From Streptomyces sp. Tu 3180 (lineage in GTDB: Bacteria; Actinomycetota; Actinomycetes; Streptomycetales; Streptomycetaceae): a DNA stretch of 64,000 nt. A program made the translations under genes and the position numbers. The stretch's first letter is position 1. Every line of letters starts with the position of its first letter. The stretch is taken from assembly GCF_009852415.1 (NCBI RefSeq), contig NZ_WOXS01000002.1, positions 6,612,001-6,676,000 of the forward strand, written 5' to 3'. Of the stretch, positions 1 through 64,000 are shown in pieces. Below the pieces are notes generated by a model. It worked only from the letters and a program-made list of their open reading frames with translations, had not been told where the DNA came from and ran no database searches.

Positions 1-1
1 C

Positions 2-907
2 ACCCGCTCGCCCGCCGCCGACACCCCCGGCGACCTCTCCCGCCACCTCGCCACCTGCGTGCCGTGCGCCGAGGCCGCCGCCTGCCTGCGGCTGCACACC
101 GGGGGACTGCCCGGGGCACTGGCCGGCGGGGTGATCGGCTGGGGCGGCCTCGCCTACCTGGAACGCCGCCGCCGGGCCGCCGAGGCACGGCTCGGGGCCG
201 GAGGCCGGGACGGGACCGACCCGGAGCACGGCGACCCGGCGGACGGTACGGCCGGGGCGCGCGCCGCCCGCAACGGCCTGCTGGTGGCCGCCGTCCTGGT
301 CTCCGCCCTCGCGCTCGCGGTCTCGCTGATGCCGTTCGGCGACACGGAGGCCGAGAGCGCCGCGCGTCCCGGCACCGGCCGCCGGCCGGCGGCCGACCCC
401 GGCCCGTCCCTGTCGCCCGCCCCCGCCGCGCCGTCCCCCTCGGCGTCCTTTGCGTCCTCCTCCGCGTCCTCCGGGGCCCCGAAGCGGCCCGCCGGGCGCA
501 CACCGGACCGCAAGGGCCCCGGCCCCGAACCCGAGCCCCAGGGAACCTCCACGGCCACCGCCGCGCCGGAGACCACCGCCCGCGGCGGTGAGGCCCCCTG
601 CCGGGTCGTCTACGACCTGGTCAACCAGTGGCCCGACGGCTTCCAGGCCACCGTCACCGTCACCCCACGGGAACCCCTCGACTCCTGGCGCGTCGGTTTC
701 TCCTTCCGGGACGGCCAGCGGGTCCGCCAGATGTGGGACGCCACCGCGAGCCAGGACGGCTCCCGCGTCACCGCCACCGCCGCCGACTACAACAGCACGG
801 TCCCGGCGGGCGGAAGGCTCGCCTTCGGCTTCCTCGCCTCCTGGACCGGCAGGAACTCCCCGCCCACCGACATCACCCTCAACGGCCGCCCCTGCGCCAC
901 CGGGTGA
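2..907 (+). CDS. CBM2 (cellulose-binding) domain membrane protein, 5' end outside the window
   Basis: The reading frame is open from the first bases, so the N-terminus is missing. The visible 301 residues start with an H-x3-C-x2-C zinc-finger-like motif (HLATCVPC), as found in ZAS anti-sigma domains and after some sigma-factor domains. A hydrophobic stretch follows (NGLLVAAVLVSALALAVSLM), then a long Pro/Ser/Ala-rich linker. The last ~105 residues read as a family 2 carbohydrate-binding module with a Cys near each end and spaced Trp residues (W in NQWPDG, SWRVGF, MWDAT, SWTGR). This predicts a cytoplasmic zinc domain, one membrane segment and an exported sugar-binding module. The missing part could be a sigma-like or anti-sigma domain; that is inference. 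The internal ATG/GTG starts around position 59 cut the zinc motif and are unlikely. Confidence 0.75.
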   Translation, partial: TRSPAADTPGDLSRHLATCVPCAEAAACLRLHTGGLPGALAGGVIGWGGLAYLERRRRAAEARLGAGGRDGTDPEHGDPADGTAGARAARNGLLVAAVLVSALALAVSLMPFGDTEAESAARPGTGRRPAADPGPSLSPAPAAPSPSASFASSSASSGAPKRPAGRTPDRKGPGPEPEPQGTSTATAAPETTARGGEAPCRVVYDLVNQWPDGFQATVTVTPREPLDSWRVGFSFRDGQRVRQMWDATASQDGSRVTATAADYNSTVPAGGRLAFGFLASWTGRNSPPTDITLNGRPCATG

Positions 908-1065
908 CGGGGTCCCACGGCGCCCACGGGGCGGAGCCGGTCGCGCGGGGCCGCGCGTCCGGCTCCGGGCGGGCCGGGGTCACCTCGACCGGCGGTGTGC
1001 TCGAGGACGGTCCCGCCGGCACCCCGACCCGCTGCTGCCGGCCCGCTGTTGTGCACCGGGCACGA

Positions 1066-1100
1066 CGAACCCCGACGAGAAACGACTTCGTCGGGGTTCG
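1066..1100 (-). terminator. Strong hairpin terminator of the secreted-protein gene
   Basis: A perfect 13-bp inverted repeat (arms 1066-1078 and 1088-1100, CGAACCCCGACGA and its complement) surrounds a 9-nt loop. It lies just past the stop codon of the minus-strand gene and also faces the end of the CBM2 gene, so it can serve both convergent units. Confidence 0.85.
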
Positions 1101-1109
1101 AGGACGCGC

Positions 1110-1520
1110 TCAGGCGAGGTTCCTGGGCAGGGTGAGGACGTCGGCGAGAGCCGGGCGGATCACCCTGAGCGGTACCTGGAAGCTCGTCTCGTTGCCGTCG
1201 GGGGCCTGGCAGGTGACCGTCGCCGTCGCCGGAGTACCGGTCGCCGGGATGTTGTTGAAGGTCAGGCTGTACAGCGCGCTCGTGGCCTCGGTGCTGATGC
1301 TGGTCGAGCGGACGGTGGCCTGGGGGAGCTGGGTGGTGATCGACACCCTGGTCGGGCTCGAGTCGTCACCCTGCCGAAGGCAACTCGCGGTTCCGCTGAC
1401 AACCACCCTCGGGTTGTCGGGGTCTGCGTGCGCCGCGGTGCCGACCGCTATGGGCGCGGCGACTGCGACCGAGGCCAGGACGGCCATGGCTCCGAGAGTG
1501 GTCCTGGTGCGAGTAGGCAT
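1110..1520 (-). CDS. Small secreted protein of unknown function
   Basis: This encodes 136 residues. The N-terminus is a clear Sec signal peptide: MPTRTRTT followed by the hydrophobic LGAMAVLASVAVAAPIAVG, with likely cleavage after AHA. The mature part (~105 residues) is rich in Thr, Ser and Val and has two Cys (SCLRQ and VTCQA) that could form a disulfide. This suggests a compact beta-rich exported protein. The start at 1520 is chosen because GGAGG lies 5 nt upstream; the open frame continues upstream to 1670 but has no better ribosome site. A strong terminator follows directly. I do not recognise a family. Confidence 0.7.
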   Translation of the reverse strand: MPTRTRTTLGAMAVLASVAVAAPIAVGTAAHADPDNPRVVVSGTASCLRQGDDSSPTRVSITTQLPQATVRSTSISTEATSALYSLTFNNIPATGTPATATVTCQAPDGNETSFQVPLRVIRPALADVLTLPRNLA

Positions 1521-2227
1521 TTCAGCCTCCATCGAGCGGTGATGTGCTTCAGGGCGGCTCCGACGGCCGTGCGCGACGAGCGCAGGCCGGGGCAGGGGCG
1601 CGACGGCGTGCGAGGTGCCGTCCATGGGGAGTGGAGCGCGCCCGCCGTCAAGGGCGGAGCCTGACATCACGCTGCTGGCTACGGGGTTCGTGGCTGGCCG
1701 TGCTCCGCGCTCCCGGATGCTTCTGGGCGCTCAGCCGACTCCCTGCAGCGGATGTTCCACCAACCACACTCATACACTCCCGGCCATCCCGCAAGCGCTG
1801 GGCCGATCGGCTGATTTCACGCCGGGACCGGAACACCGGGGCCGGTCGGTGACGATCGGGGGCGTGACGCCGGTGGGCACGGTCGCTCCGTGTCCGGCGC
1901 CGCCTTCGGCCCTGTCGCGGGCGCGGGGCGACGGGGTGCGTCCGGCGCGGCGCGGCGCGGGCCGGTGCGTGAACGGCGCTCGGCGGGTGCGGGGTTGCGG
2001 GCGTGGACCAGGACCGTGACGGGGCCGGCCGGGTCGGGGGTTTCGGCGGTGGGCGCCGCGAGCCGGACCGTGCGCGGGGCGTCGTCGGGCCGGGTGACGG
2101 GGTGAGGACGGATGCCGGAAAAAGGGTTGGCCGTCCGGGTGGTCGGGCCTCTAGGCTGTGGCGCGGAAGTGAGCAGGGCCGTCGGCTGCTGCTGTGACCG
2201 GCGTGCGGTGAAAGGGAGGTGTGACCG
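1521..2227. other. Long intergenic stretch without a recognisable gene
   Basis: About 700 bp lies between the divergent secreted-protein and rsgA units. Open frames exist on both strands, but their translations are low-complexity Arg/Pro/Ala strings without recognisable domains or good ribosome sites. The part near 1700-1820 is less GC-rich and probably holds the promoter of the secreted-protein gene. I see no RNA gene here. Confidence 0.5.
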
Positions 2228-2299
2228 ATGACTGTCTTTGTGAGGGGTGCTGACCGCATCCGGACGCTCGTTCATCCCACCTCCGTGGCCCTCGGCTGA
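2228..2299 (+). CDS. Possible 23-residue leader ORF upstream of rsgA
   Basis: An ATG at 2228 follows an excellent ribosome site (AAAGGGAGGTGTGACCG before the ATG). It opens a frame of 23 codons (MTVFVRGADRIRTLVHPTSVALG) ending in TGA at 2297-2299, 62 nt before the rsgA start. The composition (TVFVRGADRIRTLV) is less Pro/Arg-biased than chance frames in this GC range. It could be a leader peptide or upstream ORF for rsgA, or a chance start. Only the ribosome site supports it. Confidence 0.35.
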   Translation: MTVFVRGADRIRTLVHPTSVALG

Positions 2300-2361
2300 C
2301 ACTCCTTCCTCTGCCGCGCTCGTGACGCGCGGTGCCGGGGCCGCCCTTCGAAGGGTCTCCC

Positions 2362-3465
2362 TTGAATCTCTCCTCTTCCGTTCCGGCTTCCTCGCACGCT
2401 CTCGCTCCCTACGGCTGGGACGAGGAGTGGGCGGCCGCGTTCTCCCCGTACGGCGCGCAGGGGCTGCTGCCCGGGCGCGTGGTGCGGGTCGACCGCGGGC
2501 AGTGCGACGTCGTCACCGGCGACGGGACCGTGCAGGTCGACACCGCCTTCGTCACCCCGCACGACCCCCTGCGGGTCGTGTGCACGGGTGACTGGGTCGC
2601 CGTCGAACCCGGCGGGAACCCGCGCTACGTGCGCGCGTACCTGCCGCGCCGTACCGCCTTCGTGCGCTCCACCTCCTCCAAGCGGTCCGAGGGGCAGATC
2701 CTCGCCGCCAACGTCGACCACGCCGTCGTCGCCGTCTCCCTCGCCGTCGAGCTCGACCTGGCCCGGATCGAGCGGTTCCTCGCGCTGGCCTGGGAGTCCG
2801 GGGCGCAGCCGGTGGTCGTGCTCACCAAGGCCGACCTCGTGCCGGACGCGGTGACCCGGGCGCACCTCGTCCAGGACGTGGAGACCAGCGCGCCCGGCGT
2901 GCCGGTGCTCCCCGTCAGTGCCAGGGACGGGGACGGACTCGACGTCCTCGCCGCGATCACGGCCGGCGGGACGTCGGTGCTGCTCGGGCAGTCCGGCGCG
3001 GGCAAGTCCACGCTCGCCAACGCGCTGCTCGGCGAGGACGTGATGGACGTCCGGGCCACCCGGGACGTCGACGGCAAGGGCCGCCACACCACGACCACCC
3101 GCAACCTGCTGGCGCTGCCCGGCGGGGGCGTCCTCATCGACACGCCCGGCCTGCGGGGCGTCGGCCTGTGGGACGCCGGCACCGGCGTCGGCCAGGTGTT
3201 CTCCGAGATCGAGGAACTCGCCGAGGGCTGCCGCTTCCACGACTGCGCCCACGAGAGCGAGCCGGGCTGCGCGGTCCTCGGCGCCGTCGAGGACGGTGCC
3301 CTCCCGCAGCGCCGTCTGGAGAGCTACCGCAAGCTGCTGCGGGAGAACCAGTACATCGTGGCCAAGACCGACGCGAGGCTCCGCGCGGAGATCCGCAAGG
3401 ACTGGAAGCGCAAGGGCGCGATCGGAAGGGCGGCGATGGAGGCGAAGCGCGGCCGCTGGAAGTAG
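2362..3465 (+). CDS. rsgA: RsgA, ribosome small-subunit-dependent GTPase A
   Basis: This is a circularly permuted GTPase that checks late 30S ribosome maturation in the cytoplasm. Starting from TTG, 367 residues show an N-terminal OB-fold region. The GTPase motifs come in permuted order: TKAD (G4) at 155-158, GQSGAGKS (G1/P-loop) at 209-216 and DTPG (G3) at 260-263. A C-terminal zinc site follows from C290 (CRFHDC...PGC). TTG at 2362 is preferred because AAGGG lies 6 nt upstream. An in-frame GTG at 2332 would add 10 residues but has no ribosome site. A short ORF precedes the gene and a hairpin follows it. Confidence 0.93.
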   Translation: MNLSSSVPASSHALAPYGWDEEWAAAFSPYGAQGLLPGRVVRVDRGQCDVVTGDGTVQVDTAFVTPHDPLRVVCTGDWVAVEPGGNPRYVRAYLPRRTAFVRSTSSKRSEGQILAANVDHAVVAVSLAVELDLARIERFLALAWESGAQPVVVLTKADLVPDAVTRAHLVQDVETSAPGVPVLPVSARDGDGLDVLAAITAGGTSVLLGQSGAGKSTLANALLGEDVMDVRATRDVDGKGRHTTTTRNLLALPGGGVLIDTPGLRGVGLWDAGTGVGQVFSEIEELAEGCRFHDCAHESEPGCAVLGAVEDGALPQRRLESYRKLLRENQYIVAKTDARLRAEIRKDWKRKGAIGRAAMEAKRGRWK

Positions 3466-3472
3466 CCGGGCA

Positions 3473-3496
3473 GGGGCGGTCCCCGCAGACCGCCCC
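3473..3496 (+). terminator. Hairpin after rsgA
   Basis: An 8-bp inverted repeat (GGGGCGGT / ACCGCCCC) with an 8-nt loop starts 7 nt after the rsgA stop codon and lies before the ada-alkA start. It is a short stem, so termination may be partial. Confidence 0.5.
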
Positions 3497-3565
3497 CTCA
3501 CCCTCACCTTCATGTCCGGTTTCCGCCAGCCGAGGCTCCCCGGCCGGTGGAGACTGGACGGTGTG

Positions 3566-4969
3566 ATGGACGAGGACAGCAGGTACGAGGCGGTGCGCAG
3601 TCGGGACGCCCGGTTCGACGGTGCGTTCTTCTTCGCCGTGCGGACGACCGGGATCTACTGCCGGCCCAGCTGCCCCGCGGTCACGCCGAACCGGCGCAAC
3701 GTGCGGTTCTTCGCGACCGCGGCCGCGGCCCAGGGCGCCGGTTTCCGGGCCTGCCGGCGGTGCCGCCCGGACGCCGTCCCCGGCTCCGCCGAGTGGAACG
3801 TGCGGGCCGACGTCGTGGGCCGGGCCATGCGGCTGATCGCCGACGGCGTGGTCGACCGCGAGGGCGTCGCCGGACTCGCCGCACGGCTCGGCTACAGCGC
3901 CCGGCAGGTGCAGCGGCAGCTCACCGGGGAGCTCGGCGCCGGACCCGTCGCGCTCGCCCGGGCACAGCGGGCGCACGCCGCGCGCGTGCTGCTCCAGACC
4001 ACCGGGCTCCCGGTCACCCAGGTCGCCTTCGCCTCCGGGTTCGCCAGCGTGCGGCAGTTCAACGACACCATCCGGGCCGTGTACGCCACCACGCCCAGCG
4101 AACTGCGCGCCACCGCGCCCCGCGGCGGCCGGGCGGCCCGCCGCGCCGCCACCCCCGTCTCCGGGATCCCCCTGCGGCTCGCCCACCGCGGCCCCTACCC
4201 GTCCGGACCCGTCTTCGACCTGCTGGAACGCGAGGCCGTCCCGGGCGTCGAGGACGTGAGCGGCGCTCCGGGCGCCCGCACCTACCGGCGCACGCTGCGC
4301 CTCCCCTACGGCACCGGCATCGTCGCCGTCGACGAGCGCCCCGGCGCCGCGCGCACCGGATCGGGCGCCCACCCCGGCGGCTGGCTCGACGCCCGCATCC
4401 ACCTCACCGACCCGCGCGACCTGACCACCGCCGTACACCGGCTGCGGCGGCTGTTCGACCTGGACGCCGACCCGTACGCCGTCGACGAGCGGCTCGGCGC
4501 CGACCCCCGGCTCGCCCCGCTGGTCGCCGCCCGGCCCGGGCTGCGCTCGCCTGGGGCCGCCGACCCGGAGGAGCTGGCGGTGCGCGCCCTGGTGGGCCGC
4601 GACGAGGCCGCCCGGCTGGTCCAGCGGTACGGCAAGGTCCTCGACGCCCCCTGCGGCGGCCTCACCCACCTGTTCCCCGAACCGGGCGTCCTCGCCGAGG
4701 CCGAGCCCGGCGGCACCCTGGGCGCGCTCACCGCCGCCCTCGCCGACGGCACCGTACGCCTCGGCCCCGGCGCCGACCGGGACGGCGCCCAGGACGCCCT
4801 GGGCGCCGTGCCCGGCCTGGACGCCCGCACGATCGCCGAGATCCGCACCCGCGCCCTCGGCGACCCGGACGTGGCCCCGCCCGGCCCCGACGTCCCCGAC
4901 GGCTGGCGCCCCTGGCGCTCGTACGCCCTGAACCACCTGCGCGCGGCAGGGGAGTTGGAGTACCGATGA
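3566..4969 (+). CDS. Ada-AlkA fusion: methyl-sensing activator with a degenerate 3-methyladenine glycosylase domain
   Basis: The 467 residues hold three parts. Residues ~1-75 are the Ada zinc domain, with Cys ligands C32, C36, C63 and C66; C32 aligns with the methylphosphotriester acceptor. Residues ~80-190 are an AraC-type helix-turn-helix domain (AARLGYSARQVQRQLT, TQVAFASGFASVRQFNDT). The rest follows AlkA, with good matches such as RRLFDLDADPYAVDERLGAD and WRPWRSYALNHL. The glycosylase core is damaged: the usual LGQQVS segment reads LVGRDEAARLV, the helix-hairpin-helix Trp is lost (PGLDART), and the region that normally carries the catalytic Asp is shortened to APPGPDVPDGW. It therefore probably still regulates but may not excise bases. 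It overlaps ogt by 4 nt (ATGA). Confidence 0.85.
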   Translation: MDEDSRYEAVRSRDARFDGAFFFAVRTTGIYCRPSCPAVTPNRRNVRFFATAAAAQGAGFRACRRCRPDAVPGSAEWNVRADVVGRAMRLIADGVVDREGVAGLAARLGYSARQVQRQLTGELGAGPVALARAQRAHAARVLLQTTGLPVTQVAFASGFASVRQFNDTIRAVYATTPSELRATAPRGGRAARRAATPVSGIPLRLAHRGPYPSGPVFDLLEREAVPGVEDVSGAPGARTYRRTLRLPYGTGIVAVDERPGAARTGSGAHPGGWLDARIHLTDPRDLTTAVHRLRRLFDLDADPYAVDERLGADPRLAPLVAARPGLRSPGAADPEELAVRALVGRDEAARLVQRYGKVLDAPCGGLTHLFPEPGVLAEAEPGGTLGALTAALADGTVRLGPGADRDGAQDALGAVPGLDARTIAEIRTRALGDPDVAPPGPDVPDGWRPWRSYALNHLRAAGELEYR

Positions 4970-5481
4970 GCACGATGACGAACACCACGACCAGCACGAC
5001 GTACTGGACGAGTGCGGACAGCCCCCTCGGGCCGCTCCTGCTCACCGCCGCTCCGACCGGCGAGCTGACCTCGCTCTCCGTGCCCGGGCAGAAAGGCGGG
5101 CGCACCGTGCAGGACGGCTGGCGGCGCGACCCCGGCCCGTTCCGCGCGGCCGGACAGCAGCTCGCCGCGTACTTCGCCGGCGAGCTCCAGGAGTTCCGGC
5201 TGGCCGTGCGCACCGCCGGCACCCCCTTCCGGGAGAAGGTCTGGGCCGCGCTCGACGACGTCCCCTACGGGGCGACCGTGTCCTACGGCGAGATCGCCGC
5301 GCGGATCGGCGCGCCCCGGGCCGCCGTGCGGGCCGTCGGCGGGGCGATCGGCGCGAACCCCCTGCTGATCGTCCGCCCCTGCCACCGGGTGATCGGCGCC
5401 GACGGGTCGCTGACCGGGTACGCGGGCGGGCTGGAGCGGAAGGTGCGGCTGCTCACGCACGAGGGCGTGCTGCGGCCGTGA
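4966..5481 (+). CDS. ogt: Methylated-DNA--protein-cysteine S-methyltransferase
   Basis: This suicide enzyme transfers alkyl groups from O6-alkylguanine to its own cysteine. The 171 residues carry the active-site PCHRVIG motif with acceptor C139. The helix-turn-helix DNA-binding region before it reads VSYGEIAARIGAPRAAVRAVGGAIGANP. The ATG at 4966 overlaps the ada-alkA stop codon, so the two are translationally coupled and form an adaptive-response operon. The N-terminus (MSTMTNTTTSTTYWTSADSP) is Thr-rich. The gene ends 6 nt before a convergent gene. Confidence 0.93.
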   Translation: MSTMTNTTTSTTYWTSADSPLGPLLLTAAPTGELTSLSVPGQKGGRTVQDGWRRDPGPFRAAGQQLAAYFAGELQEFRLAVRTAGTPFREKVWAALDDVPYGATVSYGEIAARIGAPRAAVRAVGGAIGANPLLIVRPCHRVIGADGSLTGYAGGLERKVRLLTHEGVLRP

Positions 5482-5487
5482 CGCGGG

Positions 5488-5970
5488 TCAGCCCCAGAAC
5501 ACCGCGCCCAGCCACGCCGCCGTGATCAGCTGGCAGGCGAACAGCTCGGCCAGCACGCTCCAGCCGCCCGAGCGCAGCGCCGAGCGCAGCGCCGTGACCG
5601 CCTCGCCGTGGCGGCCCAGACGGAGCCGCTCACCGAGGTAGATCCCGGCGAGGAAGCCCGGGACCGCGCCGAGCACGGGCAGCAGGACGAAACCGAGGAG
5701 CGAGCCCCAGCCCGCGTACGCCAGCATCCGGCCGTCGTCACCGCCCGCCCGCAGCCGGCGGGGCGGCAGCGCCCAGCGCACCGCCTGGGAGAGGAACAGC
5801 ACGGCGGTCGCCCCCACGAGCACCCACCACGCGACGGGCCGGGGGTCCTCCAGCGCCCACCACAGGACCGCGGCCCACACCAGCCATGACCCCGGTACTC
5901 CGGGCAGCAGCACTCCGTACAGGCCGAGCAGGAGCACCAGTCCGACCAGCAGGAGGTCCCACGCTCCCAT
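5488..5970 (-). CDS. DUF456 family integral membrane protein
   Basis: The 160 residues are almost all hydrophobic, with about four membrane segments. These include WDLLLVGLVLLLGLYGVLLPGVPG near the N-terminus, which matches the start of DUF456 proteins, and a Gly-rich middle (GSLLGFVLLPVLGAVPGFLAGIYLGE). The function of the family is unknown. The start is placed at the ATG at 5970, where the hydrophobic protein begins; the frame is open further upstream but has only Arg/Pro-rich sequence there. The gene faces ogt with a 6-nt gap. Confidence 0.8.
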   Translation of the reverse strand: MGAWDLLLVGLVLLLGLYGVLLPGVPGSWLVWAAVLWWALEDPRPVAWWVLVGATAVLFLSQAVRWALPPRRLRAGGDDGRMLAYAGWGSLLGFVLLPVLGAVPGFLAGIYLGERLRLGRHGEAVTALRSALRSGGWSVLAELFACQLITAAWLGAVFWG

Positions 5971-6201
5971 CTGTCCAGGGTGCGGGAGGCCGGGGCACGG
6001 CGCAGGACGGCGCGGGCGGTGCGGGACGGCCGGGGAGGGGCCTCGTCGGCGCGGTGCGCACCCGCGGCCGGGTCGGCCGCGGCACTCCGTTCGCACAGCC
6101 GTCCCACCGGTCACCCGACAGGCCGTCCCGTGCGCGGCGCGGGCCACCGATTTTCCGGTTGCCCCGTTCCCATCCGGCCGGTGCGGGGGACAATCGGGGG
6201 C

Positions 6202-7773
6202 ATGAGCCAGCAGGGGGGAAGGCCCACCGGTCGCGAGGACGACTGGTGGGAGGAGCTGTACGGCGACGCCACCGTCGGTGACACGGGCCCCGCGACCGGG
6301 CCCGATTCCCTGGACGACCGCTTCGCCTCCGCGTCCGGAGCGCTGCACGGGGACCCGCCCCGGGCGGACGCGCTCCCGCCGGACCCGCCCCCGGCGGACA
6401 GCGCGCCGGCGGACCCGCCTCCGGCGGACGCGTCTGCCGCCCCCGGGGTGCCGGCCCCCCGGTCCTTCCCCGACGGGGCGACGGCGCACCCCCCACGCCG
6501 CCCGGCCTTACCCCCGCAGCGCGCCCCGTGGGAGCCGCCCACCACCCCGGAAGGCCCCGTGACCTTCGCGACGGGCGCCGGCCTTCCGGGCGGGGCCACG
6601 TCGGGAGGAGACCGGGGAACGGCGGCCGGATCCCCTCCGCGGACCGTGCCCCCCGTGCCGGACGGCGCCCCGCCCGTGCCCCCCGCTCCGCCCGTGCCCC
6701 CGGCTCCGCCCGTGCCCCCCGTCCCGCAGGACCCCCCGCCGGCCGTTCCCGCCCCCACCGCCGCCGGCCCCCGCGCCTCGCACCCGGGACCGCCCCCGGA
6801 CCCACCCCCCTCCCTCGCCTACGTCGGGTCCCGGCCGCCCACGTACGACGCCGAGCCCACCGCCCTCCCGGCGGCCGACCCCGACGAGCTGGACGACCTG
6901 GTCCCGGACACCGTGCTGGACGGCGCCCGCTACGGGGCCTGCACCCTGCGGGCCGCCTCCGTGCGCGGGGACTCCGCCCGGTACCGGGGGGAACCGCGCC
7001 GCGACGCCCTGCTGGCGGCGCGGTTCGGGACGGGGGAGCAGGCGCTGGTCCTCGTGGCGGTCGCGACGGGGAGCCGGGCCGCGCCCGGGACGCACCGCGC
7101 CGCGGCCGAGGCCTGCCGGTGGATCGGCCGGGCGGTGGGCCGCAGCCACGCCCGCCTCGTCGAGGACATCAGGGCCGCCCGGCGCGGCGACCTCAAGTCC
7201 GGCCTGCACCGCCTCACCGACCGCAGTCTCGGCAGGCTCCGCGCCGGCGCGGCCGAGCAGGGCCTCGAACCCGACGCCTACGCGGCCACCCTGCGCTGCC
7301 TCCTGCTGCCCGCCGACCCCGACTGCCGCACCCGCGTCTTCTTCGGCGTCGGCCCCGGCGGGCTGTTCCGGCTGCGGGACGGCGAGTGGCAGGACATCGA
7401 ACCGCGGGTCACCGAGGTCAGGGGGGAGCCCGTCCTCGGCTTCGGCTCGCCGCCCGCCGAGACCCCCGAGGGCGACCGCCTCACCATGGACCTGGGCATC
7501 CCCACGCCCCCGAGCCCGTACGAACCGGCCCCGGAACCACCCCGCGAACCGTTCCGCTTCCGCACCTCCGTAGCCCAGCCGGGGGACACCCTGCTGATGT
7601 GCGGGACCGGCTTCGCCGAGCCGCTGCGCGGTGAGGAGGAGTTCCGCGCCCACCTGGCCGACCGCTGGTCCGGCCCCGAACCGCCCGGCCTCGCCGCGTT
7701 CCTCGCCGACACGCAGGTACGGGTCAAGGGGTACGCGGACGACCGCACGGCCGTCGCCGTCTGGGAGGCGTGA
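6202..7773 (+). CDS. Protein phosphatase 2C-like domain protein with a Pro-rich N-terminal half and a TTA codon
   Basis: The 523 residues fall into two halves. Residues ~1-215 are acidic, then strongly Pro/Ala-rich, with PPVPPA repeats. Residues ~220-523 resemble the actinobacterial PP2C_2-type domain (GARYGACTLRAASVRGDSARYRGEPRRDALLAARFG, later GDTLLMCGTGFAEPL). Such proteins are thought to dephosphorylate Ser/Thr proteins, but several metal-ligand Asp residues of classical PP2C are not obvious, so activity is uncertain. Leu103 is encoded by TTA (6508-6510), read in Streptomyces only by the bldA tRNA, so translation may depend on developmental stage. The start has no perfect ribosome site (GGGGG 5 nt upstream). 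Confidence 0.75.
   Translation: MSQQGGRPTGREDDWWEELYGDATVGDTGPATGPDSLDDRFASASGALHGDPPRADALPPDPPPADSAPADPPPADASAAPGVPAPRSFPDGATAHPPRRPALPPQRAPWEPPTTPEGPVTFATGAGLPGGATSGGDRGTAAGSPPRTVPPVPDGAPPVPPAPPVPPAPPVPPVPQDPPPAVPAPTAAGPRASHPGPPPDPPPSLAYVGSRPPTYDAEPTALPAADPDELDDLVPDTVLDGARYGACTLRAASVRGDSARYRGEPRRDALLAARFGTGEQALVLVAVATGSRAAPGTHRAAAEACRWIGRAVGRSHARLVEDIRAARRGDLKSGLHRLTDRSLGRLRAGAAEQGLEPDAYAATLRCLLLPADPDCRTRVFFGVGPGGLFRLRDGEWQDIEPRVTEVRGEPVLGFGSPPAETPEGDRLTMDLGIPTPPSPYEPAPEPPREPFRFRTSVAQPGDTLLMCGTGFAEPLRGEEEFRAHLADRWSGPEPPGLAAFLADTQVRVKGYADDRTAVAVWEA
6670..6723 (+). repeat. Three tandem 18-bp repeats encoding PPVPPA units
   Basis: Units at 6670-6687, 6688-6705 and 6706-6723 differ by one to three bases from CCGCCCGTGCCCCCCGCT. 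They code for repeated Pro-Pro-Val-Pro-Pro-Ala in the linker of the PP2C-like protein. Such repeats can change copy number by slippage. Confidence 0.8.
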
Positions 7774-7841
7774 GCGGGGCCGGTGTGAATTCATGAACCC
7801 GGAGGGACCTTCAAGGAGACCCGAAGGGGCAGACGAGAACC

Positions 7842-9584
7842 ATGGCCAAACAGAACGTCGCGGAACAGTTCGTCGACATCCTCACCCGGGCGGGGGTCAA
7901 ACGCCTCTACGGTGTCGTCGGGGACAGCCTCAACCCCGTCGTCGACGCCGTGCGCCGCAACTCCGCCATCGACTGGATCCACGTCCGGCACGAGGAGACC
8001 GCCGCCTTCGCCGCCGGCGCCGAGGCCCAGATCACGGGCAGGCTGGCGGCCTGTGCCGGCTCCTGCGGCCCCGGCAACCTCCACCTCATCAACGGCCTCT
8101 ACGACGCCCACCGCTCCATGGCCCCGGTCCTCGCCCTCGCCTCGCACATCCCGTCCAGCGAGATCGGCCTCGGCTACTTCCAGGAGACCCACCCCGACCA
8201 GCTGTTCCGCGAGTGCAGCCACTACAGCGAACTGATCTCCAACCCGCGGCAGATGCCCCGGCTGCTGGACACCGCCATCCAGCACGCGGTCGGCCGCTCC
8301 GGCGTCAGCGTCGTCTCCCTCCCCGGCGACATCGCCGACGAGCCCGCCCCGGAGCAGGCACCCGAGACCGCCCTCGTCACCTCCCGCCCCACGGTCCGCC
8401 CCGGCGACGCCGAGATCGACCGCCTCGTCGACATGATCGACGAGGCCGGGAAGGTCACCCTGTTCTGCGGCGCCGGCACCAAGGGCGCGCACGCCGAAGT
8501 CATGGAGTTCGCCCAGAAGATCAAGTCCCCGGTCGGGCACGCGCTGCGCGGCAAGGAGTGGATCCAGTACGACAACCCCTACGACGTCGGCATGAGCGGA
8601 CTGCTCGGCTACGGCGCCGCCTACGAGGCCACCCACGAGTGCGACCTGCTGATCCTGCTCGGCACCGACTTCCCGTACAACGCCTTCCTCCCCGACGACG
8701 TGAAGATCGTCCAGGTCGACGTGCGGCCCGAGAACCTGGGCCGGCGCTCCAAGCTGGACCTGGCGGTGTGGGGCGACGTCAAGGAGACCCTGCGCTGTCT
8801 GACGCCGCGGGTCCGGGCCAAGGACGACCGCAGGTTCCTCGACCGGATGCTCAAGAAGCACGCGGACGCGCTGGAGGGGGTGGTGAAGGCGTACACGCGG
8901 AAGGTGGACAAGCACGTGCCGATCCACCCCGAGTACGTGGCGTCCGTCCTGGACGACATGGCCGACGACGACGCGGTGTTCACCGTCGACACGGGCATGT
9001 GCAACGTCTGGGCGGCCCGCTACATCTCGCCCAACGGCCGCCGCCGGGTCATCGGTTCGTTCTCCCACGGCTCGATGGCGAACGCGCTGCCCATGGCGAT
9101 CGGGGCGCAGTTCACCGACCGCGGCCGGCAGGTCGTGTCGATGTCCGGCGACGGCGGGTTCTCCATGCTGATGGGGGACTTCCTCACCCTGGTCCAGTAC
9201 GACCTGCCGGTGAAGGTGGTCCTGTTCAACAACTCCTCCCTGAGCATGGTCGAGTTGGAGATGCTGGTCGCCGGGCTGCCCTCGCACGGCACCGCCATGC
9301 GGAACCCCGACTTCGCCGCCGTCGCCCGCGCCTGCGGCGCCCACGGGGTGCGCGTGGAGAAGCCGAAGGAGCTCGCCGGGGCCCTGAAGGACGCGTTCAG
9401 GCACAAGGGCCCGGCCCTCGTCGACGTCGTCACCGATCCCAACGCGCTGTCCATCCCGCCGAAGATCAGCAAGGAGATGGTGACCGGCTTCGCCCTGTCC
9501 GCCTCCAAGGTCGTGCTGGACGGCGGGGTCGGCCGGATGCTGCAGATGGCCCGGTCCAACCTGCGCAACGTGCCCCGCCCGTAA
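7842..9584 (+). CDS. poxB: Thiamine-diphosphate pyruvate dehydrogenase (PoxB-type)
   Basis: It oxidatively decarboxylates pyruvate to acetate, usually passing electrons from FAD to quinone at the membrane. The 580 residues show the three-domain layout of ThDP enzymes: a pyrimidine-binding domain with the catalytic Glu (RHEETAAFAAGAEAQ), a central FAD-binding domain, and a C-terminal ThDP/metal motif. That motif is GDGGFSMLMGDF followed by the conserved NNSS. Acetolactate synthase and other ThDP oxidases are related, but AAGSCGPGN-like and GLYDAHRS segments fit PoxB better. The ATG at 7842 is preceded by AAGGAGACCCGAAGGGG. It is a single gene, convergent with the next. Confidence 0.88.
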   Translation: MAKQNVAEQFVDILTRAGVKRLYGVVGDSLNPVVDAVRRNSAIDWIHVRHEETAAFAAGAEAQITGRLAACAGSCGPGNLHLINGLYDAHRSMAPVLALASHIPSSEIGLGYFQETHPDQLFRECSHYSELISNPRQMPRLLDTAIQHAVGRSGVSVVSLPGDIADEPAPEQAPETALVTSRPTVRPGDAEIDRLVDMIDEAGKVTLFCGAGTKGAHAEVMEFAQKIKSPVGHALRGKEWIQYDNPYDVGMSGLLGYGAAYEATHECDLLILLGTDFPYNAFLPDDVKIVQVDVRPENLGRRSKLDLAVWGDVKETLRCLTPRVRAKDDRRFLDRMLKKHADALEGVVKAYTRKVDKHVPIHPEYVASVLDDMADDDAVFTVDTGMCNVWAARYISPNGRRRVIGSFSHGSMANALPMAIGAQFTDRGRQVVSMSGDGGFSMLMGDFLTLVQYDLPVKVVLFNNSSLSMVELEMLVAGLPSHGTAMRNPDFAAVARACGAHGVRVEKPKELAGALKDAFRHKGPALVDVVTDPNALSIPPKISKEMVTGFALSASKVVLDGGVGRMLQMARSNLRNVPRP

Positions 9585-9590
9585 GGGGGT

Positions 9591-11177
9591 TCACTCCGTT
9601 CGGGGCGCCCAGCGGCGGGCCGAGGTGTCGTACTCGTAGCGGGGCAGGCCCTCGATGCCGCTGGTGCGGAACGGGCGGCCGTGGTCGTCGACGCGGACCG
9701 TGCCGGTGCGGCCCCGGGAGGACCAGTCCAGCTCCAGGTACCAGCGGCAGTCGCAGGTCCCGGTCCGGGCGGTGACCAGCAGCACCTCCGGATCGGTCGC
9801 CGAGACCCGGTAGGGCATGCGCACCGCCGGGATCGGCGTGCCGGCGTCGTTCCCGGCGACCGCGCGGGCGAGCGGCCGGTCCTTGTCCAGGTCCACGGCG
9901 AAGTACCGCGGGGTGAGCGCGCCGCCGCACCCCTGGTCCATGGCGTACGCGTTCCCCGGGGCGGGGGCGCCGCGGCCGACCACGCGGACGCGCAGCGCCG
10001 TGAGGACGACGGCCGTGTCGGACGTCCCCTGCACCGACAGCCCGACGATCGTCTCGCCCCCGTGCACGGCCGACTGCGTCGCCGCCCAGGTCCCGGCGTC
10101 CTGGGGAGCGGGCGGCGGGGGGACCTGCTGCGGGGGCTTGGCGATGACGTAGTCGTGGCCGCAGCCGTGCGCCCACGCCTGGGAGTCGACCGTCCAGGTG
10201 AGGGGAGGCCCGGCGGGGGCCGGGTCCGCCGGGGTGGCCGGACCGGCGGCCGGGGCGGAGGACTCGCGCGGTGCGCCGGTGGAGACGGGGCTCCTGCCCG
10301 GCGCCGGGGAAGCGGACGGGGCGGGCGACGAGGCACGGGCGCGGGGCGTCGCGGGATCCGCCGGCACGGAGACGCCCGGGGCGGCGGAAGGCCCTCCGCC
10401 GGCGGAGGGTCCCCCGCCGGCGGAGGGGCGCCGGCCGTCGCCGGGCAGGGCGGAGAGACTTCCCACGGTGGCGAGCAGCGCACAGGAGACGGCCAGTGCG
10501 ACGGCGACGCGCTTACGGCGGTACCAGGGCCGGCCGCGCGCGTCGTCCGCTCGGGGGCCGCTCACGACGTCCCCCTCGGCCACCGGGTCGCTCGTGTGCC
10601 CGGATCCCCCGGACCCGCCGCCCGCCCCTCCGGCGGGGCGCGCCGGGGCGTCCGGCCGGCTCGGGGTGTCCGGTGCGGTGGTCGTCCCGTGCGCGTGGCC
10701 TGATCCGGTGGTCGTCCCGCCGTCGGTGACGGGTCCGGCGACCGGCTCCTCGGCAGTGGCGGGTCCGGCGACCGGCTCCCCGGCGGCGGCGCGCTCGCCC
10801 GGGACCGCATCCGGATTCGAGCCCGAGCCCGGGACCGCACCCGCACCCGGACCCGAGCCCGCGCCCGGTCCCGCGTCCTCACCGCCGGCCGCCCCCGCCG
10901 CCTCCGCCGTGCGCGGCCTGCGCCGTGCCGCCACCGCGAGCAGCCAGCGGCGGTGGAGTTCCAGGCGCTCCTCGCTCGACACACCGCACAGGGCGGCGAA
11001 GCGCTCCACGGGCGCGAAGTCGACGGGGACCGCCTCGCCGGCGCAGTAGCGGTGCAGCGTGGAGGTGTTCATGTGGACGCGGCGGGCCAGCGAGCCGTAA
11101 CTGCGGTCCGTGCGCTCCTTCAACTCCCGCAGCAGCGCCGCGAACCGCGCCACGTCGTCCTGTACCGACACCGTCAC
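9591..11177 (-). CDS. Membrane-anchored helix-turn-helix protein with exported C-terminal domain
   Basis: From GTG at 11177 the product is 528 residues. Residues ~5-75 form an XRE-like helix-turn-helix (FAALLRELKERTDRSYGSLARRVHMNTSTLHRYC). A long Ala/Gly/Pro linker follows, then one membrane segment (RKRVAVALAVSCALLATVGSLSALPG). The exported C-terminal part has a Pro-rich stalk and ~190 residues with Cys pairs (CGHDY, CGGAL, CDCRWY). This layout is common in Streptomyces and suggests a transmembrane regulator sensing an outside signal; the target is unknown. The start is uncertain: the frame is open to 11429 and no candidate has a good ribosome site. The gene is divergent from the secreted-protein gene at 11448. 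Confidence 0.7.
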   Translation of the reverse strand: MTVSVQDDVARFAALLRELKERTDRSYGSLARRVHMNTSTLHRYCAGEAVPVDFAPVERFAALCGVSSEERLELHRRWLLAVAARRRPRTAEAAGAAGGEDAGPGAGSGPGAGAVPGSGSNPDAVPGERAAAGEPVAGPATAEEPVAGPVTDGGTTTGSGHAHGTTTAPDTPSRPDAPARPAGGAGGGSGGSGHTSDPVAEGDVVSGPRADDARGRPWYRRKRVAVALAVSCALLATVGSLSALPGDGRRPSAGGGPSAGGGPSAAPGVSVPADPATPRARASSPAPSASPAPGRSPVSTGAPRESSAPAAGPATPADPAPAGPPLTWTVDSQAWAHGCGHDYVIAKPPQQVPPPPAPQDAGTWAATQSAVHGGETIVGLSVQGTSDTAVVLTALRVRVVGRGAPAPGNAYAMDQGCGGALTPRYFAVDLDKDRPLARAVAGNDAGTPIPAVRMPYRVSATDPEVLLVTARTGTCDCRWYLELDWSSRGRTGTVRVDDHGRPFRTSGIEGLPRYEYDTSARRWAPRTE

Positions 11178-11447
11178 CCCGCACTCGTCCGGCCCGGCCC
11201 GGCCCCGGGGACCGGGTCCCGCGGGCATCCCGGGTATCCCAGGCACCTCGTATACCTGCACGTCGGAAGGGGTGGGACGGTTCCATGCCGGTGAATCCGG
11301 CGGCGGTGCTTGCACCCGTCCCCCCGGGCGGCCGATGCTCTTGGCACCGCCCCGGCGGCTGCCGGACGGACCGTCCCGGCCGCCTCCCGGCGTGCCGTTC
11401 CGCATTTCACCACGCATTCCACACCGCACTCCTCACGGGGGACACCC

Positions 11448-12071
11448 ATGCCCATGCCCATGCGCACCCGAGCCGCCGCCCTGGCCGCCCTCACCGTCGC
11501 CGCCCTCACCGCCGGCACGGCACTCACGGCGCCCGCCGGGGCCGCGCCGAAGGAGGCCGCGCCCGAGTTCCTCGCGGCGTCCGAACTGCCGCCGCACCCC
11601 TGGTCCGACTGGACCGCGGGCCCGGTCACCGACGGCTTCCCGGCGGAGCTCGCCTACTGCCTGGGCGAGGGCGTGCCGGCCTACGACTACCGGCACCGGG
11701 TCTTCTCCACCGACCTGGACACCGGCGCCGTGCAGGCCACCGTCGTCACGGGTTCCGCGGCCAAGGCCAAGGCGCTGGCCGCCCTGCTGAACAGGGAGAT
11801 CCGCTCCTGCGCGGACCGGATCGAGCAGGCCGACCCGGAGACCGAGGCCGAGGGCCGGTTCTACGGCTGGCTCCCGGTCGAGGAGGGCGCGCAGGTGCAC
11901 GGTCTGCACACCGCCGCGTCCTGGGGCGCCACGGACGTCCACCTGCTGTCCGTGGGACGGGACGGCAGGACGGTGACCGTCGTGAGCTGGGGGCAGATGG
12001 GCGACTTCGACGACGCCCCGGTGACCGCCTTCCGGAAGACGACGACGAAGGCCGTCGACAAGCTGTACTGA
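11448..12071 (+). CDS. Secreted protein of unknown function (sensor-like domain)
   Basis: The 207 residues start with a Sec signal peptide (RTRAAALAALTVAALTAGTALTAPAGAA, cleavage likely after GAA). The mature part has two Cys (AYCLGEG and SCADRI) and an alpha/beta pattern reminiscent of PknH-type extracellular sensor domains, but I am not confident of that link. Three in-frame ATGs occur at 11448, 11454 and 11460. The first is used because GGGGG lies 7-8 nt upstream. It is a single-gene unit ending in a hairpin, divergent from a membrane HTH protein that could be its partner. Confidence 0.7.
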   Translation: MPMPMRTRAAALAALTVAALTAGTALTAPAGAAPKEAAPEFLAASELPPHPWSDWTAGPVTDGFPAELAYCLGEGVPAYDYRHRVFSTDLDTGAVQATVVTGSAAKAKALAALLNREIRSCADRIEQADPETEAEGRFYGWLPVEEGAQVHGLHTAASWGATDVHLLSVGRDGRTVTVVSWGQMGDFDDAPVTAFRKTTTKAVDKLY

Positions 12072-12094
12072 CCGCCGCGGCCACCGCGCGAGCC

Positions 12095-12134
12095 GGGGCC
12101 GTCCTCTCGCCACGGGGGTCGGGAGGACGGCCCC
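12095..12134 (+). terminator. Hairpin terminator after the secreted-protein gene
   Basis: A perfect 12-bp inverted repeat (GGGGCCGTCCTC / GAGGACGGCCCC) with a 16-nt loop starts 24 nt after the stop codon. Confidence 0.75.
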
Positions 12135-12277
12135 GCGCGGTTGTGTGGCCATCGCACTTCGGCCAACAACCGGTCACCGGCGGTCCGGCATGACTGCCGC
12201 GCGGATGACGGGGCAAGCATTCCCGTGAACGTGTTCGAGCAGCAGGGGGACCGACATCGGCACACGGGCGGGGGGAC

Positions 12278-12790
12278 ATGGAAAGGAAGGCACGAGGAGG
12301 CGGTTCCGCCACGGTCGGAGCCTCCTCGGCGAGGACCGTGGAGACGACGGCCGACGGTGCGACCGCCGACGGCGTGACGACCGAGGGCGCGGCGGCGCGG
12401 GCGCCCGCGGCGCAGCTGAGGCGCCGGCTGGGGCGGGCGGACCTGCGGGCGGTGCCCGAGTCCCGCAGGGCGCTGCGCGAACTGCTCAGACCGTGGGGGA
12501 GGCCGGAGCAGTCCGAGATCGCGGAACTGCTCACCAGTGAGCTCGTCACCAACGCGCTCGTCCACACCGACCGCGAGGCGGTCCTGACGGCCACCGTGGG
12601 ACCCCGTGGACTGCGGGTCGAGGTGCGGGACTTCGTGGCCCGCGAGCCCCGGCCGTGCGTACCGGACGCCGACGACGGTACGCACGGCCGGGGCCTGGTG
12701 CTGGTCGAATCCCTCGCCGACGCGTGGGGGGTCAGGGCGCACGGGGTGGGCAAGGCGGTCTGGTTCGCCCTGGACGCGGACGCCGCCTGA
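12278..12790 (+). CDS. Anti-sigma-type ATP-binding protein (HATPase_c_2, RsbW/SpoIIAB-like)
   Basis: The 170 residues have a disordered, Ala/Thr-rich N-terminus (~50 residues) and then a small GHKL ATPase domain. The N-box is ELLTSELVTNALVHTD, with the ATP-binding Asn in VTNAL. The G1-like segment is LRVEVRDFVAREP and the glycine box is DDGTHGRGLVLVESLADAWG. Streptomyces has dozens of such proteins; some bind sigma factors, others act with PP2C-type phosphatases. The partner cannot be told from context, although a PP2C-like gene lies 4.5 kb upstream. The start ATG at 12278 follows GGGGGGAC. It converges on the DUF2637 gene with a strong terminator between. Confidence 0.82.
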   Translation: MERKARGGGSATVGASSARTVETTADGATADGVTTEGAAARAPAAQLRRRLGRADLRAVPESRRALRELLRPWGRPEQSEIAELLTSELVTNALVHTDREAVLTATVGPRGLRVEVRDFVAREPRPCVPDADDGTHGRGLVLVESLADAWGVRAHGVGKAVWFALDADAA

Positions 12791-12808
12791 GGCCCGCCCG
12801 GCGTGCGA

Positions 12809-12851
12809 ACGGGACGGGGTGCGGCCCGCACCGGGCCGCACCCCGTCCCGT
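12809..12851. terminator. Bidirectional terminator between convergent genes
   Basis: A perfect 19-bp inverted repeat (arms 12809-12827 and 12833-12851) with a 5-nt loop lies between the stop codons of two convergent genes, so it can stop transcription from both sides. Confidence 0.85.
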
Positions 12852-12869
12852 CGTACGTCTTCCGTTCCG

Positions 12870-13919
12870 TCAGCCGAACTGCTGCTCCAGGTCCTTGAGC
12901 TTGCGCTCCAGGGAGTCCAGACGCGGCAGCGCCTGGGTGTCGTCCTCGGCGGTGAGGTCGACGGTCACCGCGTCAGAGCCGCCGCGCACCGGCTGCAGGG
13001 AGGGACGCGAGGGCACGGGCAGGGCCTCCGTCGCCGATATGGCAGGCTCCGCGGAGACCATGTCGAGGTCGGAGCCGCGCTCCACCGCCGGCGTCTCCAG
13101 CCGGCGTCCGCCGCCCCGGCCGACGAGACCGCGGTGGCCGCGGCTGATCGCCTTCAGCCGCGCCCGCTCCATCCGCTGCTGGTCGCGCCTGCGCTGCCGC
13201 GCCTCGTCCTTGCGGATCTTGTCCTCGCGCACCTCCTCGACCGCCTCGTCGAGGCTGCGCACGCCCTCCAGCAGCATCAGCGACCAGGCCCGGTAGGTCT
13301 CCCGGGGAGCGCGCAGCCAGCGGACGATGCGGATCTGCGGCAGCGGACGCGGCACCAGGCCCTGTTCGCGCAGCGCGGCCCGGCGGGTCTGCTTCAGCGC
13401 GCGGTCGAACAGCACCGCCGCCGACAGGGACATGCCCGCGAAGAAGTGGGGAGCGCCGTCGTGTCCGACGCCCCGGGGCGCGTGCACCCAGTTGAACCAG
13501 GCCGCGGCGAAGGCGAACGTCCACACGAGTATCCGCGAGCCGAGGGCCGCGTCACCGTGGCTGGCCTCGCGCACGGCGAGCACCGAGCAGAACATCGCCG
13601 CGCCGTCCAGGCCGAACGGGACGAGGTACTGCCAGCCGCCGGACAGGCCGAGGTTCTGTTCGCCGAAGCCGACCAGTCCGTGGAAGGAGAGCGCGGCGGC
13701 CACCGCCGCACAGCAGAACAGCAGGACGTAGGAGACGGTGCCGTAGATGGCCTCCTTGCGCCTGCGACGCTCCTCGCTGCGCTCCCACGAGTCGTCCGCG
13801 CTCGTGTCCTTGACCGAGGAGCGCTTGCCGCGCGCCAGCACCGCCACCGCCGCCAGCATGCCCAGGAGCAGCACGGCGCCCGGAAGCAGCCAGTTCAGCG
13901 ATATGTCGGTCAGTCTCAT
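12870..13919 (-). CDS. DUF2637 (SpdB-like) membrane protein
   Basis: The 349 residues begin with a membrane segment (LNWLLPGAVLLLGMLAAVAVLA), then a charged stretch. Next comes the DUF2637 block with four hydrophobic segments, including SYVLLFCCAAVAAALSFHGLVGFG and YLVPFGLDGAAMFCSVLAVREA, with the family's conserved PFGLDGAA. The C-terminal ~150 residues are charged and coiled-coil-like (EEVREDKIRKDEARQRRRDQQRMERARLKA) and end in another short helix (LDSLERKLKDLEQQFG). Relatives occur in plasmid spread genes and on Streptomyces chromosomes; the biochemical role is unknown. The ATG at 13919 has AAGGGA 8 nt upstream. Confidence 0.85.
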   Translation of the reverse strand: MRLTDISLNWLLPGAVLLLGMLAAVAVLARGKRSSVKDTSADDSWERSEERRRRKEAIYGTVSYVLLFCCAAVAAALSFHGLVGFGEQNLGLSGGWQYLVPFGLDGAAMFCSVLAVREASHGDAALGSRILVWTFAFAAAWFNWVHAPRGVGHDGAPHFFAGMSLSAAVLFDRALKQTRRAALREQGLVPRPLPQIRIVRWLRAPRETYRAWSLMLLEGVRSLDEAVEEVREDKIRKDEARQRRRDQQRMERARLKAISRGHRGLVGRGGGRRLETPAVERGSDLDMVSAEPAISATEALPVPSRPSLQPVRGGSDAVTVDLTAEDDTQALPRLDSLERKLKDLEQQFG

Positions 13920-14045
13920 CTAGGGGTCCCTTGCATTGGGATAGGGCGTAACGCCCGCCATAGTGGCCCAATCCCACCGGCTCTCAGGGGGTTTCGGGGC
14001 AAGAGGCCGCCAAGGAAGTATGAGGGTATGCCCAGGGCGGGGTTC

Positions 14046-14087
14046 TGCTCGAACTGTCGCTTGAGGGGCGGGAGTTGAGTTCGAGCA
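14046..14087. repeat. Inverted repeat in the leader/promoter region of the DUF2637 gene
   Basis: The 300-bp gap 13920-14222 contains a perfect 10-bp inverted repeat (TGCTCGAACT at 14046-14055, AGTTCGAGCA at 14078-14087) with a 22-nt spacer. A small GGGCG-TAA-CGCCC hairpin lies nearer the gene start. It may be a regulator site or an RNA structure in the 5' leader of the DUF2637 gene. No ORF is credible in this gap. Confidence 0.5.
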
Positions 14088-14222
14088 AGACTACCCGTAC
14101 GGGGGGTTCCGCGGAAAGTTCCCGTGGCGGGTGAGGAAAGGGTGAACCATCCGTGCGCGCGGGGTGTCCCCGGTGCCCGATGATCTTACGGGACGGCGGG
14201 GGTGCCGTCGCCCGACGCGGTG

Positions 14223-15068
14223 TCAGCCGGCCTGTGCGACCAGCTGCTTGTCCGGCTCCGCCGCGCAGGTGCGCGGGCAGGTGGCGCAGACGTCCTCGGG
14301 GCGCAGGGTGTAGAACATGCAGCAGCTGACCCGCTCCCGGGTGCGCACCGGTTCCCCGCCGGGGCCGGTCAGCCGGCGGAAGGTCGCCGCGCCGACGTAC
14401 GGCTTGGTCGCGCCCGGCAGCAGCAGCTCCAGCTCCCGCAGTCCCCGCTCCTCCTCGCCGAGCAGCTGGGAGACGTACCGCAGGCTCTCGACGATCTCGT
14501 CGGTCGCCATGCCCCACAGGGCCCGGCCGCGCCGCCGCATGCGCGGGCCGAAGCCGGCCAGGACGGGTTCGAGGTGACCGGCGACCGCCGCCCGCACCTC
14601 CGCCCGCAGCGCCTCCTCGTCGGGCACCACCCGGGCGCCGGGCAGCGCGGCCGCGGGGTCGCCGGGCAGGCAGGCGAAGCCGTCCGGCCGCACGGCCATG
14701 CGGCCCACGGCGAGGCCGGGGGCGGTGCGGTCGAACGAGACGTGCGTCACGGGGTAGCGGGGCACGCGGCGGTGCAGGAACCACGGCACGGTGATCAGCA
14801 GGCAGGCGGGCCAGGCGTAGCGGTGCAGGCCGAAGCTCGCGATCACGTCCGGGCGGGCCTGCTGCCCGTAGTCCCGCAGCACCTGGGTGTCGTCCCAGGC
14901 CAGGAACGCCTCCAGGGCGGCCCCGCCCTCGGCGAGCGCGGAGGCGGCGACCCAGCCGCCGCCCCGGGGGAGCTCCTCGCCGGCGCCGAGCTCGGTGACG
15001 GCCAGCGCGGGGAAGGCCTCCGCCAGGCGGGCGTACGCGTCCGCGACGGCCGAACCGGGCACAGGCAT
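14223..15068 (-). CDS. FhuF-like [2Fe-2S] ferric-siderophore reductase
   Basis: The 281 residues end in the FhuF iron-sulfur motif C-C-x10-C-x2-C (CCMFYTLRPEDVCATC). This motif binds a [2Fe-2S] cluster in proteins that reduce siderophore-bound Fe(III) in the cytoplasm. The N-terminal part resembles the IucA/IucC-FhuF fold (WPACLLITVPWFLHRRVPRYP). The ATG at 15068 is chosen because GGAGGG lies 7 nt upstream; an upstream in-frame GTG at 15083 would add 5 residues. An iron-box-like palindrome 51 nt upstream supports repression under iron-replete conditions by an IdeR/DmdR-type regulator. No siderophore genes are adjacent. Confidence 0.85.
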   Translation of the reverse strand: MPVPGSAVADAYARLAEAFPALAVTELGAGEELPRGGGWVAASALAEGGAALEAFLAWDDTQVLRDYGQQARPDVIASFGLHRYAWPACLLITVPWFLHRRVPRYPVTHVSFDRTAPGLAVGRMAVRPDGFACLPGDPAAALPGARVVPDEEALRAEVRAAVAGHLEPVLAGFGPRMRRRGRALWGMATDEIVESLRYVSQLLGEEERGLRELELLLPGATKPYVGAATFRRLTGPGGEPVRTRERVSCCMFYTLRPEDVCATCPRTCAAEPDKQLVAQAG

Positions 15069-15118
15069 GCGATTTCCCTCCACGACGGACGGGCCACGTC
15101 TCGGAGAGCCGGGCCGAT

Positions 15119-15137
15119 AAAGGTAAGGCTCACCTTA
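15119..15137. promoter_or_regulatory. Iron box (DmdR/IdeR-type operator)
   Basis: AAAGGTAAGGCTCACCTTA matches 14 of 19 positions of the actinobacterial iron-box consensus TTAGGTTAGGCTAACCTAA, including the core AGGT-A-GGCT-ACCT. It lies in the divergent promoter region between the FhuF-like gene and the GntR gene, nearer the former. Confidence 0.75.
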
Positions 15138-15248
15138 CCCAAGATCGCGGATATGTGAACCGGCGGCCGGTGCGCTTATGGTGCTTGACGAACGAGCGCC
15201 AACCCGCCGTAATGACCCCAAGTACCGACACGTCCGCAGGAGGACCCC

Positions 15249-16073
15249 GTGAAGCAGGACACGCAGGGCCCCACCGGGACGGGCCGGGAAGGCGCCGGCC
15301 GCGACGGCGCGGGCCGCTTCCGGGTGCCCGCCCAGCCCCGGGCGCAGGGCGCGGACCGGGAGCGCGTCCGGCCGCGGGGCGCCGGGGGCGGGGCCGTGCG
15401 CGGTGAGCACACCCACGGCGAACCGGTCGTCCCGTCCCCCCGGCCGGCCGTCCAGCGGTCCTCCGTGCGCGGGCAGGTCCTCGCCGCCCTGCGCACCGCG
15501 CTGGTGACGGGCGACCTGCGGCCCGGCGAGGTGTACTCCGCGCCCGTGCTCGCCGAGCGGTTCGGCGTCTCCGCGACGCCCGTCCGGGAGGCCATGCAGC
15601 AGCTCACGCTCGAGGGCGCGGTCGAGGTGGTGCCGAACCGGGGCTTCCGGGTCGTCGAGCGGGGCACGCGGGAGCTGGCCGAGCTGGCCGAGGTCCGGGC
15701 GCTGATCGAGGTCCCGGTGATGCTGCGGCTGGCCCGCACGGTGCCCGCCGAGCGCTGGGCCGAACTGCGCCCCCTGGCCGAGGCCACGGTCCGCGCCGCC
15801 TCCTCCGGCTGCCGGGCCACGTACGCCGAGTCCGACCGCGCCTTCCACAGCGCGGTGCTCGCCCTCGCGGGGAACGAGCAGCTGGTCCGGATCGCCGAGG
15901 ACCTCCACCGCCGCGCCCAGTGGCCCCTGGTCGGCGCCGTCCCCGGGGTCCGCGGCCGGGCGGAACTGGTGGCCGACGCCCATGAGCACACGGCCCTGCT
16001 GGACGCGCTGATCGCGGAGGACCTCGACGTGGTGCGGTCACTGGTGGGGGAGCACTTCAACGGGGCGGCCTGA
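15249..16073 (+). CDS. GntR family (FadR/FCD type) transcriptional regulator
   Basis: The 274 residues have an unusual ~70-residue Arg/Gly-rich disordered N-terminus. A GntR winged helix follows (VRGQVLAALRTALVTGDLRPGE, LAERFGVSATPVREAMQQL, EGAVEVVPNRGFRVV). Last comes an FCD ligand domain (ELAEVRALIEVPVMLRLA; FHSAVLALAGNEQLVRIAEDLHRR). FCD regulators bind small organic acids and usually repress neighbouring catabolic genes; no obvious target adjoins it. The GTG at 15249 has AGGAGG 4 nt upstream. It is divergent from the FhuF-like gene. Confidence 0.85.
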   Translation: MKQDTQGPTGTGREGAGRDGAGRFRVPAQPRAQGADRERVRPRGAGGGAVRGEHTHGEPVVPSPRPAVQRSSVRGQVLAALRTALVTGDLRPGEVYSAPVLAERFGVSATPVREAMQQLTLEGAVEVVPNRGFRVVERGTRELAELAEVRALIEVPVMLRLARTVPAERWAELRPLAEATVRAASSGCRATYAESDRAFHSAVLALAGNEQLVRIAEDLHRRAQWPLVGAVPGVRGRAELVADAHEHTALLDALIAEDLDVVRSLVGEHFNGAA

Positions 16074-16139
16074 GCGGCCCGCCCGCCCGGACCGCTCGCG
16101 CCGGGCGGGGCCGCCCCCGTGGACGTGGACGGGCGCGGA

Positions 16140-16922
16140 CTACGCCGTCGCCGCTCCCGTGGCCGGTGGGGCCAGGTGCCGGGACAGCCAGGTGGGGACG
16201 CCGCCCAGGAGGCGGAACAGGCGGCGGGCCTCCTCGCGCAGGCGGGACGCCTCCGGCTCGGTCTCCGTGTCGGCGAGCGAGACCAGGGCCGGGGCCGTGC
16301 CCACCAGGTAGCCCAGCTCCTCGCGGATCCGCAGGGACTCCGCGAAGCCGTGCCGCGCCTCCGCCAGCTCCCCTTCGCGCAGGGCGAGTCCGGCGAGGTG
16401 GCGCCAGGTGGCGGACAGCAGCAGCGGGTCGGCGTGGGAGGTGGCGCCCGCGTGCGCCCGCCGGTACGCGGCGCGCGCCGCCTGCGGGGAGCGGGTGAGG
16501 TTCTCGGCGATCAGCCCGCGCCGGAAGTCCAGCAGCGCCCGCCCCGCCGCGCCCGGGGGGATCAGCGCCGCCGCCCGGCCGAGCGCGGCCCGCGCCTCGT
16601 CGGACCGGTCGCGCACGCCGAACAGCGTGGCGGCGTAGGCCACGTACCCGCGTTCACAAGCGGCGGCACCCCGTTCCTCGTCGGTGTGGGCCAGCGCCTC
16701 GGCCGTCCGCAGCGCGTCCTCGGCCTCCTCCCACCCCGCCTCGGTGTACAGGCACCGCTCCACCAGCAGCGCCGCCCGCTGCAGGGCGGCGGCCGGGGTG
16801 TCGGGTGCGAGCAGGGCGGCGGCGTCGGCCCAGCAGGCGCGGGAGCGCAGCCGCCATACCGCGGTCTGGAGGGGATCGTCACCGGCGGTCGTTCCGTTAC
16901 CAGACATGGCGGTATGCGCCAC
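16140..16922 (-). CDS. TPR-like helical repeat protein
   Basis: The 260 residues are mostly Ala/Glu/Arg-rich helices of tetratricopeptide character (AGWEEAEDALRTAEALAHTDEERGAAACERGYVAYAATLFG; LAGLALREGELAEARHGFAESLRIREELG), without a signal peptide or membrane segment. This suggests a cytoplasmic scaffold protein. The GTG at 16922 is chosen because GGGAGG lies 4 nt upstream; ATG at 16907 is an alternative and the frame is open to 17075. It lies downstream of the PucR regulator on the same strand with a ~190-bp gap, so cotranscription is possible but not shown. Function unknown. Confidence 0.7.
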   Translation of the reverse strand: MAHTAMSGNGTTAGDDPLQTAVWRLRSRACWADAAALLAPDTPAAALQRAALLVERCLYTEAGWEEAEDALRTAEALAHTDEERGAAACERGYVAYAATLFGVRDRSDEARAALGRAAALIPPGAAGRALLDFRRGLIAENLTRSPQAARAAYRRAHAGATSHADPLLLSATWRHLAGLALREGELAEARHGFAESLRIREELGYLVGTAPALVSLADTETEPEASRLREEARRLFRLLGGVPTWLSRHLAPPATGAATA

Positions 16923-17110
16923 GTTGCCTCCCCGAGCACGCCGTCGAGCTGTTGAGTGGTGGCCGCATCTCAGCACGAACCACGGGGCCGGGCCAAGAGG
17001 ACGGGTGAAAGATTTCACAAAGGCGTGGGGCGGCGGGCGCGAACGCCGCACCGGCGGACGGCGCCCGCGCACCACCTCCCGGCGCGCGCCGCGCCGTGCG
17101 CGCCGCGCCC

Positions 17111-18826
17111 TCAGCTCATCCGCAGGGCCAGGAAGAAGTCCAGCTTGTCCTCGAGGCGCGACAGGTCACGGCCCGTCAGCTGCTCGATGCGGCCCACCCG
17201 GTACCGCAGCGTGTTGACGTGCAGGTGCAGCCGGGAGGCGCACCGGGTCCAGGAGCCGTCGCAGTCGAGGAACGCCTCCAGCGTCGGGATCAGCTCGGCG
17301 CGGTGCCGGCGGTCGTAGTCCCGCAGGGGGTCCAGGAGCCGGGCGGTGAAGGCGCGGCGCACGTCGTCGGGGACGAAGGGGAGCAGCAGGACGTGCGAGG
17401 CCAGCTCCTGGTGGCCGGCCGCGCAGACCCGGCCCGGCCGGGCCGCGGCCACGCGCCGCGCGTGCCGCGCCTCCTCCAGGGCCCCGCGCAGGCCCTCCGC
17501 CGAGTGCACGGCCGCGCTGACCCCGAGCGTGACCCGGCCGTCGTCCTCCAGACCCGCCGTGAGCGGGTCCCGTACGGCCTCCAGGAGCGCGTCGGCGAGG
17601 ATCCCCGTCCCGGAGTCGGCGTGGCCGCTCGCCACCGAGGGCAGCGGGACGAGCGCGATCGCCTCGTCCCCGGTGTGGGCGACCGCGATGCGGTCCGAGG
17701 GCTCGGGCCCGGTCGACGCCGGGTCGACCAGGATCTCCTCCAGCAGCGCCTGGGCCACCGGACCGCCGGCCACCTCGCCGCCGTCCCAGTCGACGCGGGC
17801 CACGACCACCTGCCAGTGCGGCGCGGTCCCGAGCCCGGGCAGCAGCACCGGGGCCGCCACCCGCAGCCGTGCCGCGATCTCGGCGGGCGCGGCGCCCGTC
17901 TGCACCAGCTCCAGCACCTCCTGCGCGAGCCGGCGCCGGACCGTGCGCGCCGCGTCCCGGCGGTCCCGCTCGACCGCGATCAGCTGGGTGACGCCGTGCA
18001 GCAGGTCCAGCCGTTCCCCGGCCCAGTCCGCGGCGTCCGCCTCGACGGCCAGCAGCCAGTCCGACAGCACCGTCTCCCGCACGTCGCGCACGTCCCGCGC
18101 GGACGGCCCGCCCGGCGGGTCCTGCGGCGCCCGCCCGCCGGCGCGCACCGGGAAGAGGCTGTACGTCGTCTGCCCCACCGTCACCCGGTGCGGTCCGCGC
18201 CGTCCGGTGCGGCCGGCCGCCAGGTGCTCCGCCGCGAGCCGCGCGCACACGTCGGCGGGCAGCGTCGGCTCCTCCGCCGACGCCCCCTGCGCCTTCGGCC
18301 CGGCGATCAGCCGGCCCGCGGGCGACAGCACCCAGGCCCGCAGGTCCAGGTCCGAGCCCAGCAGGTCGAGGACCACGTCCGGGCCGCCGCCCGCCGGACC
18401 CGAGGTCATCATCCGCCGGTGCCGGTCCACCACGGCCGCGAGGTCCCCGGCGCGCTCGCCGGACACCTGCCGCACGACGTGCTCGGTGACGGTCGCGAAG
18501 GCCACCGACTCGTGCACCGCGAACAACGGCAGCCGGTGCCGCGCGCAGGCCACGACCAGGTCGTCCGGGACGTCGCCCAGCTCCGCCGTACCGGCCGCGA
18601 CGGCGGCCACCCCGGCCTGCGCCAGGATCCGCACGAACGGCTCGGAGTCCGTGGCGTCCCGGCGCCAGGCCAGGCCCGTGAGCACCAGTTCCCCGCCCGA
18701 GAGGTAGCGGCTGGGATCCCTGAGGTCGGTGGTCATCACCCCGCGCACCGTGCGGTCCAGCTCGTCCTCGCCGCCGAGCAGCTTCAGGCCCAGCGCGTCG
18801 GTGTCCAGCAGTGCGCGCAGCCGCAT
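17111..18826 (-). CDS. pucR: PucR-type purine catabolism regulator
   Basis: The 571 residues start with the PucR N-terminal domain (RALLDTDALGLKLLGGEDELDRTVRGVMTTDLRDPSRYL). They continue through a GGDEF-like/CdaR region and end with the PucR C-terminal helix-turn-helix (LEAFLDCDGSWTRCASRLHLHVNTLRYRVGRIEQLTGRDL). PucR proteins sense purine breakdown products and control purine and urate genes. This one is divergent from the xanthine dehydrogenase genes, the natural target, across a 343-bp promoter region with a strong palindrome. It could activate or repress; the sequence does not tell. The ATG at 18826 has only a weak ribosome site (GACGAGA). Confidence 0.88.
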   Translation of the reverse strand: MRLRALLDTDALGLKLLGGEDELDRTVRGVMTTDLRDPSRYLSGGELVLTGLAWRRDATDSEPFVRILAQAGVAAVAAGTAELGDVPDDLVVACARHRLPLFAVHESVAFATVTEHVVRQVSGERAGDLAAVVDRHRRMMTSGPAGGGPDVVLDLLGSDLDLRAWVLSPAGRLIAGPKAQGASAEEPTLPADVCARLAAEHLAAGRTGRRGPHRVTVGQTTYSLFPVRAGGRAPQDPPGGPSARDVRDVRETVLSDWLLAVEADAADWAGERLDLLHGVTQLIAVERDRRDAARTVRRRLAQEVLELVQTGAAPAEIAARLRVAAPVLLPGLGTAPHWQVVVARVDWDGGEVAGGPVAQALLEEILVDPASTGPEPSDRIAVAHTGDEAIALVPLPSVASGHADSGTGILADALLEAVRDPLTAGLEDDGRVTLGVSAAVHSAEGLRGALEEARHARRVAAARPGRVCAAGHQELASHVLLLPFVPDDVRRAFTARLLDPLRDYDRRHRAELIPTLEAFLDCDGSWTRCASRLHLHVNTLRYRVGRIEQLTGRDLSRLEDKLDFFLALRMS

Positions 18827-19053
18827 TCTCGTCGCCGCCGTTCTTTTCTCGATATCTACGATGGAGCGTGGAGGGATCTTCCGGCGAGGGCCCGGTGGGT
18901 GGCCGGTCAGTGGTGCCGGCCGTCTCCTGCGCTGTGTCCCCTGTTTCCGGAGGAATGCGGGGAGGTTACCGATGACCTCCGTTCATACGAATCTACAAGA
19001 TGCCTTCGCTGGCCAGCCAACTCCTTCATGGTTTCGGTGACTGACACCGGCGG

Positions 19054-19071
19054 AGTACACGGCGGTGTACT
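19054..19071. promoter_or_regulatory. Perfect palindrome upstream of the xanthine dehydrogenase operon
   Basis: AGTACAC-GGCG-GTGTACT is a perfect 7-4-7 inverted repeat, 98 bp upstream of the first xdh start codon in the pucR-xdh intergenic region (18827-19169). It is a strong operator candidate for PucR or another regulator. The rest of the gap has an AT-richer stretch at 18975-19005 that could hold the promoter. Confidence 0.6.
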
Positions 19072-19169
19072 GAGGCCACTCCGCGTGAACAGCACATGAA
19101 CGAGCCGGACCCGCCGCACACGGATTGGCTCGATCCGTACGCCCCACGAGACGAAGAAGAGAGCCGGTC

Positions 19170-20060
19170 ATGGACTTCCTTCGCCCCGCCAGCTGGGAGG
19201 AGGCGCTCGCCGCGAAGGCCGAGCATCCCACCGCTGTGCCGATTGCGGGTGGCACCGACGTGATGGTCGAGATCAACTTCGACCACCGCCGGCCCGAGTA
19301 CCTCATGGACCTGAACCGCATCGCCGACCTCCACGAGTGGGAGGTCGGCGAGGAGAGCGTGCGGCTGGGCGCCTCCGTCCCGTACTCCAGGATCATGGAG
19401 CACCTGCGCGCCGAGCTGCCGGGCCTCGCCCTCGCCTCCCACACGGTCGCCTCCCCGCAGATCCGCAACCGCGGCGGCGTCGGCGGCAACCTCGGCACCG
19501 CCTCCCCGGCCGGCGACGCCCACCCGGCGCTGCTCGCCGCCGGTGCCGAGGTCGAGGCCGAGTCGGTGCGCGGATCGCGCCGCATCCCCATCGACGACTT
19601 CTACACCGGCGTGAAGCGCAACGCGCTGGCGCCCGACGAGCTGATCCGCGCCGTCCACGTCAAGAAGGCCGACGGGCCGCAGCAGTACTCCAAGGTCGGC
19701 ACCCGCAACGCCATGGTCATCGCGGTGTGCGCCTTCGGGCTGGCCCTGCACCCCGGGACCCGGACCGTCCGCACCGGCATCGGCTCCGCCGCCCCCACCC
19801 CCGTCCGGGCGAAGGCCGCCGAGGAGTTCCTGAACGCGGCGCTGGAGGAGGGCGGCTTCTGGGACAACGGGAAGATCGTCACCCCGTCGGTCGCCAAGCG
19901 GTTCGCGGACCTGTGCGCCGCCGCCTGCAACCCGATCGACGACGTCCGCGGCACCGCGAGCTACCGCCGCCACGCGGTCGGCGTCATGGCCCGCCGGACC
20001 CTGACCTGGACCTGGGAGTCGTACCGCGGCGCCCACCGCACCACGGAGGGAGCCGCGTGA
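19170..20060 (+). CDS. Xanthine dehydrogenase, FAD-binding subunit
   Basis: This is the medium subunit of the molybdenum hydroxylase that oxidises hypoxanthine and xanthine to urate; it carries FAD between the iron-sulfur and NAD sites. The 296 residues show the FAD-binding motifs IAGGTDVMVEINF near residue 28 and the conserved SPQIRNRGGVGGNLGTASPAGDAHPAL. A C-terminal CODH-type domain ends the protein. The ATG at 19170 follows a weak purine-rich site. The stop codon overlaps the next start (TGATG), so the subunits are translationally coupled. Confidence 0.9.
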   Translation: MDFLRPASWEEALAAKAEHPTAVPIAGGTDVMVEINFDHRRPEYLMDLNRIADLHEWEVGEESVRLGASVPYSRIMEHLRAELPGLALASHTVASPQIRNRGGVGGNLGTASPAGDAHPALLAAGAEVEAESVRGSRRIPIDDFYTGVKRNALAPDELIRAVHVKKADGPQQYSKVGTRNAMVIAVCAFGLALHPGTRTVRTGIGSAAPTPVRAKAAEEFLNAALEEGGFWDNGKIVTPSVAKRFADLCAAACNPIDDVRGTASYRRHAVGVMARRTLTWTWESYRGAHRTTEGAA

Positions 20061-20638
20061 TGCGCCTCAACTTCACCGTCAACGGACGCCCCCAGGAAGC
20101 CGACGACGTCTGGGAGGGCGAGTCCCTGCTGTACGTGCTGCGCGAGCGGCTCGGCCTGCCCGGCTCCAAGAACGCCTGCGAGCAGGGCGAGTGCGGCTCC
20201 TGCACGGTCCGCCTGGACGGCGTGCCGGTGTGCTCCTGCCTCGTCGCCGCCGGCCAGGCGGAGGGGCGCGAGGTCGTCACCGTGGAGGGCCTGGCGGACT
20301 TCGCCAGGCAGCGCGCCGAGGGCTGCGGGACCGGGGACTGCGGCACGTCGCTCCAGGACGCCCGGCAGTGGGAGGCCGGCGGCACCGGTTCCCGGACCGG
20401 CGAGGGAGCCGAACTCTCCCCCGTCCAGCAGGCGTTCATCGACGCGGGCGCCGTCCAGTGCGGCTTCTGCACCCCGGGCCTGCTGGTCGCCGCCGACGAG
20501 ATGCTGGAGCGCAACCCGAACCCGACCGACGCGGACATCCGCGAGGCGCTGTCGGGCAACCTGTGCCGCTGCACCGGCTACGAGAAGATCATGGACGCGG
20601 TCCGCCTGGCGGCCGCCCGCCAGTCCGAGGGGGTCTGA
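20060..20638 (+). CDS. Xanthine dehydrogenase, [2Fe-2S] subunit
   Basis: The small electron-transfer subunit has 192 residues and two iron-sulfur domains. The plant-ferredoxin-like cluster has C40, C45, C48 and C60 (CEQGECGSC). The helical cluster has CGFC and CRC motifs (AVQCGFCTPG; GNLCRCTGY). Between them is a ~35-residue Gly-rich insertion with two extra Cys (EGCGTGDCGTSLQ), making it longer than the usual ~155-170 residues. GGAGGG lies 9 nt before the ATG; an overlapping GTG at 20057 is an alternative start. It sits between the FAD and molybdenum subunits. Confidence 0.9.
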   Translation: MRLNFTVNGRPQEADDVWEGESLLYVLRERLGLPGSKNACEQGECGSCTVRLDGVPVCSCLVAAGQAEGREVVTVEGLADFARQRAEGCGTGDCGTSLQDARQWEAGGTGSRTGEGAELSPVQQAFIDAGAVQCGFCTPGLLVAADEMLERNPNPTDADIREALSGNLCRCTGYEKIMDAVRLAAARQSEGV

Positions 20639-20640
20639 GC

Positions 20641-23025
20641 ATGCCGACGAACGGTGTTCCCACCAAGATCACGCAGGGCTCCGGCACCCGGGGCGGCATC
20701 GGCGAGTCCACCCTGCGCCCGGACGGCATCCTCAAGGTCACCGGCGAGTTCGCGTACTCCTCCGACCTGTGGCACGAGGACATGCTCTGGGGCCAGATCC
20801 TGCGCTCCACGGTCGCGCACGCCGAGATCGTGTCCCTCGACACGAGCGAGGCCCTCGCCACCCCGGGCGTGTACGCCGTGCTGACGTACGACGACCTGCC
20901 GGCCGACGTGAAGCACTACGGCCTGGAGATCCGGGACACCCCGGTCCTCGCGCACGGCAAGGTCCGCCACCACGGCGAGCCCGTCGCGATCGTCGCCGCC
21001 GACCACCCGGAGACCGCGCGCCGCGCCGCCGCCAAGATCAAGGTCGACTACCGCGAACTGCCCGTCGTCACCGACGAGGCCTCCGCCCTGGCCCCCGACG
21101 CGGTCCTCGTCCACGAGAACCGCGACGACCACCACAGCGGCCACGTCCCGCACCCCAACATCGTCCACCGCCAGCCCATCGTGCGCGGCGACGTGGAGGC
21201 GGCCCGGCGCCGCGCGGACGTGATCGTCGAGGGCGAGTACACCTTCGGCATGCAGGACCAGGCCTTCCTCGGCCCCGAGTCCGGGCTCGCGGTCCCCGAG
21301 GAGGACGGCGGCGTCCACCTCTACATCGCCACCCAGTGGCTCCACTCCGACCTGCGCCAGATCGCGCCCGTGCTCGGCCTGCCCGAGGACAAGGTGCGGA
21401 TGACGCTGGCCGGCGTCGGCGGCGCGTTCGGCGGACGCGAGGACCTGTCCATGCAGATCCACGCCTGCCTGCTGGCGCTGCGCACCGGCAAGCCCGTCAA
21501 GATCGTCTACAACCGCTTCGAGTCGTTCTTCGGGCACGTCCACCGCCACCCGGCCAAGCTGTTCTACGAGCACGGGGCCACCCGCGACGGCAAGCTGACC
21601 CACGTCAAGTGCCGCATCGTGCTCGACGGCGGCGCGTACGCCTCCGCCTCCCCGGCCGTGGTCGGCAACGCCTCCTCGCTCGGCATCGGGCCGTACGTCG
21701 TCGACGACGTCGACATCGAGGCCGTCGCCCTCTACACCAACAACCCGCCCTGCGGCGCCATGCGCGGCTTCGGCGCGGTCCAGGCCTGCTTCGCCTACGA
21801 GGCGCAGATGGACAAGCTGGCGAAGAGGCTCGGCATGGACCCGGTGGAGCTGAGGCAGCTCAACGCCATGGAGCAGGGCACGATCATGCCCACCGGGCAA
21901 CCGGTCGACTCCCCGGCTCCGGTCGCCGAACTCCTGCGCCGCGTCAAGGCGATGCCGATGCCGCCGGAGCGCCAGTGGGAGTCCAGCGAGGGCGCCGACG
22001 TGCGCCAGCTGCCGGGCGGCCTGTCCAACACCACGCACGGCGAGGGCGTGGTGCGCGGGGTCGGCTACGCGGTCGGCATCAAGAACGTCGGCTTCTCCGA
22101 GGGGTTCGACGACTACTCCACCGCCCGCGTCCGGATGGAGGTGGTCGGCGGTGAGCCGGTCGCCACCGTGCACACCGCGATGGCGGAGGTCGGCCAGGGC
22201 GGCGTCACCGTCCACGCGCAGATCGCCCGCACCGAGCTCGGTGTCGCCCGGGTGACCATCCACCCGGCCGACACCCGGGTGGGGTCGGCGGGCTCGACCT
22301 CGGCGTCCCGGCAGACGTACGTCACCGGCGGCGCGGTCAAGAACGCCTGCGAGCTGGTCCGCGAGAGGGTGCTGGAGCTCGGCCGGCGCAGGTTCGGCCC
22401 CCACCACCCCGCCTGGGCCACCGCCGAACTCCTGCTGGAGGGCGGCAAGGTCGTCACCGACGGCGGCGAGGTGCTCGCCGACCTGGTGGACGTCCTCGGC
22501 GACGAGGCCGTCGAGGTCGAGGAGGAGTGGCGGCACCGGCCCACCGAGCCCTTCGACCTGCGCACCGGGCAGGGCAACGGCCACGTCCAGTACTCCTTCG
22601 CCGCGCACCGCGCCGTCGTCGAGGTCGACACCGAACTCGGCCTGGTGAAGGTGATCGAGCTGGCCTGCGCCCAGGACGTCGGCAAGGCGCTCAACCCGCT
22701 GTCCGTCGTCGGCCAGATCCAGGGCGGCACCACCCAGGGCCTGGGCGTGGCGGTCATGGAGGAGATCGTCGTCGACCCGAAGACCGCGAAGGTGCGCAAC
22801 CCCTCCTTCACGGACTACCTCATCCCCACCATCCTCGACACGCCGACCATCCCCGTCGACGTGCTCGAACTCGCCGACGACCACGCGCCGTACGGCCTGC
22901 GCGGCATCGGCGAGGCCCCCACCCTGTCGTCGACCCCGGCGGTCCTGGCGGCCATCCGCGACGCCACGGGCCTGGAGCTGAACAGAACCCCGGTCCGCCC
23001 GGAACACCTCACGGGCACCGTGTGA
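20641..23025 (+). CDS. Xanthine dehydrogenase, molybdopterin-binding subunit
   Basis: The 794-residue catalytic subunit binds the molybdenum cofactor. Typical motifs are present: GVGGAFGGRED, PPCGAMRGFGAVQA, AEVGQGGVTVHAQIARTELG and the C-terminal GLRGIGEAPT, whose Glu (E758) aligns with the catalytic base. It starts 2 nt after the small subunit's stop codon. Related aldehyde oxidases share the fold, but the purine-gene neighbourhood (PucR, permease, XdhC, uricase nearby) supports xanthine as substrate. Confidence 0.92.
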   Translation: MPTNGVPTKITQGSGTRGGIGESTLRPDGILKVTGEFAYSSDLWHEDMLWGQILRSTVAHAEIVSLDTSEALATPGVYAVLTYDDLPADVKHYGLEIRDTPVLAHGKVRHHGEPVAIVAADHPETARRAAAKIKVDYRELPVVTDEASALAPDAVLVHENRDDHHSGHVPHPNIVHRQPIVRGDVEAARRRADVIVEGEYTFGMQDQAFLGPESGLAVPEEDGGVHLYIATQWLHSDLRQIAPVLGLPEDKVRMTLAGVGGAFGGREDLSMQIHACLLALRTGKPVKIVYNRFESFFGHVHRHPAKLFYEHGATRDGKLTHVKCRIVLDGGAYASASPAVVGNASSLGIGPYVVDDVDIEAVALYTNNPPCGAMRGFGAVQACFAYEAQMDKLAKRLGMDPVELRQLNAMEQGTIMPTGQPVDSPAPVAELLRRVKAMPMPPERQWESSEGADVRQLPGGLSNTTHGEGVVRGVGYAVGIKNVGFSEGFDDYSTARVRMEVVGGEPVATVHTAMAEVGQGGVTVHAQIARTELGVARVTIHPADTRVGSAGSTSASRQTYVTGGAVKNACELVRERVLELGRRRFGPHHPAWATAELLLEGGKVVTDGGEVLADLVDVLGDEAVEVEEEWRHRPTEPFDLRTGQGNGHVQYSFAAHRAVVEVDTELGLVKVIELACAQDVGKALNPLSVVGQIQGGTTQGLGVAVMEEIVVDPKTAKVRNPSFTDYLIPTILDTPTIPVDVLELADDHAPYGLRGIGEAPTLSSTPAVLAAIRDATGLELNRTPVRPEHLTGTV

Positions 23026-23307
23026 CCCACCCGCCCTCGCGGGCAGTCGTGCCTCCCCCGTGCCCCGAGGACCCGGGGGACCCCGGCGGCACGGGCGGGC
23101 GGTGGGGACACCCCCCGCCCGAACGGAGCCGGGAGCGGGGGAGGCACCCCGGCGCCGGACGGCGCGCCGCACCCACGGCGCCCCGGCGCCGGTCCCCACG
23201 GAAAGGTGCAGTACCGGGCCGTCCCCCGGGTCTGGCACCTCCCAGATCCCGCGTCGCCGCCGCAGGCGCGGCGCCGGGTGTCCCTGTGAACCTTGGGAGA
23301 TGGCACC

Positions 23308-24765
23308 ATGACCCACCCGTCAGTGCAGCCCAGGACCACCGCCGACGACGCGGGCGCGGGAACCCGCGTCCCGGCCGGACGGTCCTGGCTCGACCGGTAC
23401 TTCCACATCACCGGCCGGGGATCCACCGTCGCACGTGAAGTGCGCGGCGGCGTCACCACCTTCATGGCGATGGCGTACATCCTCCTGCTCAACCCCCTGA
23501 TCCTGTCCGGACAGGACGCCGCCGGGAACACCCTCGGCCGCACCGCCCTGATCACCGCCACCGCGTTCGCCGCCGCCCTCACCACCCTGCTGATGGGCTT
23601 CGTCGGCAAGGTGCCGCTCGCCCTGGCCGCCGGCCTGTCCGTCTCCGGGGTGCTCGCCTCGCAGGTCGCGCCCGAGATGACCTGGCCGCAGGCGATGGGC
23701 ATGTGCGTGATGTACGGCGTGGTCATCATGCTGCTGGTCGTCACCGGCCTGCGTGAGATGATCATGAACGCGATCCCCCTCGCGCTCAAGCACGCCATCA
23801 CCATGGGCATCGGCCTGTTCATCGCCCTGATCGGCTTCTACAAGGCGGGCTTCGTCCACCAGGGCGAGGCGACCCCGGTCACCCTCGGCCCGGCGGGCGA
23901 ACTGGCGGGCTGGCCGGTCCTGTTGTTCGCCGTGACCCTGCTCGCCGTCTTCATGCTCCAGGCGCGCGGCGTCCCCGGCGCCATCCTGATCGGCATCGTC
24001 GGCGGCACCGTGCTCGCCGTCGCGCTCAACGCGTTCGGCGTCGTCGACCCGGGGCAGTGGGCGGGCGGCGCCCCCGAACTGCACGGCGGCGCGGTCTCGA
24101 TGCCCGACTTCTCGGCCTTCGGGAACGTCGAGTTCGGCGGCTGGGGCGAGGTCGGCGCGATGACGGTCGGCATGATCGTCTTCACGCTCGTCCTCGCCGG
24201 CTTCTTCGACGCCATGGCGACCGTCATCGGCGTCGGCACCGAGGCCAAGCTCGCCGACGACAAGGGCCGGATGCCGGGCCTGTCCAGGGCGCTGTTCGTC
24301 GACGGCGCCGGCGGCGCGATCGGCGGCGTCTCGGGAGCCTCCGGGCAGACGGTGTTCGTCGAGTCGGCGACCGGCGTCGGCGAGGGCGCGCGGACCGGCC
24401 TGTCCTCCGTCGTCACCGGACTGCTCTTCGCCGCCTGTCTGTTCTTCACCCCGCTGACGGCGATCGTGCCGGGCGAGGTCGCGGCCGCCGCGCTGGTGGT
24501 GATCGGCGCGATGATGATGATGAACGCCCGCCACGTCGACTGGGCCGACCGCGCCACCGCGATCCCGGTGTTCCTGACCGTGGTGATCATGCCGTTCACG
24601 TACTCCATCACCGCGGGGGTGGCCGCCGGGGTCGTCTCCCACGTCGCCGTCAGGACCGCCCAGGGCAGGGGACGGGAGATCGGCGCCTTCATGTGGGGCC
24701 TGACGCTGATCTTCCTGGTCTACTTCGCCCTCGCCCCGATCGAGAGCTGGCTGGGCGTGCGCTAG
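23308..24765 (+). CDS. NCS2/AzgA family purine permease
   Basis: An integral membrane nucleobase transporter of 485 residues with about 12-14 hydrophobic helices. The N-terminal EVRGGVTTFMAMAYILLLNP and the central AGFFDAMATVIGVGTEAKL and SGASGQTVFVESATGVGEGARTG follow the adenine/guanine/hypoxanthine permease (AzgA) pattern rather than the UraA pattern. It would import the substrate for the xanthine dehydrogenase just upstream. GGGAG lies 7 nt before the ATG. The 282-bp gap upstream (23026-23307) is GC-rich, without a recognisable gene, and may hold its own promoter. Confidence 0.88.
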   Translation: MTHPSVQPRTTADDAGAGTRVPAGRSWLDRYFHITGRGSTVAREVRGGVTTFMAMAYILLLNPLILSGQDAAGNTLGRTALITATAFAAALTTLLMGFVGKVPLALAAGLSVSGVLASQVAPEMTWPQAMGMCVMYGVVIMLLVVTGLREMIMNAIPLALKHAITMGIGLFIALIGFYKAGFVHQGEATPVTLGPAGELAGWPVLLFAVTLLAVFMLQARGVPGAILIGIVGGTVLAVALNAFGVVDPGQWAGGAPELHGGAVSMPDFSAFGNVEFGGWGEVGAMTVGMIVFTLVLAGFFDAMATVIGVGTEAKLADDKGRMPGLSRALFVDGAGGAIGGVSGASGQTVFVESATGVGEGARTGLSSVVTGLLFAACLFFTPLTAIVPGEVAAAALVVIGAMMMMNARHVDWADRATAIPVFLTVVIMPFTYSITAGVAAGVVSHVAVRTAQGRGREIGAFMWGLTLIFLVYFALAPIESWLGVR

Positions 24766-24810
24766 CCGCCGCTCCCGAGCCCCTTCCGCGCAACCCGAGG
24801 AGACCGAGAC

Positions 24811-25962
24811 ATGCTGGACATCGCCGAGGAACTGGACCGGTGGGTCGGGCAGGGCCGCGACTTCGCGGTCGCCACGGTGGTGGCGGTCGGCGGCAGCGCG
24901 CCCCGGCAGCCCGGCGCCGCACTCGCGGTGGACGCCGACGGCACGGCGATCGGATCGGTCTCCGGGGGGTGCGTGGAGGGCGCGGTGTACGCGCTGTGCG
25001 AGCAGGCGCTGAGGGACGGCGAAACCGTCCTGGAACGCTTCGGCTACAGCGACGAGGACGCCTTCGCCGTCGGTCTGACCTGCGGCGGCGTCATCGACGT
25101 CCTGGTCGCACCGGTACGGGCGGCGGACCCCGCCCGTCCGGTGCTCGCGTCCGCGCTCGCCGCCGCCGCGCGCGGGGAGGCGGCGGCGGTGGCGCGGGTC
25201 GTGAGCGGCCCGGCGGAGCTGAGGGGCCGCGCGCTCGTGGTCCGCCCGGACCACTCGTACGAGGGCGGCTTCGGCGCCCACCCGGAGCTGGACCGCACGG
25301 TGGCGGCGGAGGCCGGCGCGCTGCTGGACGCGGGCCGCACGGGCACCCTGGAGATCGGCGCGGAGGGCTCCCGCTGCGGGGCGCCGCTGACGCTGCTGGT
25401 CGAGTCGTCGGTGCCGCCGCCCAGGATGATCGTGTTCGGCGCGGTCGACTTCGCGTCGGCCCTGGTCCGGGTCGGCAAGTTCCTCGGCCACCACGTCACG
25501 GTGTGCGACGCGCGGCCCGTGTTCGCCACGAGGGCCCGCTTCCCGGAGGCCGACGAGATCGTCGTCGAGTGGCCGCACGAGTACCTCGCGCGCACCGGCG
25601 TCGACGCCCGCACGGTCCTGTGCGTCCTGACCCACGACGCCAAGTTCGACGTGCCGCTGCTGAAGCTCGCGCTGCGCCTCCCGGTGGCCTACGTCGGCGC
25701 GATGGGCTCCCGCCGCACCCACCTGGAGCGCAACGCGCGGCTGCGCGAAGCCGGCGTGAGCGACCTGGAGCTGGCCCGCCTCAGGTCGCCCATCGGCCTG
25801 GACCTGGGCGCCCGCACACCGGAGGAGACGGCCCTGTCCATCGCGGCGGAGATCGTCGCGGACCGGCGCGGCGGCAGCGGGGCGTCCCTCACGGGCGCGC
25901 ACACGCCGATCCACCACGACGGCGGGCCCGCGCCCACGGGCCGGATCGGCTCGGTGGCCTGA
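24811..25962 (+). CDS. xdhC: XdhC/CoxI family molybdenum-cofactor insertion protein
   Basis: XdhC proteins receive the molybdenum cofactor, promote its sulfuration and insert it into xanthine dehydrogenase. The 383 residues have the XdhC N-terminal domain (AVATVVAVGGSAPRQPGAALAV; GSVSGGCVEGAVY; GLTCGGVIDVL). The C-terminal Rossmann-like domain shows VFGAVDFASALVRVGKFLGHHVTVCD and YVGAMGSRRTHLER. The conserved Cys in GLTCGG is thought to hold the cofactor. It lies 45 nt after the permease, so it is probably cotranscribed. The ATG has GAGGAGACCGAGAC upstream. Confidence 0.9.
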   Translation: MLDIAEELDRWVGQGRDFAVATVVAVGGSAPRQPGAALAVDADGTAIGSVSGGCVEGAVYALCEQALRDGETVLERFGYSDEDAFAVGLTCGGVIDVLVAPVRAADPARPVLASALAAAARGEAAAVARVVSGPAELRGRALVVRPDHSYEGGFGAHPELDRTVAAEAGALLDAGRTGTLEIGAEGSRCGAPLTLLVESSVPPPRMIVFGAVDFASALVRVGKFLGHHVTVCDARPVFATRARFPEADEIVVEWPHEYLARTGVDARTVLCVLTHDAKFDVPLLKLALRLPVAYVGAMGSRRTHLERNARLREAGVSDLELARLRSPIGLDLGARTPEETALSIAAEIVADRRGGSGASLTGAHTPIHHDGGPAPTGRIGSVA

Positions 25963-26004
25963 GAGCGCGGGCCCGGGAGCGCGGGGCCCGGGAGGGCGGT
26001 GGTC

Positions 26005-26445
26005 TCAGGGCTGCCGCAGGAGCCGGTTCAGCGCTCGTCCGAAGACATGGCGGCTCGCTCGCCCCACCACGCCGTCGAACAGGGTGGACACGGCGCGGAC
26101 GCGGATCTCCTCGCGCCACAGCACGCGGGCCCGGCCGCCCGGCCCCGGCCGCACCTCGAGCTCCGCCCAGCCCGTGACGACGCGGCCGCGTTTCTCCAGC
26201 CGGCACAGGCCCGGTGAGCCGTCCCGCGGGGGCCGCCACACCGTCACCTCCATCGGGTCGTCGAAGGAGAACGGGCCGAGCCCCGAGCGGGCGACGACCA
26301 TCGTGCCCTCGCCGGTGGGCGGGGGGGTCGTCACGGTGACCCGGGTCAGCGGGACCGCCTCGCCGTGGCGCGGCCACGCCGTGACCCGGCGCCAGGCCTC
26401 GTCGAGGGGGAGGGGCGCCGTGCGCTGGACAAGGAAGGTGGCCAC
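26005..26445 (-). CDS. SRPBCC (START-like) family protein
   Basis: The 146 residues fit a small helix-grip lipid or polyketide-binding fold: an N-terminal strand FLVQRTAPLPLDEAWRRVTAWPRHGEAVP, middle beta strands and a long C-terminal helix (FDGVVGRASRHVFGRALNRLL). Such proteins bind hydrophobic ligands or act as cyclases/aromatases; no ligand can be assigned. The GTG start at 26445 has a modest AGGA site. It converges on xdhC and lies before the deacetylase gene on the same strand. Confidence 0.7.
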   Translation of the reverse strand: MATFLVQRTAPLPLDEAWRRVTAWPRHGEAVPLTRVTVTTPPPTGEGTMVVARSGLGPFSFDDPMEVTVWRPPRDGSPGLCRLEKRGRVVTGWAELEVRPGPGGRARVLWREEIRVRAVSTLFDGVVGRASRHVFGRALNRLLRQP

Positions 26446-26531
26446 GAGGAGATCCTAGGGAATCCCCTCCGCCGGCCGGCGCGTCCCGGGAGCGGGTCAC
26501 CCGGTCGGACCCCTCCCCGCTCCTTCGGCGC

Positions 26532-27308
26532 TCACCGGTACACCTTCCCCGGCTCCGCCTCGCCGGGCGCGAGGAGCTGGGGGACCGTCACGAACACGTA
26601 CCCCCGCTTCTTCAGCGCGTCGATGATGCCGGGCACGGCGGGGACGGTCCCGTCGTAGATGTCGTGGAGCAGGATGATGCCGTCGCGGGAGGACTGGGCG
26701 AGGACGCGGCGGGTGATGAGGCCGGAGTCGGTGGTCCGGTAGTCCTTCGCGGTCACGCTCCACAGGACCTCCGCGAGGCCCAGGTCGCGGCAGATCTCGT
26801 GCACGGTGTCGTTCGTGCGGCCCTGCGGCGGGCGCATCAGGGTGGGGCGGCGGCCGGTGAGGCGTTCTATCTCCTCGTTGGGGCGCTCCAGTTCCTCGCG
26901 TATCTCCTCCGGCTCCAGCTCGGTCAGGATCCGGTGGGTCCAGGTGTGACCGGCCACCTCGTGCCCCTCCTCGGCCATCCGCGCGACGAGCTCGGGGTAC
27001 CTCTCGATGTGCCGCTCGCCCAACAGGAAGAAGGTCGCCGGGACCTGTTCCCGCTTCAGGATGTCCAGCAGCCGCGTGGAGTGCTCGCTCGGCCCCGCGT
27101 CGAAGGTGAGCGCGATGCACTTGGCCTCGCGGCAGTCGACGGTGCCGAACCGGGCCCGTGCGTCCGCGGACCGGACGGCGCTGGGGGCGGTGGTCTCCAT
27201 CCGCGTGCAGCCGCCCAGCGCCGACGTCACGGCCGCGACCGCCAGCACGCTCGCCACGGCCCGGAACGCGGCTCCCGGTCTTTTCATCTTCCTGGTCGGA
27301 GAAGGCAT
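26532..27308 (-). CDS. Lipoprotein polysaccharide deacetylase (NodB domain)
   Basis: It probably removes acetyl groups from cell-wall or surface glycans outside the membrane. From ATG at 27308 the product is 258 residues with a signal peptide and lipobox (SALGGC), so the protein should be lipid-anchored. The NodB domain shows LTFDAGPSEH (motif 1), HTWTH (motif 2, metal-binding His pair), RPPQGRTN (motif 3) and ILLHDI near the end. Motif 1 reads FDAGP rather than FDDGP, a substitution I have seen in actinobacterial members. ATG 27287 and GTG 27323 are alternative starts; none has a good ribosome site. It is divergent from the glycan operon, which suggests a shared role. Confidence 0.85.
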   Translation of the reverse strand: MPSPTRKMKRPGAAFRAVASVLAVAAVTSALGGCTRMETTAPSAVRSADARARFGTVDCREAKCIALTFDAGPSEHSTRLLDILKREQVPATFFLLGERHIERYPELVARMAEEGHEVAGHTWTHRILTELEPEEIREELERPNEEIERLTGRRPTLMRPPQGRTNDTVHEICRDLGLAEVLWSVTAKDYRTTDSGLITRRVLAQSSRDGIILLHDIYDGTVPAVPGIIDALKKRGYVFVTVPQLLAPGEAEPGKVYR

Positions 27309-27314
27309 GCCGGG

Positions 27315-27348
27315 ACTGTACACAGCGTTTATACGCGCGATGTATAGT
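27315..27348. promoter_or_regulatory. Inverted repeat at the deacetylase promoter
   Basis: ACTGTACA (27315-27322) and TGTATAGT (27341-27348) form an 8-bp inverted repeat with one mismatch and an 18-nt spacer. The region is unusually AT-rich (TTTATACGCGCGATGTATAG). It lies at the start codon of the deacetylase gene and probably overlaps its promoter, so it may bind a regulator. The alternative is a plain AT-rich promoter. Confidence 0.45.
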
Positions 27349-27410
27349 CCGTTTCGCGTGCCCTCGGGCGGAGGGGCGGGGGCGTGTGAGAGTCGTCACC
27401 GGGTTACTCG

Positions 27411-27500
27411 CGCCGGCCCGTGCGACGCCCGCGCGCGGGGCGCCGGCCCGTGCGACGCCGACGCGTACGGCGCCGGCGCCTGCGACGGGAGCGCGGGATC
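27411..27500 (+). repeat. Three tandem 30-bp imperfect repeats
   Basis: Units at 27411-27440, 27441-27470 and 27471-27500 each begin CGCCGGC. The first 19 bases of units 1 and 2 are identical (CGCCGGCCCGTGCGACGCC) and unit 3 is more diverged. They lie between the deacetylase promoter and the epimerase remnant. Confidence 0.75.
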
Positions 27501-27513
27501 GGGGAGGGACCCC

Positions 27514-27720
27514 GTGAGCGAACGCCCCCGGCGCAGGGTCCTGGTGGCCGGCGGGGCGGGACGCGCCGGATCCCGCCTGTGCGCACGGCCGGCCGGGGCC
27601 GGCACCGAGATCGTGTGCCTGGACGACCTGGCCACCGGCTCCCGGGCCGACGTCGCCGAGCCGGAGCGGTACCGCGGCTTTCGTTTCGTCCGCGCCGACG
27701 CCGCCGGCCCCGACGCCCGG
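27514..27720 (+). pseudogene. Remnant of an NAD-dependent sugar epimerase/dehydratase gene
   Basis: A GTG with a good ribosome site (GGGGAGGGACCCC before it) opens a frame reading RRVLVAGGAGRAGSRLC, then EIVCLDDLATGSRADVAE and GFRFVRADA. These match, in order, the Rossmann nucleotide-binding start (normally GGAGFLGS), the second strand with the NAD-contacting Asp, and the GFRFVRAD strand of extended SDR enzymes such as UDP-glucose epimerase or UDP-glucuronate decarboxylase. After about residue 65 the likeness stops and the frame runs as Arg/Pro/Ala sequence into the next gene. The catalytic YxxxK region is absent. It looks like a truncated, decayed sugar-nucleotide gene at the head of the glycan operon. 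Confidence 0.6.
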
Positions 27721-27977
27721 CCGGCCCGGGAGCGGCTCGGCCGGCGGCCCCGGGCCGGCCGGAGCGAGGGCCTGGGGCGCACCATCGGCCGGTTCACGCG
27801 GGCGGTGGCCGCCTGGGCCCGCCGGCCGGCCCGCCCCGCGCCGTCGCCGCCGTCCGAACCCATTGGCCGGATCGTTTCGCTCCCTCACCGTCCGGGGCCG
27901 CCGACCGGCCCGATCCGTGCCGTCGTCGCAGGTCGGAGACGGGTGCATAAGGCTGTAAATATGGACATATCAATGCG

Positions 27978-28004
27978 AGTTGTCTCCAAGTGTTTGAGAC
28001 AACT
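27978..28004. promoter_or_regulatory. Operator-like inverted repeat in an AT-rich promoter island upstream of the glycan operon
   Basis: AGTTGTCTC (27978-27986) and GAGACAACT (27996-28004) form a perfect 9-bp inverted repeat with a 9-nt spacer. It ends 60 bp before the carbamoyltransferase start. The stretch 27940-28010 is much richer in A/T (GCATAAGGCTGTAAATATGG) than anything around it, as expected for the operon promoter. The rest of 27721-28064 holds no gene I recognise. Confidence 0.6.
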
Positions 28005-28064
28005 GCGGTGCGGCACTCGCGTCCCGAGAGCACCACATGTATCGCAGGGACGGAGCACACCCCC

Positions 28065-29702
28065 ATGCGCATCCTTGGTATCAACGCCCTCTTCCACGAC
28101 CCCGCCGCCGCCCTGGTCGTCGACGGCCGGACCGTGGCCGCGGCCGAGGAGGAGCGCTTCAGCCGGCGCAAGCACGGCAAGCGGCCCCTGCCGTTCTCCG
28201 CCTGGGAACTGCCCGAGCGATCCGCGCACTGGTGCCTGGAGCAGGCGGGCCTCACCCCCGCCGGCCTGGACGCCGTCACCTACTCCTTCGACCCGGCGCT
28301 GGCCCGGCCCGCCCGCGACATGGGCCTGGACGACCCCTGGGACCCGCTGCGCCTGGAGTACGCGCGCCGCGCCCCCGAGTTCCTCGCCGAGGCCCTGCCC
28401 GGCCTCGACCCCGCCCGGGTCGTCTTCGTCCCCCACCACGTCGCCCACGCCGCCTCCGCCGGACCGGCCTCGCCGCACCCCGACAGCGCCGTCCTCGTCC
28501 TCGACGGCCGCGGCGAGTCCGCCTCCCACCTGGCCGGCCGCTACCGCGACGGCAAGCTCGACACCCTCGCCACCCAGGCGCTGCCCGACTCCCTCGGCCT
28601 GGTCTACGAGGAGCTCACCGCCCACCTCGGCTTCCTGCGCAGCAGCGACGAGTACAAGGTGATGGCCCTCGCCTCCTACGGCGCCCCGCGCCACCTGGCC
28701 CGCCTGCGGGAGGACGTCCACCCCACCGGCCACGGCGGCTTCCGCGCCCACGGCGTCGACTGGGCCGCCCTCGCCCCGCCCCGCGCCGGGGACGAACCCT
28801 GGACCCAGGACCACGCGGACCTGGCCGCCAGCGCCCAGGCGGTCCTGGAGGAGGTGCTGCTGGAGCTCGTGCACTGGCTGCACCGCGAGGCCGGCGGCGA
28901 CGCCCTCACCATGGCCGGCGGCGTCGCGCTGAACTGCGTCGCCAACTCGGCGATCGCCGCGCGCGGCCCGTACCGGCACGTGTGGGTGCAGCCCGCCGCC
29001 GGTGACGCCGGCACCGCGCTCGGCGGCGCCCTGCACGTGGCCGCGCAGGAGATCACCCCCGAGCCCATGCCCGGCGCCGACCTCGGCCGCGGCTGGAGCG
29101 ACGACGAACTGCGCGCCTGGCTCGAGCAGGCCGCGGTCCCCTACGAGGAGCCCGACGACATCGCCGAGACCGTCGCCGCGGAACTCGCCCGGGACGGCGT
29201 CGTCGCCTGGTTCCAGGGCCGCAGCGAGTACGGGCCGCGCGCCCTCGGGCACCGCTCCCTGCTCGCCCACCCGGGCCGCGCCGAGAACCTGGAACGGCTC
29301 AACCACGTCAAGGGCCGCGAGGAGTTCCGGCCCGTCGCGCCCATGGTCCTCGCCGACCGCGCCGCCGAGCTGTTCTCCCGCGGCCCGGTCCCCAGTCCGT
29401 ACATGCTCTTCGTCCACGACGTCGCCCCCGAGTGGCGCGAGCGGATCCCGGCCGTCGTCCACGTCGACGGCACCGCCCGCATCCAGACCGTCGAGGAGCG
29501 CCGGGAACCCCTGGTCGCGCGGATGCTGCGCGGCTTCGAACGGCGCACCGGACTGCCCGTGGTCGTCAACACCAGCCTCAACACCGCCGGCCGGCCGATG
29601 GTCGACGACCCGCGCGACGCCCTGGAGTGCTTCGGCTCCGCCCCGGTGGACCTGCTGGCGATCGGGCCGTACGCGGTGCGCAGGGGGAGGGCCTTCGGAT
29701 GA
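28065..29702 (+). CDS. O-carbamoyltransferase (NodU/CmcH/TobZ family)
   Basis: These enzymes move a carbamoyl group from carbamoyl phosphate, via carbamoyl-AMP, to a hydroxyl of a sugar or antibiotic. The 545 residues have the Kae1-like N-terminal domain starting MRILGINALFHDPAAALVVDG. The metal-binding HHVAH motif lies at 124-128, with SSDEYKVMALA and the GGVALNCVANSAIA segment further on. The C-terminal domain is NodU-type (EYGPRALGHRSLLA; LPVVVNTSLNTAGRPMVDD). It is the first intact gene of a tightly overlapping glycan operon, so its acceptor is probably a surface sugar, possibly a heptose; that is inference. The start at 28065 begins the conserved domain; GGGACGGAG lies upstream. Confidence 0.9.
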   Translation: MRILGINALFHDPAAALVVDGRTVAAAEEERFSRRKHGKRPLPFSAWELPERSAHWCLEQAGLTPAGLDAVTYSFDPALARPARDMGLDDPWDPLRLEYARRAPEFLAEALPGLDPARVVFVPHHVAHAASAGPASPHPDSAVLVLDGRGESASHLAGRYRDGKLDTLATQALPDSLGLVYEELTAHLGFLRSSDEYKVMALASYGAPRHLARLREDVHPTGHGGFRAHGVDWAALAPPRAGDEPWTQDHADLAASAQAVLEEVLLELVHWLHREAGGDALTMAGGVALNCVANSAIAARGPYRHVWVQPAAGDAGTALGGALHVAAQEITPEPMPGADLGRGWSDDELRAWLEQAAVPYEEPDDIAETVAAELARDGVVAWFQGRSEYGPRALGHRSLLAHPGRAENLERLNHVKGREEFRPVAPMVLADRAAELFSRGPVPSPYMLFVHDVAPEWRERIPAVVHVDGTARIQTVEERREPLVARMLRGFERRTGLPVVVNTSLNTAGRPMVDDPRDALECFGSAPVDLLAIGPYAVRRGRAFG

Positions 29703-30706
29703 CGTCGTACGCCGTCGTGATCCCCACCCTGGTGCGGGACACCCTCGCCGACTGCCTCGCTGCGCTGGCCGCCGCGAACGGGCCGCACCCCGACGCGATC
29801 GTCCTCGTCGACGACCGGCGGCCCGGCTCCGGTCCCGGCCCCGGGGTGCTGGACCACGCGCTGAGCGTCCTCGGCGACCTGCGCGAACGCACCACCGTCC
29901 TCACCGGCGGGGGCCGCGGGCCCGCCGCCGCCCGCAACACCGGGCTGCGCACCGTCACCGCGCCCTGGGTCGCCTTCCTCGACGACGACGTCCAGGTCGG
30001 CCCGCACTGGTGCGCCCAGCTCGTCCAGGACCTCGAGGAGGCGTCCCCCGACACCGCCGGCGTCCAGGGCGTCATCACCGTGCCGCTGCCCGGCGGACGC
30101 CGCCCCACCGACTGGGAACGCGGCACCGCCGGCCTCGCCCGGGCCCACTGGATCACCGCCGACATGGCCTACCGCACCGAGGCCCTCGAGGAGGTCGGCG
30201 GCTTCGACGAGCGCTTCCCGCGCGCCTTCCGCGAGGACGCCGACCTCGCGCTGCGGCTCCTCGACGCCGGCTGGCGCGTCCGCCAGGGCCGGCGCACCAC
30301 CCTGCACCCCGTGCGCCCCGTCTCCCGCTGGGCGTCGGTGGGGCAGCAGCGCGGCAACGCCGACGACGCCCTGATGCGGCGCCTGCACGGACCCGGCTGG
30401 TGGGACAAGGCGGTCGCGCCGCGCGGCCGGATCCGCCGCCACGCGGCGATCACCGCCGCCGGTGCGGCCGCCTGCGCCCTCGCCCTCACCGGGCGCCGCC
30501 GGGCGGCCGCCGCCTGCGCCCTCGGCTGGGCCGCCGGGACCGCCGAGTTCGCCCGCGCCCGCATCGCCCCCGGGCCGCGCACCCGCGACGAGGTGACGGA
30601 CATGCTGGCCACCAGCGTGCTCATCCCGCCCGCCGCGACCTGGCACCGGCTGGCCGGGGCCTGGCGCCACCGGCACGCACCCGCCTGGCCGGAGGCGGCC
30701 CGGTGA
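29699..30706 (+). CDS. Glycosyltransferase family 2
   Basis: The 335 residues have a GT-A fold: SYAVVIPTLVRDTLADCLAALA at the N-terminus, IVLVDDR, AARNTGL and the metal-binding DxD-type FLDDDV. The acceptor-side motif is RAFREDADLALRLL (ED motif). A C-terminal hydrophobic stretch (ITAAGAAACALALTGRR) may touch the membrane. It overlaps the carbamoyltransferase by 4 nt (ATGA), and GGGGGAGGG precedes the ATG. It should use a nucleotide-activated sugar on the cytoplasmic side; donor unknown. Confidence 0.88.
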   Translation: MTSYAVVIPTLVRDTLADCLAALAAANGPHPDAIVLVDDRRPGSGPGPGVLDHALSVLGDLRERTTVLTGGGRGPAAARNTGLRTVTAPWVAFLDDDVQVGPHWCAQLVQDLEEASPDTAGVQGVITVPLPGGRRPTDWERGTAGLARAHWITADMAYRTEALEEVGGFDERFPRAFREDADLALRLLDAGWRVRQGRRTTLHPVRPVSRWASVGQQRGNADDALMRRLHGPGWWDKAVAPRGRIRRHAAITAAGAAACALALTGRRRAAAACALGWAAGTAEFARARIAPGPRTRDEVTDMLATSVLIPPAATWHRLAGAWRHRHAPAWPEAAR

Positions 30707-31368
30707 GCCGGGCGAACCCGGGGCGCCCGGTGCGGGCGGTGCTGTTCGACCGCGACGGCACCCTCGTCCACGACGTCCCCTACAACGCCGACCCCGAGCG
30801 GGTGCGCCCCGTCGAGGGCGCCCGCGAGGCGCTCGACGCGCTGCGCGCCCGCTCCGTGCGCACCGGCGTCGTCACCAACCAGTCCGGCGTCGCCCGCGGA
30901 CTGCTCACCGACGCCGACGTCCGCCGCGTCAACCACCGCGTCGACGAACTCCTCGGCCCCTTCGACGTGTGGGCGGTCTGCCCGCACGGGCCCGACGACG
31001 GCTGCCCCTGCCGCAAACCCCGGCCCGGCATGATCCTGTGGGCGGCCGGGCGGATCCGCACGGACCCGGCCGACTGCGTCGTCATCGGCGACATCGGCGC
31101 CGACGTCGAGGCCGCCCGCCGGGCCGGCGCCCACGGCATCCTCGTCCCCACCCCGCGGACCCGCCCCGAGGAGACGGCCGCCGCCGCACACGTGGCGCCG
31201 GACCTCGCGACCGCGGTGCGCGCGGTGCTGGACGGACTGCCGCACGACCGGGACGCGGCCGCCGCACCGCCCGTCGCGGACCGCGCGGGGAAGACACCGC
31301 CGCGGGACGGACGCGCGGGCGTCTCCGTGCCCCGCGCGGAGCGCCCCGGACCGGGGAGGCGCGCGTGA
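30703..31368 (+). CDS. gmhB: D-glycero-D-manno-heptose 1,7-bisphosphate 7-phosphatase (GmhB-like HAD enzyme)
   Basis: It removes the 7-phosphate from heptose 1,7-bisphosphate, the step between the two HldE activities. The 221 residues carry the HAD motif DRDGT (D16, D18), TNQSGVARG and the GmhB zinc loop C93-x-H95-x5-C101-x-C103 (CPHGPDDGCPC), then RKPRPGM and the last HAD motif VVIGDIGADVEAA. About 40 extra Arg/Pro-rich residues follow the domain. The related histidinol-phosphatase domain is possible, but gmhA and hldE in the same operon favour GmhB. The GTG start overlaps the previous stop (GTGA). Confidence 0.85.
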   Translation: MSRANPGRPVRAVLFDRDGTLVHDVPYNADPERVRPVEGAREALDALRARSVRTGVVTNQSGVARGLLTDADVRRVNHRVDELLGPFDVWAVCPHGPDDGCPCRKPRPGMILWAAGRIRTDPADCVVIGDIGADVEAARRAGAHGILVPTPRTRPEETAAAAHVAPDLATAVRAVLDGLPHDRDAAAAPPVADRAGKTPPRDGRAGVSVPRAERPGPGRRA

Positions 31369-32363
31369 AGGCCCTGGTCACCCGCCTCGACAACTTCGGC
31401 GACGTCCTGCTCGCCGGACCCGCCGTGCGCGCCGTCGCCGCCCGGGCCGACACCGTCACGCTGCTGTGCGGACCGCACGGGGCCCCCGCCGCCCGGCTGC
31501 TGCCCGGCGTGGACGAGGTCCTGGTCTGGGACGCCCCCTGGGCCGGCTTCCAGCCGCCCCCGGTCCGCCGCGAGGAGATCGACGGACTCGTCGCCGCCGT
31601 CACCGCCGTGGAGGCCGACACCGCGCTGATCCTCACCTCCTTCCACCAGTCCCCGCTGCCCACCGCCCTGCTGCTGCGCCTGGCCGGGATCCGGTTCCTC
31701 GCCGCCGACAGCGAGGACTACCCCGGCTCCCTCCTCGACGTGCGCCACCACCGCGCCCCGCACGCCCACGAGGCCGAGGCCGCGCTCGACCTCGCCGAGG
31801 CCGCCGGTTTCCCCCGGGCCGACGACGGACGGCTGCGGGTGCTCCCGCCGCCCCCGGTCGAGGAGCTGACCGGCCCGGCCGGCTACGTCGTCGTCCACCC
31901 CGGCGTCAGCGTGCCCGCCCGCGCCTGGAGCCCCGAGCGGTGCGCGCAGGCGGTGCGCGAACTCACCGCCGCGGGCCGCCGGGTGGTGGTCACCGGCGGC
32001 GCGGGGGAGCGGGACCTGACCGCGTACGTCGCCGGCGACCGGGCCCTCGACCTCGGCGGCCGCACCGGCGCCGCCGAACTCGCCGGAGTGCTCGCCGGGG
32101 CCGCCTGCGCCGTCACCGGCAACACCGGGCCCGCGCACCTCGCCGCCGCCGTCGGCACCCCGGTGGTGTCCCTGTTCGCGCCGGTCGTCCCGGCCGAGCG
32201 GTGGCGGCCGTACGGCGTGCCGTACGTGCTGCTCGGCGACCAGCGGGCGCCGTGCGCCGGCACCCGGGCCCGGCAGTGCCCCGTGCCCGGCCACCCGTGC
32301 CTGGACGACGTGACCGCGCTCGACGTCGTCGCCGCCGTCGACAAGCTCGTGGAGGTGGCATGA
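31365..32363 (+). CDS. Glycosyltransferase family 9 (heptosyltransferase-like)
   Basis: GT9 enzymes transfer heptose from ADP-heptose in LPS synthesis. The 332 residues begin with the GT9 signature (TRLDNFGDVLLAGPAVRAVA). They contain VVVHPGVSVPARAWSPERCAQAV, the sugar-nucleotide site, and the C-terminal TGNTGPAHLAAAVGTPVVSLFAPVVPAERW. A Cys-containing loop (CAGTRARQCPVPGHPCLDD) is typical of some members. The ADP-heptose genes in the same operon make ADP-heptose a likely donor. The GTG start overlaps the previous gene by 4 nt. Confidence 0.88.
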   Translation: MKALVTRLDNFGDVLLAGPAVRAVAARADTVTLLCGPHGAPAARLLPGVDEVLVWDAPWAGFQPPPVRREEIDGLVAAVTAVEADTALILTSFHQSPLPTALLLRLAGIRFLAADSEDYPGSLLDVRHHRAPHAHEAEAALDLAEAAGFPRADDGRLRVLPPPPVEELTGPAGYVVVHPGVSVPARAWSPERCAQAVRELTAAGRRVVVTGGAGERDLTAYVAGDRALDLGGRTGAAELAGVLAGAACAVTGNTGPAHLAAAVGTPVVSLFAPVVPAERWRPYGVPYVLLGDQRAPCAGTRARQCPVPGHPCLDDVTALDVVAAVDKLVEVA

Positions 32364-33310
32364 GGATCCTGCTCTGGCACGTGCACGGGTCGTGGACCAC
32401 GGCCTTCGTGCAGGGCCCGCACACCTACGTCGTCCCCGTCACCCCGGACCGCGGACCCGACGGACTGGGCCGGGCCCGCACCTTCGACTGGCCCGACTCG
32501 GTCGTCGAGGTGCCCCCGGAACGCCTGCGCGAGACGGACATCGACGTCGTCGTGCTGCAACGGCCGCACGAACCCGCCCTCGTCGACCGGTGGCTGGGCC
32601 GCCGCCCGCCCCTGGTCTACCTGGAGCACAACGCCCCGCACGGGAACGTGCCCGACACCCGCCACCCGGCCGCGGACATCCCCGGCGCCACCCTCGTCCA
32701 CGTCACCCACTTCAACCGCCTGATGTGGGACGCCGGTCCCGCCCCGGCCACCGTCGTCGAGCACGGCATCGTCGACCCCGGTCCGCTGTGGACCGGCGAA
32801 CTGCCGCACGCCGCCGTCGTCGTCAACGAGCCGGTGCGGCGCGGCCGCACCACCGGCACCGACCTGCTGCCGGTCTTCGCCGAGGCGGCCCCCCTCGACG
32901 TCTTCGGCATGGGCACCGAAGGTCTCGCCGGCCACCTCGGGCTGCCCGCCGGCCGCTGCCGCGCGCACGAACTGACGCAGGCCGACCTGCACACGGAGAT
33001 GGCCCGCCGGCGCGTCTACGTCCACCCCGTGCGCTGGACCTCCCTCGGCCTGTCCCTGCTGGAGGCCATGCACCTGGGCATGCCCGTCGTCGCGCTCGCC
33101 ACCACCGAGGTCACCGAGGCCGTGCCGCCCGGGGCCGGAGTGGTCTCCAACCGGATCGACGTACTGACCGAAGCCGTGAGGGACTTCGTCGCCGACCCGC
33201 TGCGCGCCCGCCTGACCGGCGAGGGCGCACGGGCGGCGGCGCTGTCCCGCTACGGGCTGTCCCGCTTCCTGGACGACTGGGAGCGGCTGCTGAAGGAGGT
33301 GACTCGATGA
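32360..33310 (+). CDS. Glycosyltransferase (GT-B fold, GT4-like)
   Basis: The 316 residues are shorter than most GT4 enzymes. The N-terminal half is divergent (RILLWHVHGSWTTAFVQGPHTYVVPVTPDRGPDG, YLEHNAPHG). The C-terminal half shows the retaining GT-B pattern: VYVHPVRWTSLGLSLLEAMHLGMPVVALATTEVTEAV, with E in the LSLLEAMHLG nucleotide-sugar motif. Donor and acceptor are unknown. The ATG overlaps the upstream stop (ATGA) after GGAGGTGGC. Confidence 0.82.
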   Translation: MRILLWHVHGSWTTAFVQGPHTYVVPVTPDRGPDGLGRARTFDWPDSVVEVPPERLRETDIDVVVLQRPHEPALVDRWLGRRPPLVYLEHNAPHGNVPDTRHPAADIPGATLVHVTHFNRLMWDAGPAPATVVEHGIVDPGPLWTGELPHAAVVVNEPVRRGRTTGTDLLPVFAEAAPLDVFGMGTEGLAGHLGLPAGRCRAHELTQADLHTEMARRRVYVHPVRWTSLGLSLLEAMHLGMPVVALATTEVTEAVPPGAGVVSNRIDVLTEAVRDFVADPLRARLTGEGARAAALSRYGLSRFLDDWERLLKEVTR

Positions 33311-34524
33311 GGATCGCCATGGTGTCCGAGCACGCGAGCCCGCTCGCCGCGCTCGGCGGCGTCGACGCCGGGGGCCAGAACGTGTACGTGGCGCGGCTCA
33401 GCGAGGAGCTGGCCCGGCGCGGCCACCGCGTCACGGTGTACACCCGCCGCGACGCGGCCGGCCTGCCCGACCGGGTGGCGCTGCCCGGCGGCGCGGTCGT
33501 GGAGCACGTGCCGGCCGGCCCGCCCGAGGCCGTCCCCAAGGACGAACTGCTGCCCCACATGCCCGCCTTCGGCGCGTACCTCGCCCGGGCCTGGCGGCGG
33601 GAGAGGCCGGACGTCGTGCACGCCCACTTCTGGATGTCGGGCCTGGCCGCACGGACCGGCGCCCGCCCGTACGGCGTCCCGGTGGTGCAGACGTTCCACG
33701 CCCTCGGCACCGTCAAGCGCCGCCACCAGGGGTGGCGGGACACCAGCCCGCCCGAACGCATCGCCGCCGAGCGGCAGATCGGACGCGGCTGCGCGCGCGT
33801 CCTCGCCACCTGCGGCGACGAGGTGCGCGAACTGGCCGAGATGGGCGTGGACCGCAGCCGGGTGTCGGTGGTGCCCTGCGGCGTGGACGCCGACCACTTC
33901 CGCCCCGGCGCCGAGGGGGCGGGCACACCGCCGCGCCGCGCGCGGCACCGGCTGCTCGCCTGCGGCCGGCTGGTCCGCCGCAAGGGCTACGACCGGGCCG
34001 TCCGCGCGCTGACGGCGATCCCGGACGCCGAACTCGTCGTCGCCGGGGGGCCCGCCACCGGACGACTGGGCCGCGACCCGGAGGCGCGGCGGCTGTGGCA
34101 CCTGGCGCACCGCGTCGGGGTGGCCGACCGGGTCCGGCTGCTCGGCGCGGTCGACCCGGCCGACATGCCGGCCCTCATCGGCAGCGCCGACCTGGTGCTG
34201 TGCACCCCCGACTACGAGCCGTTCGGCATCGTGCCGCTGGAGGCGATGGCGTGCGCCGTGCCGGTCGTCGCCACCGCCGTCGGCGGCCACCGCGACAGCG
34301 TCGCCCACGGCACCACCGGCCGGCTGGTCCCGCCCGAGGACCCCGGGGCGCTCGCCGCCGCCGTGCGCGAACTCCTCGCCGAGGACGGACTGCGCCGCCG
34401 CTACGGCGCCGCCGGACGCGAACGCGTCCTGGCCCACTACACGTGGAGCCGCGTCGCCGACGGCGTCGAGGACGTGCACCGCCGGGTCCTGACCGCACAC
34501 GCGACCCCGAAGGAGGTGGCCTGA
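33307..34524 (+). CDS. Glycosyltransferase family 4 (MshA-like)
   Basis: The 405 residues follow the classic GT4 layout. The N-terminal donor-loop region is MVSEHASPLAALGGVDAGGQNVYVARLSEELARRGHRVTVYTRR; DVVHAHFWMSG comes next, and the linker shows SVVPCGVDADHFRP. The C-terminal EX7E motif is EPFGIVPLEAMACAVPVVATAVGG. It resembles sucrose-phosphate-synthase-like and MshA-like enzymes; the donor is not predictable. It is part of the overlapping operon (ATGA with the previous gene, TGATG with gmhA). Confidence 0.9.
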   Translation: MRIAMVSEHASPLAALGGVDAGGQNVYVARLSEELARRGHRVTVYTRRDAAGLPDRVALPGGAVVEHVPAGPPEAVPKDELLPHMPAFGAYLARAWRRERPDVVHAHFWMSGLAARTGARPYGVPVVQTFHALGTVKRRHQGWRDTSPPERIAAERQIGRGCARVLATCGDEVRELAEMGVDRSRVSVVPCGVDADHFRPGAEGAGTPPRRARHRLLACGRLVRRKGYDRAVRALTAIPDAELVVAGGPATGRLGRDPEARRLWHLAHRVGVADRVRLLGAVDPADMPALIGSADLVLCTPDYEPFGIVPLEAMACAVPVVATAVGGHRDSVAHGTTGRLVPPEDPGALAAAVRELLAEDGLRRRYGAAGRERVLAHYTWSRVADGVEDVHRRVLTAHATPKEVA

Positions 34525-35150
34525 TGACCGTCCACCCTCCCGTCACCGGTCACTGCGACGAACTCCAGGACGCCCTGGGGGCGTTCCGCGCCTCCGCCCA
34601 CACCACCGCACGGTGGGGCGAACGGCTCGCCGAGGTGCTCCCCGGCGGGGGCCGGCTGCTGGCCGCGGGCAACGGCGGCAGCGCGGCCCAGGCGCAGCAC
34701 CTGACCGCGGAACTCGTCGGCCGCTACCGCGACGACCGGCCCGCGTTCTCCGCGATCGCCCTGCACGCCGACACCTCCAGCACCACCGCCATCGCCAACG
34801 ACTACGGCGTCGACGCGGTGTTCGCCCGCCAGGTCCGGGCCCACGGCCGCCCCGGCGACGTGCTGATGCTGCTGTCCACCAGCGGCGCCAGCGCCAACCT
34901 GCTGTCCGCCGCCGACGCCGCCCGCGCGGCCGGCCTGCACGTGTGGGCCCTGACCGGGCCCGCCCCCAACCCGCTGATGGCGGGCAGCGACGAGTCGCTG
35001 TGCGTGGAGGCGCCCACGGCGGCCACCGTCCAGGAACTCCACCTGGTGGCGGTGCACATGGTGTGCGCGGCGTTCGACGCGGCGCTGGAGAGCGGGAGGC
35101 GGCGGAACCCGGACCCGCGGCACCGGGGCGGCCGGGGCGACGGGAGGTGA
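34524..35150 (+). CDS. gmhA: Sedoheptulose 7-phosphate isomerase (GmhA-like SIS protein)
   Basis: GmhA turns sedoheptulose 7-phosphate into D-glycero-D-manno-heptose 7-phosphate, the first step to ADP-heptose. The 208 residues have the SIS phosphate-binding GNGGSAA (49-55), the family's active-site H59 and E63 (AQHLTAELVGRY), AIANDYGVDAVFARQV, the second phosphate loop STSGASANL, and VQELHLVAVHMVC with the conserved Gln/His. The match to GmhA/DiaA is close, and hldE directly downstream supports GmhA. It has a tail of ~20 Arg/Gly-rich residues. AGGAGGTGGCCTG precedes the ATG. Confidence 0.9.
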   Translation: MTVHPPVTGHCDELQDALGAFRASAHTTARWGERLAEVLPGGGRLLAAGNGGSAAQAQHLTAELVGRYRDDRPAFSAIALHADTSSTTAIANDYGVDAVFARQVRAHGRPGDVLMLLSTSGASANLLSAADAARAAGLHVWALTGPAPNPLMAGSDESLCVEAPTAATVQELHLVAVHMVCAAFDAALESGRRRNPDPRHRGGRGDGR

Positions 35151-35151
35151 C

Positions 35152-36513
35152 ATGAACGGCAAGGCACCCCTCGTCGTGGTCGGCGACGCCCTGCTGGACC
35201 GCGACCTGACCGGCCGGGCCGAACGGCTCGCGCCCGACGCGCCCGTCCCGGTGGTCGACGACTACGGGGAGCGGACCCGCCCCGGCGGCGCCGCGCTCAC
35301 CGCGTACCTCGCCGCACGCGACGGCCGCGAGGTCACCCTCGTCGCCGGCGTGGGCGACGACCCCGCGAGCCGTGAACTGCGGCGGCTCCTCGACCCCTGG
35401 GTCACCCTGGTCCCGCTGCCGCTGACCGGGCCGCTCCCGGAGAAGAGCCGCGTCCTGGCCGCGGACCGCCCGGTGGCCCGCCTGGACCGGGGGGACGGCC
35501 GCGCCCGCGAGGCCACCGACCGGGCCCGCGAGACCGTCCGCGCCGCGCCCGCCGTCCTCGTCTCCGACTACGGCCGGGGCGCCGCCGACGCCCTCCGGGA
35601 CGTCCTGGCCGCCCGCCCGCCGCTGCTGTGGGACCCGCATCCGCGCGGCGGCCCGCCGGTGCCCGGCACCCGGCTGGTCACCCCGGCCGAGAAGGAGGCG
35701 CTCGCCCTCGCGCCGGACGGCGCGACCCCGCGCCGGAACCTGGCCGCCGCCGCCCACAGCGCCGCCGCGCTCGTGCGGCACTGGAAGGCCGCCGCCGTCG
35801 CGGTCACCCTCGGCGCGCGCGGCGCCCTCCTCTCCTACGGCGAGCACCCCCTGCTCGTGCCCGCCTCCGCCGCCCACCACGGCGACAGCTGCGGCGCCGG
35901 CGACCGGTTCGCCGCGACGGCGGCCGGGCTGCTCGCCGACGGCGCCCTGGTGGGCGAGGCCGTCGAGGCCGCCGTCGCCGCGGCGACCGACTTCGTCGGC
36001 GCGGGCGGCGCGGGCGCCCTGCCCCGGCCGGACGCCGCGCTCCCGCCGGCGGACGGCGACGACCCGTTCGCCCTCGCGGACCGGATCCGCACCGCCCACG
36101 GCACCGTCGTCGCGGCGGGCGGCTGCTTCGACCTCCTGCACGCCGGGCACGTCGGGCTGCTCCAGGCCGCCCGGGAGCTCGGCGACTGCCTGGTGGTCTG
36201 CGTCAACTCCGACGCCTCGGTGCGCCGCCGCAAGGGCGCGGGCCGCCCGGTCAACCCGCTCGCCGACCGCGTCCGCGTGCTGCGCGCCCTGGCCTGCGTC
36301 GACGCCGTCGCGGTCTTCGACGAGGACACCCCCGAACGCCTCCTGGCCGACCTGCGCCCCGACGTCTGGGTCAAGGGCGGCGACTACGCGGCCGCCGACC
36401 TCCCCGAGGCGGTGCTGCTGGAGGAGTGGGGCGGCCAGGCGGTCCTCCTGCCGTACCTGGACGGCCGCTCGTCGACCGGGATGCTGGAACGCGCCGCGGA
36501 GGGGACGCGATGA
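35152..36513 (+). CDS. hldE: Bifunctional heptose 7-phosphate kinase / heptose 1-phosphate adenylyltransferase (HldE)
   Basis: HldE phosphorylates heptose 7-phosphate at C1 and, after GmhB acts, joins heptose 1-phosphate to AMP. The 453 residues are a full fusion. The PfkB kinase domain (~1-300) has GGAALTAYLAARDG and the catalytic GAGDRF motif (DSCGAGDRFAATAAG). The adenylyltransferase domain (~315-453) has GCFDLLHAGHVGLL (HxGH), VCVNSDASVRRRKG, PVNPLADRV and DVWVKGGDY. It lies 1 nt after gmhA, with GGGAGGTGAC before the ATG, and overlaps the next gene by 4 nt. No HldD epimerase is present in the window, so the product would be the D,D form. Confidence 0.92.
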   Translation: MNGKAPLVVVGDALLDRDLTGRAERLAPDAPVPVVDDYGERTRPGGAALTAYLAARDGREVTLVAGVGDDPASRELRRLLDPWVTLVPLPLTGPLPEKSRVLAADRPVARLDRGDGRAREATDRARETVRAAPAVLVSDYGRGAADALRDVLAARPPLLWDPHPRGGPPVPGTRLVTPAEKEALALAPDGATPRRNLAAAAHSAAALVRHWKAAAVAVTLGARGALLSYGEHPLLVPASAAHHGDSCGAGDRFAATAAGLLADGALVGEAVEAAVAAATDFVGAGGAGALPRPDAALPPADGDDPFALADRIRTAHGTVVAAGGCFDLLHAGHVGLLQAARELGDCLVVCVNSDASVRRRKGAGRPVNPLADRVRVLRALACVDAVAVFDEDTPERLLADLRPDVWVKGGDYAAADLPEAVLLEEWGGQAVLLPYLDGRSSTGMLERAAEGTR

Positions 36514-38273
36514 CCGGACCGCGCCGCGCCGTGCCGCGGCCCGGCGGCGAGACCCCCACGGCCGACGGGCCGGGGCCGCCCCGGCCCGAGGAGACCGCCG
36601 CCCCCGGTCCGTCCCCCGGCCAGGCACCGGCCGCATGGGACGACGCGCCCGCGTCGGCTGTCGGCCCCGCGCCAGGAGGGGAGCCGGTGCCGGACGTGCC
36701 CGGTGCCGGCCGCGCCGAACCGGAACCGGGCGGGGGCGGGGCCCCGCCGTCCGGACGGCGGGGCCCCGCCGCTGCACCGCGGACGCACCCCGCCCCGTCG
36801 GCGCGGTCCGCGGCCCCGCGGCCCCGCCTGCTGGCTCTGCGCGCGCTGGGCCTCGGCGATCTGCTCGCCGGTGTCCCCGCGCTGCGGGCGCTGCGCCGGG
36901 CGTTCCCCGGGCACGAGCTGGTGCTGGCCGTGCCCGGTGAGCTCGCGCCGGTCGCCGGCGCCACGGGAGCCGTGGACCGGGTGCTGCCCGCCTCCGCACC
37001 CGGGCGGGCGGTCCCCCGCTCGCTCGGCTGGACCGGGCCTCCCCCGGACGTCGCCGTCGACCTGCACGGCAACGGACCGCCCAGCCACCGCCTGCTGAGC
37101 GGCCTCGCCCCCGCCCGGCTCCTCGCGTTCGCGCACCCCGGCACCCCGGAGGTCGAGGGCCCGGCCTGGTACGCGGAGGAGCACGAGCGCGACCGCTGGT
37201 GCCGGCTGCTGCGCTGGTACGGCATCGACGCCGACCCCGCCGACCTGCTGCTGCCCCCGCCGGGCGCCGCGTCCCCCGCCCCCGGCGCCGTCGTCCTGCA
37301 CCCCGGCGCGGGCGCCCCCGCCCGCTGCTGGCCCGTCGAGCGGTACGCGGCCGTCGCGACCGCACTGCGCGCACGCGGGCTGCGGGTCGTGGTCACCGGG
37401 GGAGCCGACGAGCCGGACCTGGTGGCGAGGCTCGCCAAGCAGGCCCGCCTGCCCGACACCGACGTCTTCGGCGGCGGCCTCCCCCTCGACCGGCTCCGCG
37501 CCCTGGTCGCCGGCGCGCGCGCCGTCGTCAGCGGCGACACCGGCATCGCGCACCTCGCGGTCGCCCACGCCGCCCCCACCGTCACCCTCTTCGGCCCGGT
37601 CCCGCCCCGCCGCTGGGGCCCGCCCGCGCACCCGCGGCACATCGCCCTGTGGCGGGGACCGGAGGGCGACCCGCACGGCCGCCGGCCCGACCCGGCGCTG
37701 CTGCGCCTGACCCCCGGCGACGTCCTGGACGCCCTCGACCGACTGCCCGCCCCCGCCACCCGGGAGGGGAGAACACACCATGACCACTCCGCCCACGGAC
37801 GGCCGCCTCGGCGTCGTCATCGCCACCCGCGACCGCTGCGACCGGCTGGCCGTCACCCTGCGCCACCTGCTCGCCCTGCCCGAGCGGCCCGAGATCCTCG
37901 TCGCCGACAACGCCTCCACCGACGGCACCCGCGCCCTGCTCGCCCGCGACTTCCCCGAGGTCCGCGTGCTGGCGCTCCCCGCCAACCACGGCGCCCTCGC
38001 CCGCAACCACGGCGCCCGCGCCCTCGACACCCCCTACGTGGCGTTCAGCGACGACGACTCCTGGTGGGCGCCCGGCGCCCTCGCCCGGGCGGCCGAGCTG
38101 TTCGACGCCCACCCCCGGCTCGGTCTGATCGCCGCCCGCACCCTCGTCGGCCCGGCCGCCGACCCCGATCCGCTCAACGAGGTCCTCGCCCGTTCCCCGC
38201 TCGGCCCGGCCACCGACCTCCCCGGCACCCAGGTGCTCGGCTTCCTCGCCTGCGGCGCCGTGGTGCGGCGTGA
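36510..38273 (+). CDS. Glycosyltransferase family 9 with apparent loss of the usual stop codon
   Basis: The ORF is 587 residues. Residues ~1-105 are Pro/Ala/Gly-rich filler containing a 36-bp DNA palindrome. The GT9 domain spans ~106-420 (LALRALGLGDLLAGVPALRALRRAFPG; VVLHPGAGAPARCWPVERYAAVA; VSGDTGIAHLAVAHAAPTVTLFGPVPPRRWG). The fold ends near DALDRLPAPATREG, yet the frame runs on for 167 Arg/Pro-rich residues inside the next gene, a 494-nt overlap. The codon AGA at 37770-37772 is one base from TGA and sits 8 nt before the next ATG, where a stop would be expected. The natural protein is probably ~420 residues, extended here by a mutation or a sequencing error. Heptose transfer is likely but unproven. 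Confidence 0.8.
   Translation: MTGPRRAVPRPGGETPTADGPGPPRPEETAAPGPSPGQAPAAWDDAPASAVGPAPGGEPVPDVPGAGRAEPEPGGGGAPPSGRRGPAAAPRTHPAPSARSAAPRPRLLALRALGLGDLLAGVPALRALRRAFPGHELVLAVPGELAPVAGATGAVDRVLPASAPGRAVPRSLGWTGPPPDVAVDLHGNGPPSHRLLSGLAPARLLAFAHPGTPEVEGPAWYAEEHERDRWCRLLRWYGIDADPADLLLPPPGAASPAPGAVVLHPGAGAPARCWPVERYAAVATALRARGLRVVVTGGADEPDLVARLAKQARLPDTDVFGGGLPLDRLRALVAGARAVVSGDTGIAHLAVAHAAPTVTLFGPVPPRRWGPPAHPRHIALWRGPEGDPHGRRPDPALLRLTPGDVLDALDRLPAPATREGRTHHDHSAHGRPPRRRHRHPRPLRPAGRHPAPPARPARAARDPRRRQRLHRRHPRPARPRLPRGPRAGAPRQPRRPRPQPRRPRPRHPLRGVQRRRLLVGARRPRPGGRAVRRPPPARSDRRPHPRRPGRRPRSAQRGPRPFPARPGHRPPRHPGARLPRLRRRGAA
36735..36770. repeat. Perfect 36-bp palindrome inside the second GT9 gene
   Basis: The sequence is its own reverse complement from 36735 to 36770, centred on TCCGGA, with nested GGGGCCCC blocks in both arms. 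It encodes part of the low-complexity N-terminus of the GT9 protein. As RNA it would form a very stable hairpin between hldE and the GT9 catalytic region and could reduce downstream expression. It may also be a recombination-prone site. Confidence 0.8.
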
Positions 38274-38658
38274 GGCCCACCTCGACGCGGGCGGCTTCCA
38301 CCGGCTGCTGTCCATCGGCGGCGAGGAGACCCTGCTCGCCTACGACCTGGCCGCCCGCGGCTGGGGCGTCACCCACTGCCCCGACGTCGTCGCCCACCAC
38401 CATCCCGCCCCCGCGCCCCGCCCCGGCCGCCCGGCGATCCAGCGCCGCAACGAACTCCTCACCGCCTGGCTGCGGCGCCCCGTCCCCCACGCCCTCGCCC
38501 GCACCGGGGCCCTCGCGACCGAGGCCCGCGGCGACGACCACGCCCGGCGCGCGCTGCGCGAGACCCTCGCCCGGCTGCCGGCCGCCCTGCGCGAGCGCAG
38601 GCCCCTGCCCCCGCACGTGGAGCGGGCCGCCCGGATGCTGGAGGGGAGGGCCGTGTGA
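37780..38658 (+). CDS. Glycosyltransferase family 2 (first of a tandem pair)
   Basis: The 292 residues are a GT-A enzyme: LGVVIATRDRCDRLAVTLRHLLALPERPEILVADNASTDGT, ARNHGARALDTPYVAFSDDDSWW (DDD metal site), then IGGEETLLAYDLAARGWG. It is clearly paralogous to the next gene, with the same LAELPERP-, DDDSWW-, GGEE- and C-terminal RVLPxxVE-like segments. GGGAGGGGAG precedes the ATG. Its 5' half is overlapped by the extended GT9 frame; its own codon usage is normal, so this is the real frame here. Confidence 0.88.
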   Translation: MTTPPTDGRLGVVIATRDRCDRLAVTLRHLLALPERPEILVADNASTDGTRALLARDFPEVRVLALPANHGALARNHGARALDTPYVAFSDDDSWWAPGALARAAELFDAHPRLGLIAARTLVGPAADPDPLNEVLARSPLGPATDLPGTQVLGFLACGAVVRREAHLDAGGFHRLLSIGGEETLLAYDLAARGWGVTHCPDVVAHHHPAPAPRPGRPAIQRRNELLTAWLRRPVPHALARTGALATEARGDDHARRALRETLARLPAALRERRPLPPHVERAARMLEGRAV

Positions 38659-39551
38659 CGGACCCCCGGACGACCGTCGTCGTCATCACCCACAACCGGT
38701 GCGGCGAACTCCTGCGCACCCTCGGCCACCTCGCCGAACTCCCCGAGCGGCCACCGGTGATCGTCACCGACAACGGCTCCACGGACGGCACCGCCCGGGC
38801 CGTCGCCCGTCACCACCCCCGGGTGCGGCTGCTGCGCCCCGGCCGCAACCTCGGCGCCGTCGGCCGCAACCTCGCGGTGCGCGAGGTCCGCACGCCGTAC
38901 GTCGCCTTCTGCGACGACGACTCCTGGTGGTCGCCCGGCTCCCTGGCCGGCGCCGCCGACCTGCTCGACCGGCACCCGGCGCTCGGCTCGGTCACGGCAC
39001 GGATCATCGTCGAACCGGACGGCACCGACGACCCGATCGTCCGCGAACTGCGCGACTCGCCCGTGCCCGGCCCGTCCTGGCTGCCCGGACCGGCCCTCGG
39101 TTCGTTCCTCGCCGCCGCCACCGTCCTGCGCACCGGCGCCTTCAGGACCGCCGGCGGCTTCCACCCGAAACTCTGGCTCGGCGGGGAGGAGGAACTGCTC
39201 GCCGCGGACCTGGCGGCCGACGGCTGGTGGCTCACCTACGCCGATCACCTGACGGTCCACCACCAGGCCTCCACGGCACGGGACCCCACGCTGCGCCGGA
39301 TGCACGGCATCCGCAACACCCTGTGGTTCACCTGGCTGCGCCGCCCGGCCGGCCCCGCGCTGCGCCGCACCCTGGACCTCGCCCGCACGGTCCCGCGCGA
39401 CACCACCTCCCTGCGCGCCTTCGCCGAGGCGGCGGCCGCCCTGCCCTGGGTCCTGCGCGAACGCCGCGTCCTGCCCCGTGAGGTCGAGTCCCGGCTGCGC
39501 CTGCTGGAACCGGCCCAGCGCACCTCCACGGCCCGCCGCTACACGGGCTGA
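38655..39551 (+). CDS. Glycosyltransferase family 2 (second of a tandem pair)
   Basis: The 298 residues carry TTVVVITHNRCGELLRTLGHLAELPERP, VTDNGSTDGTARAV, GRNLGAVGRNLAVREVRTPYVAFCDDDSWW, LGGEEELLAADLAADGWW and a C-terminal helical part ending REVESRLRLLEPAQRT. It overlaps the preceding paralogue by 4 nt (GTGA) and is the last gene of the 11-gene operon, followed by a very strong terminator. The pair probably arose by duplication and may add two related sugars. Confidence 0.88.
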   Translation: MTDPRTTVVVITHNRCGELLRTLGHLAELPERPPVIVTDNGSTDGTARAVARHHPRVRLLRPGRNLGAVGRNLAVREVRTPYVAFCDDDSWWSPGSLAGAADLLDRHPALGSVTARIIVEPDGTDDPIVRELRDSPVPGPSWLPGPALGSFLAAATVLRTGAFRTAGGFHPKLWLGGEEELLAADLAADGWWLTYADHLTVHHQASTARDPTLRRMHGIRNTLWFTWLRRPAGPALRRTLDLARTVPRDTTSLRAFAEAAAALPWVLRERRVLPREVESRLRLLEPAQRTSTARRYTG

Positions 39552-39594
39552 CCCGCGGGCCCGCCACCGCACGGGCCGGCACACCGCACGGCGG

Positions 39595-39630
39595 CGGGGC
39601 CCGCCCACCGGCACCGGTGGGCGGGCCCCG
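39595..39630. terminator. Strong terminator at the end of the glycan operon
   Basis: A perfect 17-bp inverted repeat (arms 39595-39611 and 39614-39630) with a 2-nt loop lies 44 nt after the last glycosyltransferase stop and 38 nt from the stop of the convergent small gene, so it can serve both. Confidence 0.85.
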
Positions 39631-39668
39631 TCACCGCGTGCGCGACGCGACACGGTCGTGGCGCGGAC

Positions 39669-39869
39669 TCAGCCGGTGCTCTCCGGGCGCTCGCCCTTGG
39701 GCCCGCGGCCGCGCTCGGTGCGCGGGCCGCGGCTGCGCAGTCCTTCGCCCTCCCGCAGCTCCTCGTTGGCGGCAGCGTTGGCGTCCTGGTCGGAGACACC
39801 GGACCGCTCGGCGTCCTTGCGGAGCCTGGCCCGCCGCGTGTCGTACTTCTTGCTTCCGGGCTCGGGCAC
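39669..39869 (-). CDS. Small charged protein of unknown function
   Basis: The 66 residues are highly charged: VPEPGSKKYDTRRARLRKDAERSGVSDQDANAAANEELREGEGLR, then an Arg/Gly tail. The protein is hydrophilic, with no signal or membrane segment. The middle (SGVSDQDANAAANEEL) is not low complexity, which supports a real gene. The GTG at 39869 is chosen because AGGAGGTGATC (39883 to 39873 on this strand) lies 3 nt upstream. That is an 11-base perfect match to the 3' end of 16S rRNA, so strong translation is expected. Function unknown. Confidence 0.65.
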   Translation of the reverse strand: MPEPGSKKYDTRRARLRKDAERSGVSDQDANAAANEELREGEGLRSRGPRTERGRGPKGERPESTG

Positions 39870-39921
39870 GACGATCACCTCCTGCCGGGCCGGGTCCCCG
39901 CCGCCCCCGGAGGGCAAACGC

Positions 39922-40242
39922 TCAGCCGCCCGACCACCGGCACAGCAGCCGGAAGACCGCGAACAGCGTCGGCGGCCACACCACCGCGAACGCCCAGATC
40001 ACGCCGGGAGCCGAGGTGACCATCCCGGTCACCATCAGCGTGACCGACACCGTGAGGAGCACGGCCACGGTCCGGCCGCGCGGACGGTACGACGCGGCCC
40101 GCAGCAGCAGGTGCGGCACGCCGGGCCGCCGGCGCGGCCGCAGGGTGCGCAGCCGCCGGTCGAGCCGGCGGTCGCGGCGCAGGGTCCGTTCGATCTCGTC
40201 GAGAACGCGTTGTTCGTGTGCGGGGAGCCGACCGAGGGACAC
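39922..40242 (-). CDS. DUF3040 family small membrane protein
   Basis: The 106 residues begin SLGRLPAHEQRVLDEIERTLRRDRRLDRRLRTL, the DUF3040 signature, and continue with two hydrophobic segments (TVAVLLTVSVTLMVTGMVT and GVIWAFAVVWPPTLFAVFRLL). The N-terminus should be cytoplasmic. The function of the family is unknown. The GTG at 40242 has GGAGGAGAGACG upstream. Confidence 0.8.
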   Translation of the reverse strand: MSLGRLPAHEQRVLDEIERTLRRDRRLDRRLRTLRPRRRPGVPHLLLRAASYRPRGRTVAVLLTVSVTLMVTGMVTSAPGVIWAFAVVWPPTLFAVFRLLCRWSGG

Positions 40243-40302
40243 CGTCTCTCCTCCAGGGGCGACCGGGGCGCGGGGATCCCGGGTGCCCGGGCGGGCGCCG
40301 CG

Positions 40303-41232
40303 CTAACCGGGGGCGGCGCGGGACGCCAGCACCTCCACGAGCCGGTCCGCGCCGTCCGGCACACGGTCCTCCCGGAACGCGTCGCGGACCTGCCGGGCGG
40401 CCACCCGGCCCGAGGTCAGGCACCAGTCCCACCACCGCTCCAGCCGGCGCTCGTCCAGCTGCTCGGCGCCCAGCAGCGCGGGCCAGCCGCAGGCGCGGGC
40501 CTGCGCGGTCACCTTCGCGCCGCCCGCGACCGGGTCCACGGCCAGCACCGGCGTGCCGACCCGCAGCGCGAGCACCAGCCCGTGCAGCCGGTCGGTGACG
40601 ACGAGGTCGAGGCGGGCCAGCACCGACTGCACCTGCGCGGGCGTCGCGCTCAGGTGCCAGTCGTGCGTGTCCAGCCGGGTCTCCAGCTCCAGCCGGGCGC
40701 AGTCCTTGCCGGCCAGCCAGCGCGTCACCCGGTCCGCGACCTGCCCGTGCCGCCGCCGCTGTCCGTACTCGTGCTGCCCGTGGGTGAGGATCACCCCGAC
40801 CACGGGCCGGGCGGGCACCGCCGGAGCGCGGGCCGCCAGGTCCTCGGACGGCTCGCTGCCGGGGGCATCCCGCGCCAGCACGCGGTGGAACCCGGTCACG
40901 GCCGTGCCCTCGGGGTCGACCACGGAGGTCCCCACGGCGATCCGCACGCAGTGCGCGAAGCGCCGGTGCAGCTCCTCGACCTGCGGCCCGTGCAGCGGGC
41001 CGCACACGAACACCAGGTGGGAGTAGTCGCGGGGCCGTACGTCGTCCAGGTGCCGGGCGTCCGGCAGGAAGCCGGGGCTCCAGACGACGTCGTAGGGGAT
41101 CCGGGCCCGGCGCAGCACCTCCTCCACCCGGTGCAGCGCCAGCACGTCCCCGGCGGTCGCCTCCCCCTCGGGGAAGCTGAACCACCCGGTCAGCAGGACC
41201 CTCTCCGGTCGCGCGGGTTCCGTTCCGTGCAC
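40303..41232 (-). CDS. Polysaccharide pyruvyl transferase family protein
   Basis: Family members transfer pyruvate from phosphoenolpyruvate onto sugars of exopolysaccharides or cell-wall polymers (CsaB/WcaK). From GTG at 41232 the product is 309 residues: VLLTGWFSFPEGEATAGDVLALHRVEEVLRRARIPYDVVWSPG, VFVCGPLHG, and the GT-B-like C-terminal signature DLVVTDRLHGLVLALRVGTPVLAVDPVAGGAKV, in which TDRLHG is characteristic. The start is uncertain (open to 41271, weak ribosome sites). Its place next to the heptose operon on the opposite strand suggests it decorates the same glycan; that is inference. Confidence 0.82.
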   Translation of the reverse strand: MHGTEPARPERVLLTGWFSFPEGEATAGDVLALHRVEEVLRRARIPYDVVWSPGFLPDARHLDDVRPRDYSHLVFVCGPLHGPQVEELHRRFAHCVRIAVGTSVVDPEGTAVTGFHRVLARDAPGSEPSEDLAARAPAVPARPVVGVILTHGQHEYGQRRRHGQVADRVTRWLAGKDCARLELETRLDTHDWHLSATPAQVQSVLARLDLVVTDRLHGLVLALRVGTPVLAVDPVAGGAKVTAQARACGWPALLGAEQLDERRLERWWDWCLTSGRVAARQVRDAFREDRVPDGADRLVEVLASRAAPG

Positions 41233-41426
41233 AGTGCCACCGGGTGCCCCGCTCCGGCGGGGGGCAATCACCTCCCGGGACGGCCGGACGCGGGCCCGGA
41301 CGGCGAGGGACCGCCGGGCCGGGGCCGGGGCCGGCGCCCGCCGTCGGTCCCTTCAGCGGCGGCCTCCCCGGGACGGTGCACCCCTTGCGGACAGAAGGTG
41401 ACCGCAAGCCCCGCTAGCGTGCTGAC

Positions 41427-42545
41427 ATGACGAAGACCAAGCGGAGCGTCACCCCGCCGGCCGGCGAGGTGCTCGGAGTCCGGGCCCTGAACCGCGCCAC
41501 CCTCGCACGGCAGCTCCTGCTGCGCCGCTCGCCGATGTCCGCCGAGGCGGCGGTCGCGCACCTGGTCGGGCTCCAGGCGCAGAACGTCAAGCCGCCGTAC
41601 CACGCGCTCGCCGCCCGGCTCGACGGCTTCACTCCCGAGGAGCTGTCCCGGCCGATGGCCGACCGCGCGGTCGTCCGCATCGTCACCCTGCGCTCGACCC
41701 TCCACACCCACACCGCCGACGACTGCCTCACCCTGCGGCCGTGGGTGCAGCCCGCCCGCGACCGCGAGCTCACCGGTTTCCGCAAGGGGCTCGCCGGCGT
41801 CGACCCGGACCGGCTTGCGGCCTTGGTCCGTGAGCTCGTCGAGGACGAGCCGCGCACCATGGGGCAGCTGCGCGAGGCCCTGCTGAAGGAGTGGCCCGAC
41901 GCCGACCCGCAGGCCCTGTCCGTCGCCGCCCGCTGCAGGCTCCCCCTGGTCCAGATCACCCCGCGCGGACTGTGGGGCCGCAGCGGCCAGGTCATGCTCA
42001 CCACCGCGGAGCACTGGCTGGGCCGCCCCGCCGGGCCCGCGCCCGAGCCCGACGGCATCGTGCTGCGCTACCTCGCCGCCTTCGGCCCGGCCTCCGTGAA
42101 GGACATGCAGGTCTGGGCCGGACTGACCCGGCTGCGCGAGGCCTTCGAACGCCTCCGGCCGCGGCTCGTCACCTTCCGCGACGCCGGGGGCGTCGAGCTC
42201 TTCGACCTCCCGGACGCCCCCCGGCCCGACCCGGACACCCCGGCGCCGCCGCGCTTCCTGCCCGAGTTCGACAACCTGCTCCTCTCCCACGCCGACCGCA
42301 CCCGCGTCGTGCCGCCCGAGTTCCGGGGCCGTTCCTGGCAGGGGAACACCGCCCACCGCGCCCTCCTCGTCGACGGCTTCCTGGCGGGCCTGTGGCGGCT
42401 GGAGGAGGGCGCCCTCGTCGTCGAGCCGTTCCGCGGGCTCGGCACGGCCCGGCGGGAGGAGGTCGCCGCCGAGGGGGAGCGGACGCTGCGCGTGCTGCAC
42501 CCGGACACGGCGTACGACGTCCGCTTCGGGACGGTGCGGGGGTAG
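41427..42545 (+). CDS. Winged-helix DNA glycosylase-like protein (AlkZ/YcaQ, HTH_42 family)
   Basis: The 372 residues match the HTH_42 family, which includes AlkZ and YcaQ, glycosylases that open DNA crosslinks or remove bulky alkyl-purines. VHL-LQAQN near residue 45-55 (GLQAQNVKPPY) is the catalytic Q-x-Q motif typical of YcaQ-like (AlkX) members; AlkZ proper has Q-x-D. Further conserved parts are RTLHTHTADD-like (STLHTHTADD), LLPEFDNLLLSHADR and VDGFLAGLW. Substrates are unknown. It is a single gene, with a terminator shared with the convergent protease gene. Confidence 0.8.
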   Translation: MTKTKRSVTPPAGEVLGVRALNRATLARQLLLRRSPMSAEAAVAHLVGLQAQNVKPPYHALAARLDGFTPEELSRPMADRAVVRIVTLRSTLHTHTADDCLTLRPWVQPARDRELTGFRKGLAGVDPDRLAALVRELVEDEPRTMGQLREALLKEWPDADPQALSVAARCRLPLVQITPRGLWGRSGQVMLTTAEHWLGRPAGPAPEPDGIVLRYLAAFGPASVKDMQVWAGLTRLREAFERLRPRLVTFRDAGGVELFDLPDAPRPDPDTPAPPRFLPEFDNLLLSHADRTRVVPPEFRGRSWQGNTAHRALLVDGFLAGLWRLEEGALVVEPFRGLGTARREEVAAEGERTLRVLHPDTAYDVRFGTVRG

Positions 42546-42555
42546 GGCGTGGAGA

Positions 42556-42596
42556 GGGGGCGTTGCGGGCTGCTCGTGGAAGCCCGCAACGCCCCC
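42556..42596. terminator. Bidirectional terminator
   Basis: A perfect 16-bp inverted repeat (GGGGGCGTTGCGGGCT at 42556-42571 and its complement at 42581-42596) with a 9-nt loop lies between the convergent glycosylase-like and protease genes. Confidence 0.85.
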
Positions 42597-42635
42597 TGGT
42601 CTGCTGCCTGAGGGGTGCTCAGGAACTGATGGGAC

Positions 42636-43427
42636 CTACGAGTTGACCTGGGCCGCGACCTGCCCGGAGAACGTGGTCAGCCGGGTGTACACGCCCGGGT
42701 AGCCGGCCGCCGCGCAGCCGTCCCCCCAGGAGGTGATCCCCGCCAGGCGGCCCCCGATGAGCAGCGGCCCGCCGCTGTCGCCCTGACAGGTGTCCACGCC
42801 GCCGGAGGTGTACCCGGCGCACACCATGTCGCTCTGCACGAACCGGGTGCCGTAGGAGGTGCGGCAGCCGGTGTCGGAGACGGTCGGCACGGTCGCGGTG
42901 CGCAGCTGGTTGGAGGAGCTGCCGCCCGAGGAGGTGGTGCCCCAGCCGAGGATGCGGGCGGTGGTGCCGGCCGCGTACACCGAGGTGTCCGTCGACGACA
43001 CGTACCCCACCGGGGTGTACGGCATCGACGCCGACAGCGTCAGCACCGCCACGTCGTCGCCCCGGGTGACGCTTCTGTAGTCGGGGTGGATCCAGATCCT
43101 GCTGACTCTCGCCACCGTGCCGTTGGTGCCGTTGAGGTAGGTGCGCCCGCCGACCACGCGCACGCTGCTCGTGGTCTCGCCGACCATGCAGTGCGCGGCC
43201 GTGACCACCTTGGTGGGCGACACCAGGGTGCCGCCGCAGAACTGGTTCTGCGAGGCGTCGGTGATCTGCATCATGAAGGGGTACGTGGACGTCGTGGTCG
43301 TCGTACCGCCGACGATCGGCTGGGGAGCGGCGGCGGCGGAGGGGGCGGCGAGCAGAGCGGTCGCGGCGGCGGCAGCGGTGGCCGCCGCGACGGCGGCGGC
43401 CTTCTTGGCGCGGGTGAGCCCGGGCAT
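42636..43427 (-). CDS. Secreted trypsin-like serine protease (S1 family)
   Basis: The 263 residues have a signal peptide (TRAKKAAAVAAATAAAAATALLAAPSAAAA), a very short pro-piece and a mature start at I38 (IVGG). The catalytic triad is H79 (TAAHC), D125 (DDVAVL) and S218 (GDSGGP). D212, six residues before the catalytic Ser, lines the S1 pocket and predicts cleavage after Arg or Lys. Six Cys fit the three disulfides of Streptomyces trypsins. The ATG at 43427 has GAGGAGA upstream; the frame is open further upstream without support. Extracellular; single gene with its own terminator. Confidence 0.93.
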   Translation of the reverse strand: MPGLTRAKKAAAVAAATAAAAATALLAAPSAAAAPQPIVGGTTTTTSTYPFMMQITDASQNQFCGGTLVSPTKVVTAAHCMVGETTSSVRVVGGRTYLNGTNGTVARVSRIWIHPDYRSVTRGDDVAVLTLSASMPYTPVGYVSSTDTSVYAAGTTARILGWGTTSSGGSSSNQLRTATVPTVSDTGCRTSYGTRFVQSDMVCAGYTSGGVDTCQGDSGGPLLIGGRLAGITSWGDGCAAAGYPGVYTRLTTFSGQVAAQVNS

Positions 43428-43623
43428 GGGTCTCCTCGTGGGTTGCCGGTGGGGGTCGCGCGGGGTGGGGTGGAGCACGAGGGCCTCGGGACCGGCCCCC
43501 GTGTGCCCGGCGAGCGGCACGGATTCACGCTACGAGCCGGAGCGCGGGCTCCCAATGAGGGAACCCCCTAAGGGAGTTGGGCAGGGAAAACCCTCGGTCC
43601 CGCCCCGCGCGGACCGCGGTCCG

Positions 43624-46434
43624 TCACGGCGCGCGGTGCCCCGCCGCCAGTCGGACGATGTCGACCCGGGAACGGATCCCCAGCTTGCGGTAGACCCGGG
43701 TGAGGGTCGCCTCGACGGTCTTCACGCTGATGAACAGGCGGCCGGCGATCTCCCGGTTGGTGGCGCCCTCCATCACCAGCGCGGCCACCTGCCGCTCCAT
43801 CGAGGCGAGCCCGTCCAGGACGGCCGGTACGGCGGCGGGCACGGTCGCCGCCGCCGAGGGGCCGGCGGCCACGGCCTCGTCCACCTGGCGCAGCCAGGGC
43901 AGCGCGCGGCAGCGCCGGAACAGCCGGGCGGCCTCCTCGTATCCGGCCGGTCCCGGCCCCCGGGCGCGCAGCCGGGCCAGCGCGAACGCCGCCCGCGCCT
44001 CCTCCAGGCCGTGGCCCAGCTTGCCGAATCGGTCCTGCGCCGCCACCAACTGCGCCTGTGCGGCCTGGTGTTCACCGCGCGCGGCGCGCACCAGCGCCTC
44101 GGCGCGGTCCAGCGCGGCCAGCACGCTCGCCCGGTCCAGGCGCAGCGCGTGCACCCGGGTGACGTCGATGAGTTCCTGCGCCTCGCCGGGCTCGCCGATC
44201 CGCACCAGCGCCTCGGCGAGATCGCCGTGCCAGCGGCCCCGCGCCGGGTCGCTGATGCCCATGGCGTGCTCCAGCTCCCGCACCCGGCGCAGCGAGCGGA
44301 CCGCGGCCGCCGCGTCCCCGGCGACCAACTGGGCGTAGCCGAGGGCGGCCAGGGCGAGGGAGAGGTACAACTGGTCGCCGTCCACCTCCGCGTGGTCCGC
44401 GGCCTCCCGGGCCAGGGCCAGCGCCCGGTCCACGTCCCCGCCCGAGGCCTCCGCGAAGGAGGCGAGCATGGCCGAGGCGCTCTCGCCGATCCCGGAGTCC
44501 CGGGCCAGCCGCAGGCTCTCACGGGTCAGGTCCAGGGCCCGGCCGCAGTGGCCGGAACGCAGTTCGGTGTCGGCGAGCATGCGCAGGAAGTGCACCTCGC
44601 TCTCGACCATGCCGCGCCGCCGTGCCTCCCGCAGCAGCGCGGTGACGGCCGTACGGGCCTCGGGCAGCCGGTCGCTCATGAGCAGCCAGCGGAACCTGGC
44701 CATGGCGGCGCCGTTGTGGTGGCAGGCCACGTCGGGGTCCTGGGGTTCCTGCAGGGCCCGCCGGATGGTGGCGGGGGCGTCCGGGTGGCCCATCAGGGTC
44801 TCGGTGGAGGCCTGGAAGGCGAGCGCCATCAGCTCGGTGCGCCGGTCCCCGGCCCGGGCGGCCAGCTCCGCGGCGTGCGCGGCCTCCTGACGGGCCTCGG
44901 CGAAGTCGCCGTCCACCACCACCTCGCGCCAGGCCAGCTGGTAGTGGACCAGGGCGAGCAGCCGGGGGTCGTCGCCGGCGTCGGCCAGCACCTGCGGGAA
45001 GACGGCGTCGACCTCGCCGAGCGCCTGCCCGGCCGCCTCGATGACCACCATCCAGGCCCGTACCCGCTCCGCCGGCACGGTGGCCCGGGTCAGCACCTCC
45101 CGGGCGATGTCCCGGGCGAGGTCGGCCTCTCCGGCGGTGATCGCGTCCTCGGCGGCCTGAAGCCGCCGCTCGTCCGGGCCCGGCACGCTGTCGGCCGGGG
45201 TGTGCCGGGCGGCGAGCAGCCCGAGCGAGGCGGCGACCGAGGGCGCCCCGCGGTCCCGGGCCAGCGCGGCGGCCCCGGCGAGCCGGGCGGCCACCTCCGG
45301 GTCGGTGCCGGTGGTCGCCAGGGCCAGGTGCCGGGCCCGCTCGATGGGGTCGGAGGCGGCCGTGGACAGCGCGGTGTGCACCGCCCGCCGCTCGTGCGCC
45401 GGGGCCTCCGCGTACAGGGCCGCCGAGATCAGCGGATGCGCGAAGCGCAGGGCAGGCTCCTCCGGATCCGTCGTCAGCAGCCCCAGGGCGGCGGCCTGCG
45501 CGGTCTCCGCCTCGGCGTCGTCCCGGCCGGCCGCGTGCAGCAGCGCCAGGGTGGGGCGGGCGCCCGCACTGGCCACCAGCAGGGTGCGGCGCGCGTCGTC
45601 CGACAGCATCTCCAGCCGGCTCAGCACCAGGGCCCGCAGCGAGGTCGGCACCGGCAGCGGATCGCCCGGGCGGGGACGGGCGGGGCTCTCGGCGAGGGCG
45701 CGGCCCAGCTCCAGGGCGAAGAGCGGGTTGCCGCCGCTGGTGCGGTGGATGTCACGGACCGTGGAGCGGGACAGGCCGGTGTAGCCGCGGTGGTCGAGCA
45801 GCGCCGACACCTGGGTGCGGGAGAACGGGCCCAGCCGCACGGCGAGCGTGTCCGGCGGGCAGGCGCGCAGATGACGGTCGTACTCCTGGCCCTCCGTGCG
45901 CACCGCGCACACCATCTGCACCGGGGCGTCGCCGAGCCGGCGGGCCGCGAAGCCGAGGAGCTCGGCGCTGGCCGAATCCAGCCACTGCAGGTCGTCGGCG
46001 ACGACGAGGACCGGGCCCTCGGCGGCCAGCGCGCGCAGCGTGGACAGCACCGCCAGGCGCAGCGCGAGCCCGTCCCGCTGGAGGGTGGACTCGCCGCGCC
46101 CGGTGAGCGCCGACTCCAGCGCGGTGCGCTGGGCGACGGGCAGCCGGGCGGAGACCTCGTCGAGGACCAGGCCGAACAGGTCGGCCAGCGCCAGGAACGG
46201 CAGATGGGATTCGGACTCCGTGGCGGAGCACCGCAACACCGTCCGCGCCGCGCCGGCGTTTTCCGCCGCAAGTGCCCGCAGCACGGTCGACTTTCCTATT
46301 CCGGCGGGCCCGTGGAGCAGCACGCTTCCACCGCGGGCGAGCTGCCCGCGCGCGTCGGAGAACAGCTCCTCCCGGCCGATGACCAGGTCGGGGCGGCACC
46401 TGGCAGGCTCCTTGAAGTCCCGGCGCACGGTCAC
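43624..46434 (-). CDS. Large ATP-binding LuxR-family regulator (LAL type)
   Basis: The 936 residues show an N-terminal AAA-type ATPase with Walker A GPAGIGKST (~42-50) and Walker B VLVVADDLQWLD. A long helical TPR-like middle follows, then a C-terminal LuxR helix-turn-helix (LASMERQVAALVMEGATNREIAGRLFISVKTVEATLTRVYRKLG). LAL proteins activate catabolic or antibiotic genes in response to ATP and a ligand. The target is unknown. The GTG at 46434 has GGAGGGGAGCG upstream, and the gap to the next gene is AT-rich (CCAATATTAGG, TTTAATTTCGG), as expected for its promoter. Confidence 0.9.
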   Translation of the reverse strand: MTVRRDFKEPARCRPDLVIGREELFSDARGQLARGGSVLLHGPAGIGKSTVLRALAAENAGAARTVLRCSATESESHLPFLALADLFGLVLDEVSARLPVAQRTALESALTGRGESTLQRDGLALRLAVLSTLRALAAEGPVLVVADDLQWLDSASAELLGFAARRLGDAPVQMVCAVRTEGQEYDRHLRACPPDTLAVRLGPFSRTQVSALLDHRGYTGLSRSTVRDIHRTSGGNPLFALELGRALAESPARPRPGDPLPVPTSLRALVLSRLEMLSDDARRTLLVASAGARPTLALLHAAGRDDAEAETAQAAALGLLTTDPEEPALRFAHPLISAALYAEAPAHERRAVHTALSTAASDPIERARHLALATTGTDPEVAARLAGAAALARDRGAPSVAASLGLLAARHTPADSVPGPDERRLQAAEDAITAGEADLARDIAREVLTRATVPAERVRAWMVVIEAAGQALGEVDAVFPQVLADAGDDPRLLALVHYQLAWREVVVDGDFAEARQEAAHAAELAARAGDRRTELMALAFQASTETLMGHPDAPATIRRALQEPQDPDVACHHNGAAMARFRWLLMSDRLPEARTAVTALLREARRRGMVESEVHFLRMLADTELRSGHCGRALDLTRESLRLARDSGIGESASAMLASFAEASGGDVDRALALAREAADHAEVDGDQLYLSLALAALGYAQLVAGDAAAAVRSLRRVRELEHAMGISDPARGRWHGDLAEALVRIGEPGEAQELIDVTRVHALRLDRASVLAALDRAEALVRAARGEHQAAQAQLVAAQDRFGKLGHGLEEARAAFALARLRARGPGPAGYEEAARLFRRCRALPWLRQVDEAVAAGPSAAATVPAAVPAVLDGLASMERQVAALVMEGATNREIAGRLFISVKTVEATLTRVYRKLGIRSRVDIVRLAAGHRAP

Positions 46435-46598
46435 CGCTCCCCTCCGTGTGGCGTGTCCCGGCCAATATTAGGCAACAGGCTCTTTAATTTCGGACGGACG
46501 GTGTGGTGAGGGAAATAACAGCGAGCCGGGCAACGGTAAATCCAAAGCCGCACTCACGGTACCCGTGGTAATGGCCAGTCCGGGAAAACGCCCCAAAC

Positions 46599-47450
46599 CT
46601 ACGGCAACCACCCCGCCCGGCGGGCCGCGACCACGGCCTGGCCACGGGTGTGCGCCCCCAGCTTGCGCATCGCCGAGCGCAGGTACCCCTTGACGGTCTC
46701 GGCCGTCACCCCGAGCTGCTCGGCGGCCACCGCGTTGGTCGCCCCGCCCGCCACACAGGCGAGCACGTCCACCTCACGGGGCGCGAGCCGCCCCCCGGTG
46801 GCCGGGGCGGCGCCGGCGGTGAGCAGGGCACACGCCTCGAGCAGCTCGGTCCGCAGGGCGGGGTCCGCGATGCGCGGGGCGAGCGCCCGCAGCGCCGCGT
46901 GCGCCTCCCGCACCTGCTCCCGGACGGCCCTGGACGCCGGGTCCGGCCCCGGGTCCGGCCCCGGACGGGCCGCGGCCAGCAGCTCACCCACCTCCTCGCG
47001 CACCACCAGGGTCTGCTCCACGTCCCGCGCCGCCTGCACCGCCAAGCCCAGCGTGCGGTCGCCGAGCGGCTGGGCCGAGCGCAGGGCGCCGTAGAGCACG
47101 CCGCGCACCCGCCGCCGCACCACCACCGGCACGGCGAGGACGGCGCGCAGGCCCTCGGCGGCGACGGGGGCGTCGTACTCGTGGCTGATCTGCCGCGAGA
47201 CGGAGTAGTCCGTCACCGCGCACGGCCGGGCGAGCGCCACCGCCCGGCCGCCGAGGCCGTTGCCGGAGGTCACCGCGAGCGAGCTCAGCGCGGGCGTCGC
47301 GGTGCCGCTCAGCTCACTGATCCGCACCCGCCGCCGCCCGGGCTCGACCAGACCGCCGAAGGCGACCGGCAGTCCGGTCGCGCGCCGCAGCCGGGCCAGC
47401 GCCCCACGGATCTCCACCGCGTCGGCCTCCCTCATCGGGTCAGCTGTCAC
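46599..47450 (-). CDS. GAF-LuxR type transcriptional regulator
   Basis: The 283 residues hold an N-terminal GAF-like sensor region (LPVAFGGLVEPGRRRVRISEL; GLGGRAVALARPCAVTDY; LRAVLAVPVVVRRRVRGVLYGALR). The C-terminal LuxR helix-turn-helix reads LAPREVDVLACVAGGATNAVAAEQLGVTAETVKGYLRSAMRKLG. It is divergent from two acyl-CoA ligase genes, with a short palindrome between, so it probably controls them; such regulators beside CoA ligases occur in aromatic-acid pathways. The GTG at 47450 has GGAGGGG 7 nt upstream. ATG at 47435 is an alternative without a site. Confidence 0.85.
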   Translation of the reverse strand: MTADPMREADAVEIRGALARLRRATGLPVAFGGLVEPGRRRVRISELSGTATPALSSLAVTSGNGLGGRAVALARPCAVTDYSVSRQISHEYDAPVAAEGLRAVLAVPVVVRRRVRGVLYGALRSAQPLGDRTLGLAVQAARDVEQTLVVREEVGELLAAARPGPDPGPDPASRAVREQVREAHAALRALAPRIADPALRTELLEACALLTAGAAPATGGRLAPREVDVLACVAGGATNAVAAEQLGVTAETVKGYLRSAMRKLGAHTRGQAVVAARRAGWLP

Positions 47451-47486
47451 CTGTCCGCCCCTCCACCGCGACTCCTGTACGGGCGC

Positions 47487-47504
47487 ACCCCCCCGTTCGG
47501 GGGT
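47487..47504. promoter_or_regulatory. Palindrome between the LuxR regulator and acyl-CoA ligase operon
   Basis: ACCCCC-CCGTTC-GGGGGT is a perfect 6-6-6 inverted repeat in the 129-bp divergent promoter region, 37 bp from the regulator start and 75 bp from the ligase start. It is a candidate binding site for the LuxR-type regulator. Confidence 0.5.
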
Positions 47505-47579
47505 AGTGAGACCTGCATCACGGATTACACGATGACGACGAGCCGCCCGGCAATGGTCCGGGAAGAGCGAGGAGGACAG

Positions 47580-49253
47580 ATGACGACGGCGACGGACGAG
47601 TTCCGCAGGGCCCGGGACTTCCTGCTGGAACACCGTGAGGACTACGCCACGGCCTACCGGGGCTTCGCCTGGCCGAGGCCCGAGCGGTTCAACTGGGCGC
47701 TCGACTGGTTCGACGTGGTCGCGGACGGCAACGACCGCACCGCCCTGCACCTCGTCGAGGAGGACGGCGGCGAGACCCGGCTGTCCTTCGCCGCGCTGGC
47801 GCGCCGCTCCGACCAGGTCGCCAACTGGCTGCGGCAGCGGGGCGTGACCGCCGAGGACCGGGTGCTGGTGATGCTGGGCAACCAGGCCGAGCTGTGGGAG
47901 ACCGCCCTGGCCGCGATGAAGCTGCGCGCCGTGGTCATCCCGGCCACCCCGCTGCTCGGGCCGGCCGATCTGCGCGACCGCGTCGACCGGGGCCGGGTCC
48001 GGCACGTGATCGTGCGTGCCGCGGACACCGCGAAGTTCGACGAGGTGCCCGGCGACTACACCCGCATCGCGGTCGGGGAGGGGGCCGGCGAGAGCTGGCT
48101 GCCCTACGCGGACGCGTACGGCGCCGCCGAGCACTTCGCGCCCGACGGGCCCACCCTCGCCGACGACCCCCTGATGCTGTACTTCACCTCGGGCACCACC
48201 GCCCGGCCCAAGCTGGTCGAACACACCCACACGTCGTACCCGGTCGGGCACCTGGCCACCATGTACTGGATCGGCCTGAAACCCGGCGACGTGCACCTGA
48301 ACATCTCCTCGCCCGGCTGGGCCAAGCACGCCTGGTCCAACCTCTTCGCCCCGTGGAACGCCGAGGCGACCGTCTTCCTGCACAACTACACCCGCTTCGA
48401 CGCCGCCCGGCTGATGACCGAGATGGACCGGGCCGGCGTCACCTCCTTCTGCGCCCCGCCGACCGTGTGGCGCATGCTCATCCAGGCCGACCTGGCCCAG
48501 CTGCGCACCCCGCCCCGCGAGGTCGTCGCCGCGGGGGAGCCGCTCAACCCCGAGGTCATCGAGCAGGTCCGGCGGGCCTGGGGCGTGACCGTCCGGGACG
48601 GCTTCGGCCAGACCGAGACCGCCGTGCAGGTCGCCAACAGCCCCGGACAGGTCCTCAAGACCGGCTCCATGGGCCGCCCCAGCCCCGGCTACCGCGTCGT
48701 GCTGCTCGACCCGGTCACCGGCGCGCCCGGCGCCGACGAGGGCGAGATCGCGCTGGACCTCGCCGAGCGCCCGGTCGGCCTGATGACCGGGTACCACGGC
48801 GACCCCGACCGCACGGCGGAGGCGATGGCCGGCGGCTACTACCGCACCGGCGACATCGGCTCCCGGGACGAGGACGGCTACCTCACCTACGTCGGGCGCG
48901 CGGACGACGTCTTCAAGGCCTCCGACTACAAGATCAGCCCGTTCGAGCTGGAGAGCGCCCTGCTGGAGCACGAGGCGGTCGCCGAGGCGGCCGTCGTGCC
49001 GGCCCCGGACGAGCTGCGTCTGGCCGTGCCCAAGGCGTACGTCGTGCTCGCGGAGGGCTGGGAGCCGGGCCCCGACGCCGCGAAGGTGCTCTTCGAGCAC
49101 TCCCGCGGGGTGCTCGCCCCCTACAAGCGGATCCGCCGCCTGGAGTTCGGCGAGCTCCCCAAGACCGTCTCCGGCAAGATCCGCCGCATCGAACTGCGCG
49201 AGGCCACGGCCGCCGGTTCCGTGAACGAGTACCGCGAGGAGGACTTCCGATGA
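47580..49253 (+). CDS. Acyl-CoA ligase (AMP-binding, benzoate/2-aminobenzoate-CoA ligase-like)
   Basis: It activates a carboxylic acid with ATP and CoA through an acyl-AMP. The 557 residues carry the phosphate loop LYFTSGTTARPKLVEHTH, the A5 motif DGFGQTETAVQV, the hinge-domain motifs YYRTGDIGSRDEDGYLTYVGRADDVFKASDYKI, and the C-terminal KTVSGKIRRIELR with the catalytic Lys. VKASDYKISPFELE and the N-terminal FNWALDWFD resemble medium-chain or aromatic acyl-CoA ligases. GAGGAGGACAG precedes the ATG. It is the first gene of a two-gene operon. Confidence 0.88.
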   Translation: MTTATDEFRRARDFLLEHREDYATAYRGFAWPRPERFNWALDWFDVVADGNDRTALHLVEEDGGETRLSFAALARRSDQVANWLRQRGVTAEDRVLVMLGNQAELWETALAAMKLRAVVIPATPLLGPADLRDRVDRGRVRHVIVRAADTAKFDEVPGDYTRIAVGEGAGESWLPYADAYGAAEHFAPDGPTLADDPLMLYFTSGTTARPKLVEHTHTSYPVGHLATMYWIGLKPGDVHLNISSPGWAKHAWSNLFAPWNAEATVFLHNYTRFDAARLMTEMDRAGVTSFCAPPTVWRMLIQADLAQLRTPPREVVAAGEPLNPEVIEQVRRAWGVTVRDGFGQTETAVQVANSPGQVLKTGSMGRPSPGYRVVLLDPVTGAPGADEGEIALDLAERPVGLMTGYHGDPDRTAEAMAGGYYRTGDIGSRDEDGYLTYVGRADDVFKASDYKISPFELESALLEHEAVAEAAVVPAPDELRLAVPKAYVVLAEGWEPGPDAAKVLFEHSRGVLAPYKRIRRLEFGELPKTVSGKIRRIELREATAAGSVNEYREEDFR

Positions 49254-50863
49254 CCGCACGGGCCTCGTACAGCCACGGCACGAGCACGACCCCGCTGCTC
49301 GGCGACACCATCGGCGCCAACCTGGACCGGGCGGTCGCCGCGTGGCCCGACCGCGAGGCGCTGGTCGACGTGGCCTCCGGACGGCGCTGGACCTACGCCG
49401 AGTTCGGCGCCGCCGTCGACGAGGTGGCCCGCGGACTGCTGGCGAAGGGCGTGGTGAAGGGCGACCGGGTCGGCATCTGGGCGGTCAACTGCCCCGAGTG
49501 GGTCCTGGTGCAGTACGCCACCGCCCGCATCGGCGTCATCATGGTCAACATCAACCCGGCCTACCGCGCGCACGAGCTGGAGTACGTGCTCGAGCAGGCC
49601 GGGATCTCCGTGCTGGTCTCCTCGCTCGCCCACAAGGGCAGCGACTACCGGGCGCTGGTGGACCAGGTGCGCGGGAAGTGCCCGGAGCTGCGGGAGACCG
49701 TCTTCATCGGCGACCCCTCCTGGGACGCGCTGACCGCGGGCGCGGCCTCCGTGCCGCGGGAGCGGGTCGAGGCGATCGCCGCCGGCCTGAGCTGCGACGA
49801 CCCGGTCAACATCCAGTACACCTCGGGCACCACCGGCTTCCCCAAGGGCGCCACGCTCTCCCACCACAACATCCTCAACAACGGCTACTGGGTGGGCCGC
49901 ACCATCGGCTACACCGAGCAGGACCGGGTCTGCCTGCCGGTGCCCTTCTACCACTGCTTCGGCATGGTGATGGGCAATCTGGCCGCCACCTCCCACGGAG
50001 CCTGCATCGTCGTCCCGGCGCCCTCCTTCGACCCGGAGGCCACCCTGGAGGCCGTCCAGCGGGAGCGCTGCACCTCGCTCTACGGCGTGCCCACCATGTT
50101 CATCGCCGAGCTGAACCTCCCCGGCTTCGCGTCCTACGACCTCACCTCCCTGCGCACCGGCATCATGGCGGGCTCGCCGTGCCCGGTGGAGGTGATGAAG
50201 CGCGTCGTCGCCGAGATGCACATGGAGCAGGTCTCCATCTGCTACGGCATGACCGAGACCTCCCCCGTGTCGCTGCAGACGCGGATGGACGACGACATGG
50301 AGCACCGCACCGGCACCGTCGGCCGGGTCCTGCCGCACATCGAGGTCAAGGTCGTCGACCCGGCCACCGGGGTGACCCGGCCGCGCGGCGCCGCCGGGGA
50401 GCTGTGCACCCGCGGCTACAGCGTGATGCTCGGCTACTGGAACGAGCCCGAGAAGACCGCCGAGGCCGTCGACCCGGCCGGCTGGATGCACACCGGGGAC
50501 CTCGCGGTGATGCGCGAGGACGGGTACGTGGAGATCGTCGGCCGCATCAAGGACATGATCATCCGGGGCGGGGAGAACATCTACCCGCGCGAGATCGAGG
50601 AGTTCCTCTACGCCCACCCGGGGGTCGCGGACGTCCAGGTCGTCGGCGTCCCGCACGAGCGCTACGGCGAGGAGGTCCTCGCCTGCGTCGTCCCGCGCGA
50701 CCCGGCCGACCCGCTCACCCTGGAGGACCTGCGCGCCTTCTGCCGGGACCGGCTGGCCCACTACAAGATCCCGACCAGGCTCGAGCTCCTGGACGCCTTC
50801 CCGATGACGGTGTCCGGGAAGGTGCGCAAGGTGGAACTGCGGGAGCGGTACGCGGCCGGCTGA
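49250..50863 (+). CDS. Acyl-CoA ligase (fatty-acid type, AMP-binding)
   Basis: The 537 residues show IQYTSGTTGFPKGATLSHHN (ATP loop), ICYGMTETSPVS, GWMHTGDLAVMREDGYVEIVGRIKDMIIRGGENIYPREIE and the C-terminal MTVSGKVRKVELRE with the catalytic Lys. This set is typical of FadD-like fatty acyl-CoA synthetases. The ATG overlaps the preceding ligase by 4 nt, so both are made together. The two ligases are only distantly alike, so they probably use different acids of one pathway, or one is a backup. Confidence 0.9.
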   Translation: MTARASYSHGTSTTPLLGDTIGANLDRAVAAWPDREALVDVASGRRWTYAEFGAAVDEVARGLLAKGVVKGDRVGIWAVNCPEWVLVQYATARIGVIMVNINPAYRAHELEYVLEQAGISVLVSSLAHKGSDYRALVDQVRGKCPELRETVFIGDPSWDALTAGAASVPRERVEAIAAGLSCDDPVNIQYTSGTTGFPKGATLSHHNILNNGYWVGRTIGYTEQDRVCLPVPFYHCFGMVMGNLAATSHGACIVVPAPSFDPEATLEAVQRERCTSLYGVPTMFIAELNLPGFASYDLTSLRTGIMAGSPCPVEVMKRVVAEMHMEQVSICYGMTETSPVSLQTRMDDDMEHRTGTVGRVLPHIEVKVVDPATGVTRPRGAAGELCTRGYSVMLGYWNEPEKTAEAVDPAGWMHTGDLAVMREDGYVEIVGRIKDMIIRGGENIYPREIEEFLYAHPGVADVQVVGVPHERYGEEVLACVVPRDPADPLTLEDLRAFCRDRLAHYKIPTRLELLDAFPMTVSGKVRKVELRERYAAG

Positions 50864-51077
50864 CCCCGCTCCGGGGACGCCGGCCCGCACGGGGCGCCGC
50901 GGCCGGCCGCCCCTTCGGACCGGCCCCGACGGGACGGCGGCGAGCGCCACGGAGCCGGGGGACGTGCTCGCGCACGGCACCGGGGGGACCGGGCTCCCCG
51001 GCCACGGGGCCGGACCACCGCTCGGTCGGGGCCGCGGACCGGGCAAGCCGGGAAGCCCCGCTCGCGTGCGCGTGCGG

Positions 51078-51623
51078 TCACCGTCCGGGCGGTCCGGCGG
51101 GGGCCGCCCCGCCCGGCCGGAGGTCGAGGCGCATGCACACCCGCGGCCACCGGTCGAGCCCGTGCGCGGACTCCTCGGCGCGGATCCGGCGCAGGCCGGC
51201 CGTGAGGTCGGGCCCGGCCTGCGTCCGGAAGCCGAGGCGGGCGTAGTACGGGGCGTTCCACGGGACCTCGGCGAAGGTGGTCAGCGTCAGCGCGGTCAGC
51301 CCTTCCGCGCGGGCGCACCCGGCCGCGTGGGCGAGCAGGGCCCGGCCCACGCCCCGGCGGGCGGCGCGCGGGTGGACCGAGACCTGCTCGACGTGGAGCG
51401 CGCCGTCCACCGGTTCGGCGATCAGGTACGCGGCGGGCCGGTCCCGCTCGTCGGCCGCGACCCAGCAGCGGCCGGCCCGCCGGTAGCGCTCCAGGGCGCC
51501 GAGGCCGGGCGGTGCGTCGTCGGCGATCCGGTCCATGCCGAGGTCGCGGAAGGGGGCGCCGGCGGCCCGTTCGATCTCCTGGAGGACGGGCAGGTCACCG
51601 GGTGCGGCGGGGCGGATGTGCAT
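51078..51623 (-). CDS. GNAT family N-acetyltransferase
   Basis: The 181 residues follow the GNAT fold: MHIRPAAPGDLPVLQEIERAAGAPF, the beta-4 strand VEQVSVHPRAARRGVGRALLAHA with the acetyl-CoA loop RRGVGRA, and NAPYYARLGFRTQ. The substrate (amine of a small molecule or protein) is unknown. The start ATG at 51623 has no clear ribosome site. The 214-bp gap to the ligase operon holds no gene. Confidence 0.82.
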   Translation of the reverse strand: MHIRPAAPGDLPVLQEIERAAGAPFRDLGMDRIADDAPPGLGALERYRRAGRCWVAADERDRPAAYLIAEPVDGALHVEQVSVHPRAARRGVGRALLAHAAGCARAEGLTALTLTTFAEVPWNAPYYARLGFRTQAGPDLTAGLRRIRAEESAHGLDRWPRVCMRLDLRPGGAAPAGPPGR

Positions 51624-51705
51624 CCGCCGAGTATCGGCCGCCCGCGCCGGACGCGTCGCCGGGTTTTCCGGCCCCTCCCTTCCGGCCCCGCCCCCGGCCC
51701 CTCCC

Positions 51706-52377
51706 TCACTCCCCGTCGGCGTCCAGCGCGTCGGCGGGGCCGTTCACCGGCCGCGGGACGCCGGTGAGGTCGAGCAGGAACAGCGGGACGCCCAGGGCGC
51801 CGGCGCGGGTCCGGGCGTCCTCGGCGTATCCGGTGAGGGAGAAGTACAGGCACCGGGCGGACTCCGTCATCGCCGCCAGCCACAGGCACTCCACGTCCCG
51901 CGGCGTCGCCGGACGCGCCCACGGGTCGACCCGGGCGAGGACGCCCCGCCCGGCCAGCCCGACGCCGGCCGGAGGGTGCCGGTCCGCGCGGCGGACGTCC
52001 TCGTGGCCGAGCCGGCGCAGGTACAGCACGGCGGCCGTGACCGCGTCCCGCGCGGTGCGGATCGGCACGGGGCGGAAGGCGGGGCGTCCCCAAGGCGGGG
52101 CCGGGGCGGCGGCCCGCGGGCCGGTCACCGGGATCCGCAGCACCGTCCCGCACGGGCACCCCAGTTCCGGCCGCGGCCACTCGCCGTCGCGTCCGCAGTG
52201 CCCGCACCGCACGGTGACCCACTCCTCCCGCCAGGCGCGGGGGCCCACGGGGACGGGCACCGCGTCCGGGTCCAGCGGCGGGGTGACCGGCGCGCCGCAC
52301 GCGCAGGGATACGGCGGTGCCGTGTAACGGTGCGCGCGACGGCAGGCGGGACAGCGCACCGGGACGCTCTCGGGCAT
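51706..52377 (-). CDS. Zinc-ribbon protein with possible restriction-endonuclease-like fold
   Basis: The 223 residues begin with two Cys-rich ribbons: [20 protein letters not shown] (four Cys) and [20 protein letters not shown] (four Cys), each suited to one zinc ion. The C-terminal ~110 residues ([52 protein letters not shown]) follow the strand/helix order of Mrr-like endonuclease domains, but the catalytic D-ExK residues are not evident, so this is a weak guess. The ATG at 52377 has GGGAG upstream. It is divergent from gcl. Confidence 0.6.
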
Positions 52378-52515
52378 GGCCCACTCCCGGACGACGGCAT
52401 CTCTGGGCAGCGCCCCCATCGTCCTGCACGAGTCCTCCGCGTGTCCGGTACTTGCCCGCTCTCTTGACGGCTTCGGCCACTCGCCCTACATTCATTTCAG
52501 ATTGCAGAATATATT

Positions 52516-52530
52516 TTCCGCATTACGGAA
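52516..52530. promoter_or_regulatory. Candidate operator upstream of gcl, shared with hyi
   Basis: TTCCG-CATTA-CGGAA is a perfect 5-5-5 inverted repeat in an AT-rich patch (ATTTCAGATTGCAG, ATATATTTTCC) 58 bp before the gcl start. A 14/15 identical copy lies upstream of hyi at 57952. It is a likely site for the regulator of glyoxylate/allantoin genes, for example an IclR-type AllR protein; the regulator itself is not in the window. Confidence 0.7.
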
Positions 52531-52588
52531 GAGCTCACCGCGGGGCGCGACGGGAGTGCGAATCCGACAGCCGAAGCAGGAGTACTCG

Positions 52589-54373
<1,785 letters not shown>

Positions 54374-54388
54374 CGGACGGGGACGCAC

Positions 54389-54425
54389 GGGGAAGGGCGG
54401 TCCCGGAACGGGACCGCCCTTCCCC
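54389..54425. terminator. Strong terminator after gcl
   Basis: A perfect 17-bp inverted repeat (arms 54389-54405 and 54409-54425) with a 3-nt GAA loop lies 16 nt after the gcl stop and 7 nt from the stop of the convergent gene, so it works for both. Confidence 0.88.
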
Positions 54426-54432
54426 CCTGTGC

Positions 54433-55140
54433 TCAGCCCCCGCCGCCTCCGCCCCCGCAGCCGCCTCCGCCGCCGCAGGAGTAGGTGCCGCCGCCCCCGC
54501 CGTAGGTGCTCTCGCGCGGGGAGCGCCGCAGCATTCCCCTGTCCGCCACCTCCACCCGGTCGGTCAGCCCCGCCCGCAGGGCGAAACGCGGGACGAGCAC
54601 CCGCAGCGCCGCCTCGCCGTGCAGGGCGACGGCGAGCAGCTTGTCCCGGTCGGGCAGGCCGCGCCGGCTCGCGGGCACCGGATACGCCTTCCGCAGGACC
54701 CGCAGCCGCCGGCGGGCGGCCCCGGTCGGCCCGAGCAGCAGCGGATACCGCAGCAGCCCCGCCTCCGCGAGCCCGACCCGCACCTCGGCGACGGCCCAGC
54801 GGACGTCCGGGTGCCGCAGCAGCTCCCGGACCTCGGACGGCTCCGCGAGGCAGGAGTGGACCGCGCTCTCCAGGTACAGCGCCCGCCGCGCACCGGTGAC
54901 GGCATCCGCCGGCCCCGGGCCGTCCGCGGACCGCGGGTCCAGGGTGACCCCGGGCGGCGGGAGCGCGGGCAGGGCCCGCCCCGCCTCCCCGTCGACCGCC
55001 CGCAGCGTCCCCGGCGCGCCCGCCTCCACGGCGCCCCGCAGGTGCAGCGCGACGACGGCGACCGTCACCGCGGCGCGCGGACCTCCGGCCAGCAGGGCGA
55101 TCTCGTGCGGCGTCCCCCGGACGCCCGTGCTGTCGCTCAT
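54433..55140 (-). CDS. TIGR04222-like protein with Gly/Cys-rich tail
   Basis: The 235 residues resemble proteins of the TIGR04222 group: GGPRAAVTVAVVALHLRGAVEAG, VHSCLAEPSEVRELLRHPDVRWAV, RYPLLLGPTGAARRRLRVLR. They end in a tail of Gly with two spaced Cys (SCGGGGGCGGGGGGG). Classical members have three membrane helices, which are weak or missing here, so this may be a soluble or shortened form. The ATG at 55140 begins MSDSTG; a GGGGGTG site lies upstream. Function unknown. Confidence 0.7.
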   Translation of the reverse strand: MSDSTGVRGTPHEIALLAGGPRAAVTVAVVALHLRGAVEAGAPGTLRAVDGEAGRALPALPPPGVTLDPRSADGPGPADAVTGARRALYLESAVHSCLAEPSEVRELLRHPDVRWAVAEVRVGLAEAGLLRYPLLLGPTGAARRRLRVLRKAYPVPASRRGLPDRDKLLAVALHGEAALRVLVPRFALRAGLTDRVEVADRGMLRRSPRESTYGGGGGTYSCGGGGGCGGGGGGG

Positions 55141-55328
55141 GACGTGGCACCCCCTGAGCCGGGGCCCGCCCGCCCCCGTGCCGGCGGGCCCCGTGTGCGG
55201 GAAGTGTGCCCGTCGGCCGGGGCGGTCGAAGCCTCCCGGGGCCCGGTTCAGAGCTTGATTTGAGGGTGCCGTAGCCGGCCTACGGCCGAAGCCGTAGACG
55301 GGCCCGGGGCCGCCGGTGCCGGACCTGC

Positions 55329-55565
55329 TCAGGCGTCGTGGTGCTCGGACAGGCCCGGCCAGTCGTCGGGGCCGCCGCCCTGCCACTCGATGACGTCGGT
55401 CCCCTCGACGTCCGTGACGTACAGGTCGGCCAGCCGCAGGATCTCGCTCACGTCGTCGACGTGCGTGGCGATGCCCAGCGTCTCGTCGCCGGAGGTGACC
55501 CGCCGGGAGCCGTCCAGGGCCGGAGGGTGCACCACGATGTGCGGATGCTCCGTGGGATGTGCCAT
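55329..55565 (-). CDS. Small conserved-looking protein of unknown function
   Basis: The 78 acidic residues (HIVVHPPALDGSRRVTSGDETLGIATHVDDVSEILRLADLYVTDVEGTDVIEWQGGGPDDWPGL) have normal amino-acid balance rather than the Arg/Pro bias of false frames, which supports a real gene. They predict a small alpha/beta domain without signal or membrane segment. GGGGGC lies just before the ATG. No family recognised. Confidence 0.65.
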   Translation of the reverse strand: MAHPTEHPHIVVHPPALDGSRRVTSGDETLGIATHVDDVSEILRLADLYVTDVEGTDVIEWQGGGPDDWPGLSEHHDA

Positions 55566-56090
55566 GCCCCCAGGCTGCTGCGCACCGGGCCGGTCCGCAC
55601 CCCGGACGTCCGGGCCCCGGAACCCGGAAGCGCCCGGACGCGGGGCCGTCCGCGTCCGGGCGCTTCCCCCGGCGCCGAGGCGTCCGGCCGGGGCCGTCCG
55701 GCGGGACGGGGCCGGGCGCGACGGGTCGTTCGCGCCGCCGGACGGGGTCCGTGGGAGGAAGGGCTCGGGACCGCGGCGGGTGCGACGGCTCCGGGGCTCC
55801 TCCCCTCAGGTCGAAGAAGGAGTCCCGTGCCTTCACCACCGCACTGGCTCGCACGCCGCCGCGGAGCCCTCACCCGCCCGCGGACTCCGTACGGCCACCC
55901 CTCATCCGGGCCGTCCGCAGTCGCCGCGGGCCGCGCGTACGGCCCCGGCCTCCCGTCAGGGGCCGTACGCGAGTCGTCGCACGCAGTCCTCGCGCGGGGC
56001 GCGGACCGCTTCCCCCACGCGCGTGCCGTGACCGGGCCGGCGCGCGGAGGCGGTTGCCGAGAAAGCCGAAGGAGCGGGAGGACGGGGTTT
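55566..56090. other. Intergenic region without a recognisable gene
   Basis: About 525 bp (up to the hairpin at 56091) lie between a small gene and the glxR end. One GTG at ~55829 has an RBS-like GAAGGAG, but its frame (PSPPHWLARRRGALTRPRTPYG) reads as low-complexity Arg/Pro/Ser and runs antisense into glxR. I see no RNA gene or repeat worth naming. Confidence 0.5.
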
Positions 56091-56149
56091 CCGGGCGGCG
56101 CCGCCGCCTTGGGCGCGACAGGACAGGTGTCGGCGCCGGCGCCGCCCGG
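56091..56149 (-). terminator. Long-stem hairpin after glxR
   Basis: A 13-bp perfect inverted repeat (CCGGGCGGCGCCG at 56091-56103 and its complement at 56137-56149) lies 30 nt after the glxR stop on the minus strand, with a 33-nt loop. It is the only terminator-like structure for the hyi-glxR operon. Confidence 0.5.
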
Positions 56150-56178
56150 AGGTCTTCGGCGCGGGTCGGTGCGACGCG

Positions 56179-57069
56179 TCAGACCCGCGCGCCGGACAGG
56201 CGCTCGACCGCGCGCAGCAGCGCGGAGTGGTCCAGGCCGCCGTCGCCCTGCGCCCGCAGGCTCGCCACCAGCTGGGCGACCACCGCGCCGACGGGCAGGG
56301 CCGCGCCGACCGCGCGGGCGGCGTCGGTGACGATGCCCATGTCCTTGTGGTGCAGGTCGATGCGGAAGCCGGGCTCGAAGTCCCGGTCCAGGAAGTTGTC
56401 CTTCTTGCGGGTCAGCACGGTCGAGCCGGCCAGGCCGCCGTTCAGCACGTCCAGCGCCGCCCTCAGGTCCACGCCCGACTTCTCCAGGAAGACCACGGCC
56501 TCCGCGCACGCCTGGATGTTCACCGCGACGATCAGCTGGTTGGCGGCCTTCACGGTCTGGCCGGAGCCGTGCGGGCCGCACAGCACGATGGTCCTGCCCA
56601 GCGCCTCGAAGATCGGCCTCGCCTCGTCGAAGTCCGGCTGCTCGCCGCCGACCATGATGGACAGCACCGCCTCGACGGCGCCGGCCTCACCGCCCGACAC
56701 CGGGGCGTCGAGCACCCGGATGCCCTTCTCCCGCGCGGCGGCGGCCAGGTCGACCGAGGTCTGCGGGGTGATGGAGGACATGTCGATCAGCAGGGCGCCG
56801 GGGCGCGCGTTCGCGAGGATGCCGTCGGGGCCGTAGGCGATGGCCTCGACCTGAGGGGACGCCGGGACCATGGTGATGATCACGTCCGCGTCCCGGACCG
56901 CCTCGGCCACGGAGGAGGCGGCGGTGCCGCCGGCGGCGGTCAGCCGGTCCAGCTTCTCCTGTTCCAGGGTGTGTCCGGTGACGTCGTAACCCGCCTTGAT
57001 CAGGTTCTCGGACATGGGGGAGCCCATGATGCCGAGGCCGATCCAGGAAACCTTGGGAAGACTGCTCAT
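56179..57069 (-). CDS. glxR: 2-hydroxy-3-oxopropionate (tartronate semialdehyde) reductase
   Basis: It reduces the product of glyoxylate carboligase to D-glycerate with NAD(P)H. The 296 residues of a beta-hydroxyacid dehydrogenase begin with the Rossmann GLGIMGSPMSENL. They continue with the substrate-binding DAPVSGGEAGA and the catalytic Lys in GSGQTVKAANQLIV, and end in the helical domain with HKDMGIVTDAARAVG. The ATG at 57069 starts the conserved fold. It follows hyi by 29 nt on the same strand, forming an operon. Confidence 0.93.
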   Translation of the reverse strand: MSSLPKVSWIGLGIMGSPMSENLIKAGYDVTGHTLEQEKLDRLTAAGGTAASSVAEAVRDADVIITMVPASPQVEAIAYGPDGILANARPGALLIDMSSITPQTSVDLAAAAREKGIRVLDAPVSGGEAGAVEAVLSIMVGGEQPDFDEARPIFEALGRTIVLCGPHGSGQTVKAANQLIVAVNIQACAEAVVFLEKSGVDLRAALDVLNGGLAGSTVLTRKKDNFLDRDFEPGFRIDLHHKDMGIVTDAARAVGAALPVGAVVAQLVASLRAQGDGGLDHSALLRAVERLSGARV

Positions 57070-57098
57070 GAGGGTGCCTCTCGGTACGGGAACGGTGG

Positions 57099-57929
57099 TC
57101 AGCGGGCCTCGCGGGGCAGCCAGTCGAAGGCCTCCGCGCCGGTGCGGTCGCCCGGCTTGTACTCCAGGCCGACCCAGCCGTCGTATCCGGCCTCGCGCAG
57201 CCGGTCGAGCAGGTCCTCCAGCGGGAGCGAGCCGGTGCCCGGGGCGCCGCGGCCGGGGCTGTCGGCGATCTGGACGTGACCGGTCCGCGCGGCGTACCGC
57301 TCGATGACCTGCGGCAGGTCCTCGCCGTTCATGGCCAGGTGGTACAGGTCCATCAGGAAGCGGGCGTTGTCCAGACCGGTGGCCGCGTTGACCTTGTCGA
57401 CGACGTCCACGGCGGCCGGCGCCGACACCAGCGGGTAGCGGGGCGACTCGGGCGCGTTCAGCGCCTCGATCAGCAGGATCGCGCCGATCCGGTCGGCGGC
57501 CCGGGCCGCGAGGGCGAGGTTCTCCAGCGCGAGCGCGTCCTGCTCGGCCGGGTCCACGCCGTCGACCCGGTTGCCGTACAGCGCGTTGAGGGCCGTGCAG
57601 CCGAGGGACTCGGCGAAACCGGCGGCCACGTCGACGTTGGCGCGGAACCGCTCCGACTCCTCGCCGGGGACGGACAGCGCGCCGCGGTCGGGGCCGGGCA
57701 GCCGTCCGGCGTAGAGGTTCAGGCCGGTGAGCCGTACGCCCGCGTCCCGGATCGCCCCGCGCAGGGCGTCGAGCTCGGACTGCTCGGGGGTGGGGGAGTC
57801 GGCCCAGGGCCACCACAGCTCGACCGCGGTGAAGCCGGCCGCGGCGGCGGCCGCGGGGCGCTCCAGGAGCGGGAGTTCCGTGAAGAGGATCGACAGGTTG
57901 ACGTTGAAGCGCTGGTCGGCGAAGCCCAT
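57099..57929 (-). CDS. hyi: Hydroxypyruvate isomerase
   Basis: It interconverts hydroxypyruvate and tartronate semialdehyde. The 276 residues form a TIM barrel of the xylose-isomerase-like family (FNVNLSILFTELPLLERPAAAAAAGFTAVELWWPW; LIEALNAPESPRYPLVS with a metal-binding Glu; FLMDLYHLAMNGEDL; HVQIADSPGRGAPGTGSL; GLEYKPG with the second catalytic Glu). The ATG at 57929 has GGGAGGAG upstream. The promoter region carries the palindrome shared with gcl, so both units are probably controlled together. Confidence 0.92.
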   Translation of the reverse strand: MGFADQRFNVNLSILFTELPLLERPAAAAAAGFTAVELWWPWADSPTPEQSELDALRGAIRDAGVRLTGLNLYAGRLPGPDRGALSVPGEESERFRANVDVAAGFAESLGCTALNALYGNRVDGVDPAEQDALALENLALAARAADRIGAILLIEALNAPESPRYPLVSAPAAVDVVDKVNAATGLDNARFLMDLYHLAMNGEDLPQVIERYAARTGHVQIADSPGRGAPGTGSLPLEDLLDRLREAGYDGWVGLEYKPGDRTGAEAFDWLPREAR

Positions 57930-57951
57930 CGGTCCGCGCTCCTCCCAGTTA

Positions 57952-57966
57952 TTTCGCATTACGGAA
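57952..57966. promoter_or_regulatory. Candidate operator upstream of hyi-glxR, shared with gcl
   Basis: TTTCGCATTACGGAA differs by one base from the gcl palindrome TTCCGCATTACGGAA and lies 22 bp upstream of the hyi start codon. A looser second copy (TTTCTGCTTACTGGAA) follows at 57972-57987, suggesting two sites in tandem, one of which would overlap the promoter. Confidence 0.7.
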
Positions 57967-58294
57967 GTAGATTTCTGCTTACTGGAAGACTGCCCGCGGG
58001 GTGAAGGGGCTGTCAAGAGCGGCCGCAAAAAAGCGCCCCCGTGCGGGGCGCGGGGCGTGGTGCCGGGGAGGGGCGCTCGCGGTGCGTCGGCAGCGCTCGC
58101 CCTCCACCCCGGTGACGTGCGGCCGGGCGGCGTCCGGACCCGGTCCGGGCCCGGACCGTCGTCCGCGACCGGGATTTCCCGGGGCGCCGTCCGCCGAGCG
58201 GGTCCGTTAGGGTCTCCCCGAGCGGCCGGGCGGTCCGGGCCCGGGGCCGGACCCGGCGGGACGCGCGGGTCACAGCGGATGCCATGGGGGCGCA

Positions 58295-58546
58295 GTGCGA
58301 CTGAAGGTGGAGTTCACGACCGAGCCCTTCGACCTCGACGAGGCCCCCGCGCACGCGGTGGTGGCCCGCGAGGTCATCGAGGCGGCCGAACTGGACGCGG
58401 TGGACGTCGGCCCGTTCGGCAACACCGCCGAGGGCGGTGCCGACGCGGTGCTCACCGCCGTGGACGCGCTGCTGCGCAGGACCCTGGCGGCCGGCGCCAC
58501 CCGCATCTCGCTCCAGGTCAACGTGGTGGAGGGAGGCGAGCGGTGA
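58295..58546 (+). CDS. MTH1187/YkoF-like thiamine-binding family protein
   Basis: The 83 residues match the small alpha/beta MTH1187 (UPF0045) fold: MRLKVEFTTEPFDLDEAPAHAVVAREVIEAAEL, DVGPFGNTAEGGADAVLTAVDALLRRTLAAGATRISLQVNV. Members bind thiamine or similar ligands and often form tetramers. The GTG at 58295 has GGGGG 4 nt upstream. It overlaps the HTH gene downstream by 4 nt, so it may supply or sense a signal for that regulator; that is inference. Confidence 0.7.
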   Translation: MRLKVEFTTEPFDLDEAPAHAVVAREVIEAAELDAVDVGPFGNTAEGGADAVLTAVDALLRRTLAAGATRISLQVNVVEGGER

Positions 58547-58911
58547 CCGGTACCGGTGACGAGGCCTTCATCGCGGCGGTGAAGCCGCTGGTCGACGCCA
58601 TGGGCGGCGAGATGCTCCCGCCGGACGAGGCGGGCGCCGAGGACGTCGTGCTGTCCTGGGAGGGCGCCGACGTCGTCGCCGTGCGCCTGCCGCAGCTCGC
58701 GGACTCCCTCGACCACATCCTCGCGGCCCTGGAGCGCGGGAAGGGCAGGCCGCTGGCGGACCTCGACCGCAAGGCCAAGCAGGAGATCGTACGCAGTCTG
58801 GAGGCGCGCGGCGCGTTCTTCGTGCGGCACGGCGTGGAGACCGTGGCGAGCGCGCTCGGGGTCAGCCGCTTCACCGTCTACAACTACCTCAACCGCGAGA
58901 AGGGCTCCTGA
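58543..58911 (+). CDS. Small helix-turn-helix regulator (YheO-like C-terminal HTH)
   Basis: The 122 residues have an N-terminal ~65-residue domain (FIAAVKPLVDAMGGEMLPPDEAGAEDVVLSWEGADVVAVRLP). The HTH resembles the DauR/YheO C-terminal type (LADLDRKAKQEIVRSLEARGAFFVRHGVETVASALGVSRFTVYNYLNRE). It lies just upstream of the urate operon on the same strand but is separated from it by a strong terminator. It is therefore a good candidate for the urate-gene regulator that binds the palindrome at 59041. It is translationally coupled to the small thiamine-binding-like gene (GTGA overlap). Confidence 0.82.
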   Translation: MTGTGDEAFIAAVKPLVDAMGGEMLPPDEAGAEDVVLSWEGADVVAVRLPQLADSLDHILAALERGKGRPLADLDRKAKQEIVRSLEARGAFFVRHGVETVASALGVSRFTVYNYLNREKGS

Positions 58912-58931
58912 GCAGGGAGTTCGTCGACGTG

Positions 58932-58970
58932 GTCACGGGCCGCCCCCGGTATCCGGGGGCGGCCCGTGAC
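58932..58970 (+). terminator. Strong terminator after the HTH regulator
   Basis: A perfect 18-bp inverted repeat (arms 58932-58949 and 58953-58970) with a TAT loop lies 20 nt after the regulator's stop codon. It isolates the urate operon, which must start from its own promoter. Confidence 0.88.
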
Positions 58971-59040
58971 GTGGTGGGCGCATGCTGGAACGGGCCCGGA
59001 GGGAGGGTCGCGGCGTACTCCTCTTTGTTCCCCCGAATTT

Positions 59041-59080
59041 TCAACAAACTGTTGACGCGCTGCCCGTGGCGGCGTTCACT
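59041..59080 (+). promoter_or_regulatory. Promoter and operator of the urate operon
   Basis: TCAACA-AAC-TGTTGA (59041-59055) is a perfect 6-3-6 inverted repeat. It overlaps a good -35 box (TTGACG, 59052-59057), followed after 17 bp by a fair -10 (TTCACT, 59075-59080), 50 bp before the first start codon. A protein bound there would block the promoter. The nearby HTH gene is the obvious candidate. Confidence 0.65.
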
Positions 59081-59130
59081 GTCGGCACGCCCGTTCAGCA
59101 CGAAGGCCGTTCGCGGCCACGGAGGCTCCC

Positions 59131-59640
59131 GTGACGTCGACTTCCACGCCCCCGGGCCTGGCCCGTTTCAACGCCCTCGAGGAGTCCGCGGCCCGCGCCG
59201 CGCTCCACGCGGTGTGCGCCTCCACGGCGTGGGCCCGGCGGCTGCTCGCCGCCCGTCCCCACGCCACCGCCGAGGACCTGTACGCCGCCAGTGACGCCGC
59301 CACGGCCGAGCTGACCACGGCGGACCTTCAGGAGGCGATGGCCGGGCACCCGCCGATCGGCCGCCCCGAGCCGGGGGACCCGGTCTCCGCCCGGGAGCAG
59401 AGCGGCATGGCCGGCGCCCCGGACGGGCTCAAGGCCGAGATGCTCGAACTGAACCTGGCCTACCAGGAGAAGTTCGGCCATGTGTTCCTCATCTGCGCCA
59501 CCGGCCGGACCGGCGAGGACATGCGCGACGCCGCCAGGGAACGCCTCGGCAACGCGCCGGAGCGGGAGCGCGAGATCGTCCGCACCGAACTGGGGAAGAT
59601 CAACCGCATCCGGCTGGCCCGACTCGTCGAAGAGGACTGA
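59131..59640 (+). CDS. uraD: 2-oxo-4-hydroxy-4-carboxy-5-ureidoimidazoline (OHCU) decarboxylase
   Basis: It performs the last step from urate to (S)-allantoin. The 169 helical residues show FNALEESAARAALHAVCAS, the catalytic His in AGHPPIG, SAREQSG with the conserved Glu-Gln, and FLICATGRTGEDM near the end, all typical of the family. The GTG at 59131 has GGAGG 5 nt upstream. It is the first of three overlapping-function genes with short gaps (6 nt each). Confidence 0.92.
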   Translation: MTSTSTPPGLARFNALEESAARAALHAVCASTAWARRLLAARPHATAEDLYAASDAATAELTTADLQEAMAGHPPIGRPEPGDPVSAREQSGMAGAPDGLKAEMLELNLAYQEKFGHVFLICATGRTGEDMRDAARERLGNAPEREREIVRTELGKINRIRLARLVEED

Positions 59641-59646
59641 CGCAGC

Positions 59647-60042
59647 ATGAGCACCGAGACCACCGCTTCCGTGTCCACGCACATCCTGGACACCAGCGCC
59701 GGCCGCCCCGCCGAGGGCGTCGCCGTCCGGCTCTCCGCCCGTCCGGGCCGGGAGGCGGACTGGCAGGCGCTCGGCGGCTCCGCGACCGACGCGGACGGGC
59801 GGTGCAAGGACCTTCCGGCGCCGCCGGAGGGGACCACCCACGTACGGCTCGACTTCGCCGTGGAGCCGTACTTCGCCGAGAAGCAAGCCGATGTGCAGCA
59901 GGACGCCCCCGCGAATCGGGACAGCGGCCCGGCGGTGTTCTTCCCGGAGGTGGCGATCACGTTCGCCGTCGTGCCGGGCGAGCACTACCACGTGCCGCTG
60001 CTGCTCAACCCGTTCGGCTACTCCGTTTACCGAGGGAGCTAG
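59647..60042 (+). CDS. uraH: 5-hydroxyisourate hydrolase (transthyretin-like)
   Basis: It hydrolyses 5-hydroxyisourate, the product of uricase, to OHCU. The 131 residues form a transthyretin-type beta sandwich. The family signatures are STHILDTSAGRPAEGVAVRL near the start (active-site His), a middle ITFAVVPGEHYHVPLLLNPFGYSVYRGS with HYHVPLL, and the C-terminal tetrapeptide YRGS. It lies 6 nt after uraD and 6 nt before uricase. Confidence 0.93.
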   Translation: MSTETTASVSTHILDTSAGRPAEGVAVRLSARPGREADWQALGGSATDADGRCKDLPAPPEGTTHVRLDFAVEPYFAEKQADVQQDAPANRDSGPAVFFPEVAITFAVVPGEHYHVPLLLNPFGYSVYRGS

Positions 60043-60048
60043 CTAGGA

Positions 60049-60969
60049 ATGACCACCCCTTCCCGCCCTGCCCGCCCTGTGATCCTGGGACAGAACCAGT
60101 ACGGCAAGGCCGAGAACCGAGTCGTCAGGATCACGCGGGACGGCGCCACCCACCACATCAAGGACCTGAACGTCTCCGTCGCCCTGTCCGGTGACATGGA
60201 GGAGGTCCACTACTCCGGCTCCAACGCCAGCGTCCTGCCGACCGACACCACCAAGAACACGGTGTACGCGTTCGCCAAGGAGCACGGCGTCGAGTCCGCC
60301 GAGCAGTTCGGCATCCACCTCGCCCGCCACTTCGTCACCTCCCAGGAACCCATCCACCGGGCGCGCATCCGCATCGAGGAGTACGCCTGGGAGCGCATCG
60401 AGACCTCCGGCGAGGCCGAGCACTCCTTCGTCCGCAAGGGCCAGGAGACCCGCCTGACGCAGATCACCTACGACGGTGAGGGCTGGGAGGTCGTCTCGGG
60501 GCTGAAGGACCTGACGGTGATGAACTCCACCGACTCCGAGTTCTGGGGCTACGTCAAGGACAAGTACACGACGCTCCGGGAGACCCACGACCGCATCCTC
60601 GCCACCTCGGTCTCCGGCCGCTGGCGGTTCAACTGGACCGACGACGAACAGGAGGCGCCCGACTGGGAGAGGTCCTACGAGCAGACCAGGAAGCACATGC
60701 TCCAGGCCTTCGCCGAGACCTACTCCCTCTCGCTCCAGCAGACGCTGTACCAGATGGGCGCGAGGATCATCGACCACCGCGCCGAGATAGACGAGGTCCG
60801 CTTCTCCCTCCCGAACAGCCACCACTTCCTGGTGGACCTGGAGCCGTTCGGCCTCGAGAACGACAACGAGGTGTACTTCGCCGCCGACCGGCCCTACGGC
60901 CTGATCGAGGCCACCGTCCTGCGCGAGGGCTGCGAGGCGCGGATCCCGGTGGACCTGACCAACCTCTGA
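60049..60969 (+). CDS. Urate oxidase (cofactor-independent uricase)
   Basis: It oxidises urate with O2 to 5-hydroxyisourate and H2O2 without a cofactor. The 306 residues have two T-fold halves. The N-terminal LGQNQYGKAENRVVRI carries the conserved active-site Lys; TDTTKNTVYAFAKEHG has the catalytic Thr; and the C-terminal SLPNSHHFLVDLEPFGLENDNEVYFAADRPYGLIEATV contains the conserved His. GGGAG lies about 10 nt before the ATG. It is the last gene of the uraD-uraH-uricase unit, followed by a hairpin. Confidence 0.94.
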   Translation: MTTPSRPARPVILGQNQYGKAENRVVRITRDGATHHIKDLNVSVALSGDMEEVHYSGSNASVLPTDTTKNTVYAFAKEHGVESAEQFGIHLARHFVTSQEPIHRARIRIEEYAWERIETSGEAEHSFVRKGQETRLTQITYDGEGWEVVSGLKDLTVMNSTDSEFWGYVKDKYTTLRETHDRILATSVSGRWRFNWTDDEQEAPDWERSYEQTRKHMLQAFAETYSLSLQQTLYQMGARIIDHRAEIDEVRFSLPNSHHFLVDLEPFGLENDNEVYFAADRPYGLIEATVLREGCEARIPVDLTNL

Positions 60970-60991
60970 CCGCATCCCCTTCGGCACCCGC

Positions 60992-61018
60992 GGCCGGGGA
61001 GCACGCGCCTTCCCGGCC
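60992..61018 (+). terminator. Hairpin between uricase and the deaminase
   Basis: A 10-bp stem with one G-U pair (GGCCGGGGAG / CTTCCCGGCC) and a 7-nt loop lies 22 nt after the uricase stop. It may end or attenuate the operon before the deaminase gene. Confidence 0.5.
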
Positions 61019-61080
61019 ACGGCACTCAAATCCCCCAGGGTCCTGCCGTGCCCTCTCCGTGCGAGCGAAAAGGACGAACC

Positions 61081-62460
61081 ATGGCAGCAGACCGGCGCAC
61101 CGTCATCGAGAACTGCGCGATCGCGACCGTCGACGCGAAGGACACCGAGTACGCCTCCGGCCACCTCGTCCTCGCCGGCAACCGCATCGAGTCGCTCGGC
61201 GCGGGCCCGGCCCCCGAGAGCCTTCAGAACGTCGTCCGCCGCATCGACGCCGGCGGGCACCTGGCGACCCCCGGCCTGGTCAACACCCACCACCACTTCT
61301 ACCAGTGGATCACCCGGGGCCTGGCCACCGACCACAACCTCTTCGACTGGCTCGTCGCCCTCTACCCGACCTGGGCGCGCATCGACGAGCCGATGGTGCA
61401 CGCGGCGGCCCAGGGCTCGCTCGCGATGATGGCCCGCGGCGGCGTCACCACCGCCATGGACCACCACTACGTCTTCCCGCGCGGCTGCGGCGACCTGTCC
61501 GGCGCCCTCGTCCGCGCCGCCCGCGACATGGGCGTCCGCTTCACCCTGGCCCGCGGCTCCATGGACCGCGGCGAGAAGGACGGCGGGCTGCCCCCGGACT
61601 TCGCCGTCGAGTCCCTCGAGGACGCCCTGGCCGCCACCGAGGAGACGGTGCGGCAGCACCACGACGCCTCCTTCGGCGCGATGACCCAGGTCGCGGTCGC
61701 CCCCTGCTCCCCCTTCTCCGTCTCCACCGAACTGCTGCGCCGGGGCGCCGAACTGGCCCGCCGCCTCGGCGTGCGCCTGCACACCCACGGCTCGGAGACC
61801 GTGGAGGAGGAGAAGTTCTGCCACGAGCTGTTCGGCATGGGCCCCACCGACTACTTCGAGTCCACCGGCTGGCTCGGCGAGGACGTCTGGATGGCGCACT
61901 GCGTCCACATGAACGACTCCGACATCGCCGCCTTCGCCCGCACGGGGACCGGCGTCGCCCACTGCCCCTCCTCCAACGCCCGCCTCGCGGCCGGCATCGC
62001 CCGCGTTCCCGACATGCTCGCGGCCGGCGTCCCGGTCGGCCTCGGCGTGGACGGCACGGCGTCCAACGAGTCCGGCGAACTGCACACCGAACTGCGCAAC
62101 GCCCTGCTGGTCAACCGCCTCGGCGCGCACCGGGAGGCCGCCCTGAACGCCCGGCAGGCGCTGCGGCTCGGCACGTACGGCGGCGCCCGGGTGCTCGGGC
62201 GCGCGGAGGAGATCGGCTCACTGGAGCCCGGCAAGCTCGCCGACCTGGTGCTGTGGCGGATGGACACCCTCGCGCACGCCTCCATCGCCGACCCGGTGAC
62301 CGCGCTGGTCCTCGGCGCGGCGGCCCCGGTCACCGCCTCCTTCGTGAACGGCCGGCAGATCGTGGAGAACGGCCGGCTGCTCACGGCCGACGAGGACACG
62401 ATCGCCCGCACGACCCGGGCCGAGGCGCGGCGGCTGGCGAGGATCGCCGCGCAGGGCTGA
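61081..62460 (+). CDS. 8-oxoguanine/guanine deaminase
   Basis: This amidohydrolase deaminates guanine or 8-oxoguanine to xanthine or urate. The 459 residues show the metal-binding NTHHHFYQWITRGL (HxH), HTHGSETVEEE, the HCVHMNDSDIAAFARTGTGVAHCPSSNARLAAG block and the catalytic Asp in GLGVDGTASNESG. The GLGVDGTASNES segment and the N-terminal CAIATVDAKDTEYASGHLVLAGNRIE fit 8-oxoguanine deaminases; annotated actinobacterial homologues are often simply called guanine deaminase. AAAAGGACG precedes the ATG. The neighbouring uricase suggests it feeds urate production directly. Confidence 0.88.
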   Translation: MAADRRTVIENCAIATVDAKDTEYASGHLVLAGNRIESLGAGPAPESLQNVVRRIDAGGHLATPGLVNTHHHFYQWITRGLATDHNLFDWLVALYPTWARIDEPMVHAAAQGSLAMMARGGVTTAMDHHYVFPRGCGDLSGALVRAARDMGVRFTLARGSMDRGEKDGGLPPDFAVESLEDALAATEETVRQHHDASFGAMTQVAVAPCSPFSVSTELLRRGAELARRLGVRLHTHGSETVEEEKFCHELFGMGPTDYFESTGWLGEDVWMAHCVHMNDSDIAAFARTGTGVAHCPSSNARLAAGIARVPDMLAAGVPVGLGVDGTASNESGELHTELRNALLVNRLGAHREAALNARQALRLGTYGGARVLGRAEEIGSLEPGKLADLVLWRMDTLAHASIADPVTALVLGAAAPVTASFVNGRQIVENGRLLTADEDTIARTTRAEARRLARIAAQG

Positions 62461-62474
62461 ACAGCCGGAGAGCT

Positions 62475-62572
62475 CCGGCCGGGAGGGACGGCTCCCGGCC
62501 GGTGACCGCGGTCCCCGCGAGGGGCCCGCGGCGGCCGTCTCCGGGGCGCGCGCGTGGACGCGCGCGCCCCGG
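62475..62572 (+). terminator. Two hairpins between the deaminase and permease genes
   Basis: Two perfect inverted repeats lie in tandem: 11-bp arms at 62475-62485/62492-62502 and 15-bp arms at 62541-62555/62558-62572 (CCGGGGCGCGCGCGT). They probably separate the deaminase from the permease transcript or protect its 3' end. Confidence 0.6.
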
Positions 62573-62704
62573 GACGGTTCCCCGTCCCGGTCCCTCCCCC
62601 CCTCTCTCGACGTCGCTCGAGCGGGAGGTACCCCATGCCCACCCGCACCACCTCCTTGACACCCGCGTCGGAGCCGACGCGTACCCGACCGGAGGAGAGC
62701 CGCA

Positions 62705-64000
62705 GTGGCCGACCACCCCGTTGACGAGAAACTCCCCGCGCTCAAGATGGCGACCACCGGCCTGCAGCACGTGGCCGCCATGTACGCGGGCGTCGTCGCC
62801 CCACCCCTGATCGTCGGCGCGGCCATCGGCCTCACCGGCGCCGAACTCACCTTCCTCACCGGCGCCTGCCTGTTCACCGCGGGCCTCGCCACGCTCCTGC
62901 AGACCCTCGGCATCTGGAAGATCGGCGCCCGGCTGCCCTTCGTCAACGGCGTCACCTTCGCCGGTGTCGCCCCCATGACCGCGATCGTCGCCTCCACCGA
63001 CGACAAGGACGACGCCCTGCCGGTCATCTTCGGCGCGGTCGTCGTCGCGGGCCTCCTCGGTTTCCTCGCGGCCCCCTTCTTCGGCAAGGCGGTCCGCTTC
63101 TTCCCGCCGGTCGTCACCGGCACGGTGATCACCCTCATCGGTGTCTCGCTGCTGCCGGTCGCCTTCGGCTGGGCGCAGGGTCCGAACCCGGCGGCGGACG
63201 ACTTCGGTTCGGCGACCAACCTGGGCCTGGCCGCCGCCACCCTTCTGGCGGTCCTGCTGCTGCGCCGCTTCACCCGCGGCTTCGTCAAGCAGATCGCCGT
63301 CCTGCTCGGCCTGGTGGCCGGCACGCTCCTCGCGATCCCGTTCGGCATCACGGACTTCTCGCCGGTCGCGGAGGCGGAGGTCGTCGGCTTCCCGACGCCG
63401 TTCCACTTCGGCGCCCCGCAGTTCCAGCTCGCCGCGATCGTCTCGCTGTGCGTGGTGATGGTGGTCTCGATGACCGAATCGACCGCCGACATGCTGGCCC
63501 TCGGCGAGATCGTCGACCGCCCGGCGGACGAGAGGACCATCGCGGCCGGCCTGCGCGCCGACACCCTCGGCTCGGCGCTCAGCCCGTTGTTCAACGGCTT
63601 CATGTGCAGCGCCTTCGCGCAGAACATCGGCCTGGTCGCGATGACCAGGATCCGCAGCCGGTACGTCGTCGCCACCGGCGGGGGCTTCCTGGTGCTGATG
63701 GGCCTGTGCCCGATGGCCGCCTCGCTGATCGCCGTCGTGCCGCGCCCGGTGCTCGGCGGCGCCGGCGTGGTGCTGTTCGGCTCGGTCGCCGCCAGCGGCA
63801 TCCAGACCCTGGTCCGCGCCGGCCTGGACAAGGACAACAACGTCCTGATCGTGGCCGTCTCGCTGGCCGTCGGCATCATCCCGATCAGCGCGCCGGAGTT
63901 CTACCACTCCTTCCCGGAGACGGCGCGGATCGTCCTGGACTCCGGCATCTCCACCGGATGCGTGGTGGCGGTCCTGCTGAACTTCGTCTTCAACCACCTC
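62705..64000 (+). CDS. Uracil-xanthine (NCS2) permease, 3' end outside the window
   Basis: A nucleobase:cation symporter of which 432 codons are visible before the window ends without a stop. It starts at GTG 62705 (GGAGGAG upstream) with ADHPVDEKLPALKMATTGLQHVAAMYAGVVAPPLIVG, the NCS2 signature. It continues with many membrane helices (FVNGVTFAGVAPMTAIVAS; GTVITLIGVSLLPVAFGWAQG), the substrate motif VVMVVSMTESTADMLALGEI, and FAQNIGLVAMTRIRSRYVV. The family's characteristic QNxG and ES motifs are present. It is of the UraA/XanQ type, unlike the AzgA-type permease at 23308. It likely imports urate, xanthine or uracil for the adjacent pathway. Confidence 0.9.
   Translation, partial: MADHPVDEKLPALKMATTGLQHVAAMYAGVVAPPLIVGAAIGLTGAELTFLTGACLFTAGLATLLQTLGIWKIGARLPFVNGVTFAGVAPMTAIVASTDDKDDALPVIFGAVVVAGLLGFLAAPFFGKAVRFFPPVVTGTVITLIGVSLLPVAFGWAQGPNPAADDFGSATNLGLAAATLLAVLLLRRFTRGFVKQIAVLLGLVAGTLLAIPFGITDFSPVAEAEVVGFPTPFHFGAPQFQLAAIVSLCVVMVVSMTESTADMLALGEIVDRPADERTIAAGLRADTLGSALSPLFNGFMCSAFAQNIGLVAMTRIRSRYVVATGGGFLVLMGLCPMAASLIAVVPRPVLGGAGVVLFGSVAASGIQTLVRAGLDKDNNVLIVAVSLAVGIIPISAPEFYHSFPETARIVLDSGISTGCVVAVLLNFVFNHL

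Follow-up and report, generated by a model that had tools for sequence, protein, structure and literature searches.

Eleven forward-strand genes (28065-39551) in a 64,000-nucleotide window of the Streptomyces sp. Tu 3180 genome are, judged by annotation order and promoter, an orthologue of the S. coelicolor cwg operon and not a new gene cluster, and very probably build a carbamoylated heptose-containing glycan under sigmaE envelope-stress control. The genes, most of which overlap, encode an O-carbamoyltransferase, GmhB, GmhA, HldE and seven glycosyltransferases (Table 1). An initial annotation had described eleven same-strand, mostly overlapping genes, and gene calls with Pfam and NCBIfam matches bear this out. 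A carbamoylated heptose-containing glycan, also proposed there, is still the best reading: it stands as far as a conserved gene unit goes, whereas its sugars are all predicted from gene content and the operon turned out to be known already as cwg.

Table 1 Features of the operon and its surroundings, with positions in the window.
Feature	Position	Strand	Evidence or remark
Divergent polysaccharide deacetylase (sco6178 position)	26532..27323	-	PF01522 2e-42
Possible relic of cwg sigmaE promoter	27262..27290	+	overlaps start of divergent deacetylase gene
cwgA remnant (UDP-glucuronate-decarboxylase-like SDR)	27514..27813	+	tblastn of L003 cwgA; alignment
Conserved imperfect palindrome between cwgA and carbamoyltransferase	27977..28006	+	at least 22/30 bases in 43/72 upstream regions
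O-carbamoyltransferase (cwgB position)	28065..29702	+	PF16861 1.9e-64; PF02543 1.3e-48
GT2 glycosyltransferase (cwgC position)	29699..30706	+	PF00535 1e-14
GmhB-like HAD phosphatase (cwgD position)	30703..31368	+	PRK08942 5.6e-32, below cut-off
GT9 heptosyltransferase-family enzyme (cwgE position)	31365..32363	+	PF01075 1.1e-17
GT4-like glycosyltransferase (cwgF position)	32360..33310	+	PF00534 3.9e-10
GT4 glycosyltransferase, MshA-like (cwgG position)	33307..34524	+	PF13439 2.3e-38
GmhA, putative sedoheptulose 7-phosphate isomerase (cwgH position)	34524..35150	+	PF13580 7.1e-23
HldE, putative heptose-7-P kinase / heptose-1-P nucleotidyltransferase (cwgI position)	35152..36513	+	TIGR02199 186.8 bits
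Second GT9 (cwgJ position)	36510..37779, end uncertain	+	PF01075 6.1e-24
GT2 glycosyltransferase (cwgK position)	37780..38658	+	PF00535 2.2e-22
GT2 glycosyltransferase (cwgL position)	38655..39551	+	PF00535 9.3e-22
18-bp hairpin after operon, 4-nt loop	39593..39632	+	-55 kcal/mol, z -7.2 for 39585-39640 (RNA)
Pyruvyltransferase-like GT-B protein, probable partner	40303..41271	-	PF04230 5.3e-9

The cwg operon of S. coelicolor was reportedly described by Hong et al. in 2002 and is said to have been a known sigmaE target since then. Compared by annotation, our eleven genes follow the order of sco6179-6190, with the twelfth, cwgA, present just as a remnant. Matching S. coelicolor annotations are a 'dehydratase' for cwgD (sco6182), a heptosyl transferase for cwgE, a phosphoheptose isomerase for cwgH and a bifunctional synthase for cwgI. 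Published reports describe a 12-gene operon that is a sigmaE target induced by vancomycin (PMC6767563, PMC5839063), and sco6178, at the position of our divergent deacetylase, as a deacetylase that is also a sigmaE target. Another study (PMC4630627) reported sco6185 (cwgG) as one of the S. coelicolor genes with the most stable transcription, which fits badly with strong cwg induction. The published promoter is nearly identical in two relatives (28/29 bases in loci L015 and L020), matches 21/29 bases in loci L003 and L004 (the latter from S. griseomycini), and matches only 19/29 in the possible relic found at the equivalent location here, a score equal to the best of 300 shuffles (mean 15.0, maximum 19). 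The relic lies 252 bp from the start of the cwgA remnant, compared to 147 bp in S. coelicolor.

Gene order was compared across 80 Streptomyces loci, the best-scoring among 297 relatives from one HldE scan and thus biased towards close relatives. Among the 66 loci of at least 16 kb, the stretch of nine genes that starts with the carbamoyltransferase and finishes with the second GT9 has the same order in 65 (67/80 overall), and the full set of eleven does in 59; because of this conservation, the grouping is more than chance. Conserved order across Streptomyces, a check that the initial annotation had suggested, was thus found. Of 199 sampled Streptomyces genomes, 70 have both HldE and the carbamoyltransferase, with 29 expected by chance, counting HldE at E 1e-50 (78/199 genomes). 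Weaker HldE matches of about 1e-11 (149/199 genomes at 1e-3) were discarded, since the nucleotidyltransferase end alone matched. The core of the operon was also found in other families of the class, and these comparisons support the view of the heptose activation genes, GT9 enzymes and O-carbamoyltransferase as a single conserved unit. The divergent deacetylase is present in 23 of the 80 loci.

Close packing, another feature in the initial annotation, holds at seven junctions with 4-nt overlaps and at the GT4/GmhA junction (1-nt overlap), with a 1-nt gap between GmhA and HldE, but the second GT9 frame has no stop before the next gene. Where it ends is uncertain: the frame continues without a stop as far as 38273, overlapping the next gene by 494 nt, whereas in L003 and L004 it stops at a 4-nt overlap. 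In the alignment, a C-run in this gene is one base shorter here than in those two loci, and the codon-position plot departs from the frame at ~37770. The lost stop may reflect a frameshift in this strain or an error in the sequence, either of which would affect only the last ~14 codons. Downstream, the reported 17-bp terminator proved to be an 18-bp stem with no T-run after it, and a terminator scan found no terminator. The palindrome upstream of the carbamoyltransferase gene (counted over 72 upstream regions that include the window) is the sole site in the genome when up to 3 mismatches are allowed in its 20-bp core, and it was rejected as a regulon operator on that ground. Nor is an RNA hairpin supported: taken by itself, the copy in the window folds at z -2.6, yet many pairs are broken over 45 sequences (such as C/A in 11, A/C in 16). 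No Rfam family scored above its gathering score for this element.

All NDP-heptose enzyme families, GmhA, HldE and GmhB, are present with catalytic motifs. The nucleotidyltransferase domain of HldE is the sole part to pass an NCBIfam heptose model (TIGR02199, cut-off 181.5); the protein scored 255.3 with PRK11316 (below the cut-off of 521) and its kinase domain 116.1 with TIGR02198 (below 345). Its PDB relatives are 5x9q and 4e84, and it carries the motif YLDGRSST. GmhA scored 154.6 bits against a TIGR00441 cut-off of 209.45 and is related to the phosphoheptose isomerase 5i01 (3.5e-40). The GmhB-like phosphatase, with DxD and CxH...CxC motifs seen in its sequence, scored 66.4 bits against a strict curated cut-off of 149.6 and has 3l8h (4.4e-21), 4pnh and 2gmw as PDB relatives. 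Both GT9s gave 33-75 bits against cut-offs of 134.6-185.3 for the NCBIfam models TIGR02193, TIGR02195 and TIGR02201, and neither reached the cut-off for heptosyltransferase I, II or III. They are GT9 by PF01075 only, and from this family membership only we infer that they transfer heptose. HldD had 8 matches in the whole genome, the best at 103.6 bits and none above the TIGR02197 cut-off of 274.6, which makes ADP-L,D-heptose an unlikely product. HldE-type enzymes with a particular Arg are reported to accept CTP and UTP too, and because the HldE here has that Arg, ADP as the nucleotide is uncertain. Of the previously proposed ADP-D-glycero-heptose, the heptose activation genes are therefore in place, but the ADP is in doubt.

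Among the other enzymes, the carbamoyltransferase has 7xb6, GdmN and TobZ as PDB relatives, and the GT4-like protein at the cwgF position gave an AlphaFold2 model (pLDDT 78.6) with PimB', BshA and TarM as best PDB fold matches. The cwgA remnant, a twelfth gene absent from the initial annotation, spans 300 bp that cover residues 1-71 of L003 CwgA (72% identity) and its C-terminal end; the middle is gone and the remnant has no terminal stop codon. Among relatives, 70 of the 80 loci carry cwgA as an open frame that encodes 285-340 aa. In the remaining ten, the contig (3.2 to 13.4 kb long) breaks off ahead of the gene or within it, so an operon class without cwgA was rejected. In S. griseomycini (L004), cwgA is altered at positions conserved in the other copies compared. 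The nearest solved relative of L003 CwgA is human UDP-glucuronate decarboxylase (2b69, 7.7e-90; next family 3.8e-39), with which the active-site stretches STSEVYGD and YDESKR align; no NCBIfam family matched above its cut-off. CwgA of relatives is therefore a predicted UDP-glucuronate decarboxylase, and because of this relationship xylose was probably a further component of the ancestral glycan. Of 20 distant 20-kb loci, 3 contain members of a UDP-glucose-dehydrogenase-family cluster (one member Pfam-checked), and the Tu 3180 genome has 3 matches to this family above cut-off, 2 of them strong.

The initial annotation had noted the lack of a flippase, ligase or polymerase gene in the operon, and a hydropathy scan agreed: no operon protein is multi-pass, with a maximum of one window above 1.6 per protein. 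Such a window occurs in 4 of the 11 proteins, within GT-B enzymes. The first GT2 (cwgC position) has none, and in its 72-gene cluster 14 members have one and 1 has two. We then considered the neighbourhoods of the 80 Streptomyces loci and the 20 distant loci, surveyed with a custom-made gene finder that misses some genes. Candidates with at least 4 hydrophobic segments numbered 23 in the distant loci (2 of them HldE-type) and 32, in 16 clusters, in Streptomyces; 16 of 21 distant candidates and one member from 13 of the 16 clusters were checked against Pfam. No Wzx, MurJ, Wzy or ligase-type family was found among these checked proteins, which comprised ABC permeases, MFS, TctA, AI-2E, EamA, antiporter, BrkB, FUSC, transhydrogenase, VTT (DedA-type) and other proteins, and one without a match. 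MFS proteins of one cluster are found in 9 of the 80 loci and VTT proteins in two; DedA-type proteins are able to move lipid carriers, and both groups are leads for export. A lipid carrier, export and attachment of the glycan are steps that we infer.

The pyruvyltransferase-like gene lies near the operon, on either side, in 49 of the 80 loci. Its PF04230 match (36.8 bits, cut-off 25.3) has a best stretch of only 38 residues. Its model has a GT-B fold, with Pvg1p (5ax7) at rank 28 behind glycosyltransferases; VIA-align likewise gave chiefly glycosyltransferases among the 50 matches listed, a result compatible with pyruvyl transfer, and no PDB sequence was matched in a profile search with its alignment.

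A different kind of product, namely a small heptose-containing molecule or glycolipid (a signal, a cofactor-like glycoside or a natural product) not bound to the wall, seems unlikely. It would suit an operon without a multi-pass membrane protein, the lack of Wzx, MurJ or ligase-type families among the checked neighbours, and the resemblance, in every case below cut-off, of one GT4 to MshA of mycothiol synthesis (TIGR03449, 236 bits, cut-off 462.5) and of the GT2s to the mycofactocin enzyme MftF. Moreover, ADP-heptose feeds septacidin and hygromycin B in Streptomyces, according to PMC10221265, and those pathways share the route from sedoheptulose 7-phosphate to an activated heptose. However, the operon is a patchy, multi-family one with seven glycosyltransferases, which, like the deacetylase and the pyruvyltransferase-like neighbour, point to the envelope, as does sigmaE and vancomycin control in the published reports. 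Pfam found no NRPS, PKS or nucleoside gene among the 8 flanking proteins (23293-43520).

We consider it very improbable that the enzymes use another sugar phosphate and make no heptose. Their substrates could differ, because most miss strict cut-offs and the phosphatase instead scores above the cut-off for a histidinol-phosphatase domain (TIGR01656, 106.1 bits, cut-off 84.15). In addition, the first GT9 has Asn in its NTG motif where Asp is the usual residue, and Asn is kept in at least 6 of 12 aligned rows, one as NTA. Against this, isomerase, kinase/nucleotidyltransferase, phosphatase and GT9 all occur together, the nucleotidyltransferase domain is above its curated cut-off, HxGH and GAGD motifs are kept, and PDB relatives include a heptose kinase, a heptose bisphosphatase and a phosphoheptose isomerase. 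There is similarly little chance that the operon is decaying and inactive in this strain, as the cwgA remnant, the lost GT9 stop and the altered S. griseomycini cwgA might suggest: the ten remaining frames are all open and show a clear codon-position bias, the GT9 change is confined to its tail, and the conserved palindrome immediately precedes the first intact gene.

For the carbamoylated heptose-containing glycan that we favour, cytosolic enzymes would convert sedoheptulose 7-phosphate to NDP-D-glycero-D-manno-heptose: GmhA would isomerise, HldE phosphorylate, GmhB take off the 7-phosphate and HldE attach the nucleotide. The two GT9 and five other glycosyltransferases would then assemble an oligosaccharide that contains heptose, with a membrane lipid as its probable carrier; the carbamoyltransferase would cap a hydroxyl. 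CwgA would add a UDP-xylose supply in most relatives; with cwgA decayed in this strain, an unlinked orphan copy may substitute or xylose may be dropped. SigmaE would drive expression upon cell-envelope stress, a control known from the S. coelicolor literature. The Gram-negative LPS core heptose pathway (GmhA-HldE-GmhB-HldD, WaaC/F/Q) uses the same NDP-heptose and GT9 transfer enzyme families, but here HldD is missing above cut-off and the GT9s fall short of the heptosyltransferase models. Pseudomonas LPS carries a 7-O-carbamoyl heptose made with WapO, and there too a carbamoyltransferase accompanies heptosyltransferases, although no LPS exists here. The open-licence literature, where most subscription journals are missing, yielded no report of a Streptomyces wall glycan containing heptose or carbamate, nor of the cwg product.

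More broadly, we tentatively raise the possibility that cwg is an old actinomycete pathway, widely scattered, whose product is a stress-induced surface glycan with D,D-manno-heptose, xylose, a carbamoyl group and perhaps a pyruvate ketal. Such a glycan would correspond, in Gram-positive bacteria, to the inner core of LPS and would have been overlooked; it would vary through loss of the xylose gene in lineages like this one. CDP- or UDP-heptose may take the place of ADP-heptose as donor, because HldE would accept several NTPs. NDP-heptoses are ALPK1 agonists (PMC11461863). Since gene content predicts D,D-heptose, xylose and carbamate, with pyruvate as a further possibility, and a sugar donor whose nucleotide is not ADP, the cwg glycan is directly searchable in S. 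coelicolor, and a Gram-positive heptose glycan, if true, would be relevant to glycopeptide stress.

The operon in this window is one already described in Streptomyces coelicolor, the cwg operon. The initial annotation, which had described eleven same-strand genes, was accurate, with positions, families and tight junctions all confirmed; of the terminator it placed after the last gene, the hairpin stood, with an 18-bp stem (z -7.2), and the T-run was absent. The link to the cwg operon in the literature was made by way of S. coelicolor locus tags. As far as excerpts of the published sources go, the operon comprises 12 genes, sco6179-6190, with a cell-wall glycan as predicted product, is induced by vancomycin with partial dependence on sigmaE from a promoter given in Table 1, and adjoins the entry for sco6178, a deacetylase that is another sigmaE target (PMC6767563). 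Most cwg genes are named in order in the excerpted text of PMC5839063, where GmhA and HldE of the window correspond by position to a phosphoheptose isomerase and a bifunctional synthase, and cwg expression is said there to rise 1.3 to 4.3-fold without ArgR. Further excerpts give sco6183 as a putative heptosyl transferase (PMC5882110), cwgA as induced by salt (PMC13011467) and sco6185 as among the most stably transcribed genes, which counts against strong cwg regulation (PMC4630627). By published annotation the gene order is identical in the window, and a divergent deacetylase is common to both.

Coordinates of the operon and associated features (window coordinates unless a locus or genome is named)
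Feature	Position	Strand	Remarks
Deacetylase (sco6178 counterpart)	26532-27323	-	
cwgA remnant	27514-27813		300 bp
Imperfect palindrome, 30 bp	27977-28006		GAGTTGTCTCCAAGTGTTTGAGACAACTGC; between cwgA and carbamoyltransferase
Operon	28065-39551	+	carbamoyltransferase, GT2, GmhB-like phosphatase, GT9, GT4-like, MshA-like GT4, GmhA, HldE, GT9, GT2, GT2
Second GT9 gene	36510-38273	+	
Hairpin	39593-39632		3' of last gene
PF04230 gene	40303-41271	-	
MFS / VTT (DedA-type) examples	L054 60-1313		-	near operon
	L137 15605-16279		near operon
	L044 15533-16168		near operon
Orphan cwgA homologue	G000:C2:882901-883824 (L149:9381-10343)		source genome

Two related loci match the published cwg promoter at 28 of its 29 bases, and the window's two nearest relatives match it at 21. 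Within the window itself 19 of 29 bases match. This count equals the highest among 300 shuffles, and the matching site runs into the start of the deacetylase gene; where the divergent deacetylase is lacking, operons score mostly at or near shuffle level, so the window's promoter copy alone proves little. The palindrome occurs once in the source genome. Of 72 upstream regions, 43 retain at least 22 of its bases, a level at which it is absent where cwgA and the carbamoyltransferase gene lie less than about 85 nt apart. An RNA hairpin was unsupported by pair counts. Our guess is that the palindrome is a candidate second promoter or operator.

The source genome is an 8.6-Mb Streptomyces genome, and the closest named relatives in our HldE scan were a Streptomyces MAG (98%) and S. 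griseomycini (96%). From the 297 relatives returned by this one scan, the 80 best-scoring were taken as loci. The stop codon of the second GT9 gene is lost in the window, and alignment revealed that a C-run is shorter by one base than its counterpart in the two nearest relatives; either a frameshift or an assembly error accounts for this. The corresponding frame in another locus (L041) likewise overruns, by 879 nt.

An open cwgA frame of 285-340 aa lies 5' of the carbamoyltransferase gene in 70 of these best 80 loci; the other 10 are contigs 3.2 to 13.4 kb long whose ends fall short of cwgA or within it. Only a remnant persists in the window, encoding residues 1 to ~70 and then the last ~35, with the terminal stop codon absent; the S. 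griseomycini copy is full length, yet altered at positions conserved among the other copies printed. Because the closest solved relative of CwgA is human UDP-glucuronate decarboxylase (7.7e-90; next family 3.8e-39), its product is likely to be UDP-xylose, as predicted from sequence; CwgA passes the cut-off of no NCBIfam model. Elsewhere the source genome carries a full-length orphan UDP-glucuronate-decarboxylase-like gene with 66% identity to cwgA, and no homologue of other operon genes was found in the 20 kb around it. The UDP-glucose-dehydrogenase family has three matches over cut-off in this genome, two of them strong.

For heptose synthesis, the isomerase, kinase/nucleotidyltransferase and phosphatase families are all represented, with motifs retained. 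Since no HldD scored over cut-off anywhere in the source genome, D-glycero-D-manno-heptose would be the expected sugar. Against a heptose reading, most of the enzymes fall below strict NCBIfam cut-offs, the phosphatase scores over the cut-off for a histidinol-phosphatase domain, and neither GT9 reaches any heptosyltransferase I, II or III cut-off. According to a commentary on the 2024 work of Tang et al., enzymes of this kind can also use CTP or UTP when the fifth position of the (F/L)xxGxSTT motif is Arg (PMC11461863). The window's HldE reads YLDGRSST, in which this Arg is present while positions 1 and 7 deviate; 76 of 80 stretches from the Streptomyces loci carry the Arg, as do 32/36 and 16/21 in two other locus groups.

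As for export, four GT-B enzymes of the operon have a single hydropathy window over 1.6 each and the other operon proteins have none. No Wzx, MurJ, Wzy or ligase-type family was seen among the neighbours with at least four hydrophobic segments that were checked by Pfam. Possible leads are an MFS cluster, placed near the operon in 9 of 80 loci, and the VTT (DedA-type) membrane proteins that lie near it in two. The pyruvyltransferase-like PF04230 protein (modelled as GT-B-like, pLDDT 92.8, with the pyruvyltransferase Pvg1p among weaker matches) has its gene beside the operon, at differing positions, in 49 of the 80 loci; PF04230 has four further matches in the source genome. With the window added (n=50), the gene is downstream in 40 cases and upstream in 10, which makes it unlikely that the association is a single inherited arrangement.

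Among 199 sampled Streptomyces genomes, the source genome included, HldE was detected in 78 (1e-50) and the carbamoyltransferase in 74 (1e-150); 70 carry both (29 expected), 8 have only HldE and 4 only the carbamoyltransferase. Fisher's test gives 3e-39, which overstates the certainty because related genomes are not independent. Four of these genomes (G051, G124, G166, G195) hold two full-length HldE copies, at 86% and 61% identity in G124, which suggests coexisting operon versions. Across the class, 93 of 394 genomes encode HldE (1e-40), as do 45 of 137 genera. Twenty distant 20-kb loci were also chosen. With a gene finder that overlooks some genes, loci with a blastp match above 60 bits were counted for GT4 and HldE (19 each), GT9a (16), GTx (15), GmhA and GT9b (13 each), carbamoyltransferase (11), CwgA (10), GmhB (8), GT2a and GT2b (7 each) and GT2c (3). 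Where a separate gmhA is lacking, the HldE frame may in some cases be a fusion, like the tridomain enzymes reportedly described by Tang et al. in 2022. A short-chain dehydrogenase cluster is present in 18 of these 20 loci, directly adjoining hldE in 15, and an aldehyde dehydrogenase cluster in 7.

To the operon known from S. coelicolor, this analysis thus adds, as computed evidence or prediction, the cwgA remnant, the predicted xylose and nucleotide use, the distribution counts and the candidate cis element.
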